Below are positions 1 through 64,000 of a stretch of 64,000 bases of DNA, one piece after another. Position 1 is the first letter of the stretch. Each line of letters begins with the position of its first letter. The stretch lies in assembly GCA_013407085.1 (NCBI GenBank), contig JACCGJ010019016.1, positions 17,005-81,004 of the forward strand, read 5' to 3'. The position numbers and the translations under genes are program-made. Source of the DNA: Atriophallophorus winterbourni (lineage: Eukaryota > Platyhelminthes > Trematoda > Plagiorchiida > Microphallidae). The notes beneath the pieces were generated by a model, which had not been told where the DNA came from, ran no database searches, and saw only the letters and a list, made by a program, of their open reading frames with translations.

Positions 1-163
1 GGATCGGTCACTCAAAGTGCCATTCTGATTGATAGTTGCATTCAAGCATAACTTACCTTCGATTTTATATTTAATGTTCTTCAGCATTCCTTTTTTCACG
101 AATAATTCAAACCACCGAAAACAGTTTCATATTATGGTCTGATATTTTGAATGCTTGTTTCAG

Positions 164-397
164 AAAATCCGCAATGCAGTTGACAAACGACAAGCTTATT
201 ATTACCGAACGGATGGCTTATTTGCACGGGCTATTAAAGTTACACGATGGGTCGCCCAGGTTGCTTTCTTGCACAATGTTTCCTTCACCATTTCCGAAGG
301 CAGTTTTGGATTTTGCCGAATCGCTTCAGCCTGAGTTGAATTTATTGTTCCACAAAGTAGCATTAGATCACGAGTTTTTGGATCGGATTTTCAAACA
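164..397 (+). CDS. GSS: GSS exon (first in window)
   Basis: The acceptor is a pyrimidine-rich TTGTTTCAG ending at 163. An alternative AG at 179 would shorten the exon by 16 bases. The frame encodes YLHGLLKLHDG, then MFPSPFP and a segment with ELNLLFHKVALDHEFLDRIFK. This matches the N-terminal substrate-domain region of glutathione synthetases, where FPS.FP is conserved. The donor at 398 is GTAGTC, which is weak. It was chosen because it leaves two bases that join exactly with the next exon and keep the alignment gap-free. Confidence 0.85.
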
Positions 398-2071
398 GTA
401 GTCTATAAGCCTACTCTAATTTTATAGCATTGCAGATCACGATGATTATGTAAAGCATTTATGGGATATCTACTCGCGTGTTCGTGGCACGGAACATAAC
501 AAAGTAGGTACTTTTGTTCGGCATTCGAACAGTTTTATGATTCTCCTAGATCTTATTATCGATGGATTATCTAGATTATCATTCCTCACATCTGACCGGT
601 TCCGTCAATCATTAGCTATGCCTTACTTTGCCTGGCTCCATAGTATTTGTATTGATGCTGAATTCTAAATCAGTACTGCTCGCATAAACAAACTCCGAGT
701 TTCTTATTCAACAGAACATCGATCGCGTAATATATAAATATAAAGTATTCGTCAACCGCCTTCTTTATATTATCGTTTGTGCAGCCGATACCATTATACA
801 TACATACGTATGACGCTGCTATCTGTATTTTTATTGCCACTTTAATGTTATGTGTTGTGAATGTTCTGAAGACGATTTCCTTTTCTATGCCGCATCCAGA
901 TTAATGCAGAGTCTGAACTTTTAGCCCAACTGCAATTGCTACTGCCATCTCCCAACCTGAGGTCCCCGCAATCTGACTTCGCGTTGGTTATTTTAACTAA
1001 AGAATACGTTTCATAATCATCTTCAGTGCCTGTTTTGCCGTAAGAATCTTTATGGGGTGTTTGCATAGTATTATGCTTTTACTAAATTGTGTTATAAGGA
1101 AACTTTGTGTTGGCGAATAGAAGTGAAAGCTATGAGTAAGCTGCATCGCAGCTCGTTCACCTGCGGTGTAAGCGCAACAAACTCATTTGAATGCGACCCG
1201 TAACTGTAGGTACGCGGATATTAAAGCCTCTTTTATTCGAAAAAGTAACTCAATGGTGATTATTGGTAGTTATCAATTTATACATGATATCGCTGTAGTG
1301 CTTCCATTACGCTCACAATAACTGTTTGGTCGAAATAATCAGCAATCGTTCTTTTAGTGGCCCAGTAAACAAATGGAGACTAATTTTTAGGTAACCTCTC
1401 CGGGTGCCTTTGACGCAACAGCTTTGATATGGACTGATTTAAACCGAAAAGTGATATCTCTTTGCTGATAATGACCAATTTGCCAATGAATTCAATGATC
1501 ATGTTAGTTATACTGTAACAAGATTTTGACCTGCTTTCCGAGCTTCGTGCATACTTTTTTGTAGAATCTGACACTGTGGCACTTGGCCTGGATCAGGCTT
1601 GTGCTTTCATACTATGAATATATACCGTGGATTGTAACTCTTCTGAATAATTTTGACCACAGCTTCTTCGGTGGACCTTACATTCTGGTCAACAATGTAA
1701 AGTTTTTTGTACATACTTTCCTTTTACGTAATGTCTAGTTTCACTTTAAATTAGGGATTAAAATCTTGTTCAGTCGCGACCTTCCTATAAGCATCTCACT
1801 TTGAGTGAACTTGAGCGCTTACGAATGGGGGTGTTAAGAAAAGCTCACCATGTGGCATAACACTGAATTCTGCAAGAAGCCTATTTTACTGATCTCGCAC
1901 TGTTCAGTTACCTCACTTGATTATTGTCCGTACGTGTCAGAGACGTTGGTGCCTCCACCTAGTTTTCATGTGCGTCATCCTTATGGATACAAATCTTATG
2001 ATTTCCTTTCATGTTCCCTGTTTATATATATATATATATAGAGATATAGAGATATAGATAGATATATAGAT

Positions 2072-2118
<47 letters not shown>

Positions 2119-5100
2119 CTATATAATATTATATATATATATAATCAGTAAGGAGTTGCTTTAAAATGGAACATGAGATAAATCATATATATGCTGATAT
2201 GCGTTTCTGTTTCGAGGAAACTGGAGTTTTATTCTGTTGATTCTTTGTTTCAGCAGGTCATTTTTCTGGGCCTGAATCGCTCCGACTACATGTTGGATCA
2301 AGGAAATGATGCGATTCTATCAACGGAAACATCATCATTGGCCAAACTTCATCGTATAGACACAGCTGCCTCCTATCCAATCTCTACTGATTCTTGGTCG
2401 GGTTTAACGTTACGTCAAGTGGAATTTAATCTGATGGCTTCCAGTTTTTGTGGGCTCGGTCCCCGACTCGTCAAGTTTCACCGAGCTGTCTTAGGTCTGA
2501 ATCAGTTTAGAGACGAGCAAATCCGACGTGTAAGTTTGTTGCATTATAAATCCGCATTTGCATACATTTTTATCACCCATACTCTATGGCCGGTTTCGTG
2601 CTGTTTGTACTCATTCCTCATCCAGATGAGCTCTCACCATTATTGTGCACGGATGTGCAATCGTGCAGCATTCCTGTGCTGTACGGCTAACATCGTGCTA
2701 AATTGATTGGCCAACGGTAGTGATCTGCATGCTGAAACACGCTGTAGTCACTACGATTTCTATCCCCCCCTCATATCTGTCTAGGCCTGGGCATGCTGAA
2801 ACACGCTGGAGTCTCACTACCATTTCTATTTCACCCTCATATCTGTCTAGGCCTGGGCAACCTGACAGTATCTTAGCCCACGTGCAGTCTCTGACTGTGC
2901 GGCACTTTACCTGGATCAGGCTTGTGCTTTTATACCATATACTCACCATTATTTAATGAACTACATACTGTAAGCTTGGGCATCGTGGAAAAAAGACATC
3001 GCATTACGAGAGAGGATTTGTCGTATGGTAGCTAAAATGGTTACCGGAATGCATTAGCTCTACGTTGATCAGTCGCTACCTAGACCCCGGTTGAGCACTC
3101 TGGAAGATTGACACATTCCAGATGTTCTGATCCTGATGTATAGAAAAGTGCATGCGATGTCTCTTGACACGAATCATACGCTTATATTTAAATGGCTGGC
3201 TTCACACCACTCTCGTCCTAAATATTGGTCAGTTCGTGCTAGTGTTATATGAAAAAGTTTTTTTAACAAAAGTGGGAGATTTTCTGTCGCGTAACCATGC
3301 TTTGGCATCTGTTTGCTGCAAAGTTTTGGTATAATTACGACCTGCACACTCTCTTGAAAAATACTGTCTGAACCACCTTGATGGAAGTTTGATACTCTTG
3401 CTCTCCTGTGATACTTGAAACTATTTGATATTTTGCCATAAATCTTGTATTTGGCGCGTATAACTAATGATGCAGCAGACAACCAGTTATTTGAAACTGG
3501 TTTATTCTCGAAAGCTGGCAACTATCTATCATTAAGAACTGTTCATTGGGCATGGATATCCAATGGTCACCGATGTACAATCGTACAGTACTTTTGTGCT
3601 GTGCGGCTTACATCGTGGTAAATCGACTGGCCGTCCGTAGCGAGTTGTATGTTGAAACACGCTGGAGTCTCACTACAGTTTCTATTTTCTTTCTTACATC
3701 TGGGCTTGGCCAACCTGACAGTATCTTAGCCCACGTGGATTTTATGACTATGCGGCAATTTGCCTGGATCATTTTTGTGCTTTCATACATACATAATTGA
3801 AAATTTCGGTCGTGTGAAACGGTTCGTTCGATTTCCTGATAAAACAATTTGAGTAAAGTCCATTAAAATCATGGTTGATGCCTAGCAAATGCTTTTTGCA
3901 GTCCATTCCACAGTAACCATACCTTTGTATTTACGTGACAATTCCTTACAATGATGATTTGGCTTCATTGCTTGATCGAGAGACACAAGTATCTCTGTAC
4001 TAGTGATACCCCAACATTAAACTGCGTTTTTTTCGTTGCATATTTTATAAGCACATCTCAAAATTGGCCTGTTTCGGAAACGCGTAAATATGCAAATATG
4101 CAGTACTTCCCACTGCATTTCCCACTGCCGTGCCAAATCCATTGCCACCGTTAACTAACTGTAATTGAGAACATGCTGTTCGTCTAGTTTGGCACAACGT
4201 GCAGGCGTTATAGCAAGCGTTCAGCACGATAGTGACCGATTTCGAACGTGTTTACGTTCATTCATTGCCCATATCTATGTACTGCTGTCCATCTTCATGC
4301 GCACAACACTTATTTCTTGTCAAGGTCCCGGATTGCTCGTCCGCCGAGAAGTTCGCTACAGCAATTGGATTCGCGCACAAACTCTACATGCAGTCCACTT
4401 CTGGACTAAACCAATCTGAGCGCGGCTGTGGCATTCTGATGATTGTTTCTTCTGATGAGACAAACATATTCGATCAAACGGCGATACTCGAAGAATTAGC
4501 CTTGAAGCATCCTCACATTCCATTGCTAGTGCGTACGCTAGTGCAGTTGGAGGAGCCTACCGAAGGGCTATCTGTTGATAGCAGTCGCCGTCTTTTCGTG
4601 TGAGTTGATTATACATCCGTTGGAGTGATAAGAAACAATAATTATGCTAGGCTTACAATAATTTATAATGTAACGTTTTAACCTTTCTCAACATGTAAGT
4701 GTGAAGGATATTCTAAGTCTCATTTCCCTTTCTATTATCGCTTTCAGTTAGCATCAAAATAAAGGCCTAACTATTACCTCTTAATGTGTTAACTACCCGG
4801 TACGCAGTATTTTTCCTCTTACTTTTCGCGATTTTAGATTATCAACGTTTACAATGTCTTCCTCTGTGCTGATGCCTACCTGCAGTTTCAATATATGTAT
4901 GTACGAAATCACATATCTGATCCAGGCAAAGTGCCGTACAATGAGAGATCGCACGTGGTCTTAATACTCAGATTGCACTGGCGTTAACAGATATAAGCAA
5001 CTAAGCTTAAAGCGTAAAGTGGTAGTGGTATGGTATAGTATGAAAGCACAAGCCTGATACAGGCAAAGTGCCGCACAGTCAGAGACTGCACGTGGGCTAA

Positions 5101-8100
5101 GTTACTGTCAGGTTGCCCAGGCCTAGACAGATATGAGGGGGGGATAGAAATCGTAGTGACTACAGCGTGTTTCAGCATGCAGATCACTACCGTTGACCAA
5201 TCAATTTAGCACGATGTTAGCCGCACAGCACAGAAATGCTGCACGATTGCACATCCGTGCAAAGTGGTAGTGAGACTCCACCGTGTTTCCGCATGGAGCT
5301 CAGTGCTGGTAGCAGATCAATTTTGCACTGTATTAGCTGCGCAGTACAGAGTGGCATAAAAACTCGAGCCTGATCCAGGCAGAGTGGCATAGTCAGAGTG
5401 GGCTAAGATACTGTCAGGTTGTCCAGGCTTAGACAGATATGAGAAAGAAAATAGAAATGGTATTGTGACTCCAGCGTGTTTCAGCATGCACCTCACTACC
5501 GGTAGCCAATCAATTTAGCACGGTATTAGCCGCACAGCACAAGTAATATACGATTGCGCATCCATGTCAATGACTAAAACTGGTGTAGCTGATGTGATAT
5601 CGCTCACTGCATAAGCCCGTAAACTATTCTCTGCACTGATTTTACACCTGGCCGTACATTCTTTTTAAACGCACTAGTAGCGATGATGGAACCCGTGACG
5701 TTTTGCGTGCATGCGCGAGCGTTACGGTTGTTCATCGTCGCGCTGAGACTGGACCTTAACGTGGTGCGATGGTTTGTGCACCTCTATGACCCATTGAGCT
5801 ATGCTGGGTGGTGCTCTCCGAGCACCTTCAGAGTCACTCATACCAGGAAGGTCAATGGATAGAGGTCAGACGAACACGGTCTCAACCTAACCCGCGGCCT
5901 TGTGGGTCAGGCTTTTTAGCCAAAGGCTTTGGTCGAGAACCCTAATTGTTCTCCTGTCTAGGCATGGGCGACCTGGCAGTATCCCAGCCCGCATACAACG
6001 ATGACCATGACTATTACTACGAAACCCAACTCCATAGTGCATCGGCCGTCGCGCACGATAAACAGGGTCGCCTTACCTGCTGCATACAGCAGGGCGGGTA
6101 AGTGAAAACAAGCTACTGCTGGCCCTACTCTTCAAACTGTTTCTGACCCTTCCCCTCCCCCAGCCATTCTTAACAACTCTTCGTCTGTCAATCCCAGTTT
6201 TAGAAAAGACCGCGCTGAACATGGAACATTTTTTGTTCGCGAATTTACAGATCACTTTCTGAAACCACGGACTTCAGCTCACATCGGAGCCATGAATGTC
6301 AGAACTCTCAGACAAATAGGCCAGCAAGCTGCACTAGCTCTTACCTTAGATGGTCTATCTATTGATGTTTGCTGTTTATCGGAAACGCACTTATATGATC
6401 CGTCTACAATTACTGAACTTACTGCCCCAAACCTTTCAACTCGCTACTTTTTGCGCTGCTCTGGTGATTCTATAGCTGCCATCTCAGGACAGGCGGGTGT
6501 TGGTATAGTGCTGAATTCACGTGCCGAAACCTGTCTAATCGATTGGATTCCTTGTAATAGCAGGATGTGCGCAGTTAGACTAACCACTAATATTAGACCA
6601 AACTCAAAATCTTTTAATCAGCGATGCTTGTTTATTATAGCAACTTACGCTCCGACTAACACCAATTCAAACGATGAGAAGAATGCCTTCTACGACGATC
6701 TTTATGCTCTTTTGCGACGTGCAAAAAGCTCCGATATTGTTGTCTTATCGGGAGATATGAATGCCGGACTGGGTCGCTTAGATACATCTGAATCACAATT
6801 AGGTGGCATGTTTGGTCTTGAAAGCCAACGCACAGATAATGGTGAACGGTTTATACAATTCTGTGCACAGATTGGTTCCAATGGTTGTCACAGCCGGGGG
6901 TGGTTGTAGGAATGAGCCACCTACTATCTATAAAATGCTCCCACGTGGCGTGCGTCTTAGTAGCCTCTGACAACCAAGTCCAACTCATGGCCTGCACGAG
7001 TGGCTTTCACAAGCCCGGCGGAACTGCTCTTACTGACAGGAGACGGGGCGAATGCGGGTGACTGGCGCCTTAAAACCAGTTTGCTCCGGGCAGATGGAGC
7101 TCGTCAGCTACTGGCAATCCATCTAAGGGAAGGAAAACCCTGACTCCAAACCCACACTGCCTTGTGGGTCACCCGATTGCGGGAAAGGCTTCGGGAGTAA
7201 ACCCCGAGGAAAAATCCGGAGAGAAGCCCCGTAGGTAGATAACTGGCGCACAGCGCGTTTATCTGCCAACTCCCTGCTGCCTTGTAGGTTGCACTTGGCT
7301 GTGCAAAGGCTAGAGAGGTGTACTCGAACAAACACCAAGTGGTGCTGGGGAAATCATTTGTACACTATCCCCAAGAAACTTCATGATGTCTCAACGTATA
7401 TCTCAGCTCTCTGCTACGGCGTTCCCGAGACGCGACGCGCCCTAGGCTCTCCCAGCGGCTGTGGTGAAAAGTAAGCTAGCTGGGGCCATAAATATCCGTA
7501 AGGAATTTTATCTGGGATGCTTGATGTTGGTAGTCAAGCAATCACAATGCGCTCTTTATTGGACTACCAAGTAGATGTTGCTTGTCTCTTCGAGGTCCGC
7601 CTTCCCGGACACGGATCCAAATCGATCGAGGTCCCCGGAGTCGATCGTACTTATTGGCTTTTTTATGGTGGGCCCGAGGATGGATCTGGTCAGCATGGAG
7701 TAGCGATAGCGCTCAGCGACCATGCTAAACAAGCACTCATGTCATGGATGCCTGTATCCCCGAGAATCGCGGTGGTCCGGCTGAGGGTCACCCTTTGAAT
7801 ATAACAGTCGTTTCGGAGTATGCCCCAACCCTATCAGCCGACCAAACTACAAAAGACGACTTTTATGACCAACTTCAATTCGTAGTCGATAGAGTTGCTG
7901 GAAACGACGTCCTTTTTGTGGTTGGTGACTGGTACGCTCGTACAGGATCAGCAGATTCCGCAACAAACCGAATCCTGGGAAAATTTGGCCTATATATATA
8001 TCTAATATATATATCTATATATATATATTAATAATATATATTCACAATCATTTAAAAATGAAAAAGTGCCACCCGGCAATGCACGAGAAAAAGAAAGAAA

Positions 8101-11100
8101 AAAAGGTACAATATGAGGGGGAATTTTTTTGTCCATTGTTCCACATGTCGATTTTTTGATTTTTTTTCCACAAATTTGAGGGGTGAACACAAAATAGAAT
8201 GCACTCTCTCCACTGTTGCCGGTTCTCAGCCATCGTCGACAGCGTGTCAAGCCACAGACACTCACTATCCCTTGGACCCCACCCAGGAAGCCGCGTTCGT
8301 CCGACCCGAGCTAAACCCGACGTCAAGCGTTTTTAGGCCTTCTTCCAGGTCAGCGGTTGTCCACCTGAACACCGCCGCCAGCCTGGGCCAACCGACACAC
8401 GCAGCGCGCGGAAGGGTAGGCGCTCAGGCTTCATTCTCAAGACATGCCCTAGCCAGCGGAGACGGGAACGGTCGATTAGGTCTCGTAGCATCAGGATGTC
8501 CACACCTAGAACACGGTGCCTCACTTCAACGTTGCTAGTGCGGTGTTGCCACCACACTCGTGCAAGCCTCCGTAAACATCGATGTTCAAACACCTCCAAG
8601 CGCCGGAGCTCCTCTGCGCGAACTGCCCAGCTCTCGCACCCGTAAAGCAAGCCCGACCTGACTGAGGCCAGGTAAACTCTCCCCTTGAGTCTCAAACTCA
8701 CGTCAGACCGCTTCCAGAGATGACCTAGACTAGTGAACGCGAAGCGCGCTCTCGCAATGCGAGAGCCGATCTCACTTTCCAGCCCTCCTCCCGCCGTGAT
8801 GCAGCTACCAAGATAGGTGAACTGTTCCACACAGTCCAGACTGAGGTCATCCACCGTCAGAATGGGATGCAACCCCTCCCAATCTTGAAGAAGAACCTTA
8901 CACTTAGTTGGAGCTAAGTGCAATCCGTACCTAGACGCCTCCAATGCTAGCTGGTTCAGTGCATTCTGTAGGAACACCGGATCATCACAAAGCAAAGCAA
9001 TGTCATCGGCATAATCAAGGTCAGTGACACGATTACCTGGAAGTAGCTCGATCCCACCCTCAGTGAAGCTACGGAGAGCATTCTGGAGGACATCCTCGAT
9101 CGCAAAGTTGAACAAGAATGGGGACAGCGTGTTTCAGCATGCAGATCACTACCGTTGACCAATCAATTTAGCACGATGTTAGCCGCACAGCACAGAAATG
9201 CTGCACGATTGCACATCCGTGCAAAGTGGTAGTGAGACTCCACCGTGTTTCCGCATGGAGCTCAGTGCTGGTAGCAGATCAATTTTGCACTGTATTAGCT
9301 GCGCAGTACAGAGTGGCATAAAAACTCGAGCCTGATCCAGGCAGAGTGGCATAGTCAGAGTGGGCTAAGATACTGTCAGGTTGTCCAGGCTTAGACAGAT
9401 ATGAGAAAGAAAATAGAAATGGTATTGTGACTCCAGCGTGTTTCAGCATGCACCTCACTACCGGTAGCCAATCAATTTAGCACGGTATTAGCCGCACAGC
9501 ACAAGTAATATACGATTGCGCATCCATGTCAATGACTAAAACTGGTGTAGCTGATGTGATATCGCTCACTGCATAAGCCCGTAAACTATTCTCTGCACTG
9601 ATTTTACACCTGGCCGTACATTCTTTTTAAACGCACTAGTAGCGATGATGGAACCCGTGACGTTTTGCGTGCATGCGCGAGCGTTACGGTTGTTCATCGT
9701 CGCGCTGAGACTGGACCTTAACGTGGTGCGATGGTTTGTGCACCTCTATGACCCATTGAGCTATGCTGGGTGGTGCTCTCCGAGCACCTTCAGAGTCACT
9801 CATACCAGGAAGGTCAATGGATAGAGGTCAGACGAACACGGTCTCAACCTAACCCGCGGCCTTGTGGGTCAGGCTTTTTAGCCAAAGGCTTCGGTCGAGA
9901 ACCCTAATTGTTCTCCTGTCTAGGCATGGGCGACCTGGCAGTATCCCAGCCCGCATACAACGATGACCATGACTATTACTACGAAACCCAACTCCATAGT
10001 GCATCGGCCGTCGCGCACGATAAACAGGGTCGCCTTACCTGCTGCATACAGCAGGGCGGGTAAGTGAAAACAAGCTACTGCTGGCCCTACTCTTCAAACT
10101 GTTTCTGACCCTTCCCCTCCCCCAGCCATTCTTAACAACTCTTCGTCTGTCAATCCCAGTTTTAGAAAAGACCGCGCTGAACATGGAACATTTTTTGTTC
10201 GCGAATTTACAGATCACTTTCTGAAACCACGGACTTCAGCTCACATCGGAGCCATGAATGTCAGAACTCTCAGACAAATAGGCCAGCAAGCTGCACTAGC
10301 TCTTACCTTAGATGGTCTATCTATTGATGTTTGCTGTTTATCGGAAACGCACTTATATGATCCGTCTACAATTACTGAACTTACTGCCCCAAACCTTTCA
10401 ACTCGCTACTTTTTGCGCTGCTCTGGTGATTCTATAGCTGCCATCTCAGGACAGGCGGGTGTTGGTATAGTGCTGAATTCACGTGCCGAAACCTGTCTAA
10501 TCGATTGGATTCCTTGTAATAGCAGGATGTGCGCAGTTAGACTAACCACTAATATTAGACCAAACTCAAAATCTTTTAATCAGCGATGCTTGTTTATTAT
10601 AGCAACTTACGCTCCGACTAACACCAATTCAAACGATGAGAAGAATGCCTTCTACGACGATCTTTATGCTCTTTTGCGACGTGCAAAAAGCTCCGATATT
10701 GTTGTCTTATCGGGAGATATGAATGCCGGACTGGGTCGCTTAGATACATCTGAATCACAATTAGGTGGCATGTTTGGTCTTGAAAGCCAACGCACAGATA
10801 ATGGTGAACGGTTTATACAATTCTGTGCACAGATTGGTTCCAATGGTTGTCACAGCCGGGGGTGGTTGTAGGAATGAGCCACCTACTATCTATAAAATGC
10901 TCCCACGTGGCGTGCGTCTTAGTAGCCTCTGACAACCAAGTCCAACTCATGGCCTGCACGAGTGGCTTTCACAAGCCCGGCGGAACTGCTCTTACTGACA
11001 GGAGACGGGGCGAATGCGGGTGACTGGCGCCTTAAAACCAGTTTGCTCCGGGCAGATGGAGCTCGTCAGCTACTGGCAATCCATCTAAGGGAAGGAAAAC

Positions 11101-14100
11101 CCTGACTCCAAACTCACACTGCCTTGTGGGTCACCCGATTGCGGGAAAGGCTTCGGGAGTAAACCCCGAGGAAAAATCCGGAGAGAAGCCCCGTAGGTAG
11201 ATAACTGGCGCACAGCGCGTTTATCTGCCAACTCCCTGCTGCCTTGTAGGTTGCACTTGGCTGTGCAAAGGCTAGAGAGGTGTACTCGAACAAACACCAA
11301 GTGGTGCTGGGGAAATCATTTGTACACTATCCCCAAGAAACTTCATGATGTCTCAACGTATATCTCAGCTCTCTGCTACGGCGTTCCCGAGACGCGACGC
11401 GCCCTAGGCTCTCCCAGCGGCTGTGGTGAAAAGTAAGCTAGCTGGGGCCATAAATATCCGTAAGGAATTTTATCTGGGATGCTTGATGTTGGTAGTCAAG
11501 CAATCACAATGCGCTCTTTATTGGACTACCAAGTAGATGTTGCTTGTCTCTTCGAGGTCCGCCTTCCCGGACACGGATCCAAATCGATCGAGGTCCCCGG
11601 AGTCGATCGTACTTATTGGCTTTTTTATGGTGGGCCCGAGGATGGATCTGGTCAGCATGGAGTAGCGATAGCGCTCAGCGACCATGCTAAACAAGCACTC
11701 ATGTCATGGATGCCTGTATCCCCGAGAATCGCGGTGGTCCGGCTGAGGGTCACCCTTTGAATATAACAGTCGTTTCGGAGTATGCCCCAACCCTATCAGC
11801 CGACCAAACTACAAAAGACGACTTTTATGACCAACTTCAATTCGTAGTCGATAGAGTTGCTGGAAACGACGTCCTTTTTGTGGTTGGTGACTGGTACGCT
11901 CGTACAGGATCAGCAGATTCCGCAACAAACCGAATCCTGGGAAAATTTGGCCTATATATATCTATATATATATATATTAATATATTATATTATCTATTAT
12001 CTATATATATTTACCACAATCATTTAAAAATGAAAAAGTGCACCCGGCCCAATGCCCGAGAAAAGAAAGAAAAAAAGGTTACAATCTGAGGGGGGATTTT
12101 TTTGTCCATTGTTACACATGTCGATTTTTGATTTTTTCTTTTTTTAACAAAATTTTAAGGGGTGAAATTTGAGGGGTGAACACAAAATAGAATGCACTCT
12201 CTCCACTGTTGCCGGTTCTCAGCCATCGTCGACAGCGTGTCAAGCCACAGACACTCACTATCCCTTGGACCCCACCCAGGAAGCCGCGTTCGTCCGACCC
12301 GAGCTAAACCCGACGTCAAGCGTTTTAAGACCTTCTTCCAGATCAGCGGTTGTCCACCTGAACACCGCCGCCAGCCTGGGCCAACCGACACACGCAGCGC
12401 GCGGAAGGGTAGGCGCTCAAGCTTCATTCTCAAGACATGCCCTAGCCAGCGGAGACGGGAACGGTCGATTAGGTCTCGTAGCATCAGGCTGTCCCCACCT
12501 AGAACACGGTGCCTCACTTCAACGTTGCTAGTGCGGTGTTGCCACCACACTCGTGCAAGCCTCCGTAAACATCGATGTTCAAACACCTCCAAGCGACGGA
12601 GCTCTTCTGCGCGTACTGCCCAGCTCTCGCACTCGTAAAGCAAGACCGACCTGACTGAGGCCAGGTAAACTCTCCCCTTGAGTCTCAAACTCACGTCAGA
12701 CCGCTTCCATAGATGACCTAGACTAGTGAACGCGAAGCGAGCTCTCGCAATGCGAGAGCCGATCTCACTTTCCAGCCCTCCTCCCGCCGTGATGCAGCTA
12801 CCAAGATAGGTGAACTGTTCCACACAGTCCAGACTGAGGTCATCCACCGTCAGAATGGGATGCAACCCCTCCCAATCTTGAAGAAGAACCTTACACTTAG
12901 TTGGAGCTAAGTGCAATCCGTACCTAGACGCCTCCAATGCTAGCTGGTTCAGTGCATTCTGTAGGAACACCGGATCATCACAAAGCAAAGCAATGTCATC
13001 GGCATAATCAAGGTCAGTGACACGATTACCTGGAAGTAGCTCGATCCCACCCTCAGTGAAGCTACGGAGAGCATTCTGGAGGACATCCTCGATCGCAAAG
13101 TTGAACAAGAATGGGGACAGCGTGTTTCAGCATGCAGATCACTACCGTTGACCAATCAATTTAGCACGATGTTAGCCGCACAGCACAGAAATGCTGCACG
13201 ATTGCACATCCGTGCAAAGTGGTAGTGAGACTCCACCGTGTTTCCGCATGGAGCTCAGTGCTGGTAGCAGATCAATTTTGCACTGTATTAGCTGCGCAGT
13301 ACAGAGTGGCATAAAAACTCGAGCCTGATCCAGGCAGAGTGGCATAGTCAGAGTGGGCTAAGATACTGTCAGGTTGTCCAGGCTTAGACAGATATGAGAA
13401 AGAAAATAGAAATGGTATTGTGACTCCAGCGTGTTTCAGCATGCACCTCACTACCGGTAGCCAATCAATTTAGCACGGTATTAGCCGCACAGCACAAGTA
13501 ATATACGATTGCGCATCCATGTCAATGACTAAAACTGGTGTAGCTGATGTGATATCGCTCACTGCATAAGCCCGTAAACTATTCTCTGCACTGATTTTAC
13601 ACCTGGCCGTACATTCTTTTTAAACGCACTAGTAGCGATGATGGAACCCGTGACGTTTTGCGTGCATGCGCGAGCGTTACGGTTGTTCATCGTCGCGCTG
13701 AGACTGGACCTTAACGTGGTGCGATGGTTTGTGCACCTCTATGACCCATTGAGCTATGCTGGGTGGTGCTCTCCGAGCACCTTCAGAGTCACTCATACCA
13801 GGAAGGTCAATGGATAGAGGTCAGACGAACACCGTCTCAACCTAACCCGCGGCCTTGTGGGTCAGGCTTTTTAGCCAAAGGCTTCGGTCGAGAACCCTAA
13901 TTGTTATCCTGTCTAGGCATGGGCGACCTGGCAGTATCCCAGCCCGCATACAACGATGACCATGACTATTACTACGAAACCCAACTCCATAGTGCATCGG
14001 CCGTCGCGCACGATAAACAGGGGTCGCCTTACCTGCTGCATACAGCAGGGCGGGTAAGTGAAAACAAGCTACTGCTGGCCCTACTCTTCAAACTGTTTCT

Positions 14101-15946
14101 GACCCTTCCCCTCCCCCAGCCATTCTTAACAACTCTTCGTCTGTCAATCCCAGTTTTAGAAAAGACCGCGCTGAACATGGAACATTTTTTGTTCGCGAAT
14201 TTACAGATCACTTTCTGAAACCACGGACTTCAGCTCACATCGGAGCCATGAATGTCAGAACTCTCAGACAAATAGGCCAGCAAGCTGCACTAGCTCTTAC
14301 CTTAGATGGTCTATCTATTGATGTTTGCTGTTTATCGGAAACGCACTTATATGATCCGTCTACAATTACTGAACTTACTGCCCCAAACCTTTCAACTCGC
14401 TACTTTTTGCGCTGCTCTGGTGATTCTATAGCTGCCATCTCAGGACAGGCGGGTGTTGGTATAGTGCTGAATTCACGTGCCGAAACCTGTCTAATCGATT
14501 GGATTCCTTGTAATAGCAGGATGTGCGCAGTTAGACTAACCACTAATATTAGACCAAACTCAAAATCTTTTAATCAGCGATGCTTGTTTATTATAGCAAC
14601 TTACGCTCCGACTAACACCAATTCAAACGATGAGAAGAATGCCTTCTACGACGATCTTTATGCTCTTTTGCGACGTGCAAAAAGCTCCGATATTGTTGTC
14701 TTATCGGGAGATATGAATGCCGGACTGGGTCGCTTAGATACATCTGAATCACAATTAGGTGGCATGTTTGGTCTTGAAAGCCAACGCACAGATAATGGTG
14801 AACGGTTTATACAATTCTGTGCACAGATTGGTTCCAATGGTTGTCACAGCCGGGGGTGGTTGTAGGAATGAGCCACCTACTATCTATAAAATGCTCCCAC
14901 GTGGCGTGCGTCTTAGTAGCCTCTGACAACCAAGTCCAACTCATGGCCTGCACGAGTGGCTTTCACAAGCCCGGCGGAACTGCTCTTACTGACAGGAGAC
15001 GGGGCGAATGCGGGTGACTGGCGCCTTAAAACCAGTTTGCTCCGGGCAGATGGAGCTCGTCAGCTACTGGCAATCCATCTAAGGGAAGGAAAACCCTGAC
15101 TCCAAACTCACACTGCCTTGTGGGTCACCCGATTGCGGGAAAGGCTTCGGGAGTAAACCCCGAGGAAAAATCCGGAGAGAAGCCCCGTAGGTAGATAACT
15201 GGCGCACAGCGCGTTTATCTGCCAACTCCCTGCTGCCTTGTAGGTTGCACTTGGCTGTGCAAAGGCTAGAGAGGTGTACTCGAACAAACACCAAGTGGTG
15301 CTGGGGAAATCATTTGTACACTATCCCCAAGAAACTTCATGATGTCTCAACGTATATCTCAGCTCTCTGCTACGGCGTTCCCGAGACGCGACGCGCCCTA
15401 GGCTCTCCCAGCGGCTGTGGTGAAAAGTAAGCTAGCTGGGGCCATAAATATCCGTAAGGAATTTTATCTGGGATGCTTGATGTTGGTAGTCAAGCAATCA
15501 CAATGCGCTCTTTATTGGACTACCAAGTAGATGTTGCTTGTCTCTTCGAGGTCCGCCTTCCCGGACACGGATCCAAATCGATCGAGGTCCCCGGAGTCGA
15601 TCGTACTTATTGGCTTTTTTATGGTGGGCCCGAGGATGGATCTGGTCAGCATGGAGTAGCGATAGCGCTCAGCGACCATGCTAAACAAGCACTCATGTCA
15701 TGGATGCCTGTATCCCCGAGAATCGCGGTGGTCCGGCTGAGGGTCACCCTTTGAATATAACAGTCGTTTCGGAGTATGCCCCAACCCTATCAGCCGACCA
15801 AACTACAAAAGACGACTTTTATGACCAACTTCAATTCGTAGTCGATAGAGTTGCTGGAAACGACGTCCTTTTTGTGGTTGGTGACTGGTACGCTCGTACA
15901 GGATCAGCAGATTCCGCAACAAACCGAATCCTGGGAAAATTTGGCC

Positions 15947-15977
<31 letters not shown>

Positions 15978-18900
15978 TATATATAATATATATATTTAAA
16001 CCCAATCATTTAAAAATGAAAAAGTGCCACCCGGCAATGCACGAGAAAAAGAAAGAAAAAAAGGTACAATATGAGGGGGGATTTTTTTGTCCATTGTTAC
16101 ACATGTCGATTTTTTGATTTTCTTTTTTTTCACAAATTTGAGGGGTGAACACAAAATAAATTGCACTCTCTCCACTGTTGCCGGTTCTCAGCCATCGTCG
16201 ACAGCGTGTCAAGCCACAGACACTCACTATCCCTTGGACCCCACCCAGGAAGCCGCGTTCGTCCGACCCGAGCTAAACCCGACGTCAAGCGTTTTAAGAC
16301 CTTCTTCCAGATCAGCGGTTGTCCACCTGAACACCGCCGCCAGCCTGGGCCAACCGACACACGCAGCGCGCGGAAGGGTAGGCGCTCAAGCTTCATTCTC
16401 AAGACATGCCCTAGCCAGCGGAGACGGGAACGGTCGATTAGGTCTCGTAGCATCAGGATGTCCACACCTAGAACACGGTGCCTCACTTCAACGTTGCTAG
16501 TGCGGTGTTGCCACCACACTCGTGCAAGCCTCCGTAAACATCGATGTTCCAACACCTCCAAGCGCCGGAGCTCCTCTGCGCGTACTGCCCAGCTCTCGCA
16601 CCCGTAAAGCAAGACCGACCTGACTGAGGCCAGGTAAACTCTCCCCTTGAGTCTCAAACTCACGTCAGACCGCTTCCAGAGATGACCTAGACTAGTGAAC
16701 GCGAGAGCCGATCTCACTTTCCAGCTCTCCTCCCGCCGTGATGCAGATACCAAGATAGGTGAACTGTTCCACACATTCCAGACTGAGGTCATCGACCGTC
16801 AGAGTGGGCTGCAACCCCTCCCAATCTTGAAGAAGAACCTTACACTTAGTTGGAGCTAAGTGCAATCCGTACCTAGACGCCTTCAATGCTAGCTGGTTCA
16901 GGGCATTCTGTAGGAACACCGGATCATCACCAAGCAAAGCAATGTCATCGGCATAATCAAGGTCAGTGACACGATTACCTGGAAGTAGCTCGATCCCACC
17001 CTCAGTGAAGCTACGGAGAGCATTCTGGAGGACATCCTCGATCGCAAAGTTGAACAAGAATGGGGACAGCGTGTTTCAGCATGCAGATCACTACCGTTGA
17101 CCAATCAATTTAGCACGATGTTAGCCGCACAGCACAGAAATGCTGCACGATTGCACATCCGTGCAAAGTGGTAGTGAGACTCCACCGTGTTTCCGCATGG
17201 AGCTCAGTGCTGGTAGCAGATCAATTTTGCACTGTATTAGCTGCGCAGTACAGAGTGGCATAAAAACTCGAGCCTGATCCAGGCAGAGTGGCATAGTCAG
17301 AGTGGGCTAAGATACTGTCAGGTTGTCCAGGCTTAGACAGATATGAGAAAGAAAATAGAAATGGTATTGTGACTCCAGCGTGTTTCAGCATGCACCTCAC
17401 TACCGGTAGCCAATCAATTTAGCACGGTATTAGCCGCACAGCACAAGTAATATACGATTGCGCATCCATGTCAATGACTAAAACTGGTGTAGCTGATGTG
17501 ATATCGCTCACTGCATAAGCCCGTAAACTATTCTCTGCACTGATTTTACACCTGGCCGTACATTCTTTTTAAACGCACTAGTAGCGATGATGGAACCCGT
17601 GACGTTTTGCGTGCATGCGCGAGCGTTACGGTTGTTCAATCGTCGCGCTTAGATGGACCGCGAAGCGAGCTCTCGCACTGCGAGAGCCGACTCACCTTTC
17701 CAGCCCTTCCTCCCGCGTTGATGCACGCTACCAAGATAGGTGAACTGTTCCACACAGTCCAGATCCTGCGGTCATCCACTCGTCAGAATGGATGCAACCG
17801 CCCAATCTTAAAGACGAACCTTATCCCTAGTTGGAGCTAGGTGCAAATCCTTACCTAGACGCCTCCAATGCTGCTGGTCAGTGCATTCTGTAGGAACCAC
17901 CGGCTCATCACAACAGCCACAGCATGTCATCGGCATATATCAAGGTCAGTGAACGGTTGTTACCTGGATAGTAGCTCGATCCCACCCTCCAGTGACGCTA
18001 CGGAGAGCAATCTGGAGGACATCCTCTATCGCAAGTTGACAAGAATGGGGACAGAGGACAGCCCTGGCGCAACGCCATGGTTTTGGGAACGCACGGCGAT
18101 GGCTGCCGTTAGACCCGACCCTCCGAAGATGAGAATAAGCTCCTTCAACGATGGCGACCATCACTAGTAGGGATGCCACTCCTAAGCAAGCAGTTCCAAA
18201 GAGTAGTTCTGTCCACCGAGTCGAACGCGGCCCGGATGTCCAGAAAAGCTACGATGGTTGGTCGCCGGTACAGGTGTCTGTGCTCTAATAACTGTCGCAG
18301 GACAAAAACCTGATCCACGCATCCTCGCCCCGGGCGGAATCCAGCCTGTTCCTCACGGCAACGTAACTCTCGAATGGGCGATAGCCGACGAAGGAGGATG
18401 GAAACCAGGAGTTTAGACGCGACAGGAGTCAGGGATATCCCACGATGATTGGAACACAGATTCCGTGCGCCCTTCTTAAAGATTGGGATAACCGCCGATT
18501 CACCCCATGACGCCGGGACCCGCTCCTCAGCCCATACTTTGGTAAACAAATCACGTAACTCCGCTGCCACAAGATCACCTCCCTCCTTAAACAAAATCGG
18601 GTGGAGGTCGTCAGGACCAGGTGACTTGTGGCGCTTCAGTGCTCGAATTACATCTCTCACCTCCTGTAGATCAGGAGCGGCTAAGGAAACGGGCCAAGGC
18701 GTGCAAATCGGTGTCTCAGGCGGCGAGGTCGGAGGAGGTGGCTGGCTGAACTGAGCACTAAAGTGCTCAGCCCATCGTTCTAAGCGTCTACTAAGATTGG
18801 TGATCGGCGAGCCGTCAGTTTCGCAAATAGTCTCGCTCACTGTATTCAGTTTCGAACCAGTAGCTCTAATTAACTCAAACAACTTGCGAGTATTGCCCGA

Positions 18901-21900
18901 TGCGGCAGCAACCTCCATCTCACAAGCACGTTGCGTCCATCAGAACTCGCGGTCATTCCTTAAGCTGGCCTTTAAGCGGGTATTGAATTCTCTGCGGCCA
19001 CGGTTGTGTTCAGTGCCGGTGGGTAAAGTTCGACGGTGATCGATTAAAGCAAGTGACTGGGCCGAGATCCAAGAGCGTGGTAAAGCGCGGGTGGGTTGAC
19101 AGCTTTCAGAAGTAGCGCAGGACAGTGCTGTCCGAACGAAGTTCCAGTGCTGCTCAACATCAGACGGGGGTGCTTCTGCGAGCTCCCCGGTCAATGCATG
19201 ATGGAACTTGGTTCTGACAGCGGGGAGCATCAAAGAGGCGGTGTCTACATGAGTTCGTCTTGCGCGTGCCTTACCCCCAAATTGGAAGTTGACTGTCGCA
19301 CAGACTAGCGCATGGTCCGAGTCCACACTGGTGGTCCAGTATGAACGACAATCCTTGATGCTACCATGCCACCTGTAGCTAATAGCAATGTGGTCAATTT
19401 GAGACCAGACGTGCTGTGATGGTGAGCGCCATGTGGCCATTCGACGCTGGGAACGCCGAAATGCCGTACTGGAGAGATAGAGGCGGTGATCGCCACAGAA
19501 TGTCAGCAATCGTTCCCCGTTATCTGAACGCCCGCCATCCAGCCCATACTGACCTCCAATGTGGCGCTCGTATTCAGACAGGCGACTAACGCGAGCGTTG
19601 AGATCTCCTGCCATGATTACGACATCTGTCCTACGTGCCTTGCGAAACAAACTATGCAACTTCTCATAGAAGTTGTCCTTACTGAGATCCGCACTACAGT
19701 CCGTTGGAGCGTAAGCAGAAATCACAAACAAAATCCCTCCGCGTTTCGCGCCGCCTGTTCACCCGACAGTGGCCACGAAATCGTGCACCGCACAGTCTGC
19801 TGTCAACGGGAATCCACTCTAAGAGTGATTGCTCAGCACGGGAGCTGAGCGCGATACCGACGCCAGCCAATCCGGCAGAGGAAGCATCCGGGTCACTAGA
19901 GAGGCGCAGGTGGAATCTGCGTTCTGGTTCAGCTGGTGAGACCAACTGACAGACTTCGCTTGTGTCACGGAAACGGGTTTCCGACAAGCAGCAGATATCA
20001 ATGCCTAACGTCTCGAGCGTTCGTGCAAGGCCGGCCTGTTGTCCCGGTTGTAGCAAGGTCCGAACGTTAAACGAAGCTAACCTAAATGAAACCCGCGGGC
20101 GTAGAAGAGTTGCAGCAATCGACGGCTGTCTAGACGGCATGAGTCGTATATCAGGTAGAGAGAGCGAATCGGGGATGGTAACATGTGGAGAAGAGGCGGT
20201 AGAAGCAATAGAAGAGATAGAGTTAGGAATTTCTAGTACTGTTATTGTCATTGTTTGGGTGTGGGCGTGATACTACCCGGTTGCCCAGGCCGAAGTAGAG
20301 GAGTTGATCTTGAGGACTCCCACCTCAAGCATTTGGCCCGAAAGCCTAACCCGCAAGGCAGCGGAGCGAGATTAAGGATCGCACCTATCGGGGCCGGATA
20401 CTGTAGGTACAGTTCACAAGCCATTCGCGAGGTAGAGACCAAGCAGGGACTCCCGACATCATCCCAACCAGTCGAGCCGGTGATCCTTGCGGATTCCTAC
20501 GCCTCTCCTGGTATACAATGTCCACGAGGGACAAGGAGACTGTGTTTGTCTGGCTTCTCACCATTGACCAACCTGGTATGAGTAACTCTGAAGATGCCAC
20601 GAAGACATCACCTAGTATAGCTCAATGGATCATGGAGGCTCGCAAGCCGCTGCACCACATCAAGGTCCAGTCTCGGCGCAACGGCACGGTGCACGGTATC
20701 AACAGCAAACGATAGCTTGCTTTATTGACTTCCGCGCCGCCTTCGACTCCGTAGACCGTGGTTGTTTATGGGACATCATGCATTCGGATGGGGTTCCATT
20801 AAAGCTCGTCAACCTAATCAGAGCCTACCACAGCTCTACAAGGGCACGGGTAGGTGTCTACGGTGAAGAATCGCGTGAATTTAACTTGCACACAGGAGTC
20901 AGGCAAGGTTGCCCGCTATCGCCGGTTATGTTTAACTATGTCGTAGAGTGGATAATGAACCAGGCGTTAACAGACTATCAAGGGGTGCAAATTTCAACGG
21001 ATCTATGGATTTCCGACCTTGACTACGCTGACGATATAGTCGTTCTGGGCGACAATACCGAAATGCTGCAAAGCGTTTTAGACCGCATTAGTTCCACTGC
21101 CGCGAAAGTCGGTCTTGAGATAAACGCGGTTAAAACCAAGGCATTTTTTATACCGACACACCAGGCATCCAGCCACTTCGCGTCCAGGGTTGTCCGATTG
21201 AATACGTTCCAGTCTTCAAATATCTCGGCTCAAGTATATTGCCCAATGATCAGGCGAAAGATGAAGTGAAGTTAAGGGTCGATCGTGCTTGTAATGCGTT
21301 TTTGCAGTTGAAGGGCACCCTTTGGCGCAAGCCCGGGATCAGCCTAAAAACTAAGACGCGTGTTTATCAAGTAGCGATCCGCCCTGTACTGCTTTATGGA
21401 TACGAGACATGGCCTTTAAGGTCACAGGATGTACGCACATTAGAAGTGTTCGACCATTGGTGCCTCAGGGTAATCTTGGGCATCCGATATACTGACCGAG
21501 TATCTAACGCAGCCGTACGAGAGCGTTGCAGCGGACTATCTCCACTTTCCGCTCACATACAACGGCGAAGGCTGCAATGGTTTGGCCACGTCCTCCGAAA
21601 GACAGACACAGCACTTCCAAAACTCTTCATCGACCCCGAACCCGTTCGCACCTGGCGTCGGCGGCAAAGTGGTCAAGTGAAAACCTGGCTGTCAACTGTG
21701 AAAGAGGATGTAGACACCCTGGGTCTGCGTACCGTCTACGGATGTGCACGGATGTGCAATCGTGCAGCATTTCTGTGCTGTGCGGCTAACATCGTGCTAA
21801 ATTGATTGGCCAACGGTAGTGAGCTGCATGCGAGTACACGCTGGAGTCTCACTACCATTTCTATTTCTATTTACCCCCTCATCTGTCTAGGCCTGGGCAA

Positions 21901-24900
21901 CCTGACAGTGTCTTAGCCCACGTGCAGTCTCTGACTGTGCGGCACTTTGCCTGGATCAGGCTTGTGCTTCCATACATATACGAGACTGGATCACGATCTG
22001 CAACGATCTCGCCTCCGATCGACGTGCGTGGGCTGGTGCGATCCGTGACATCAATGAAGCCGGCTAATCCACCCGTGGAGCCAGTCGCACAAAAGTAAGT
22101 ACAATCTCGATTATTAATTAGCAGCACTTCCTTTCGCCACAAATTATGTCAATGTGCCACATGGCGCTCGCCGGATGGAAGCCAACCTTCGGCCCAAATC
22201 GACCATATCGCCATAAGTGCTCCCTGGAGAGGTTGCATTGAGGACTGTCGCTCCTTTTGGAATACTTGCGTTGATTCAGATCATGCTCTGGTGCGATGTA
22301 GGTTCTCGTTAAAGTTCTCCTGTACGAAGCCTTCGAATGGGAAACGCATTGTGGTCAAAAAACTCTTTCAGCCTGCAGTTCAAGACATTTATAGGACCAA
22401 CTTGAGTAACTCACTCCCAGTTGCTCAGTGTGCAACTGCCGATGAAAGGTGGAACAAAATAGCGAGCCGCCGCAATAACAGCCTATGAGACTGTACAAGC
22501 AACACAAAAGTCCCACTGGATTTCGCAGCGCTCTATAGAAATTCTTCACCGGCGACGCCAAATACTTCATGGTCCCGAACACAATACAGAGCGTAGACGC
22601 GTGAGGAATGAACTTAAACGGAGCTTCAGACTAGACAGAGAAAGGTGGTGGCTAAATAAGGTCGAAGAAATGGAAATAGCAAATAATGCGGGTAACGTGC
22701 GAAAACTCCTAAAAGATGGAGAAGAGTGGGACTTAAATTGCTACGGCTTCTATAGAAGAGTAAGCACAAACTAGGAAGAGGTGCCTACACCTCGAATGAT
22801 AACTGCATTCAAACAAGCTTCGTGACCGAGTAGAGCGACATCAGCACGGCAGCTTCCTTGCCGGTTTCACTATCATGCATCATAACAAGCTTTTCTCGTC
22901 ACTCCACTTGACAACATACAAGGTTAAGCAAATACTCCAAGAATATGCTTAGTGCAAGACCGCCATTGAACACAGTTTTTGGACATATCCTGAAGCATAA
23001 CTAACCATTGCGATATCTGATTGCGGGTCGAAGAAATGGAAATAGCAAATAATGCGGGTAACGTGCGAAAATCTCTTCCAACTTATTCGATCGACTGGGT
23101 CTGCGAAAAAAGGAGTGAGTGAGACTATCGTTGAGATAGACGGTACTCTTATCACTAATAAGAATCGCCGTCTCTCACGTTGGGCCGAACATTTTGAAGA
23201 ACAATTCAGCTGGTCGCCTGCAAAAGAATCTTTCCCTCATTTGAAGCAGTGTGATCCTTGGTCTGTTAGCGTAGATCCCCCTAATGATTTAGAAATTAAA
23301 GAATGTATCGAATCGATGAAACGATTCAAAGCTGCTGGCCCCGATGACATACCACCTGTTTTGTTCAAAAAAGGTAGCCAAATTCTAATCACAACATTAG
23401 GCGATCTCCTCCGTGAAGAGTGGTTGTCAGAATCCGTCCCTCCGAGTTTGGGGTGAATCGGTTATCATACATATATTTAAAAAAGGTGTGCGAAGCTCAT
23501 GCTCTAATCACCGTGGGATAAGTCTCACGCCCATCATTACGAGATTGTTAGCGTCCATATGTCTTCGAAGATTAACATCACATAGGGAATCACAGATCCG
23601 AGAGCAGCAAGCTGGCTTCCGACCTGGCAGAGGCTGTGTCGACCACATTTTTACTCTTCGACGGATCTTAGAACTGCGGCACACTTATCGACAGCCGACG
23701 ATAGCCATCTTTTTAGACTTCAAAGGAGCATTCGATTCGGTCGATCGAAATGTCCTGTTTAACACCTTGCTGTGCAAAGGCGTTCCGCAAACGTATGTCA
23801 ACATACTACGTTCACTTTATGCTCATACATCCGGATGCGTTAGGGTTTACAACGAACTCTCACCCAAATTCCACACCACAAGTGGCGTACGACAAGGATG
23901 CCCGATTTCTCCGTTTTTGTTCAATTTTGTAATTGATGCAATTATGGAATTGTGCAACGATGGTGCCCCAGCTTTCGGAGTTCACATAATGCCAGGCGTC
24001 AAGCTTCTCGACTTGGATTATGCTGATGATATAGTTCTGCTCTTCGACTCGTACACAGATGCACAGGCGATACTGAACAAGCTATCTAGTATTGTGTCTG
24101 CATTTGGAATGCGTTTGGCACCCTCTAAGTGCAGTGTTCTGCTGCAGGACATCGACATATCGAACACCACTTTATTACTTGACAATCAGGCTCTTGAAAT
24201 TGTAGATCGTTTTACGTATCTCGGTAGTTGTATCAATAATTCTGCATCGTTAGATGACGAGGTCTCGGCACGTATTTCTAAAGCGACCGTAGCATTCCGC
24301 AAACTAGGTCACCTCTGGCGTCAGAAAGGACTATCTCTGTTACTCAAGGGTAGAGTCTATAAAGCGACAGTTCGCGCTGTGTTACTATATGGGTGCGAAA
24401 CCTGGACCTTACGTAAAGAACACATTCAGCGTCTTCAAGTATTTGACAACCGGTGTCTTCGCAGCATTCTAGGAGTCAGCTGTTACAATCGCATGCGCAC
24501 CGATGCTCTCCGAAATAAGTTGTTCGGTAGTAATGTTGATATAGAGAAGCAGATCAACCTGTATAGGTTACGCTGGCTGGGTCACCTTTTACGGATGCCG
24601 GACCACCGACTTCCGAAACGGATTCTTTTTGCGACGCCACATCCTGATTGGCGTAAATCTCGCGGTGGCCAAACCGTCACATGGCATAGGCAGTGAAAAA
24701 CCTTTACTAGTAACCTTTCCAAGGTAGGCGCAGCGCGTCTTCCAGGCTGGCGTCCCCGTTATCAGATATCGCAATGGTTAGTTATGCTTCAGGATATGTC
24801 CCGAAACCGTGTTCAATGGCGGTCTTGCACTAAGCATATTCTTCGAGTGTTTGCTCAACCTTGTATGTTGTCAAGCGGAGTGACGAGAAAAGCTTGTTAT

Positions 24901-27900
24901 GATGCATGACAGTGAAAGCCGCAAGGAAGCTGCCGTGCTGATGTCGCTCTACTCGTTCACGAAACTCGTTTGAATGCATGTTCCATTCGAGGTGTAGGCA
25001 CCTCTTCCCAGTTTGCTTGTGCTTACTCTTCTATAGAAGCCGTAGCAATTTAAGTCCCACCCTTCCCCCATCTTTTAGGATTTTACTTTTTCATGGTTGT
25101 ATGGCAGTTAAGTAGCGGTGTAATGCTGTCTTTGATAATGATGATGACGGTTGTTCATCAAGACCCTAATCGGAGGTTGTGAGGATGTTTGCCTTGTTCA
25201 CAACCCCTTTGAGTGAACAACATTACAAAATAAAATCTTTGTTATATCCGCCTAAATACAATGCTCTAAGTGCAAATGATTGTCAAGTGCTTATTCCACC
25301 CTTATACCGCGCAGAAGCTAATGGAATGTTTGTTGCAGGGTTTTGTTGCAAAACTTTTCGTCCACATTAAACAAACTATTTTCTCAACTTGGCGTAATCA
25401 TATGTACTCTGTTTCGCGCATAAGGTTTCACCAACACCATGCAGACAGTTTCTGTTCTGTACAATTCTCTCCAACATATTTTAGGTCATCCTACCTTTCT
25501 TTGCCTCTTGCGTTCTATTTCAATTCTTGCTGCTTGGTTTGCGTAGCGTGTGGCCTGCCCACTCCTTGATCTCAGTAGATGGGATTTCGGTTGGTATTCA
25601 TTCATCGCTTAATGTTTGACATCTTTTCGGGTCATCTAATTCTGAGAATGCGATGCAAGCACCTGTTAGCAAAGATCCGTAATGGTTTTAGGTACTTTTT
25701 GTGAATGATATCGTTTTTTGTGGTTGCAAGTGGTCATACTTTGCTCACTTAGTGTGATTGTACGGTGCCTAATGAACTTACCTCGCTGTATTTCTTTGCA
25801 ACCAACCAGGCAAGATCAAGAAATCGCTGTTGTCTATTTTCGATCAGGATATTCGCCGTTGCATTTTCCACGTGAAAAGGTGCGTTCGATGTGCTGTCTT
25901 CCACTACATTCCATGATTCCTCGTACTATTCACCAATCGTGTTATTACTATTGCCGTTATTATCAGAATTTATATTATTGACCAGCGATAATTCTGCCCC
26001 GGTTCTTTCCGTAACGATCAGACATGGGAGGTGAAGTATCATTTAGAACGCTCATTGGCGGTCAAGTGCCCTTGCATCCAATACATGTTGGCCAACACGA
26101 AGCTTGTTCAAGCCGCTCTTTCGAAACCAGAAAACTTGGCACGTTTCATCAACCCCGCTAGTGACGTTTACCAACAGGTGCTCGGTACATTTGCTAAGCA
26201 ATTCACATTGAGTGATGTGTTTGGTTTGTCGGACGCTGTCGAGATACAGGAGGCAGTCAATCACTGTTTGAAACACCCGGAACGTTACGTGCTGAAGCCA
26301 CAACGAGAGGGTGGTGGGAATAATTATTTCGACGGTGAGGTTTGTCATTCATACTATTGACTTTAATATTGCTTATTGTTTCTTTGCCATCGCCGATTAC
26401 ATTCTCTATCTTAACTTGAGACATTAACGTCTTCCGCTTTTTGACCCACCGGCTCCATTCCTAGGTCAATTTCAAATCTTAATGTTGTTATCTGGTGCAC
26501 ACACCTGTCTTTTGGTTTCACTTAAGCTCATACAGACGCTTGGTAAGCTATACTAACCGGCTGGTTACTTAACTTTGATGTTGGGACTGTTGCTATTGGG
26601 CTAAGGTCAATGGTGTCACAATGGTTGAAAATAGACGGCTCCACTATTACAATTGATGAATTCTCCTTTTCGTTAACGGCTATTTTCTCCTTTAATGCTT
26701 TGCAGACAATACAAACAATGCATCGAGAGAAAAATTTATGCAATCGGTTAGAGAATTTTTGCTTAACGTTTTGCTTCTGACATGGGATGTGTGTGGAATA
26801 TTACTTTGTTTATTTCCTGTCTTGGATATTACCCTTGGTATCGCGAAGTACGTTACTCAAAAATTGTTCTGACCAATTGCGTACAAATTTCTTTCCATTT
26901 TGTTTACACGATCGGTCTCAAGCACATTCCAAACAATTACGTACAATTTATTTTCCTAGCAAAAATGCGAGTCCTAGCATTAAAATGGAATGTGGGGTGT
27001 TTTGCTTTTCATTGTTGCATGGTTAATGTCTTTTTTCAATGTAGGTTTTCTATTCTTATATTTCATTCTTTCATAGCCATGGATTGTCTTCTGGGTTTTT
27101 ACCTTTGTCGTTTAGATAACCCTTTGCTCTAAAAACATGAATTTTGTGTATGTTATCACTCTTTTGGTATATGAAGATAATGTAAGGGCAATCAACTATT
27201 TTCTTTCGAAGTAAATACGTTTGTGAAAGCAATTAGTGTTCCTAAGTCCGTGTGATTTTATTGTATCACGAGATGTTTTCACGTTGTGTGGATTCAGGCT
27301 TTTGTTGCAAGATGATATTGACGATAATTAATACTGATATACACATTCGCGAGAAGATTGTTGATATTTATCTCCGGGCCACGAACTTGACTGAGTCTTA
27401 AATTTCGCTGTTGCTTGTTCGCTTTCAGTCTCGACAAAAACCACCTGGCGGTATATTGGTCCGTATGCTTTGGTTTCCCATACACTGCATTTTGCGTGAC
27501 CATGTTTTCGTATTTCCCTCGATTTGAGCTTCTACGATGATTTCTTTGAAGAAACGGATATTGTCGTTCAGGACGTGCAGATGAGCTCAGGCTTTATCCT
27601 AGGCTTTTTCGGTCAGGATTCTGTCATTTTGCACTAAATTGCCACTGCTTCGGAATCCACACTTTTTGTATACGAATGCATTTTTGACTAAACGTTTTTG
27701 CTCTATATGCGCGCACATAACTGCCTTTGTTGAGCTCCACCATCTGAATTCTTATATCCATTCCAGCCGAGCTTGTTCGAATGCTAAGTCAGATCACCTC
27801 CACCGATGAACGACGTTCGTATATACTAATGCAACGCCTATACCCTACCGTTGTGGAAAACTATAAATTAGATTCCACTGGCTCCCTACCGCATCCTGAA

Positions 27901-30083
27901 AACATTGTCAGCGAATTGGGAATCTTCGGTACTTTTGTCGCGTGCGTTTGTTACTCGTGTTTGTACTTTGTTTATTTCCGCTTGTGATGCTTGGTTGATC
28001 GCTTGTATTCTCGTCATCTCTATTGGTCTAGAGAACTAATATTCGAGTGTTACACCTCCACTTCAAGCATACACTTACCGTGATATAAAAAATATCCATC
28101 TGTAACAAAACCCTCATTTGTGTGCATTACCACACACACACACACACCACGACCGGTTTCGTGTTGCTTACGATCCGCATACCTTTAAACAGTGCAGGAA
28201 CGGTAAGCAACCTGAGCATGTAAGCCACCGTTGAATAAGTTTGGCACGACCAACCTGTTCAAGGTTAAGCTAAATTGATTTGTCACTGTGAAACTTGACA
28301 TTATTTTGGCCTATGTGAATTCTGTGGCCATGCGAATTCAGGCTGATGATTTCACAGATAGAATGATACACAAAATTAGCAGATTCCGTATTCATATGTC
28401 TGTATATATGCATATTTGACATTTGTTATATCATTTCGGTATATTTCTGTGATATCCACATGAGATTTTAACAAAAATCGCTTCAAATTAATTGATACAA
28501 AAGTTTGAAAATATCAAAATTATACTCTTAAGAACTGTTTATATATAGATAGATTGCGCGTGGGCTAAAATACTGTCAGGTTGCCACGGCCTAAACAGAA
28601 GTGGAAATTGAATTTCCTGTGAGACTCCAGCGTGTTTTCGTTTACAGCTTAGTACAAACGGAAAAACATAGAAAAGTACGAAAATAATCATTCTGGACTA
28701 CAGTTAGAAGATAGTAGCATTTCATACATGTTGAAGCGAGGAAGTTTGATATAACACCTGGCCGTTGATGAGACGAAAGTAAAATTTTATGGCCGTCATG
28801 GCTTGAAACAATTTATTAGGTTTGGATATGAATATTGGGCATTGTGCGGCGTTTCTAGCCTTTGCTACAATTTCGATCTCTATTGCAGCGAGTGTTCATT
28901 TGATGATAACCGCGCAGATTTACGGCTTGGATCAAAAGTTGTATTAGATATGCTAGATAATCTATTTACTGGATATGAGTTACTGGCTCATTTTCGCGAG
29001 CTCGGCTTTCAAGCAACTGGAACTATACACGAAAGCATCCTGACAAATGGCCTTTGATGGAATCGAAAAACGAACATGCAGCTCCAGATTTAATACCGAT
29101 GACGAAATTCTATTGTTTTAAGGTTGTTTGATAATACGCGTGTCACTATTGAAACTAATTATAACACTGTGGAACCTCTTCAACAAGTGAAACGTTATTT
29201 GAAAGGATTTAGAGCAAATTATGCGATTTTACAACCTTCAAAAACTACAGCGCACAAATGAAGTGAACGACGGAGTGCTATCGGTGTTAGCAATGCGGGA
29301 GAGATTGTTTCTCTGAAACGGCCTGTTTAGTGATTCTAAAACTTGTGGAGCATGAAGTTATCATGCGCCTGTGATGTACATCCAGGATCGACCGAGGGGA
29401 GCCTAAAACAGAACAGTATCCTTATTGGTTTCATTCGATTTGGTTGTTCGACTTGTCCGTTAGAATTCTGAATGCATCGATTGGCATGAACATTAGCTAT
29501 CCTTGTAATATTTATACTTATAATTCATAGTAAATTATAATCACTTTTGGATGAGAAATATATGAAATCAATGGGTCCGCTATAATGAACTGTGATACCG
29601 CGCTGATTGATGTGGAAATTATTAGACATGGACCATCAAACCATGTCATTGTGATAATGGAATTATAATAGCCCGAACATTTTAACCAACTAATGAAATT
29701 CATATCTACTCCGGGGATAATTTTAGCTGCTATCACGTTCGGAAGATGCAACAAAAGTGGACGAATTTCGTAACTAGTAACCTCTCTATGTTGAGAGAAC
29801 AAAATTTGCAGGCATGACCTAAGGTACTGATACAATACTTCTTCGTCAAATTGTAGCATGCATTGAGCTGTGCATACATATGTTATGAATGATGTCATTT
29901 TTCAGTCCTATCGTTATCCTTTTGCGGTTTCCGAATCACTTATATCCCATTATTTTTAGCCGCGGAAACGACGTTTTGTTGAACCAAAGTGCAGGGCAAA
30001 TTCTTCGATCTAAGATGGCTAAATCAGCTGAAGGTGGAATTGTGGCAGGCTATGGTTTTTTGGATTCTCCTTTTCTTATATGA
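164..30083 (+). CDS. GSS: Glutathione synthetase gene (3' eight exons; 5' end outside window)
   Basis: This gene encodes eukaryotic glutathione synthetase, a cytosolic homodimeric enzyme of the ATP-grasp fold. It joins gamma-glutamylcysteine to glycine using ATP in the last step of glutathione synthesis. Joining exons 164-397, 428-503, 2254-2529, 4325-4599, 25810-25879, 26022-26334, 27767-27941 and 29960-30083 keeps one frame through every junction and gives about 512 residues plus a stop. Seen in order are FLGLNRSDYM, VEFN with the metal-binding Glu and Asn, NIFDQ, RRLFV, IAVVYFRSGY, LERS..KCP, the glycine-rich nucleotide loop KPQREGGGNN, SYILMQR, SELGIFG, and the C-terminal LRSK and GGIVAG loops. 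All are hallmarks of this family. Human GSS has 474 residues in total; this product is longer, mainly through extra residues in exons 3 and 4. The N-terminal exon or exons are missing. The coding frame is open throughout, so the gene is probably functional despite a 21-kb intron full of transposons. Confidence 0.95.
428..503 (+). CDS. GSS: GSS exon 2 of window
   Basis: A short exon after the acceptor TTTATAG; the 30-base intron before it is unusually small. It encodes HIADHDDYVKHLWDIYSRV and continues to HNK before donor GTAGGT at 504. It aligns with the helix before FLGLNRSDYM in other GSS proteins. An acceptor at 435 (TTGCAG) was considered but breaks the frame. Confidence 0.85.
504..2253 (+). 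other. GSS intron, no gene seen
   Basis: This is an AT-rich intron. Short open frames on both strands show no recognisable domain and no consistent splice partners. It holds a (TA)n-rich tract near its 3' end. I see no transposon coding remnant. Confidence 0.7.
2022..2144. repeat. TA/GATA microsatellite in GSS intron
   Basis: About 120 bases of TA repeats interspersed with GATA and GAGATA units, ending about 110 bases before the exon at 2254. It is a simple repeat and probably length-polymorphic. Confidence 0.95.
2254..2529 (+). CDS. GSS: GSS exon 3 of window
   Basis: The acceptor is TTTGTTTCAG and the donor GTAAGT at 2530. It encodes VIFLGLNRSDYMLDQG, a variable stretch of about 30 residues, then LRQVEFNLMASSFCGLGPR. 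The Glu and Asn of VEFN correspond to Mg/ATP ligands, and NRSDYM lies at the substrate site. The variable stretch is longer than in the human protein. Confidence 0.95.
2646..2943 (+). mobile_element. SINE-like dispersed repeat, copy 1 (internally duplicated)
   Basis: One of about ten related short repeats in the window. It starts at GCACGGATGTGCAATCGTGC and runs to the hallmark 3' end GCCTGGATCAGGCTTGTGC (here one base differs). Other copies end in CATA repeats; this one has little tail. A block of about 75 bases (from CATGCTGAAACACGCTG to CTAGGCCTGGG) is present twice in tandem. I found no convincing tRNA A or B box, so the promoter type is unknown. It lies in the GSS intron 2530-4324. Confidence 0.8.
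3568..3796 (+). mobile_element. SINE-like dispersed repeat, copy 2
   Basis: A diverged, nearly full-length copy of the same repeat. It has the head CGATGTACAATCGTACAG, the middle CAACCTGACAGTATCTTAGC, and a CATACATACAT tail. It lies in the same GSS intron as copy 1. Confidence 0.8.
4325..4599 (+). CDS. GSS: GSS exon 4 of window
   Basis: The acceptor is TCTTGTCAAG and the donor GTGAGT at 4600. It encodes the region with AIGFAHKLYM, ILMIVSSDETNIFDQ and, at the end, SSRRLFV. This is the GSS fold segment between the substrate domain and the central strand. The exon ends after two bases of the Val codon, and the downstream partner exon is 21.2 kb away. Confidence 0.95.
4894..5570 (-). mobile_element. 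SINE-like compound, minus strand (three nested pieces)
   Basis: Three adjoining minus-strand copies. A degenerate 3' half lies at 4894-4981 with its TATGTATG tail on the left. A nearly complete copy covers about 5028-5262, and a further copy covers about 5263-5570. The left boundary of the tandem array (5162) falls inside the second copy. The part from 5162 on recurs at 9124, 13117 and 17066. Confidence 0.8.
5700..6909 (+). mobile_element. RTE-like element 5' leader and endonuclease fragment (unit 1)
   Basis: The leader (about 5700-6258) is homologous to the 5' leader of the minus RTE at about 20705-20250. It contains GCCTTGTGGGTCAGGC and the CTGTCTAGGCATGGGCGACC block. The frame 6259-6909 encodes an AP-endonuclease (EEP family) N-terminal part. 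It shows MNVRTLRQIGQQA, CLSETH, IIATYAPTN and VLSGDMNAGLGR, which are the nicking-endonuclease motifs of non-LTR retrotransposons. The frame stops when it meets the next element at about 6874. The C-terminal endonuclease part, RT and 3' end are absent. Units 2 and 3 repeat it at about 9662-10871 and 13655-14865. Confidence 0.88.
6874..7990 (+). mobile_element. Second non-LTR element: leader and endonuclease fragment (unit 1)
   Basis: From GGTTCCAA at 6874 the sequence is homologous to the leader of the element at 54375. Shared blocks are AGCCTCTGACAACCAAGTCC, GGCGCCTTAAAACCAG and CGAGGAAAAATCCG. The coding part (7517-7798, then 7799-7990 in the next frame, so one frameshift near 7790) carries VDVACLFEVRLPG, HGVAIALS, YAPTLSADQTTKDDFYDQL and FVVGDWYARTG. 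These are the AP-endonuclease core. Asp-Trp replaces the usual Asp-Phe/Met-Asn after GD, so the catalytic Asn is lost. The element is cut by the (TA)n tract at 7991. Copies lie at 10836-11952 and 14830-15947. Confidence 0.85.
7991..9123 (-). mobile_element. Minus RTE 3' fragment with (TA)n tail (unit 1)
   Basis: The reverse-strand frame 9115-8333 encodes the RT core from FNFAIEDVL, with LDYADDIALL (catalytic YADD at 9013-9002) and SKCKVLL-like and TYLGSCI segments. The RTE-type C-terminal region follows with LLYGCESW, RRLARVWW and RLRWLGHVLRM. The frame shifts near 8333 and continues to about 8160. The 3' end is followed by a (TA)n-rich tail (7991-8044). Its upstream half is missing here, but an equivalent continuous RT stands at 18055-20705. 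Equivalents lie at 11953-13116 and 15948-17065. Confidence 0.88.
9124..13116. repeat. Composite tandem array, unit 2 (3993 bp)
   Basis: A near-identical repeat of unit 1, with the same order of parts. It differs by scattered substitutions, a different (TA)n tract (11953-12012) and a short local duplication near 12150-12180 (GGGGTGAA repeated). The RTE endonuclease fragment is 10254-10871, the second endonuclease fragment 11479-11950, and the minus RT fragment 12155-13108. Confidence 0.93.
13117..17065. repeat. Composite tandem array, unit 3 (3949 bp)
   Basis: The third unit. One extra G near 14022, a pure TA tract (15948-15998), and a short deletion plus substitutions in the minus RT part near 16692-16800 distinguish it. 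The RTE endonuclease fragment is 14248-14865, the second endonuclease fragment 15473-15945, and the minus RT fragments 16130-16792 and 16692-17057. Confidence 0.93.
17066..18055. repeat. Composite tandem array, broken unit 4
   Basis: The SINE-like and leader part of the unit is present up to about 17652 and equals 5162-5750 of unit 1. The sequence then jumps to a copy of the minus RT part (17653-18055, equal to about 8740-9123). The roughly 3 kb between is missing. At 18046-18055 the RT part does not stop at the unit junction but runs on as GGGGACAGAGGACAGCC into the rest of a minus RTE. The 17640-18150 stretch carries many 1-2 base indels relative to the other units. Confidence 0.85.
17653..20705 (-). 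mobile_element. RTE-like non-LTR retrotransposon, minus strand
   Basis: It reads right to left. The leader (about 20705-20255) is homologous to 5700-6258. The endonuclease frame 20251-19694 shows LASFNVRTLLQPGQQAG, DICCLSET and AGVGIAL. After a frameshift near 19731, the frame 19731-18940 shows ISAYAPT, MAGDLNARVSRL, QIDHIAIS and SDHALVCATV. After another shift, RT 18918-18145 shows ERWAEHF, KSPGPDDLHPILFK, FKKGARNLCSNHRGISL, EEQAGFRPGRGCVDQ and FLDIRAAFDSVD. RT continues through a noisy stretch to FNFAIEDVL-equivalent sequence near 18055. The endonuclease catalytic residues are present, but the frameshifts make it defective. Its 3' end seems to be the fragment repeated in the array. Confidence 0.88.
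20709..22090 (+). mobile_element. RTE-like RT fragment, plus strand, split by a SINE-like insertion
   Basis: It is 5'-truncated and starts at ACFIDFRAAFDSVDRGCLW. RT motifs follow: GVRQGCPLSPVMFNYVVE and LDYADDIVVLG (YADD at 21024-21035). A frameshift near 21240 leads to RVYQVAIRPVLLYGYETW, RVILGIRY and RLQWFGHVLRK. At about 21740, after LRTVYG, a SINE-like repeat interrupts the frame. Beyond it (21982-22070) the C-terminus resumes with RDWITICNDLASDRRAWAG and a TAA stop. It belongs to an RTE subfamily different from its neighbours and sits head to head with the minus RTE. Confidence 0.87.
21738..21981 (+). mobile_element. SINE-like dispersed repeat, copy inside an RTE ORF
   Basis: A complete-looking copy of about 244 bases. 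The head is GCACGGATGTGCAATCGTGC, the middle CAACCTGACAGTGTCTTAGC, and the end GCCTGGATCAGGCTTGTGC plus a short CATACATAT tail. It separates two halves of one reading frame. TACG is seen on both sides and may be a short target duplication. This copy shows that the repeat is an independent inserting unit and not part of the RTE 3' end. Confidence 0.85.
22100..25150 (+). mobile_element. RTE-like non-LTR retrotransposon, 5'-truncated, with nested inverted insert
   Basis: It starts inside the endonuclease (SSTSFRH, ATWRSPDGSQPSAQIDHIAIS, DSDHALVRCRF). A linker follows, then RT. The RT frame is broken at 22706-23026 by an antisense insert and shifted once near 23450 by an extra T in GAGTTTGGGG. 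The long frame 23413-24696 has FKKGVRSSCSNHRGISLT, EQQAGFRPGRGCVDHIF, FLDFKGAFDSVDRN, GVRQGCPISPFLFNFVID, LDYADDIVLL (YADD at 24019-24030), LLYGCETWTLRKEHI and YRLRWLGHLLRMPD. The 3' part runs to about 25080-25150 and ends near a GATAATGATGATGA run. This is the best preserved RTE RT in the window. Confidence 0.9.
22706..23026 (-). mobile_element. Antisense fragment of RTE 3' end nested in RTE
   Basis: These 321 bases are the reverse complement of the same family's 3' region (compare 24758-25080), with a few differences. A 45-base direct repeat starting GTCGAAGAAATGGAAATAGC flanks them at 22661-22705 and 23027-23071. Removing the insert and one repeat restores the RT frame (NVRKL then QLIRSTGS). 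It is best read as a severely 5'-truncated copy inserted in opposite orientation, with a long target-site duplication. Confidence 0.85.
25151..25809 (+). other. 3' end of the large GSS intron, no gene seen
   Basis: AT-rich sequence with short open frames but no recognised domain. It ends at the acceptor ACCAACCAG of the exon at 25810. Confidence 0.7.
25810..25879 (+). CDS. GSS: GSS exon 5 of window
   Basis: A 70-base exon between acceptor ACCAACCAG and donor GTGCGT. It completes the split Val codon and encodes DQEIAVVYFRSGYSPLHF, the strongly conserved GSS motif around the substrate-binding Arg. It is the first coding sequence after the transposon-filled intron. Confidence 0.95.
26022..26334 (+). 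CDS. GSS: GSS exon 6 of window (ATP-grasp loop)
   Basis: The acceptor is AACGATCAG and the donor GTGAGG at 26335. It encodes TWEVKYHLERS, KCPCIQYMLANTKLVQ, and near the end YVLKPQREGGGNN, the glycine-rich ATP-binding loop with catalytic Lys, Glu and Asn. It ends one base into a Gly codon, matching the phase of the next exon. Confidence 0.97.
26335..27766 (+). other. GSS intron, no gene seen
   Basis: An AT-rich intron of 1432 bases. Several short hydrophobic open frames (for example 26782-27132) have no family signature or splice context. I saw no repeat shared with the rest of the window. Confidence 0.7.
27767..27941 (+). CDS. GSS: GSS exon 7 of window
   Basis: The acceptor is TATCCATTCCAG and the donor GTGCGT at 27942. 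It encodes ELVRMLSQI, ERRSYILMQRLYP and NIVSELGIFGTFV. SYILM and SELGIFG are family hallmarks lining the nucleotide site. Phases match on both sides. Confidence 0.96.
27942..28551 (+). other. GSS intron, 5' part
   Basis: AT-rich, with a short (CA)n tract at 28132-28147. No gene or recognisable element was seen before the repeat fragment at 28552. Confidence 0.7.
28552..28655 (-). mobile_element. SINE-like repeat fragment
   Basis: A partial minus-strand copy. GCGTGGGCTAAAATACTGTC and AGGTTGCCACGGCCTAAACA match the middle of the family, and GAGACTCCAGCGTGTTTTC matches the part nearer the head. Both ends are missing. Confidence 0.7.
28764..29262 (+). pseudogene. piggyBac-like transposase fragment
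   Basis: Frame 28764-29057 encodes VDETKVKFYGRHGLKQFI, RFGYEYWALCG, VVLDMLDNLFTGYELL and LGFQATGTIHE. These match the DDE core of piggyBac transposases (VDE..I.FKGRHSLKQYI, LDNFFTSYDLL, GTIR). After frame changes, LMESKNE and then NTVEPLQQVKRYLKGFRA continue the family pattern to about 29262. The catalytic Asp of VDE and that of LDN are visible. The N-terminus and zinc-binding C-terminus are absent, and no terminal repeats were found, so this is a dead fragment within a GSS intron. Confidence 0.85.
29263..29959 (+). other. GSS last intron, 3' part, with a short retroelement relic
   Basis: At 29290-29400 GCGGGAGAGATTGTTTCTCT and the following GTGATGTACATCCAGGATCG resemble the zinc-finger 3' end of the element at 54375-58372. 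This indicates a short 3' relic of that family. The rest is AT-rich with no supported gene. It ends at the acceptor before 29960. Confidence 0.6.
29960..30083 (+). CDS. GSS: GSS terminal exon
   Basis: The acceptor is CCCATTATTTTTAG. It encodes RGNDVLLNQSAGQILRSK followed by EGGIVAGYGFLDSPF and a TGA at 30081-30083. LRSK and the Gly/Ala loop close over the active site in known GSS structures. The ending aligns with the natural C-terminus of the family, so the gene is complete at this end. A candidate AATAAA signal lies at 30567-30572. Confidence 0.95.
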
Positions 30084-31260
30084 TTGTGTGGTAATTTGTC
30101 TCATTTTTCAATAGCAGCAGTTGCGCTTGTTTTGATTGTCTTCGATTGCGTAATGAACAATATATAGAATATATATTCGATTCGGTCTTTTTCATTTTTT
30201 ATATTTAGGCAGGGTTTTCTTCGCATGCAGGCAAACACGAGTCACTATCATTGACGATTCATCTCGATTACGTCATCTTATACTTGGTCATTTTTACGTA
30301 TTCCAACACAGTTCTCGTAACCAGCTGCAAGTTGATTTGTCAGTTTCGTCTCACTCCGCTCCATCGTGTTGCTCTTTGTTCACAGCCTTTCCCATACTTT
30401 TTGCAGTGGTACTCCTACTCTGTTCAATCACGTGCCCACGCACATAGACGGTTTAAACCCAGGGCTTGGACAAAAAATCTGCAATTACATGCGTTGCTTT
30501 TAAAACATTTTCGTGCTTGAGATTGATTAAGCCAAGCGGGCCGTCACCTACACCATTAATTGTTCAAATAAAAATGTACAACAAATAGAAGACCTGAATA
30601 AGCGACGTATTCAATAACGCTACCTTACCAACAGGCATTCGTTCCTCCTATCACTTGATTAAATTATGCTGCTACTGCACCACTGACGACAAAATAATTT
30701 CTTTCCAATGACGTATACTATTATGTTGCGTTTAGTTTTAAATTAAACATCTACGAGGGTATTAATTGAATGTCACTTGTTTGTCCGTCAAATTATCATC
30801 GTTTCGTGTACCTGGTAAAAGCCACATCCAATCAGTGCCACACAGACCATCATCATCTAAGACACCATCTCACTGAGGACATGTTGCTGTTGAAAGGCAA
30901 AGCCGGGTTAGACGTTACAACTCAATATAACGAGAATTTCGCATTAGTCAATTTTACTTTAATTTTAATGTGTCGCGTCTTCAGAAACCAACTCGCGATA
31001 ATAATGAGACTGTCAGGAATAGTATTACATATCTATTTAGCTTGAAATGCTCGTTAAAATGCATTTCATATTACGGCTAACTAAAGCCTCAAATGACTAA
31101 TCTGAATATTGAGACAACTCCCAGAAGAAAATTTCAAATATTTTTACTAAGTTGAACATGTACTTAAAAAACCAATGATATGACAGGCGAAATTTTGCGC
31201 GAGTGCGTTATGCGTAAGGTGCGCATTCATCGTAAAAATAAGGAATTTGCTATCAACGTA
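30084..31260. other. GSS 3' flank between convergent GSS and ENY2
   Basis: It holds the GSS 3' untranslated region, with a candidate AATAAA at 30567-30572, and on the other strand presumably the ENY2 3' untranslated region. The open frames at 30251-30520 and 30770-31045 show no domain. The two stop codons are 1.18 kb apart. Confidence 0.6.
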
Positions 31261-31415
31261 TCACAAAGTATCGGTTTCTTTGTTCAAAAAGGCTCGAATT
31301 TCGTCCAGCAGCTTTTGTTTCACGGCATCCGGGACCATCTTGCGACCAACGGGGGTGATTTCTGTCACGAGATCATCCACTGTGAGATTTTCAATTCCAC
31401 GAGCTCGAATTACCT
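31261..31415 (-). CDS. ENY2: ENY2 exon 3
   Basis: The acceptor is CTATTTCAG. It encodes [17 protein letters not shown] and the C-terminal helix [11 protein letters not shown], with the TGA at 31263-31261. The ENY2 signatures TVDDL and ITP.GR..VPD.VK are clear. Confidence 0.92.
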
Positions 31416-32874
31416 CTGAAATAGAATTATTTAATCATTGTTGTAAAAAACCTTTCGCCAATAAATTTTATAATCAAGTTGAGTTCTATAAAAACGATTC
31501 ATTAAGCTGACAAATTCTGTCTATCCAGCCCAACTGCTTTAAATATCCTTACATTATGATGAAGCACAATTCTAGAGCCAAGCAACATGATGCAGGAAAA
31601 GCAGATAAGCAACGCGTAAAAAAGCGGAATATGCAGAAACATGCGCAAAAAGCAGCATGTTTTTTGCAGTTTCACAGCATGAGATTTTTTGTTTTTATCA
31701 AAAATAATATAATAACAATAAAAAATTATGACAATAAAATACACTGGTCCTACTGACTTCGGTTTACAGATATATATCGTAAGGTTTCCAGCCAACTATT
31801 AGGTGGATCTTTTGTACCCAGGCCAGGCAAAAAACGCCTTACTGGGCTTAGCGCATCGGTAAGTTTTTTTATCCCAACGCATGGCACATTTAAATGTCAA
31901 AGCGACTGGATTTTTATCATTTTCGCCGGTACTGCCGTCGAATCTATTCGGTGCGCGTTTGTCTCTTACGGAACTCCTTACCGTCAGATGTACGATCTAG
32001 TGAAAGAATTTTCAGGAACAAACCGGATATGATTAGTAATTCCACCCTACAACCCGTTTATATAACTTAATTAAGCAACTGAACACGATATTTATCTTAA
32101 CGAATATTTTTCCATCATACCGAGACAACACAAGACATTTTTTCTGACTACAAAAACTGTGAAGATTCCTAGCGCTTCATTTTTTGATTTTGTCCTTATA
32201 CGAATATCCTATAGTGTTGTGGGACCATGAGATTTTTAAACCATAAATTCTTGAATCGACTACAGTTCAAAAGTTGGCCAAAATTCTTTTTGATCAGATC
32301 TCCCGCAATTTTACGTAACTACCGTTTTCGGGCCGTTGACATTCACCGTGTGGTTGTTTGAGCAGTGAATCTATAAAGTTGATAGATTGGTTGCTATCAG
32401 AAACTGTTCAGTGGGGCGAGACCAACTGCTCCTTGTGAGTGATTGAAGTAGTTTAAGTCTTTGACTGTTTAGCTAACTCCAAGGAGCTCAAAACTTACAG
32501 AGGTATTTAATTGTAAACGTTTATGAACGTCTTGTCGAGACTATCTTTAAACGAATCTCTGGCGGAATTTTACGATTGCAATTACCCCTAAACATCTCTG
32601 GTCGACAATGTCATACGTAACAGAAGGGATCCTCTACCGTTAATTAAAGCGAGTCAAGTGTAAACTACGGAAAACAAAAACTTACCCCTGCAATGATTTT
32701 TTAATTCATCTCGCCATCCGCATTCATTTAACAGCTTACGAAGCAAATCTTTGAGTTTTTCACGCTCACCCGTTTGATTCAGTTTATCGTTGATATAATT
32801 TCTCAATTTGATCTTTTCCTCTCTGAAGATGATAAATCACTAAATAGACATTCAACTTACTCCAAATCAGCCAT
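31261..32874 (-). CDS. ENY2: ENY2, transcription and mRNA export factor
   Basis: ENY2 (e(y)2/Sus1) is a small all-helical nuclear protein. It is shared by the SAGA deubiquitinating module and the TREX-2 mRNA export complex. Three minus-strand coding exons are seen. Exon 1 (32874-32861) is MADLE. Exon 2 (32822-32687) encodes [24 protein letters not shown] and NECGWRDEL. Exon 3 (31415-31261) encodes [15 protein letters not shown] and [13 protein letters not shown] before a TGA. Length and order match the roughly 100-residue family. Donors GTAAGT and acceptors TTCAG are good. One problem is that near the end of exon 2 the sequence has a run of five A where six would give the conserved LK.HC.EVI. 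As written, either the frame breaks or the splice must shift by two bases. This may be a sequencing error. GSS converges on it. Confidence 0.88.
31416..32686 (-). other. ENY2 intron 2, no gene seen
   Basis: AT-rich intron of about 1.27 kb. Open frames such as 31795-31502 are low-complexity and hydrophobic without family features. Confidence 0.7.
32687..32822 (-). CDS. ENY2: ENY2 exon 2
   Basis: It lies between acceptor CATCTTCAG and donor GTAAGT (32686-32681). It carries the family core [11 protein letters not shown] and ECGWRDEL. The A run at the 3' end of the exon (plus-strand T run near 32698-32702) is one base short of what the conserved frame needs. Confidence 0.85.
32861..32874 (-). 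CDS. ENY2: ENY2 exon 1 (coding part)
   Basis: ATG at 32874-32872 begins MADLE, and donor GTAAGT is at 32860-32855. The split Glu codon is completed by exon 2. The 38-base intron after it is very short, like the 30-base intron in GSS. Confidence 0.8.
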
Positions 32875-33989
32875 TGTCAAAATATTTCTTCAAATGGGGA
32901 TCAAATTAAACTACGTGGTAAAGAGACTGTAAACACGAACACGTTTAGCAGCTGAAGCGAGTCGTGAATATTAACACCATTTTTTAATGGAATAGGACGG
33001 GTGAGGTTAAACACGTGTTAACGATGGATAGGTTTACTATCATTGTGGAATAATCTACTTGTGCTAGGCGCATCGACAATTTCACAAGGAGATAGTTGGT
33101 TTTTAGTCTATGATAATCACGATCAGCTACTGGCAAGCTTATACGCCTTTCCAAAGCAACGGTTAAAAACTAGTGCAACAAAGCCAGTTTAGTTAGGAGA
33201 TGAAAGTCATCAGTACGACAGAGTATTCCATCTTCGAAAAAGTACGGTGCCATGCCTATATTGTCCAATGGATTATTCAATAATGAGGACTTTTGGACTG
33301 AACCGTGATAAAAATCTGGTGCATCACGCCGAAGTGGGTCGGTAGTGCTCATATACTTGGCTGTGCATGAGATCAAAAAAATCGAACAAACACCGAGTAA
33401 TGTCGGAAATGCTCGTGTCATTAATTCCAACCGTCTATAAGTCAGTGATGTTTGTAATCTGTTCATCGAACCCCTACCACTTCAAATAAGATCTGTAGCT
33501 AAACAGCTCATTGTTCGTTGTTCCGTATGGTAAATTTACCACTGGCCTTGTACAGCGCACCGATGTTCACAATGTTATGCGATATCTACGTTTTGGCAAG
33601 ACAATTTGTGCGGTTGCTCCAATCAGTGTCCAATTACATCAGAACACGCGAGTGTATCGCAGATCGTTATTCAATCGCGTATCAAACTTCGAACATCAGA
33701 TAAGGTAGAAGCAAAGTATCTACCTGTTAAAACTTGTGGGAAAAGTTTCTAATGATTCAAAACCTTGTGATCTTAGAGCGGCAAGACTCACTTATGTGGC
33801 GATCGTATTGACTGGATTCTGTTTTAAAACTCTCATCGTTAGTTGGTCTTTGTATTCAGTGACATATGGCTAATGGCTTCCTCTAATTGCTGTCAAGAAA
33901 CGCCTTTTCGAACATTAATTTATGTGCGGCGCTTATCATAAACCGTAGGTGCTGATTTCATTGTTCCGTTGGTTGTCATGCTAATGGGC
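32875..33989. other. ENY2 upstream region
   Basis: Apart from the doubtful frame at 33466-33170 nothing is supported. Frames at 33511-33708 on the plus strand overlap each other and have no features. It should contain the ENY2 promoter, but no TATA box stands out. Confidence 0.5.
33170..33466 (-). CDS. Hypothetical small membrane or secreted protein
   Basis: A 98-codon frame just upstream of ENY2 on the same strand. From an internal ATG near 33421 it would start MTRAFPTLLGVCSIFLISC, a hydrophobic helix that could be a signal peptide or anchor. A polar tail with DPLRRDAPDFYHGS follows. I do not recognise the family. It could equally be a chance frame or one exon of a longer gene. No supporting promoter or splice evidence was seen. 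Confidence 0.25.
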   Translation of the reverse strand: MNRLQTSLTYRRLELMTRAFPTLLGVCSIFLISCTAKYMSTTDPLRRDAPDFYHGSVQKSSLLNNPLDNIGMAPYFFEDGILCRTDDFHLLTKLALLH

Positions 33990-34264
33990 TTTAACTGAAG
34001 GTCAGCGTTGCAAACGCTTCAGGAATAGGCTCTTGCAGTGACATTCGTGTAAAAAGAGCTGTCCTTCGGTGAAGCAGTACTAACACCGAAAGATTCCAAA
34101 CAAAATCGCTTCGCGCAGTGGTCGTCAAAATTGTGTAGAAATATAGAAGAGAATACAAATAATTCGGCTGTGGAAAATATTTAAATGATGTCCACGAGTT
34201 CGAATGTGCAAAACAAACGCCGTATAAAAGACCATAAATTACATCGCAAGTCATGTTGAAAGAA

Positions 34265-34310
34265 GTTTGGCTGATGACGTCATCTAGACTGATGACGAAA
34301 CGTCCTGAAC
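34265..34310 (+). ncRNA. Hammerhead-ribozyme-like motif
   Basis: CTGATGA (34271-34277) is followed by a 6-bp stem, GTCATC (34279-34284) with GATGAC (34291-34296) around loop TAGACT, then GAAA (34297-34300) and CGTC. The flanks GTTTGG (34265-34270) and CTGAAC (34305-34310) can pair over six positions with two G-U pairs, as helix I. These are the elements of a type-I hammerhead with almost no helix III, as known from schistosome Sm-alpha repeats and Penelope-like elements. One extra C between CTGATGA and helix II, and the missing helix III loop, weaken the case. It may be degenerate or act only as a dimer. Confidence 0.45.
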
Positions 34311-35165
34311 AATGCGAGCTCGACGAACAACATCTTCTCTTGCACCCCATCCAGGCAAGCACCCTCGCCCAACATTGGTTATACCAAAAATAAGCGCTTT
34401 CAGGCCATTCTTCCAAGTTAGCGGCTGACCGCCAGCAACTTTCTCCAGTCTGTACCAATAAAGCATGAAGTGCTTGTCGTGGTAACCGTTCATGTGCAGG
34501 ACGTGTCCCGACCGGCGGAGACGACGTCCTTTATTGGCTGTATGAATGCAAGTGCCGTTGCTTCCTAAGACGCGTCGCCTGACTTCGGAGTGGTGTTGCC
34601 ACCGAACGTGAGCAATCTTGCACAGACAACGTTGGTTGAAAACCGCCATGCTCCTCACATCTGCGCGAAGTGACTAACATTCGCACTCACAAAACAGTAG
34701 TGACCTTACCAAAGTGAAATAGATCCTTTATTTACGCTCAACGTCTCTTCCTGAGGCACTTCAGTTTGGTGAATGCCAGTTTGGCCCTAGCAATTCTGGG
34801 CGTGATTTCCTTTTCTATCCCAGGCCCAGCAACGACCAAACTTCCTAGTCAAGAACAAGATCATTTATAGCAACATTTGGCAGTTCTCCTGACCAGCCTT
34901 GAAGGAGCACTTTATACTCCCTAGTGAAAAATAGCCTATACTTAGATGCCTCAATTGCCATCGTATTCAAGGCCTGTTGGGTAAATGTTGAGTCTTCACC
35001 CAGTAAGGTAATATCATCAGCATAATCCAGCTCCTCCTGCAAAGCGCGTGAAGAAGTTATTAAGAGTACTCCATGTGGGAGTCTTCGATGGCGAATTTGA
35101 ACAAAAACGGTGCGTTTGGACAGCCTTGTCTTACACCTTTCCTGTCGAGTGAGCGTATAAATCAT
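34311..35165 (-). mobile_element. RTE-like RT fragment, minus strand, decayed
   Basis: The frame 35165-34845 carries RT motifs around ELDYADDITLLGEDS (YADD) and a KVLLQGW segment. The frame 34658-34330 has a C-terminal region with MRSMAVFNQRCL, VRRRVLG and RRSGHVLHM, ending PGWGARE, like the array RT fragment. Frame shifts lie between them and the N-terminus is gone. RTE homology stops near 34325, where the hammerhead-like sequence begins. Confidence 0.8.
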
Positions 35166-35462
35166 TCAGGGCGGCGATGTATTAGTTTCATGGCAAAGTT
35201 TATTGACTTTATTAAATGACGTTTATTTAAGCAAAAATATTGTGACATATCAGAAGGAGAAACAATCATTATCATGACGAATAATTTCCGTCGTGTTCAA
35301 GTACTTGCCTTCATCGGTTCATTGTGGTATGGATACATTTTGCGTAAAACTGTGGCGTTACGGAGTTAAAAAAATTTTCAAAGCTGTTTCCACTGAGGCA
35401 TCCTTAGCTAATTGTTTTCATGAAGAAACTTGTGCATGGAGATAAACAAATAATAGTCGGAT

Positions 35463-35660
35463 GTATGTATGTATGATGTATGAAATCACAGGCAGTCATA
35501 GATTGCCCTTGGGCTAATATACTGCAATGTCGACCAGGCCTAGACAGATTTAAGACATTCAACTTAAAACGGTAGTGAGAATCCAGCGTGTTTCACATGC
35601 AGCTTAATACCAGTGGCAAATCAATCTAGCATGGTGTTAGCTGCGAAGTACAGAAGTATT
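35463..35660 (-). mobile_element. SINE-like dispersed repeat, minus strand
   Basis: Diverged copy with its GTATGTATG tail on the left (35463). It has CCAGGCCTAGACAGAT in the middle, and CAGCGTGTTTCACATGCAGC and the GTGTTAGCTGCG block toward the head. Confidence 0.75.
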
Positions 35661-35792
35661 TACCGAATGCCATCAACACGCAGTCGGATGGGCCAATGTC
35701 GGGAATATATGGTGGGTGTGGAATAATAGTTGTGGGCTAACCACTCGTGTAGCTCAACACCGGGTTTCTGCGAATTCTATTTAACTAACTAA

Positions 35793-35796
<4 letters not shown>

Positions 35797-35856
<60 letters not shown>

Positions 35857-36530
35857 CATTTAAAAATGAAAAAGTGCCACCCGGCAATGCACGAGAAAAA
35901 GAAAGAAAAAAAGGTACTATATGAGGGGGAATTTTTTGTCCATTGTTCCACATGTCGATTTTTTGATTTTTTTTATATTTATTCAGAAATTTGAGGGGGG
36001 AACACAAAATAGAAAGCACTCTCTCCACTGTTGCCGGTTCTCAGCCATCGTCGACAGCGTGTCAAGCCACAGACACTCACTATCTCTTGGACCCCACCCA
36101 GGAAGCCGCGTTCGTCTGACCCGAGCGTTTTAAGGCCTTCTTCCAGGTCAGCGGTTGTCCACCTGAACACCACCGCCAGCCTGAGCCAACCGACAACGCA
36201 GCGCGCAGAAGGGTAGGCTCTCAGGCTTCATTCTCAAGACATGCCCTAGCCAGCGGAGACGGGAACGGTCGATTAGGTCTCGTTGCATCAGGCTGTCCAC
36301 ACCTAGAACACGGTGCCTCACTTCAACGTTGCTAGTGCGGTGTTGCCACCACACTCGTGCAAGCCTCCGTAAACATCGATGTTCAAACACCTCCAAGCGC
36401 CGGAGCTCCTCTGCGCGTACTGCCCAGCTCTCGCACCCGTAAAGCAAGACAGACCTGACTGAGGCCAGGTAAACTCTCCCCGTGAGTCTCAAACTCACGT
36501 CAGACCGCTTCCAGAGCTTTCTGCTGATAG
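35797..36530 (-). mobile_element. RTE 3' fragment with (TA)n tail, outside the array
   Basis: A pure (TA)n tract (35797-35853) is followed by AATCATTTAAAAATGAAAAA and the same minus RT C-terminus as in the tandem units. The frame 36537-36148 shows LLYGCESWAVRAEELRRLEV and ARVWWQHRTSN. It is a 5'-truncated insertion of the same subfamily, ending near 36517. This confirms that (TA)n is the natural 3' tail of the subfamily. Confidence 0.87.
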
Positions 36531-37140
36531 AATACATGATGCGTCACGTGGGCTTATTATTGCGCCTAACAAGTGTGAAACACTTATCCAGGACTGGAGC
36601 GACTCTCTTTCAAACCCAAATGTGTGTGATGTCAATCTTGAATAGATCGACAGCTTTGCTTACATTAGCAGTTGTATCTCTGCCAGCGGTTGTGTCAAGG
36701 ACGAGATCACACAACGTGTTCGTAAAGCGGGTGTAGCGTTTGCTAACCTTCGCCACTTGTGGCGTCGACGCGATGTTTCACTCCATATTAAAGGCCGAGT
36801 GTGATGCCTGCTACACTACATAATGGATGCGAAACCTGGTCTATCTGAGCGGAAGATGTCTGTCGGCTTTCTGTTTTTGACACCTGTTGCCTGCGTAGGA
36901 CCAAGTGGCCACGGACTTAGAGAAATGCTGATGCTTGCTTGTTTGGGATTTGTAGGGAATGCCTCCTTACTGTTTACCATACCGCGCCTTATTCGCAGAG
37001 CATGACAGAAGCTGGGAGAAACGACCGGGTGGCCAGTCCATGACGTGGCGCGTTGAGGTTGAGAAAATCACGGTAGCGCTAAGCTCAGTTGGGTGTATTA
37101 TTTTGCCTGGGTGGGGTTCAAACGCTCCTTAAGGCTGCAA
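36530..37140 (+). mobile_element. RTE-like RT C-terminal fragment, plus strand, decayed
   Basis: Plus-strand translation in shifting frames gives a NKCETLIQDWSDSL-like segment, then AYISSCISASG, GVAFANLRHLWRRRDVSL and IKGRV. This matches the RTE thumb region seen at 24100-24360. It decays further to about 37080 (GGQSMTW-like). Stops and shifts are common. Confidence 0.7.
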
Positions 37141-37432
37141 ACCGAAGTCAGTGGCGGCAGTTTATATTATTATGTCATAATTTTTTAATCCGGTATTATT
37201 TGATAAAGAAAACACAAAAACAAAAGAAAAAATCGCAAGCTGCTTATGCGCATTTGCTTTTGCATATTCCGCGTGCCTAATACTTCATATTGCTTGGCAT
37301 TTTGTCTGGCTCCAGACTTGTGCTTCATGATGATGAGAAAGGTGATTAAACGTAAACTGTTTGCCCGTTTGAGAACTGAAAGAGAAAGTTGGTGGAGTCT
37401 TAAGGCTACCTGAGTTACCTGGGCAAACTGAC

Positions 37433-37594
37433 TAGGCATGGGCAACCTGACAGTATCTTAGCCCACGTGCAGTCTCTGACTGTGCGGCACTTTGCCTGAA
37501 TTAGGCTAGTGCTTTCATACATACATACATACATACATACATACATACATACATACATACATACATACATACATACATACATACATACATACAA
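37433..37594 (+). mobile_element. SINE-like 3' half with long (CATA)n tail
   Basis: CAACCTGACAGTATCTTAGC to GCTAGTGCTTTCATACATAC is the 3' half of the repeat. It is followed directly by a pure CATA tract to 37594. It shows the tail type of the family. Confidence 0.88.
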
Positions 37595-37624
37595 GAAGGA
37601 ATCTACGACGGCAATAAGCGATTT

Positions 37625-38137
37625 CGAACTCATTAGAGCTACTTGCACCAGCGCAGAGAGCGATGGGTAGAACATTTTGAGGCACATTTTAACTGGACTT
37701 CTACATTCACGGATTTTGAGGATACCGACCAGTGTACCCCGTGAGGCATCCACTCAACCAGAGATTTGCAATGTACTCCGGAGCCGTAAGTGCCATAGGG
37801 CATCAGGTCCTGTTGCCTTGGACAGATGACGGTTTCGCTCCAGTTTGCGAACTTCAAGAGCTGTTCGCCAACATATAGGCTGAAGAACGCGTTCCTATCC
37901 TATGGAGAAAATCAGTAATTGCTCCGATTTTCAAAAATGGACAGTGCGATTCCTATTAAAATCATCGGGTTAAGTTTCATTTCAGTAGCTCCTAAAATAT
38001 TGGCATCCATTTTGCTTCACCGGTTTAGCGGCAAACAAGAAGAGCAAATTCGTGAGGAGCAAACTGGATTTCGTGCCGGTCGACAGTGCATAGATCAAAC
38101 ATTCACACTCCGTCCATTTCTGGAGCAACGCCACGCG
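37625..38137 (+). mobile_element. RTE-like RT fragment, plus strand
   Basis: Shifting frames give RWVEHFEAHFNWTS, IAPIFKNGQ, VAPKILASILLHRFSG, EEQTGFRAGRQCIDQTFTL and FLEQRHAF. This is the RT N-terminal region (fingers) of the RTE family. It stops at an ATT microsatellite. Confidence 0.82.

Positions 38138-38171
<34 letters not shown>
38138..38171. repeat. (ATT)n microsatellite
   Basis: About eleven ATT units at the end of the RTE fragment, right before the LTR-element sequence. Confidence 0.95.
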
Positions 38172-38172
<1 letters not shown>

Positions 38173-38216
38173 ACAAGTCTTTACAGACGACGTGCCAACA
38201 AGTATACCACGAAGAG

Positions 38217-38426
38217 GGTACATGATGTGTCGTATATCGCTGTCTGTTTGTCTTGTACTGTCTTTTTATACTATAAACTCGTGACCATATATAAACGCAT
38301 CCCTCTCCCTTTTCAGCCGTATATTGTATCAACAAGTTGTTTAAAGTCCAAATCTTGGATTTTCTTACACTCTACTTGTTGGGTTCTCTATAATCAATCC
38401 ACCACAATTTAAACAACTTGTTATCA
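38217..38426 (+). promoter_or_regulatory. Putative LTR/leader of gypsy element with TATA box
   Basis: The sequence upstream of the gag frame starts around TGTCGTATATCGC and holds TATATAAA (38289-38296). This is a plausible U3 core promoter. The LTR end near TCCACCACAATT is a guess, because no second LTR is present to define its limits. Confidence 0.4.
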
Positions 38427-39200
38427 ATGGATCGCTTTCTCAAACCAGACCGATTCGACATTGATCCTCATTCACCGGATGCTGGAGACCACTGGCAACA
38501 CTGGTATAAAACATTTACGAACATTCTCTCATCAATCGATTCCCTGAATCCGAACAAGCTCGACATTCTAGTAAATTACGTCTCTCCATCTGTTTTCAAA
38601 CACATCAATGAAAGCCGAACGTTCGATGAGGCGTTGAGCATACTGGAAAATCTATACGTTCAACCGAAAAATGAAATCTTTCCTCGCCATGTATTATCAA
38701 CATCCAGACAAGAAAGCGGTCAAAGTTTAGAGCATTTTCTGCAAACTCTGAAGTCCCTAGTTAAAGAGTGTAATCTGAAATCAGTGAGTGCTGAGCAATA
38801 CCGAGACGAACTAATTCGAGATGCTTTTATCCGCGGCTTGCAATCCAACCATATTCGGCAACGCTTGCTTGAGCAAAAATCACTAGATCTGAAAACGGCA
38901 TTTTAGCTTTCTCGGAAGTTGGAGATGGCCCATCAACAGTCAGTGGTCTATGATAATGCACCTTCATCAACTTGTCATGCCTCAACGCAACCAGTACCTG
39001 ATCATGTGGAGAAACCCAACACGTCTCGTGAGACCGCATTTGCTGTAAGTAGTCAGATTTGCTTTTTCTGCGGTTATACACGACATCAACGCACTAAATG
39101 TCCAGCAAGAGATGCTCTATGCAAATTATGTGGGAAGAAAGGTCACTTCCATCGTGTGTCGATCTTCCCGACAGAAACCGGCTACGGCTGTGGTCGATAG
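38427..39200 (+). pseudogene. Ty3/gypsy Gag (CsRn1-like), one stop codon
   Basis: The frame from ATG 38427 encodes an MDRFLKPDRFD start and a capsid-like helical region with KHINESRTFDEALSILENLY and SGQSLEHFLQTLKSL, typical of Ty3/gypsy Gag. An in-frame TAG at 38904-38906 interrupts it, and the same frame continues to 39200. Near the end are two cysteine clusters, CFFCGYTRHQRTKC and CKLCGKKGHFHRV. They resemble the unusual CHCC zinc-binding Gag motif of CsRn1-type elements, but the final Cys is replaced by Ser. Pol was not found downstream. Confidence 0.8.
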
Positions 39201-39344
39201 CAACTCAACGTGTTCCCGATGAGTTACCGTCGCATCTGAGGGGTTCTGATACTTGTTTTCCAGATCCTTAAAGGAACAAACATCCGTGCCATGAACTGCT
39301 GTTGATGGCACCCAGTTCCGGAACCCGGGGACATGTCTTCAAGC

Positions 39345-39420
39345 CAACTCACCAGTCTCTGACTGTGCGGCACTTTGCCTGGATCAGGCTTGTGCTTTCA
39401 TACATACATACATACATACT
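39345..39420 (+). mobile_element. SINE-like 3' end with CATA tail
   Basis: GTCTCTGACTGTGCGGCACT to the CATACATACATAC tail is the last quarter of the repeat. It is strongly 5'-truncated and sits just after the gag remnant. Confidence 0.85.
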
Positions 39421-40980
39421 AGTCGGTTGAACTACCGTAAATTTTTTTCTTTTCTATCCGTACCCCTAATGTTTAGAATGATCTACCAGTTTTTGTCGTA
39501 ACCTATCCATCCCTCTCCATTTTTAAATAGCGACTTGACGCTTATTTTCATTTTTCTCAACAAGTTTAATGGATTTTCACTTTTCCTTCTTCTTAGTACT
39601 GCATCAATTTTCCTCTTTATTTCCAGATACATATATACGGAACTATGCTGATTCATCTCCCACTGTATTGACTGTTGTGATACATTTAACCCCACAGTTT
39701 ACGGAACTTTGGCAAACGACGTCGAACCCGCTGAACTCCACCCGACCCCCTGTATTGACTATCCTATGGTTATATTTTAAGTTCATAGCTTTTTGTACCA
39801 TAATATACTATGGACTATTGACCAGCATCTGCCGAATTGTGGTGTCTTGACAAGCGGACCATGCTAGCCGGTTCTATGTTAAGACCTAGCTTTTGACATA
39901 ACTTTTGCATTGTTGCACATCTTCAGATTGACGCGTTATGAAGCCGGGTGAATCTGTCTCATGGTCATTGGAGTAAATCACGGTAAGTGCTTCGGTTCGT
40001 GCTACCGAAACCTTCAATGTCGTTGCCACTGGACTAGAGGAAAAAGCTCACGCAGTCAGAGCATGATTGGTGCTTATGCCGCTTAGCGACCTGTCTGCCT
40101 GCGACAGAAACACTAGATTGCTTTGTATTGACCTTATGATGTACGTGGTTGGGATGGGCCTGTGAGGACGGGATTGTTACTGACTTTTGTGCAAGGCTTA
40201 AAGAAATATGCTGTTCGCTGAACATGTTTTCAAGTTTCTGCAGACAGCCTTAGAGGGTAACGATAGTCTTGGTCAGTTAATCTATCAAATGCAGTAGACT
40301 TCGACAAATTAGGATATTAGTGCACGCGCTGCAAAATTAGAGCAATGTTCAGCCAAAAATTAGAGGTTAGACCTGAGCAGTGTGAGCGATACCATACGGA
40401 ACTGTTACCGCATTCAATTTCTTCGAGAACAATAGTAAAACACTTAGGATTTCCACATGAACTCAATAGATCAATAGTTTATTACGGTACAAAAAGCGGG
40501 GAGCTTGTACAAAACCGCAGGGTGGATTGTGCGGTGGATCGAAAAGAAAAGAATAGTAAAATGTTCGAGTTTTCAAGGCCTTATAGCGATTCATCCGTAG
40601 GTTGGCTTTTACCGGTTGCTTTACATTCACCGGATCTTCGAGTAACTTTAGAGTTAGAACAAAGTTTTTTGATTTAATAACAACCATGATGACAAAAACA
40701 GAATAAAAATGGAAATATGTTACGAGCGAAAATATTCAACTTGCGCGCGTAGATTGCGCATATATATCGTTTTTATTCTCAGAAATCATACACGAATTTA
40801 CCATAATAATTTCGACGAAACTGATGTACTTGCTTTCTGGCTAGTTGCAGGTGAACTCCTAAAACAAGTTTTGGCGCGTGAGCAGTCCAAATTCTAGGAT
40901 TTTCCAAACCGCAATCAGAAAGTAATACGTTATTCCTCTAAAATGATTACAATTGGTTTGGAATCAGTATACATGTGCAT
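39421..40980. other. No gene seen
   Basis: AT-rich sequence. Frames such as 39569-39850 and 40345-40677 show no domain, repeat or splice support. Confidence 0.6.
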
Positions 40981-40984
40981 TGTT

Positions 40985-42150
40985 GATCCAACTGAGATTT
41001 CAAAACTAACAACGTATGCCTCCCGATCATTTTATCACTTAAATTGGAACAGACTTTTCAACATCACACGGCATACATAATTAAAGCAAACATACACCAT
41101 ACACTTGTGTTAAAACGGAACAATTAATCGCATTCTTCTTCTGTGTCTATCTTGATAGAATCTAGATAAAACTTTATTGTTCCCAGACATTAGAGAACTT
41201 TTTGACTACCGTTAGTTTGATTTTTACTATTGAACGCAAAAAGTATTTGAAAATTCAACTTGCTTCGGTCATTTGTACAATATTTTTTCTTCGTCCGTAC
41301 ACATTTTGATACTCTGATTATATATTGCATGCATTGGTTGACCGGGAATTCTTCATTATTATTAGTGTGTACATATTTACATGTATTCCTTATAAAAAAG
41401 CAATACCGAATTATGTAGAATTAATCAATTAAAGTACACATCGGATTAAACACCATAGAGATTTACATGAACTAATTCACTTGAAGCGAAAACACTCTAT
41501 CCGCGTACTCCGAATATCAGTAGCTTACTCGAATGTACGACCTGATTAAGTTTGTAGAACTGGGGGGGTGTTATTTAGAAAATGCGAGAAAGCGTGCACG
41601 CTGCTGGGTTTATTGGGTTGACTGAGACACACTAAAAACTATAGGATTGGCCATGATTCTAGGAGACTTGTCAACATTAAAGGAACCATGTTCAGTTTGA
41701 ACGTTGCACACTGGTTTGATGGAAGCTACCTTCAACCGGTCAAAATCAACCATATTTCGAACAGTATTTCACTTGTTGGCCAAGCATGTGGCAACGTGAC
41801 TAATAGCTATGAAGTGTCCAGTCCTTAGTGCTTGCAGTAATTTGCGATTATGATTGGTTCAAAATAAAAAGCATATGAATTTAAATCACTTGATATGTAA
41901 CCGTTATGGGTGTATGGGCGAAAAGGACTAGCAGGCAAATGACGCATGAAGAATTGTAATCGGTTGAGGTAGAAAGGAAAAATGATACCTGTTGATACTC
42001 TAGAGCATGCGATCAATGCAACTGAACGGGGAAGTACAGTTTCGCAAACTAAGTCTGTCCCGGAATATCCGAGATCGTCTTTGACTATACCGTGTATGTT
42101 CGAATGTTGTACATGTAAGCCGATTGCTTCACTTACTCGTCTATTTTCAT
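40985..42150 (-). mobile_element. Gypsy-like element 3' end: integrase tail and LTR
   Basis: Reverse translation from about 42130 to 41825 gives GIVKDDLGYSGTDLVCETVL, LNRLQFFMRHLPASPFRPYT and SSDLNSYAFYFE. It aligns with the Pol C-terminus read at 61430-60986. The sequence beyond (41830-41580) and an LTR-like block (41580-40985) match 60990-60505. The pair ACATATTTACATGTAT and CCTATCCGCGTA-type blocks mark the LTR. Many substitutions make it an old copy. Confidence 0.7.
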
Positions 42151-42810
42151 TATGTTTAAAGCAGCTAGTACATAAACAGCAATCAATATGATTAATATTA
42201 TATATAATTATTATTATTATGCATTCTACAACATCCATTTGTTACCATGTTAAAATTCCTAAAATTCCTCAAAAGAAGGAATTGCAACGTAAATTTAGAC
42301 AGCGACAATTCTATAATCTCAAAGAAGATAAATAAATTAGAATCGGAACTGCAATTCTACATGGAGAAAGAAGAAACTTCCAAATGATATATGTTTCACT
42401 TTAACCATTGTTTTACTCAATGGAACCGAGTCTAGCTATTGACCATTATATTTTGATAAAAGCCAAAATTAATTAGAAACCATATATACTTTAGTTAACC
42501 AGAGAAACACGTTTAAAAGGCCATTTTGTTCGATTCAGCTTATTATTATCTTTTAAATGACTTTCAAGCATATATTCTATTTTCATATTTTATTCAGATT
42601 GTGCTGATTTTGTCAGCTTACGCAAAAACAGCATAAAGCAATGGATTAGAATTCCTATAAAAGTTAATGAGACGTGTTTTTTGTCTTATTTATTGATTAA
42701 AAATATATTTTGGAGTGAACACCTATGTTTTCCAATGTTATTATGAAACCAGAACATACGCAAATGCAAATGCGTTTCGGTCGCATGAAGCACAATATTA
42801 CACTTATGTT

Positions 42811-43225
42811 TCAAGGCTCACTGAACCTAATCTCACTGTCTCCACCTGATGACGGCAAACAGCCAGAGACCGGTAGTGGAGTGTAATTTCGTGGGATGTG
42901 AGCAAAACATCACGTTGATCATCTATAAGCGCGTTGCTTGCTTGACCGCGAATCACTTTGTGATTCTGTGTTTGAACATCGTGGTTCATTGTACGAACCT
43001 TATGCAACAGTAGCATTTAAGTATAACCCTGTTAACCATTTTTTCGCTGTTTCGAGACTCACTTTATCTAATCTTACTGCCTCCACCTGATGATGGTAAA
43101 CAGCCAGAAACCGGCGCTGCAGTGTAAGTTCGGGTATGTGAGCAACAAATAACTTTGGTCATCAATAGGCGCGTTGCGTGCTTGAACACTAATGACTTTG
43201 TGATTCTGTGGTTTACCGGTTTTAT
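42811..43225. repeat. Tandem pair of a ~240-bp repeat
   Basis: Two direct copies begin near 42811 and 43051. Shared blocks are CTCCACCTGATGA, GGCAAACAGCCAGAGACCGG against GGTAAACAGCCAGAAACCGG, GCGCGTTGC, and CTTTGTGATTCTGTG. Each copy is about 170-180 bases with a spacer. I do not recognise the family and no coding frame is shared. Confidence 0.8.
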
Positions 43226-44300
43226 ATCCAATATGAAATTCTAGGGACGAAGCTGTGCAGTGGTTCAACTAAAACGAAGGTAAGGTTGACATTGGGGCAA
43301 CCAAATTAATTAGTCTTCAACTGAGACGAACTAAGTTGAAAACTACTTCGATTTCAACTAACCAAGTTTAGTAAGTTAAAGTCCAAGCGTTGAGCACCGC
43401 GTAGATCACCGTTTCTCAGTTCGGCAAATTCAGAAACTCGATATGCATATACTACGTTATTCAACTGCATTGGATTGTAACAGCCAAAAATGGGGCCAAA
43501 AATACTGTAAAAGCAACTCTATGCAAAATCAATGACGACCGAATTTGATTTCAAATTTCTCTATCTAACAAATATGACACCTAAATTTTTGTCAAATTCG
43601 AAGCGAAATAGAAGCGATTAAGATGAAACCTTTTTGTCTATCATTTGAAATGCATTATCGTTTAGATTAATTTATTTTGTATTGTAAAACTTCAGGCACA
43701 CATTTTTATTTTACTGTTAAGAACGTTACACTGATTTCGGCACCAAGTCAACAAGTGCAGCTAAATCATATTCAATTCTAGCTATGTAGGTTTATGTTCA
43801 ATAATATGGAAAACAGATGAGTTTTGTATTATCGACTAATAAAAAGATTTACCTATAGGAAATGACATTATGTACGTCATTTATTTATAAATGTAATAGA
43901 AACGGGCCTTACATACTACCTTGTAACCTAAATTGAAGCCTAGAAAATTGTTTAATGCACCGCATACCATGTCCTTTAACTTCCGACCTCCGTGTTGTTT
44001 TTTATTGTCATCATTGCTGGATTAATTTAACGTAAAATCCGTATTCGAAAATCCCATCTATCCTATACATCTGTAGATTTATTCTCCTATGTGAATCCTG
44101 GACTTGTTATGATCAATCTGACGATAAATTCATGATTCTAAGTACCAGATATTTAGGAACAACCGCACTTTAATTGAGGTGACATTTGCTTTATTTATGT
44201 TCATTAGGGTTTTAATGTTAATAGCACGGCATATTCAAATTTAACGGAACTTGAACATTCAATATTGATATGAACCAACTTTGTTAGATCTTTTAATATG
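43226..44300. other. AT-rich, no gene seen
   Basis: No open frame or repeat of note was recognised in this stretch. Confidence 0.6.
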
Positions 44301-46690
44301 TTGCATCTACTACCCACCAGCTTCAACTTCAGATAATCCAGATACATCAATTCATGCTTTTATAGAAGCGTCATTAAATCATGCACACCATAAAATTATA
44401 GCCGGCTGCTTCAATATGCGTAATTTAAACTAGCACGAACTCAGTAAATTTAGCTCTGACGCACCTTTTATGAAAATTCTTCACTTACAAAGTTAAAATA
44501 ATTTATTGACAGACCGAATAGAAATGGCAAAATTCTCGACTTACTCTTTACTTTCAATATAGATCCAACTAACTTGCTATTATTGCCTTCTTTCGTCAAT
44601 GGGGATCATAAAGTATAATCTTTTTATCTACTTTCGCTTACAAACCTACTGAAACAAGACAGTTCACTGTTACATAGACTAAAAACTACTTTTAACATTT
44701 ATAAAGATAGAAGACTTGTGCAATTTCTTCTTTTCCATCGATTGTTCAAATATATCTTCTACATTCCTTTTGAAAACCATAGACTTATTTGACAAAGCTA
44801 GTAGTCCTAAAAAGCGTAACAAACAAACAAGTCATGATAAAATAGAAAATAAAATAGATCAATGGGTTTCAGTCGCAATAAACACTAATGGAGTTTTTGC
44901 TCAAATAGGAACTATTGAGTGACCACAAACTTATTCTAGTCCATACACTAATATCTTCAGAAAATAGAGCAGTGAACAGTTGTGATAATGAAGAAACACT
45001 CAGCAGATTATTGAAATCTGAATCAATAAACTCAACCAGCATTGAAGATTTTTTCATTCAAGATCGACCCTCCAATTCTGGAGAAATAAGAAATACAAGA
45101 ACCAATACAATCTGAAAAGAATTCTTTTCATACTTTGATTTTACATAAAATACTTCTATTTATAAAGATATCACTAGAACATTTTTGACAACTAGTGCAT
45201 TACAAAACTATGGCATAATTCTGAATGACATTAATGAACTTTGTAAGCAAACTAAGTTGAGCCTCAAGCCAGACATAACAGGCGTATCATTAGTCATGAT
45301 GATGTGGTGGTGATTTTAAAATTTATCTTTTGAACTTATTCAACACTTCAATAGAATCTGAAGTTATCAATTTAGAATGGATACACTACGTTGTTACACC
45401 CAGACTTAATTCTGGCTTGAAACACACGGTATCAAATTATCTACGAATTAATCACGAAGCAGTTCTATCTAGATTAGTTGAAAAATTAGTTAAAAAATCT
45501 ATATATTTAATCATTTATCTTCAAGTTTCTTCTCTAGATCTCAACAGGGATCCATGAATAAAAGTTCTTTCCTTACATGCCAGCTTGAATACCTCGACTA
45601 TATTACTACTTCCATTGAGAAAGATTTGGCTGTCTTGGTTTTCTTTCTAAACATACCTAAATCCTTCGATATGTCTCTCATAAGTTATTATTATGGAAAC
45701 TTAAATCATGGCGCGTAGGATTTAATTTTCTTTTCTGGCTAACTTTTTCTCTCACTGATCTCACTATCTCCATTGAAGTCAATGACCACAGATCTCATAG
45801 CCTGCTTATTGCTAATGGGGTAATTAAGGTAGCGTATTAGCCCCATTACTGTTTTTTCTATATAAATGACATACATGATGTCATTTAACATGATTATGAC
45901 ATGAAATTCGTTATCACATTTCCAGCTAATCAAACACAAACTTATATAGCTTGACTGATCGATGATTTAACAGCAGATGCCGATTTGGCTACAAATAAGG
46001 CTATGAGGTTCACAACACCAAAATCAAATTTTATGTCTATTAGATTCACGATACAAAATGATTCAATTCTTCTTAACAATAACGCCATTCGAATGATAGT
46101 CGGCACGCGAGATTCAGGATTTCAATATTCTGCATCACTCACTTCTAATTAAGAGATATGATATATTATTACTAAAACCAAACAAAGTATGAACATTATA
46201 CACAGATCTGTTATTCAATCTTATTTAAAAATGAAAATTTATAAATTATTCACCATTCCTCTTCTGGGCCATTTTAACTTAAAATATAGCAATATAAATA
46301 AATCAGATAGCACAGTTTTTAAAATACACAACGATCTTCTTTAAAATCAATCATCAGTTGTAACACCAAACAATCTCATAGAGAAAGACGTATACAAATG
46401 AACCTCGGTCGTTTATGGTTTCGAAGACTGAAGCATAATTTCATCTTATTATTTAGAATACTGTCATCGAAAAATATAGAAATAATTTCGAATGTTTATG
46501 TACGGCATTATTTAAAGTATAACTTGAGAAACAGTGAAAAACTTCAAATTACAGATGTTTTGTAATAGTGAAAGGAACAATTTCTACTTGACTAAATGTG
46601 CTCAACTATGGAATCTCTTCCCAAAAGATATAATACTGTCAGGTTCAAATTAGATTTAAATTCTTCTTTTCCCTTCAACATTCCTTTTAT
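44300..46690 (+). mobile_element. Very AT-rich, decayed non-LTR retrotransposon
   Basis: Shifting plus-strand frames recall a CR1/jockey-type element. An endonuclease-like IIAGCFNMRNLNWHEL segment (near 44395-44440) is followed by a distant RT. The RT shows LEYLDYITTSIEKDLAV, VFFLNIPKSFDMSLISYY (the usual LDI.KAFD block), PITVFSIxMTYM (the usual LFLIYINDI), and a late LRNSEK and STCLN-like C-terminus near 46520-46620. Stops occur every few dozen codons. It is much more AT-rich than the other elements. Confidence 0.6.
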
Positions 46691-47666
46691 TTTGAACTTA
46701 GTTACAAAACTTGAATTTTGTGAAATAGATTTTGCTTTTGTTTTATTTTCCTACAGTATTTTGATATGAAACATTTCTTTTTGTAATTATTCTATTGGAA
46801 ATCTTCTGTTCACATATTTGGTGAAGCTTTTGTTTTAATTCATTGTTGAGGCCATTGTCGGTCATTGTTGTTGAATTCGGTTGCGATTTTGGGCACTTGT
46901 ATTTGGCTTGTATTTTCACACCACTTTTGGGTGTCTTGTCTTTGATAGACATTTTGGACGGCAATTTTGGTAACTCCTTCCATTCTTTTTGTATCTCAGG
47001 TCGTCATTGAACTTGTTTGCATTGATATAATTGATTCTGGAGTATTTTTACTCCACTGTTTGCTGTACGTTCCTATAAAGTTGAGGTTTGTATAATTATT
47101 GTTGTTGTAATTGTTGCTAATTACAGTACCGTAAAACATCTGGATTGTGGTTTTGAATTTGTCGAACTTAGAAACAAGTGGAATACGCGTTACTCACGTC
47201 ACAGACGTTACAAAGACTAAGCGCCTCTTTACAATAATTTCAATCACTTCTGACTTCATTCTTTACCAAAGAAATAATTATCGATCTTTTTATCTAGATA
47301 TTCCACCTGATGATCTATATAATAATGGCAAACATGATAATTGATTTCAAATTAATTTTAACAACTTTTGTGAAAAAACTCACTCGCATTTGACTATTTA
47401 CTTTCCAGCATAACTTCTTAATCAGCACCAAGAAATAACCCGCGATGCCAGTATTTTTCTTGCATAAAAACAGATCGCTTCCTGATCCTCTGTGATCAAT
47501 TTGTGAATAATGTTACCTTTATTATATTCAACATTAACTTTCACTGCAGAAGTGACCTTGAAAATATATTCGCGATTGTACATACCAACATACGATTCAG
47601 TATCAGTGTCAGTATCAGAGGGCGATATTCAGTTAAGTCTGAACGAAAGCTCAGATTCCTTTTGGG

Positions 47667-48005
47667 TTGGTAATAAAAACACCCGCCATTTCCAGGATTT
47701 ACTGTTACAAACATTTTGGAAATTGTTTGATCATGATTTGGCATGATTCTGTTTATAAATTGAGAAACAGTGAAAAAACTAATAAATTACTAAGGTTTCG
47801 TTCCAGAGTTAGGAACCATTTCTACTTGACTAAATATGCTAAACTGTGGAATGTTTATCCAAAATATATAAGACTCAGCTCATCTTCAAATGAATTAAAA
47901 TCACATCTGGCTTCATTCCTTACCATGAGAAAAATGAGCAATTTTCTTAACTTAGCTATCCTACTTGATGATATATATAATAATAATAATTTTCAAAACG
48001 TTTGA
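47667..48005 (+). mobile_element. 3' fragment of the same AT-rich non-LTR family
   Basis: The frame encodes YKLRNSEKTNKLLRFRSRVR, NHFYLTKYAKLWN and SSSSNELKSHLASFL. This is the C-terminal pattern of CR1/jockey-like ORF2 (R..FF..R....WN.LP.......SLN.FK..L). The same bases recur at 46510-46650, so two 3' ends of one family stand about 1.2 kb apart. Confidence 0.65.
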
Positions 48006-48009
48006 AATA

Positions 48010-50934
48010 AAATTCTATCGTTTTCGAGTATTTTCATCACTGCATGATTCCTCAATCCGCCCCCAAATGAAACTGGTCCGCAGGAGACCTCAACCTAATG
48101 GAATAGATTACTTTTTTCTAGCGGACAGAAAAACGGTTCATATTCATGATAAACAATCTCTTCCGAACAATCAAAATGAAACGTTTTGTGAAATCAACAA
48201 CACATATCTTCACGCATTGTGGATAGACTTTACCCGTTAAACATCAGTGCTGTCGGGAACATTCATTGATTTTCATCGCAATGCCAGTGTTTTTGTATTA
48301 TATCAGATTACGTACAGATTATCTGAAAGCAACTTGTAAATACTGTTACCTTTATATTCATCGAACGTCAAATTCCGCTGCAGAAATGACCTAGAAATAT
48401 TTTTTGACAAATGTACATATTACAATCTGATTGTAAAAACGTTTTGGAAATTATTGGTCATGATTAACAAGCCTTAGATATCCAAGAATGAAGTTTTTTA
48501 TTTTTTCATTTCCATTTACTTACTTATTTATTTCTTTATTCGCACCCGAAACCGGCAGTCTGTGACTTGTAGCGATTGTTTTCAACAGAATACTTGCGAT
48601 CTGTAACAAAAGAAATTAGCCAGTTAAAACGATTACCTCATTCGAAATATGATTTAGGTTTTGATAATAGCAATTTATGAGGAACAACAGCAAAAGTGTA
48701 AGTTATGTCTAGGATACGAACTACGACTACCATTTTCTCAAAAATGGGAGTGGTAATGTAGTCTAGTATTGTAGCCGACATATAGCGCTACATTGTTTCT
48801 TGAAAAATCCATGCTGAGCGCTAAAGAAGAAACTCCGAGTTGAGTATTTAAAAAACATTTATATCATGTTTCCATGTAATCTATATAGAATTGCTCGGTC
48901 GATGATTGAGCGATAATTTAAAGCAGTGTATTTCGACCCATATTTATGTCTGAATGGAAACGTTTCCATCCTAAAGTTAAGTATCCAGTAACATTGAAGT
49001 GTTAAAAAGGTTAAGAAAAAATGTATACATCATTAGGCATGAGGCTCGATGTAGTAAGCTTGCAAACTTCAATAATGCCAGTCACAATATTGCATAGAGT
49101 TTGTAGAGCGCAAATATTCGTAAATGATCTAGTGTTAGCTTTATAGGTAGAGATGTTTTAGGTAGTATTACAATATAAAAGTTATTCTTCGCAGATTATA
49201 TCAGGGTCTGTTATGTTTGTTTCCACATAATTGAAAGTTCGATCTTGGTTGGATTATTTTATTGTACTTTCAATAATCTGAATAATGTTTCCGTCTTATT
49301 ACAACTATTAAGCGTTTAGTTTTCTGAAGATTTCAATGTTTAGGCTGAAATAAGTTTGTAGTCAATCAATAATTCGTAGAAACGATAAACAGTGAAAATA
49401 CTATGATTGTCTAAGGTGAATACAGTCCACTGTATTGTTTTTCCAATGGTGGATAATGCTTATTTCTGCACAGTTGTCGATGAAGAAACGCATTTTCGTG
49501 GACCATTCATTAACGTAGAAAAAAGTTGTTTGTGCTGTTCGAGGAAGATGCCACGTTCACTGCTCCGCCTCGCGGTTTCTTTGTTCAAAAGAAGTTGATT
49601 CATAATTGCACAGTGGTGTAATGCAGTGATTTTGCACAACGATGATAGTAAAAAGAGTAATCCGTCAAAAGAACATGTGAAAATTGTTTAGGCTCATAAG
49701 AATGACGATTACGAGATTTATTAAGAGATCGTGGTGTGTTCTGTACATGCATAGTTACGTTATGTAGCATAGATTTTAACTATTCGAAATCATTTAGAAT
49801 CACTTCGCTTCAATCAACGAAAGTCGTGTGTACCACATCAGATTATGTAATATTGTGAGATTTATCTTGAGCTTGGTCTTTAATGCGGTCTAATTGCTGG
49901 AGAATGATATTCTTATATATTATTACTATCATTATGCGTACGTCTGTAGTCAGTCTAAGATGCAATAACCCGCAGATGATTTTATCATCTACACCTGACA
50001 AAAGGTTCTGCAGGTTTAGCTCATTAGTGAAATAATAGCGTGTTTCAGTGCATCGTACGATTATCAACAGGACCGTTTTATTTAATCGGTTACCTCTACT
50101 GTGAGTCACAGTGGAAACATATTAAAAACACTATTATAGTGAGATCATTGATCACATTTTTGTACACAATATATCATAGCATGATACAGATTAAAGATTC
50201 TACAATTTACGTTCACAAAAAGCACATAGTTTCACAATTACCATATCATATTAAATATTTGTTCAGGAAAAGGTATAAAATAAACATGTAATGTCAACTA
50301 TAGTCCAGTTGAATACTTACCATGAGTCAATACGAATGAACGTTCCGACGTTGAAAGCGATGACAAGAGTTTCGGTGAGGGCATTCAAAAGAAAACAGAC
50401 ACGTACACAATAACAAATATAGGACACAGCTGATACGGGAGCTGAAAATTTGTAGTATCGCTGAGTTGCTGCGTGTATGTCGTGACTCACAGTATTCCAA
50501 TAAATGTTTTAATGGATGATTTTGGGTACTTAATATTTTGTGTGTTAGTATTACATTAATTCGAAAGCTTCTTTAAAGTGAAGTACGGAGTCTCAGTTTT
50601 GCTATCGTCCCTTGTATGTTAGTTTCCGGAAACCACTTATGAGTTTGGTTGCACGATGGCATATTTTATCAAGCAATAATGTATTCTATTTAACCACAGA
50701 GTCCAAACTTGTAATGCGTGCTCCTTCGTTGGAATTAAGTAGGCTTTAATGATGATGGGCAACGTTCCGGGCGAGAATGTTTTGAAAATCCGTCGCAGCA
50801 TACCTAGAAGCTTGAAAGCACGCTTGTAGGTGACATCACAATGCAGGCTATTCTTCAGGCTGCCACATTCGCAGACTCCAAGTTACCTTCCCGACTTGGT
50901 CCAGCTCAAAATAGTCTGTCCAAAATAATATTGG
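48010..50934. other. AT-rich intergenic stretch, no gene seen
   Basis: About 2.9 kb. Short frames (47965-48240, 49407-49598, 50040-50291) lack domains, and no repeat shared with other parts of the window was noticed. Confidence 0.6.
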
Positions 50935-51045
50935 TACTAGACATGCTTCTCAACGTGTCACGGTATACAAATTGAATGCAATCACACACGATAGACTTGT
51001 CCCAAAAAAGAATACTTGATCAGCGTGAATTGTATGTGACAACTT
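50935..51045 (-). repeat. Gypsy LTR fragment
   Basis: ACGATAGACTTGTCCCAAAA and nearby sequence up to GCGTGAATTG match the LTR-like block at 60590-60635. Only a small part is left. Orientation is inferred from the 60.5-62.4 kb element. Confidence 0.55.
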
Positions 51046-51239
51046 CCAGTCAATGTAGTCCATGGATAGAAAAACATGATAGCGAGTAGGGTTGTGAGTA
51101 ATTACCTTCTTGGAAGCAATTAGGTTCATGTACTGTTGGTTACACAGTATCTAAAAAAGGTAACCCTCACTCATTGCCCACGACGTGAAAAATAAATTCT
51201 GCGCGGTTTCAAGGTCAACGTTGTATTTTGCTTCTTACG

Positions 51240-54200
51240 AATCCTTCGATTTTGTATTTATTTGATTTTCACCGCATCTCAACATGGTTATGACTAGAAA
51301 ATCTGCAAAAGTAGATAATACAGCACCTACTTTAACGAAGATCAAATGGAATCGGTGCCTCGCTGCTCGCTCGGGTGACTCTTGTCTTGTATGCTGTAAA
51401 CAGGTTGCTAATAATACAAAAGCTGTACAATGTGAAATATGTTTCAAATGGATGCATATTTGGTGCGGAGGAATGAAGCCAGAGACATATCGGTGGCTTC
51501 AGATTATATTATGCGATATTATTCGGGCAGTATGTAAGATATGCCTTCCACCATCGAGTCTTAAGCACGGAGGTAGTCAGAATAAAGTCGTACCTGAATC
51601 TACTAAAGCCGGTAAAGTGCTCCATGAAGGAGACATAAATATTGACCCAACCTCAGCTGAGGACAGACACTACCTATCTGTGGAGCAAGCTTGCGTGCCA
51701 TTCGTTTCCACAAATACAAGCCGTTTACAAAATAGTATTAGTATCGATGATACATTAAACGTGCAGAAACTCGACGTTTGCTCGTCTTCAACACCGATTG
51801 CTCAACAGTCAGGGAGGAATAAAAATTATGTAGACGTGATGTCGAAGGGTCTACCTAGTGATCCGAGCTATGCAATCTTGTCACAGCGATTTAGTAAAAT
51901 AGAGGCTTAGCTAAATGTAGTGAAATAAGTGCCTACTTCTAAAAATGCTTTTAGATCTCCAGTCTTAAAGGATCCACATTTGGATTCTCGGATGCGATGC
52001 CTTATTATGGGGAATGCTCGCGAGCAAACCGGGAACACGGCTAAAGTACGTTTACAGCAAGAGCGTACTTTCCTACAATCCACTTTTTCAAAGCTATTTA
52101 ATCAACGGGAGGATGAAGTTACCATTATTTCTGCATTCCGACTTGGTCGGAAGGAAGAGGAGGATAAACCGCGGACGCTGAAAATTGTTTCAGCTCCGAA
52201 TAAGCAAGTCCAGATGGTTCTAAGACGCGTTTATCGTCTTAAGGGTGAGCCATTCATGATACTACGTGACCTGTCTCCTGAGGATAAAATGAAAATAAAA
52301 ACAGCAACCCAAGAATTGCGAGCACGTAGATAAGCTAGCGAGGTAGATCTATATATTGTAGATTTTAGGGTAGCGAGCAGCAGGCCGTACATTTGTTGGA
52401 AGCCGCCGTCAATCCTACCCCAGTTATTCATTTTGTGAACTGATTTTGAGTTCTGATTTTCAATACGAGGAGTCTTCGCAATAAACTTGACGAGGTTAGT
52501 GAAATTGTCTGTCGGCGAAAGCCAGATATGATTGATGTTACGGAATCGTAGTTAACAATGGATATATCTGATATGAAGTGCAGAATGGTGCAGAATGTAA
52601 ACGATCCTACGAGGATATGCGTCGGACAAGTTCCTTCAATATTGGATTTGGTGGACACACCCAGATTTTCCGATGTTACGAATCTGACGATCTAGACCCT
52701 TATTGGTTGCAGCGATCACGGTTTCTTATGGTTCGTTTGGAAATTCGTTCTTCAGCCGAGAATACGTACGCATTTCCGGAAAAACTACTGGAAATTAAAC
52801 GCAAAGAGTCTAATCACGTCTGCAGACTCGATTAACTGGTCACTCTCTCCATCAGCAAATGTTGATGCCTGTTGGTTGGACTTTTTGTGTAACATCAGAT
52901 CGTTTGAAAATCATGTCGCATTGATAAATGGAAGATCCCCGTCTAAGGGTTTGTCGTGGTTTAATACCGTTATTCGTAAATACATTAAGGAAGAAAAGCG
53001 GGTATGGCGAAAGTTTTTTTCTAGTGAATGCACCAATGACTATGTAACCTATAAAGTTATCCGGAACAAGTTAACCTACCTCAGAAGAGAAAAAGGCAGA
53101 ATTCTGAAACTCGTTTAGTGCCGAAACGCTTGTCTGAGTATATAATACGTAGATCCAAAGCTTTTCAATAAGTACCATGCTTGAGATCTTTGGAAAATTC
53201 GACTGAACATGAAGCTGAACGTTGAGCAGTTTTTCTCGCCGCTCAGTACAGTTCGATTTACACAGTGGAGACGTTTCCATTTCGTCTGCTTCTTAAGAGC
53301 AGCGCCGAAATGCTGGATATCTTGATCTTACCAAAGATGGTACAGTATTTACTTGAACGACTCGATGTACACTCAGCGACTGGCAAGGAAGATATACATA
53401 TATTGCTATTAAAGGTATTGCTGAGTATCATACACAAACCACTGGCGCTAATCTTCCATTCATCCCTGAGGTGTAGTAGGTTACCTCAAGATTGGAAGTA
53501 GGGCATTGTCCGACCAATGTATGAGGGCGGTGAAACCAGGGATCCGGCTAACTACCGACCGGTAGCCCTCACTTTGGTAGTTGGGAAGACTCTGAAACGA
53601 CTGCTGAAGAAATTTTAAAGATTTTCTCTTTATAACCTGTCAGCTAACAGCTGCTCAGCATGGTTTTACGCAAATACAATCATGCGCATCAAATTTCATT
53701 ACTGTTCGCGATCACTGGTGTGGTGAACATGATCTGGGCCACCCGAAAGTCACTGCCTCCATTTAATTCATTAAGGCTTTTATACGTGTTCTATTTCAAC
53801 GTCTATTGTTCAAGCTCCGTGCTCGTGGTGTAAAGAGACCCGTTTTAACTTTGATCGGAGACCTTTTTTGACCCCTATACATAGGTCGAGATTAACGGAG
53901 TTGAATCACAGATTACACCTCTAACTTCCGGGTTCCGAAAGGATCTGTTTTCGGCCCGTTACTTTGTAAAGTGTATGCTAATGACATCCCCGACTCATTA
54001 AATATGAATTGTCTACTTTTTGCGGATGATCTGAAAGTTTTTGGCACAGTAAGCTTTTTTCCTAAGAATACAGTTTCCTAGAACGAATTGAACAAATTGC
54101 TTGATTGGACGGTAAAATGGCAGCTTCCTGTAATCCGACAGGAATGCGCTGTAATGCTTTTGGGGCCAAGCACGCCTGAAGGTGCGTACTTCCTCGGGGA

Positions 54201-54350
54201 TCATTAACTAAAATGTGTGGATACTGAAGGTGACCTGGGTACAATTGTGATTTGGTCGCTTAAATCCAAGGAGGATACGAACAGGAAAGCTGCTGCTGCA
54301 AACCGCGCATGTTGGGCTATCAGTCGTTAGTTCTCGGTGTTAATTCACAA
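51240..54350 (+). mobile_element. CR1-like non-LTR retrotransposon with PHD-finger ORF1, decayed ORF2
   Basis: ORF1 is split into 51284-51910 and 51929-52333. ORF2 relics follow. The endonuclease start is NTRSLRNKLDEVSEIV (near 52465). An endonuclease-RT linker has WFNTVIRKYIKEEKRVWRKF (52950-53020). RT shows LRCSRLPQDWK, then PANYRPVALTLVVGKTLKRL, AAQHGFTQ, RVPKGSVFGPLL and CLLFADDLKVFG (FADD near 54018). The end is near 54340. Many stops and shifts show that ORF2 is dead. CR1-clade elements are known to carry PHD-like fingers in ORF1. Confidence 0.83.
51284..52333 (+). pseudogene. CR1-like ORF1 with PHD finger
   Basis: The start MVMTRKSAKVDNTAPTLTK leads to a zinc-binding array: CLVCCKQV, then VQCEICFKWMHIWCGG, then VCKICLP. 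The spacing C-x2-C...C-x2-C-x4-H-x2-C...C-x2-C is that of a PHD finger. It is followed by a polar linker and a stop at 51908-51910. The second part (to 52333) has MRCLIMGNARE, RLGRKEEEDKPRTLKIV and FMILRDLSPEDKMKIK. It resembles the ORF1 nucleic-acid-binding region of this group. One premature stop and a frame change separate the halves. Confidence 0.75.
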
Positions 54351-54374
54351 ATGTTTCGCATTATTTATTCCACA

Positions 54375-55207
54375 GGTTCCAAGGATGTCAAAGCCGGGGC
54401 GGTTTTGGGGATAAGCTCCCAATTCCAAGAATGGTCCAATGGCACGCGTTTCATATAGCCTCTGACAACCAAGTCCAGCTCCTGGCCTGCACGCTTGGTC
54501 CTGTGTGACCCGGCGGAACTGCTTCTACTGACAGGAGGAAGGGCGAAGGCGGCTGACTGGCGCCTTAAAACCAGCATGCTTCGGGCTGGTAAAGCTAGTA
54601 AATCCATGAAGGCGGTTCACCTGGTGGAATGAAAACCCTAATCTTAAACCTCCTCTGCTTTCTGGCTACATTCAATCATGGAAAAGGCTTCAGGAGTCAA
54701 CCTCGAGGAAAAATCCGTAGCCGGAGTCCAGTTAGGCAGTCCGAAGTTCTTTACAACTTCGCCCTGCCAACTTCTGCGACGACATCGTTGTCCAAACGTA
54801 TCAGCCTAGCTGTTCCTCCGGTTCCGGCGGTGCCGTGGAGAGGGAGCACTTGCTGCATAAGCAACAGCTAGTTCTCCACTTTGAACTGCCCTGGCGTACA
54901 TCACAACGCACCAATGAAGAGGGCACTCCATTCCGCTTCCGCGGATAATAATACGGGAAGCAGCAGATACCGGTTAAAAGCTATGGCTAGATTGAAGTAA
55001 AGCTCAGCGCCTAAGGCTGCTTCCGACGGTGGAAGAGACTTTCAGGTCTTATTGGACGGCTACCGCCCGCCTCAAGCTGGGCAGCCCTCAGCCAATATGG
55101 TGTCGTCTCGCCACGGTCTGCTATCTTCATTGAGTGCATGGGGATTGGGAATCAACCGAGGAGCAGACTGTTATTTCCGCACCAGCAAAACCAACTTATA
55201 AAAACAA
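54375..55207 (+). promoter_or_regulatory. 5' leader of the 54.4-58.4 kb element
   Basis: It is homologous base by base to 6874-7516 and its two array copies, and homology begins at the same GGTTCCAA in both. This marks the true 5' end. It should contain the internal promoter. It shares AAAGGCTTC-GGAGT and CCTCGAGGAAAAATCCG blocks with the array copies. Confidence 0.7.
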
Positions 55208-58200
55208 ATGTCATTTCTGAAACTGGGAACCTGGAACGTCCGGTCCATGCTTTCTGGGTTTTATGACAACGTCTCGAATATCAGAGGTGTAAGAAAATCT
55301 ACTGTGATTAACAATGAGTTGAAGAGACTGAATGTCGACGTGGCAGCCCTAAAAGATACGCGATGTTTTGGAAAGAAAGGGGTTCTGATGAGCCCCGACT
55401 GCATGGAGTTGGGTTTGCCGTTCGAAACGACCTTCTAAAAGCAACAAAACCGTGCAGCAACGGGAGCGAACGGATTTGAACTCTAAATCTGAGGTGCACT
55501 ACTGGTACTATTAAGTTGGTAAACGTTTATGCGCCGACGCTCTCTGCGACGACAGCTGAAAAAGACGCTTTTTATTACAACCTCACAACAGTCCTGAAAA
55601 ACGTGCAACAAAGAAACTGTGTAGTGGTATTGGGTGATTTTAATGCTAGAGTTGGTGCGGATTACGAATCTTGGCAAAACTGTCTCGAGCGGTTCGGTGT
55701 AGGTAAAACCAATGAAAATGGACTAGGCCTTTTAGAATTATGCACACAGTACAGTCTAAGTGTCAGTAACATTTTCTTTCAAACAAAACCATAGCATAAG
55801 GTCTCTCGGAAACATCCTCGCTCTAAGCACTGGCACCAGCTTGATCTTATTCTTGTTAGACGCACTAATATAGGAAGCGTACTTTTCACCAGATCATATC
55901 AAAGCGCAGATTGTGACACTGATCATTCACTGGTCTGTGCAAAACTGAATCTTTCCGACACGAGATTTCACCACACCAAATTGTCTGGTAAGCCTAGGAT
56001 TGACGTCACCCACATGTGCGAAGCTAATCTAGCTGCGCGATTTGCGAAAGCCTTCACAGCCGTGTTCAGCAAGGCAACCCCACTTGAATTGGCTTCAGAA
56101 AACTGGGAATCGATTAAAAGCTGCATATGCCGAGTCGCACTTTCCACTTTCTGTCCGAAGAAAGCTCGAACAAGCGACTGGTTCGAAGCCAAAGCTTCTG
56201 AGATGACTGCTGTTTTGGATGAGAAACGGTCAGCATTCTCGAGGTTTAAAGGTATGCCAACAAATGAAAACTTGAGACTTTTAGGAGCAGCCAGAAATAA
56301 GGTCCAACAGACTGCGAGGCGATGTGCAAATGACTACTGGACAGAAATTATCCTTAGTATCCAAAAAGCTGTGGATACTGGAAATATTCACGGCATGTAT
56401 GATGGGATCAAGAGAGCCATTGGTCCAAACAAACTTGAAACGGCTCCCATTGAGTCTGTATCTGGTGACCCGATTATGTACAAAACTCAGCAGATGGAAA
56501 GATGGGTAGAGCACTTCTCCTCTCTCTACTCTAGGGACAGTACTGTTTTACCACATGTATTTGAAAATGTCGAGCGGTTGCCGACTATTGAATATCTAGA
56601 TACTCCCCGTACTTTTGATGAGCTCAGTAGAGCAATCGACCGCTTAGCGAATAAAAAGGGCCCCTGGTGACGACGGAATTCCACCTGAGCTCATCAAATG
56701 CGGTAGAGCAGCATTATTACAACCGTTTCACCATTTGCTTCTTCAGTGCTTGCAGGAGGAGTATGTCCCACAAAAGATGCGAAACACAAAGATCATCACG
56801 CTATTCAAGAATAAAGGAGATAGAGGCGACTGCAACAATTACAGAGAAATCTTCCTTCTGAATCTTGTAGGCAAATTGATTGCTGAAGTCTTACAGATTC
56901 GGCTGCAAGTTTTAGCTGATAGAATTTACTCCGTATCTCAATGTGGATTCCGCAAGTGAAGATCAACCGTTGCCATGATCTTCTCCCTGAGACAACTTCA
57001 AGAAAAGTAACGAGAACAGCGTATGCCATTATACGCTGTTTTTATTGATTTAACGAAGGCATTCGACTACGTCAGCAGGGAGGGTCTTTTAAAATGCTTG
57101 ATTTGATAGGCTGCCCCCCAAGACTGCTGAAGCTCGTTATTTCGTTCCACTCAGGCATGAAGGGCTCAGTCTATTTTAACGGTTTCATCTCAGAAGCCTT
57201 GGAAATTCGCCGAGGCGCCAAACGAGGGTGTGTTCTTGCTCCCACGCTGTTCGAGAAATTCTTTGCTCTGCTCCTGAAGCACGCTCTCAGGATGAGAACA
57301 GAAGGTATTTACTTACGCATGCGAAGTGATGGCAAGATTTTCAACCTAAACCGGTTGAGAGCACAAACCGAACACGAAATGGGCTCATCCGTGACCTGCT
57401 GTTTGCCGACGATGCAGCCTTTATTGCTCACTCCCAAAAGCACCTGCAGTCTCTAATGGACTGTTTTTCGTTGGCATTCAAAGACTTTAGTCTAACAATA
57501 AGCATGAGCAAGACCAAAGTCCTTGGCCTAAGGACTGTATCGCCTCCCATCATCACTGTTGTACACTGTCAGCTTGAGTCAGTAGATAAATTCACATACC
57601 TTGGTTCAACCATTGCGGATAACCTCTCGCTAGACACGGAGATTGATAAGCGGATTGGCAAAGCAGCTGTTATTCTGTCCCGTTTGAACTCTCGTGTTTG
57701 GGGTAACTGCGAGCTGACTGTAAAGACCAAGATGATGGTGTACAGCGCGTACGTACAAAATGCTTTACTGTACGGCAGTAAATCCTGGACCACCCATTCA
57801 AGACACGAACGACAGCTGAATGCTTTCCATCTACGAAGCATCCGTCGTATGTTGAACATATCGTGGATGGACAAAGTAACTAATGCTGAAGTGCTTTCAA
57901 AAGCTGGTCTACAGAGCATGTTCACTCTATTGCGACAGCGCCGCCTGCGCTGGCTTGGTCATTTCTATAAAATGGAAAATGGTCGTATTCCGGAAGATAT
58001 ACTCTATGGTGATTTGCAACTAGAAAGTCGACCATAGGGCAGACCGCTCTTGCGGTACAAAGACGTTTGCAAAAGAGATATGATAGCTCTTGGCATTGAC
58101 CCGGCGAGTTGGGAAGAACTTGCTCCTGACCGTTCACATTAGAGGCACTGTGTTAAGTGTCGTCTGCATGCTGGGGAGGAGTAGATACAGCTCTTGGCGG

Positions 58201-58372
58201 CTGAACGCTGATCACACCGCCGACGTGCAACTGACGCAATACAACCGAGTTCTGACTATCTTTGTCAGCGCTGCGGGAGAGATTGTTCCTCCCGAATCGG
58301 ACTGTTTAGTCACTCAAAAAGCTGCAAAACTTGAACATTCACGCGTTTGTGATGTACATCTATGGTCGACAT
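54375..58372 (+). mobile_element. Near full-length non-LTR retrotransposon with C-terminal zinc finger
   Basis: A leader of about 830 bases (54375-55207) precedes one long ORF broken by several shifts and stops. The endonuclease shows LGTWNVRSM, VNVYAPTLSA, VVVLGDFNARVG and TDHSLVCAKLN. A linker leads to RT with KGPxDDGIPPELIK, KIITLFKNKGDRGDCNNYR, FIDLTKAFDYVSREG, FNGFISEALEIRRGAKRGC and LFADDAAFIAHSQ (FADD at 57401-57412). The thumb is LDTEIDKRIGKAA, LLYGSKSWTTHSRHERQLNA and RQRRLRWLGHFYKME. The C-terminus is CQRCGRDCSSRIG with a following H..S..C (58250-58320), a C2H2-like finger. Proteins of this family are sometimes mislabelled as host genes. Confidence 0.9.
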
Positions 58373-58374
58373 CT

Positions 58375-58887
58375 ACTGAAGGAGACCAACAACATTTATT
58401 CCACATACGTAAAACCAGTTTTGGAATATGGTTTGCCAGCCACCTATCCACAAAGTAAGGGAGAACGTGACCTGTTGGAAAAAGTGCAAAGGCGGGCGAC
58501 GAAACGAGTACAAGGACCGAAATCTATTCCTTATGTAGAGAGAGTTCAACGCCTCAACCTCATGTCGCTCGGTATACGGCGTGTGGGCTACGAGCTGCTG
58601 CTAACTCGTCGCATATTTCTAGAAGCTTATGGTGACGAGCTGTGCGTGGTCTTCCTCTCGTGACAGACTCATGCACCCGTGGCCACGCTCTAATGCTTCA
58701 ACAGCAAAGGACACTACACCTAACACAGGGATACACACTCTCAACAAGAATTATTAACTTTTGGAATGCGTTTCCGGAAGAAGTTATTCCAGCAAGATCT
58801 GAAAACCAATTCAAGCAACTAGTGGATAATGTACTGCCTGTAATCACGGCGAAGCTGTACAACACTGAACAGGATTTTCTCAACTGA
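58375..58887 (+). mobile_element. CR1-like ORF2 C-terminal fragment
   Basis: Frames 58375-58663 and 58642-58887 give YSTYVKPVLEYGLPATYP, LLEKVQRRATKRVQG and YVERVQRLNLMSLGIRR. After one shift RGHALMLQQQR and IINFWNAFPEEVI follow. This is the typical thumb and C-terminus of CR1 and relatives. It belongs to a subfamily different from the next copy and is strongly 5'-truncated. Confidence 0.8.
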
Positions 58888-58984
58888 GGTTCTCCTGGAC
58901 TATGTTGCTGATATAAAGAGATGCGGCTTACAAGGGCTTGACCCCCTGTCGTCTGCCACTAAAAGAATGTATGAAGGAAAGCCC

Positions 58985-60010
58985 TCTACCTAGAATTTAG
59001 TTACGCTTTAGATTCCGTATATTGCCGCCTTCTAGAGATTGAGCTTGCAGCAAAAGGAATACGAGGTAGTCTACTTGCTTGCATAAAGGCCTTCTTTACA
59101 GGTAAAACATTCCGACTTGGGGTAGGATCTACGCTGTCGAATCAAACCGACGTAATCAGTTATGTACTACAATGGTCAGTACTTGGTCCTCTTCCATTCC
59201 TGATTTTCATCGATGACTTGTCATCTGCATTGAAGTACCCATGCTTCATTTTCTCGGATGATGTGAAATTCATCAGATCAACTGTTGAAGATACCTTGAT
59301 GCACGACCTTGAACCAGTCATAAATTGTTCATACCAGAGGGACATCCCACTTAACCTCAATAAGAGCTAACTCTGGTTGATAAGATTTCACTCCAATTGT
59401 CGGGTAATTCTCTCAATGTTAACGCCTCACAGCGTGTTAAGTATTCGGGAGTACTAGTTAGGACTGATTTCGAATGGGACGACCAATGCGCCGCTGCAGC
59501 TCGCAAAGTGCTCTTACGGCTGCTATCCGTGCTATCTAGCAAAAGGCATTAATTCGGCCGCATTTAGAATATTGTGTCCAGGTGTGGGGCCATTAATACA
59601 AGAAGGGCATCGTTCGGCTCGAAAGCGTTAAGCGTCTCGCAACTCGCACGATTGAGTGTCATCGAAGGAAACCTAACGTTGCACGCCTGAAGTCCCTAGA
59701 TCTTCTCTTATTTACACGCCATCGTTTGAGAGGTGACTTAATTGAAACCTTTAAGATCTTGGAGGGGTTAGGTAGAGTTACCATGACCGACTTCTTTGCC
59801 TTAAGACCCGAGCTGGGCACCCGCGGACATTCACTCAAACTTGCTAAGGAGAGATGTAGACTGGGCTCTCGGAAAAACCTTTTCGGCCTTAATGTGGTAA
59901 ATTTCTGGAACAGGTTTCCAGAAGAACTTATATCCTGCAGTTTTGTCACGAGTTTTAAGAACGGTTTGGACCGCATCTGGGCCACTCTTTTTCCTGAATT
60001 CTCCCCCTAA
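58985..60010 (+). mobile_element. CR1-like ORF2 fragment, decayed
   Basis: It begins at RT motif A (EFSYALDSVYCRLLE) and continues LGPLPFLIFIDDLSSAL and CFIFSDDVKFI, where FSDD replaces FADD. LEYCVQVWG, LRGDLIETFKILEGLG and WNRFPEELISCSF follow, ending near LFPEFSP and TAA at 60009. It is the same family as 62.5-64 kb but with many stops. The frame closes with 59726-60010. Confidence 0.85.
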
Positions 60011-60504
60011 TTTCTATGCAACATTAGGTAGTTCATCATTTTTAGCGTTGTCTGATAAGTATGTAAATGCTACAGTTCTGCTTTTTAAATACAACACTTC
60101 TTTAGCTGAGAGATCACCGTACTGGTGAAGAGAAATTTATTTTTATTTTCCAGCATCATTCATAACTAGGTGCTCCCTAATTACAAACCAGATAATCACT
60201 TTGCGTCCCGATCATCGAAGATATCCAAATAACAATAAGAAAAAACGCTTTGGCCGTGGTGGTTGCTTCTCTGCATCTTTTGACCGAAAGAACTTCTGGA
60301 CGCTCGATTGGCTCCTTAGCCACTTACTGTCCTGTGCAACTGAAGCGAACTGAACTGAAAGATATTTATGTATTATTTTGCTTGCTAGTCAATGCTGCAG
60401 TGTCTGTGTTATGGTACACTAAATGTTATTTGAAGCGATCACTGCTTTTATTCACCATACAATGTTAAGGTTTTAGCGGTTGATCCAGCGAAGATTTCAC
60501 CACT
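60011..60504. other. 3' tail of CR1 copy or unannotated flank
   Basis: No coding feature was recognised. It contains a GATCACCG...AACTGAACTGAAAGATATTT stretch that could be the CR1 3' untranslated region. It ends at the LTR-like block. Confidence 0.5.
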
Positions 60505-60870
60505 TACTGCGTACGCCTTCTGATTATTGTACCCAACAAATCGGAACACACTCCTCAACGTAACACAGCCTACAGATCCAAAACAATCAGACGATAGACT
60601 TATCCCAAAGCAGAACACTTGAGTAGCGTGAATAGTATAATAAAATTGTGTACATATTTACATGTATCATTATGACAAAACAAATGACAAAATATGTAGG
60701 ATTAATATAATAAAATATACAAGGATGAAAACACCATAATACTCCCTTCCTAGAGCGTTCGAAGAGAGTAAAATGCTCGAAACGAAAAGTTAATCCGCGT
60801 AGTCTGCAAGATTTGCAGGCCACCTGACTCTCCGACCTGATCAAGTTTTTTTTAATTGGGGAGGGTGTGT
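60505..60870 (-). repeat. Gypsy 3' LTR-like block
   Basis: It matches 40985-41580 in order: CACTTACTGCGTACGCC, the ACTTATCCCAAAGCAGAACAC block, TGTACATATTTACATGTAT, TCCGCGTA, and the end near GGGGAGGGTGTGTCAG. It lies at the 3' side of the minus-strand Pol at 60986-62446. Its exact ends are not certain. Confidence 0.65.
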
Positions 60871-60985
60871 CAGAAGATGGAACAGTGAGTTCACACGTCT
60901 CGATCGATTGGATTGACTGAGGTACACTGGGGAAAAGAGGAATGGGCGAGCTTAAAGAAAAACTGTCAACATCGAAGGTACCACT

Positions 60986-62446
60986 TCAGGTGTGAACGTT
61001 TGAGGGTGGAGTTTCGTCGCACACTGGTTCGATAGAAGATGCTCCAAAATGGCCAATAGAAACCGTATCTTTAGCACCATTTTTCTCGATGACGATGTAT
61101 TTGGCAAAGCGGCTAATGACTATGAAGGGTCCAGTGTATGGGGCTTGCAGTGGTTTGCGCGTGTGATCAGTTCGAATAAAGACAAACGCACATGACTGTA
61201 AATCACTGGGAAAGTAAAACGTTACGATTGTATTAGCGAGTGGGGGTGGCACGCGATTGACGAATGAATGATCGTAAGCGACTGACATAATTAGGAACAG
61301 TGATGTCTGCTGCTACGTCATGGGGTGCGATCAATTCACCAAGGAGGCGGAGTGTAGTGCCGTAAACAAATTCTGCCGCGGAACAACCGAGATCTTCTTT
61401 GACAGTAGCACGTATACCAAGGAGGATCAATGGCAGGTTCTCTGCCCAATTTTCCGCATTAAATCACTGCGGCTTTTATCTGTTGGTGGAACCGTTCAAC
61501 AAGTCCGTTAGCGCAAGAATGGTAAGCTGCTTTTTCTATGTGATTAGCACCTAGAACAATAGTAAAAACCTGAGATTCACGATCCGTAGTAATCGTTGAT
61601 ATGACACCATTATCGCTGATCCAAATTTGCAGAAAAGTTTTTGCTATGGTTTTTGCTGTAATATTAATAATCGGGATGGCCATAGGCCAGCAGCTGAAAC
61701 GGTCGACACAAGCTAAAATGTATGTGAAACCATTAAAGATAGCCAAAGGACCGACAATGTCGAGATGAACATGCTGAAATCGTTGACGCTGTGGAGGAAA
61801 AGATATTGGGGCATTGATAGTATGACGTTGCACTTTTCTGCGTTGACAATGGATACAGGCTTTCGTCGAATTTTGAATATGCGTGTGCATTTTTTGCTAA
61901 ACAAAGAAATCGGTGATCAACTTACGAGTAGCACGAATACCGGGGTGGGAAAAAGAATGAAAGTGTTCAAAAATAGACTTTTTCAGGAACTTTGGTTCTA
62001 AAGGACGGGGATGGTAGGTGGAAAAATCACATAATAAATTCAAAATCGAACTGGGATAGGGACAGTTTGAAGTCTAAGGGATGAGGTAGATTAATATTGT
62101 TGTAAGTCACTGTCATGTTGCTAAGCCTCTGCTAAATGCTTGAAATCGAATTCCATCGACTGATTGCGGTGAGTTGCATGCAAGAAAATGCATCTGCGAC
62201 TGTGTTCGATGAAGCAGACAGATAACGTATATCACTCGTAAATTGCGAAATATAGTCAAGTTGACGTATCTCACGGGGTGAATATCTATCAGCTGTAGCC
62301 GAGAGGGCAAACGTCAAAGACTTGTGATCAGTCCAAACAGTGAAATTGCGGCCTTTGAGCAAATGCCAAAAATGGCTCAATTGTTTTCCTCGCAGTTTCA
62401 AGGCGTACAACGCCGAGATTATAACTCCAACGCCTCTGCGTATCAC
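60986..62446 (-). mobile_element. Ty3/gypsy-like Pol fragment (RNase H and integrase)
   Basis: Reverse strand. RNase H at 62446-62132 has GRNFTVWTDHKSLTFAL, SPREIRQLDYISQFTSDIR and ASSNTVADAFS. Integrase at 61890-61459 has ACIHCQRRKVQRHT (zinc-binding), HVHLDIVGPL, TTDRESQVF and CANGLVERFHQQIKAA, so the D,D,E residues are visible. The C-terminal part at 61430-60986 has GIRATVKEDLGCSAAEFVYG and LQAPYTGPFIVISRF (GPY/F-like). Frame shifts and stops lie between the parts, and the protease and RT are missing. The right side is cut by a CR1 copy near 62480. Confidence 0.87.
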
Positions 62447-62479
62447 TTCAATGTGTACTCGCTGATCGCCCCCTCTGCA

Positions 62480-63996
62480 CCGGCCTTACATTCGAGGTAC
62501 ACCATGTCGAGAATATATTGGCCAGCCTATCTTACAACAAGTCGGCAGGGCCCGATAGCATCCATCCACGAATGATCAGACTGCTAGCGCCTATGTTAGC
62601 TGTGCCGATCACAGAACTTTTCACATCATCCCTCAGTCAGGGCACCCTTCCTTTAGACTGGAGAACAGCCCTTGTAGTACCTATCCATAAGGGAGGAGCT
62701 TCCTCGGCAGTCAATAATTACCGCCCGGTTAGCCTCACTAGTGTACTATGTAAGGTTATGGAAAGATTGATCCGCGATAAAATATGTGGATATCTAACCA
62801 AACACTCTCTTTTTAATGGCATACAACACGGCTTCCTAAAAGGTAGGTCATGTCTGACAAATTTGTTGAGCTTTCTTAACGAAGTTACTAAGAGGATGGA
62901 TGATGGTATAGCTGTAGAAGTCTTCTATCTCGACTTTAGTTAGGCTTTTGATTCAGTCAACCATAGGCTCTTGCTTCTCAAACTCTCAGCCATAGGAGTA
63001 TCAGGGAACCTTCTGGGCTGGATTCGAGCATTCCTTAGCGACCGTTCCTTTACTGTCAGGGTAGATGATACTTACTCCGCAAGTGCGCATGTAACGGGTG
63101 GGGTTACCCAGGGCTCAGTCTTGGGGCCGTTGCTGTTCCTCATCTTCATTGATGATCTTGCCAGCCAACTGCGCTCACCCTGTTATATGTTTGCTGACGA
63201 CGTTAAAATTGTCGGTAGGTCGGATAACTCCGATTTGATAAGTGATGTGGAAGCTGTAACAGCATGGGCGGGTAAGTGGGACCTTCCCCTTAACCTAGAT
63301 AAGAGTCACTTGCTCTCTACACTGGCAGGCAACATGATTGTGTCTACGCCCTCAGCTCACACGGAGTTCCGTAGGGTAAAGTCTACTAAGGACCTAGGAA
63401 TCGTAGTCTCCGCAAACTTTAAGTGGGCTGACCAATGTGCTGCTGCAGCTCAAAGGGCCAGGAGGGAACTCTTTCGACGACGTTCAGCCCTCACTTGCAG
63501 AAAAGCTGAGGTGCTATTGCCCCTCTACAAGGCAATAGTAAGGCCACATTTAGAATACTGTATCCAGGCTTGGAAGCCGTATTACCAGAAGGATATCGTG
63601 CATCTAGAAAAGGTACAGAAGCTGGTCACTCGCATGATCGAGGGGTTAGCATACACCAACTATGAAAATCGTCTATTAAAACTAGGACTTTTCTCACTTA
63701 GGAGGAGGCAACTTAGGGGGGATCTTATAGAGACCTTTAAGGTTGTCAAAGGATTAAGTTGTCTCGAATTTGATGACTTCTTTCGGTTCTCTCCTTTGGT
63801 TGGTACACGAGGGCACAGTCTTAAGCTAAGTAAACAGCACACCAGGCTCGAATCCGAAACGCACTTCTTCAGCATCCGTAGAGTGAACGCGTGGAACTCA
63901 CTTCTCGCAGAACTAATCATGACAACTTCAGTAATTGCGTTCAAACATGGGCTGGACGAACGGTGGCAGGTGCTCTTCCCGGAGCATTACCCTTAA
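62480..63996 (+). mobile_element. CR1/Perere-like ORF2, 5'-truncated, one stop codon
   Basis: Two in-phase frames, 62518-62943 and 62944-63996, are separated only by TAG 62941-62943. RT motifs are NKSAGPDSIHPRMIR, DWRTALVVPIHKGGAS, NNYRPVSLTSVLCKVMERLI, QHGFLKGRSCLTNLL, YLDFS-stop-AFDSVNHR, GVTQGSVLGPLLFLIFIDDL and YMFADDVKIVG (FADD at 63190-63201). The C-terminus is LEYCIQAWKPYYQKD and LRGDLIETFKVVKGLS. The frame ends at TAA 63994-63996, seven bases before the window end. The endonuclease and ORF1 are absent. It is the youngest-looking CR1 copy here. Confidence 0.9.
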
Positions 63997-64000
63997 GACC

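Follow-up and report, generated by a model that had tools for sequence, protein, structure and literature searches.

In microhomology-mediated tandem duplication, one locus comes to carry head-to-tail units with a short sequence shared at their borders, and these borders fall at arbitrary points within the elements that the units contain. Other routes lead to tandem arrays of transposons. In the available portion of a 2025 review, composite satellite monomers are proposed to arise as graveyards of nested transposons become tandem (PMC12628747). The same portion describes the work of McGurk and Barbash, in which tandem transposon dimers are formed by double insertion at one target. Here we describe an array whose unit is cut from a nest of retrotransposons in an intron of the glutathione synthetase (GSS) gene, and compare it with these systems. 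Most likely, the array is a recent local copying accident within this intron.

The array, its nest and the host gene

The window of 64,000 nucleotides forms the end of contig C11722 (81,004 bp), and other copies were searched for in a genome of 537,331,230 bases in 15,840 contigs. The window is recognized as trematode DNA from its proteins, since the joined GSS exons have their best matches in an unnamed protein (source lgn, 51%) and in the proteins of Opisthorchis felineus (48%) and Paragonimus skrjabini miyazakii (48%). According to splice-signal prediction, the intron spans about 21.2 kb between the exons ending at 4597 and starting at 25810, and the whole array is confined to its interior. 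The gene and the parts of the nest are listed below in window coordinates.

174-30080, + strand: glutathione synthetase gene, with exon matches along residues 1-510 of O. felineus protein P0041 (510 aa)
4598-25809, + strand: GSS intron holding the nest and the array, with predicted borders (GTGAGT donor, CAG acceptor)
5162-5566, - strand: truncated non-LTR 3' ends; the 3' end of this family is also found at 21745-21981
5738-6869, + strand: 5' half of element C, including its endonuclease (Pfam PF03372); C resumes at 22101
6870-7985, + strand: 5' part of element D, in which the frames are endonuclease-like; a 3-bp overlap (ACA) marks the point of its insertion in C
7986-9123, - strand: element E, 3' part with (TA)n tail and C-terminal reverse transcriptase, resuming at 18051
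18051-20682, - strand: element E, 5' part outside the array, with endonuclease and the first part of the reverse transcriptase
20683-22100, + strand: reverse transcriptase part between E and the rest of C, candidate remainder of D
22101-24840, + strand: element C resuming, with C copies to 23969 and a reverse transcriptase match to 24840

The units of the array, and a block of lower quality at its right end, are as follows (no strand assigned).

5162-9123: unit 1, 3962 bp
9124-13116: unit 2, 3993 bp
13117-17065: unit 3, 3949 bp, lacking 20 bp of the E part
17066-18050: unit 4, lacking about 2.98 kb internally, raw-read-like from 17639
17639-18255: block resembling uncorrected long reads in its errors, with its end known to about 150 bp

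The unit start recurs at 5162, 9124, 13117 and 17066, and this spacing bears out the three units of these lengths and the broken fourth that the earlier note had placed here. The array end given there, 18055, is correct to within 5 bases, as the final unit stops before the ACAG at 18051. Also supported is its reading that a cluster of nested retrotransposons was amplified in tandem within a GSS intron, with GSS exons on both sides. Pairwise identity among units 1-3 is 98.9 to 99.1% when gap columns are left out. Unit 4 equals unit 1 for 573 bases (17066-17638) and its mismatches begin at 17639; it jumps from unit position ~5755 to ~8735 and then closes with the last part of the unit.

The left border of the unit falls mid-element, inside a truncated non-LTR 3' end (5033-5261), and a stretch of about 170 bp separates the non-LTR 3' ends from the start of element C. 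The ACA overlap at the insertion point of D would fit a target-site duplication of the inserted material. Both domains of E were found in Pfam (PF14529 and PF00078). For C, besides PF03372, tblastn gave reverse transcriptase matches at 23473-24840, in the stretch that is joined to C in the C copies, and its resumed part carries an insert near 22706-23025. The endonuclease of D was seen by tblastn only, at 36-37% identity and with no Pfam match. As each has an endonuclease and a reverse transcriptase, C and E can be classed on their sequences as endonuclease-type non-LTR retrotransposons, which we take to be RTE-like. The reverse transcriptase part at 20683-22100 is probably element D resuming beyond E. 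No Rfam match to a known structured RNA was found at the gathering threshold in positions 1-30000, and nothing was found when the E protein was scanned against viral contigs.

Ancestral arrangement and junctions

The single-copy arrangement can be read from other copies of the same elements. Element C joins 6869 directly to 22101 in all nine copies fetched from 37 other long matches. In element E, 9123 is followed at the exact base by 18051 in 62 of 64 copies, the other two being off by 1 and 7 bases; a stricter E-value gave 61 copies with exact continuity. It follows that the locus was one nest of retrotransposons before the array, and that positions 9124-18050 (8,927 bp) were added inside E. 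Across 5162 the left element is likewise uninterrupted in 18 alignments from the loci fetched, as it is in the 21745-21981 copy. For the E sample 66 loci were fetched, and a cut of 600 bases removed three shorter pieces (L059, L065 and L074); L022 contributes two of the 64 copies, and L090 was excluded as its duplicate. Since selection was by best match to unit 1 or the junction probe, these copies are biased towards them. Both families are high-copy, with at least 40 long matches outside the array for E and at least 37 for C. The match list of the whole-unit query omitted the array itself and is thus incomplete.

The left border of the array reads gtgactACAGcgtg, the right border atggggACAGagga, and all three unit junctions atggggACAGcgtg. 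The junctions are identical over 50 bases in clean sequence, and the 4 bp ACAG is common to them and to both outer borders. When a 237-base probe spanning the junction was searched against the genome, 3 full matches were obtained among the best 40 of 2,500 candidates scored, all of them in the array. The 41 rows of this search consist of these three, the left border of the array (right half), 36 places elsewhere that match the E half alone, and contig C266. The latter, which also holds one of the 36 E-half matches, has a partial right-half match (93%) lying about 75 bp further on, and so represents a different junction. When the window was shuffled 100 times, a 35-base junction probe gave zero chance matches. 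Among the candidates scored in the genome search, the left flank (4214 to ~4880) was matched at this locus only, and hence no second contig of the locus is seen.

The earlier note had also called for a genome-wide search with the composite, and this was answered in part: positions 5567-7980 were matched in full 3 times, only in the array, among the best 40 of 8,367 candidates. As the search scores the best candidates only, the absence of the junction and the composite elsewhere is not absolute. The suggestion of a satellite in formation was not borne out, with no second full copy of the composite among those scored. Nor did any result lend support to the influence on splicing that the note had also raised, the array being enclosed by the intron.

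Two further readings of the unit were tried and rejected. It is not one mobile element, since both of its borders cut elements that are continuous elsewhere and it has no defined ends. Separate insertion of E in each unit was rejected because locus-specific alleles are shared between units.

Differences between units and sequence quality

The differences among units 1-3 are unevenly distributed. Substitution columns number 4 of 2829 in 5162-7990, where the units also differ by an indel of 1 base; 9 of 52 in 7991-8045, the TA tract; 21 of 153 in 8046-8199; 22 of 771 in 8200-8990, apart from the 20-bp deletion of unit 3; and 0 of 133 in 8991-9123. The contrast between 4/2962 and 22/771 columns, with the TA tract and 8046-8199 left out, is significant (Fisher p = 4e-12). 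The units had been called near identical, and this holds for the first 2.8 kb; it fails for the E part, where the differences crowd. Within the C part, three substitutions and one indel tell the units apart.

The C part of unit 1 departs from the majority of nine family copies at 29 of 1135 positions (2.6%), and none of the 29 varies between units. The E part has about 10 locus-specific bases in 904 (1.1%), nine of which occur in two of the three units and one in all three. At each of the nine sites, two units carry a base found in 0 or 1 of the 64 copies, while the third has the family base: unit 1 at 8337, 8349 and 8427, unit 2 at 8496, and unit 3 at 8852, 8862, 8867, 8960 and 8989. Because the 29 differences in C and the nine near-private bases in E are shared, the units descend from one copy.

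At position 5930 in C, unit 1 has the base of all nine family copies, and units 2 and 3 differ from it. The pairings of units are thus in conflict, with units 2 and 3 together at 8337, 8349, 8427 and 5930, units 1 and 3 at 8496, and units 1 and 2 (with unit 4) at five sites. Unit 4 has the array base at five of the six such E sites that it covers; at 9032 its base is that of the family instead of the array. Ten more E bases occur in single units and in none of the 64 copies, from all of which the 20-bp deletion of unit 3 is also absent. The single-unit bases at 8334, 8502 and 8621 are present in 1, 31 and 5 of the 64 copies, respectively. The conflicting pairings and the patchy E alleles need gene conversion from other E copies, exchange between units or chimeric assembly, each of which could produce them.

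The E family is young, with a mean identity of 99.4% among 36 copies in a best-match sample. The proposal that the cluster as a whole is dead is therefore not supported, though the E copies here are broken. The claim of recent amplification agrees with our counts, in that the array is younger than the insertions it copied (29/1135 for C against its family, compared with 4/2829 among units). An order in which C is older than E, and E older than the array, would fit nesting followed by duplication, provided that the assembly is correct.

At the right end the sequence changes in quality. Measured against the majority of the E family, 17656-18255 carries 29 substituted and 21 inserted bases along with 16 deletion events. 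A single indel is found in the adjoining 2,435 bp, over which the copy cover drops from ~30 to ~1. Over ~400 bp, the tail of unit 4 has 23 mismatches to unit 1, including 17 transversions, and ~25 internal indels that are for the most part single-base. We presume that the error profile from 17639 to ~18255 is that of uncorrected long reads. Unit 2 has a noisy stretch of its own at 12020-12169, with 20 inserted bases, 2 deletion events and 4 substitutions. Thus the change in error profile affects the right end and part of unit 2, and the three unit junctions are identical and clean. As the right end looks like uncorrected long-read sequence, the copy number and the deletion of unit 4 are unsafe, and neither the copy number nor the unit-specific bases of the E part should be trusted. 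The differences between units, which had been taken as real, are to this extent suspect: locus alleles and family alleles occur together in the E part, and errors of raw-read type are present at the right end. Against a real tandem duplication stand the raw-read-like right end, the excess divergence of the E part, the conflicting pairings and the base of unit 4 at 9032.

Origin of the array and comparison with known systems

We consider it probable that a segment of the nest underwent a real microhomology-mediated tandem duplication and was later expanded. Retrotransposon C would have inserted into the GSS intron, D into C, and E then beside or into D. The segment from the older fragment left of C to the inside of the reverse transcriptase of E would then have been duplicated head to tail via ACAG. 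Unequal crossing over between the 4-kb copies, or repeat events, could have produced the three full units and the deleted one. The locus has what such a duplication leaves, namely head-to-tail copies with identical junctions, ACAG at the borders, and flanks continuous with the single-copy arrangement. We infer the mechanism, the order of expansion and the correctness of the assembled copy number. As far as can be seen, the array is a passive local duplication with no machinery of its own and no function.

It is rather unlikely, though still to be reckoned with, that the array is an artefact, in which a hybrid or gap-filled assembly went repeatedly over a true duplication of smaller size, or over a single chimeric join, and was joined on raw reads, the high-copy E part being filled from other loci. 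We would then account for the raw-read-like block from 17639 to ~18255, the noisy stretch in unit 2, the mixture of locus-type and family-type alleles along the E tails, and the 5' blocks that are almost identical while the E tails differ. In the available portion of its report, a trematode genome of similar size (601.7 Mb, 26,114 scaffolds) came from a MaSuRCA hybrid assembly that included 18x PacBio (PMC7936022); it is cited simply as an example of similar size. However, the junction shares just 4 bp, an overlap that would seem too short for an assembler to create it from overlap alone, and it recurs three times with differing unit tails. No other full junction match was found among the best 40 of 2,500 candidates, and the three substitutions and one indel of the C part separate the units. 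Moreover, locus-specific alleles are common to the units, and therefore the tails were not simply imported from other loci. Real duplication is thus likelier than the artefact, because the junction is clean, threefold and of 4 bp, and the units have their own variants together with shared locus alleles.

We hold it quite improbable that the amplification took one step, by rolling circle or template switch, with a circle cut out, joined at ACAG, replicated and then reinserted. The identical junctions and the nearly invariant 5' block do fit a single burst. Nevertheless, the array stands in register in its own nest, with E resuming at the exact next base, and reinsertion at the source would be a special case. 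Since the one-step and the stepwise routes leave the same junctions, the data cannot separate them.

A composite satellite at birth, that is, a nest of three retrotransposons in an intron just made tandem by a microhomology event, has in our view a small chance of being the right description. If it were, the first step of the transposon-graveyard model would be visible in euchromatin while the ancestral nest can still be read, and gene conversion from the genome-wide E copies would already be acting on the array, leaving patches of family alleles. Satellites form long arrays of many monomers at several loci; here there are three full units and one partial, and full matches to the junction and to the composite occur at this locus only (among the best 40 of 2,500 and the best 40 of 8,367 candidates, respectively). 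No report of the array was found in the literature, which was searched by topic, not by locus, and drawn on in part.

Returning to the duplication that we prefer, its value, if the array is real, lies in showing early tandem-repeat formation from nested transposons with a single-copy ancestor recoverable from copies in the same genome. If it is not real, it is a warning that arrays of high-copy elements need spanning reads before age, copy-number or splicing claims are made.

Compared with the composite satellite monomers in the available portion of PMC12628747, the array is alike in that its unit consists of pieces of several nested elements made tandem. It differs in being few-copy, found at one locus, with a 4-kb unit, and in lying in an intron and not in heterochromatin. 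The array may thus resemble the proposed first step to composite satellites, yet it is not a satellite, and nothing shows further progress. With the tandem transposon dimers of McGurk and Barbash, as described in the same portion, it shares transposons in tandem as raw material for satellites; those dimers arise by reinsertion at one target, whereas the unit here cuts through elements that are continuous elsewhere. The array goes beyond microhomology-mediated tandem duplication in having more than two copies and a unit made almost entirely of retrotransposon pieces. It agrees with it in the head-to-tail order, the ACAG at the border, the borders inside elements and the one locus found, and works like a further case of this known kind of event.

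Copies of element E

The copies of element E, the non-LTR retrotransposon family whose 3' part is carried by the array, have a mean pairwise identity of 99.4% over 924 bp (36 copies, from loci L001-L008 and L013-L039 of the same genome), a figure that is biased high because the sample was drawn from the best hits. Since the mean identity among these best-hit copies is so high, the sequences suggest recent activity of the family.

At another locus, L022 (G000:C5624:1-4500), two E copies are arranged head to tail in positions 14-4500. A 5'-truncated copy stops at 1434 and a longer one starts with its (TA)n tail at 1435, the arrangement that would result if E inserted next to the TA tail of another E.

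Within the window, an additional E 3' part including the (TA)n tail is located at 35797-36516, with 92.7% identity to 7991-8719, and it adjoins fragments of reverse transcriptase that lie on the other strand.

An insert in element C

Element C, the non-LTR retrotransposon in the GSS intron, contains, within 22660-23071, an insert of about 320 bp with a perfect 46-bp direct repeat on both sides. The insert is an inverted copy of 24755-25084 (91.5%). It is absent from all nine C copies fetched out of 37 other long matches in the genome, as shown by their two matching stretches, which overlap by about 49 bases at the insert site.

Other open frames

Three further open frames were noted in the window. 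That at 28755-29054 resembles part of a piggyBac-type transposase, and the one at 61462-61896 (minus strand) looks like a fragment of an LTR-element integrase. The third, at 62425-63993 (plus strand), is a candidate for a non-LTR reverse transcriptase of a second type, based on weak tblastn matches.
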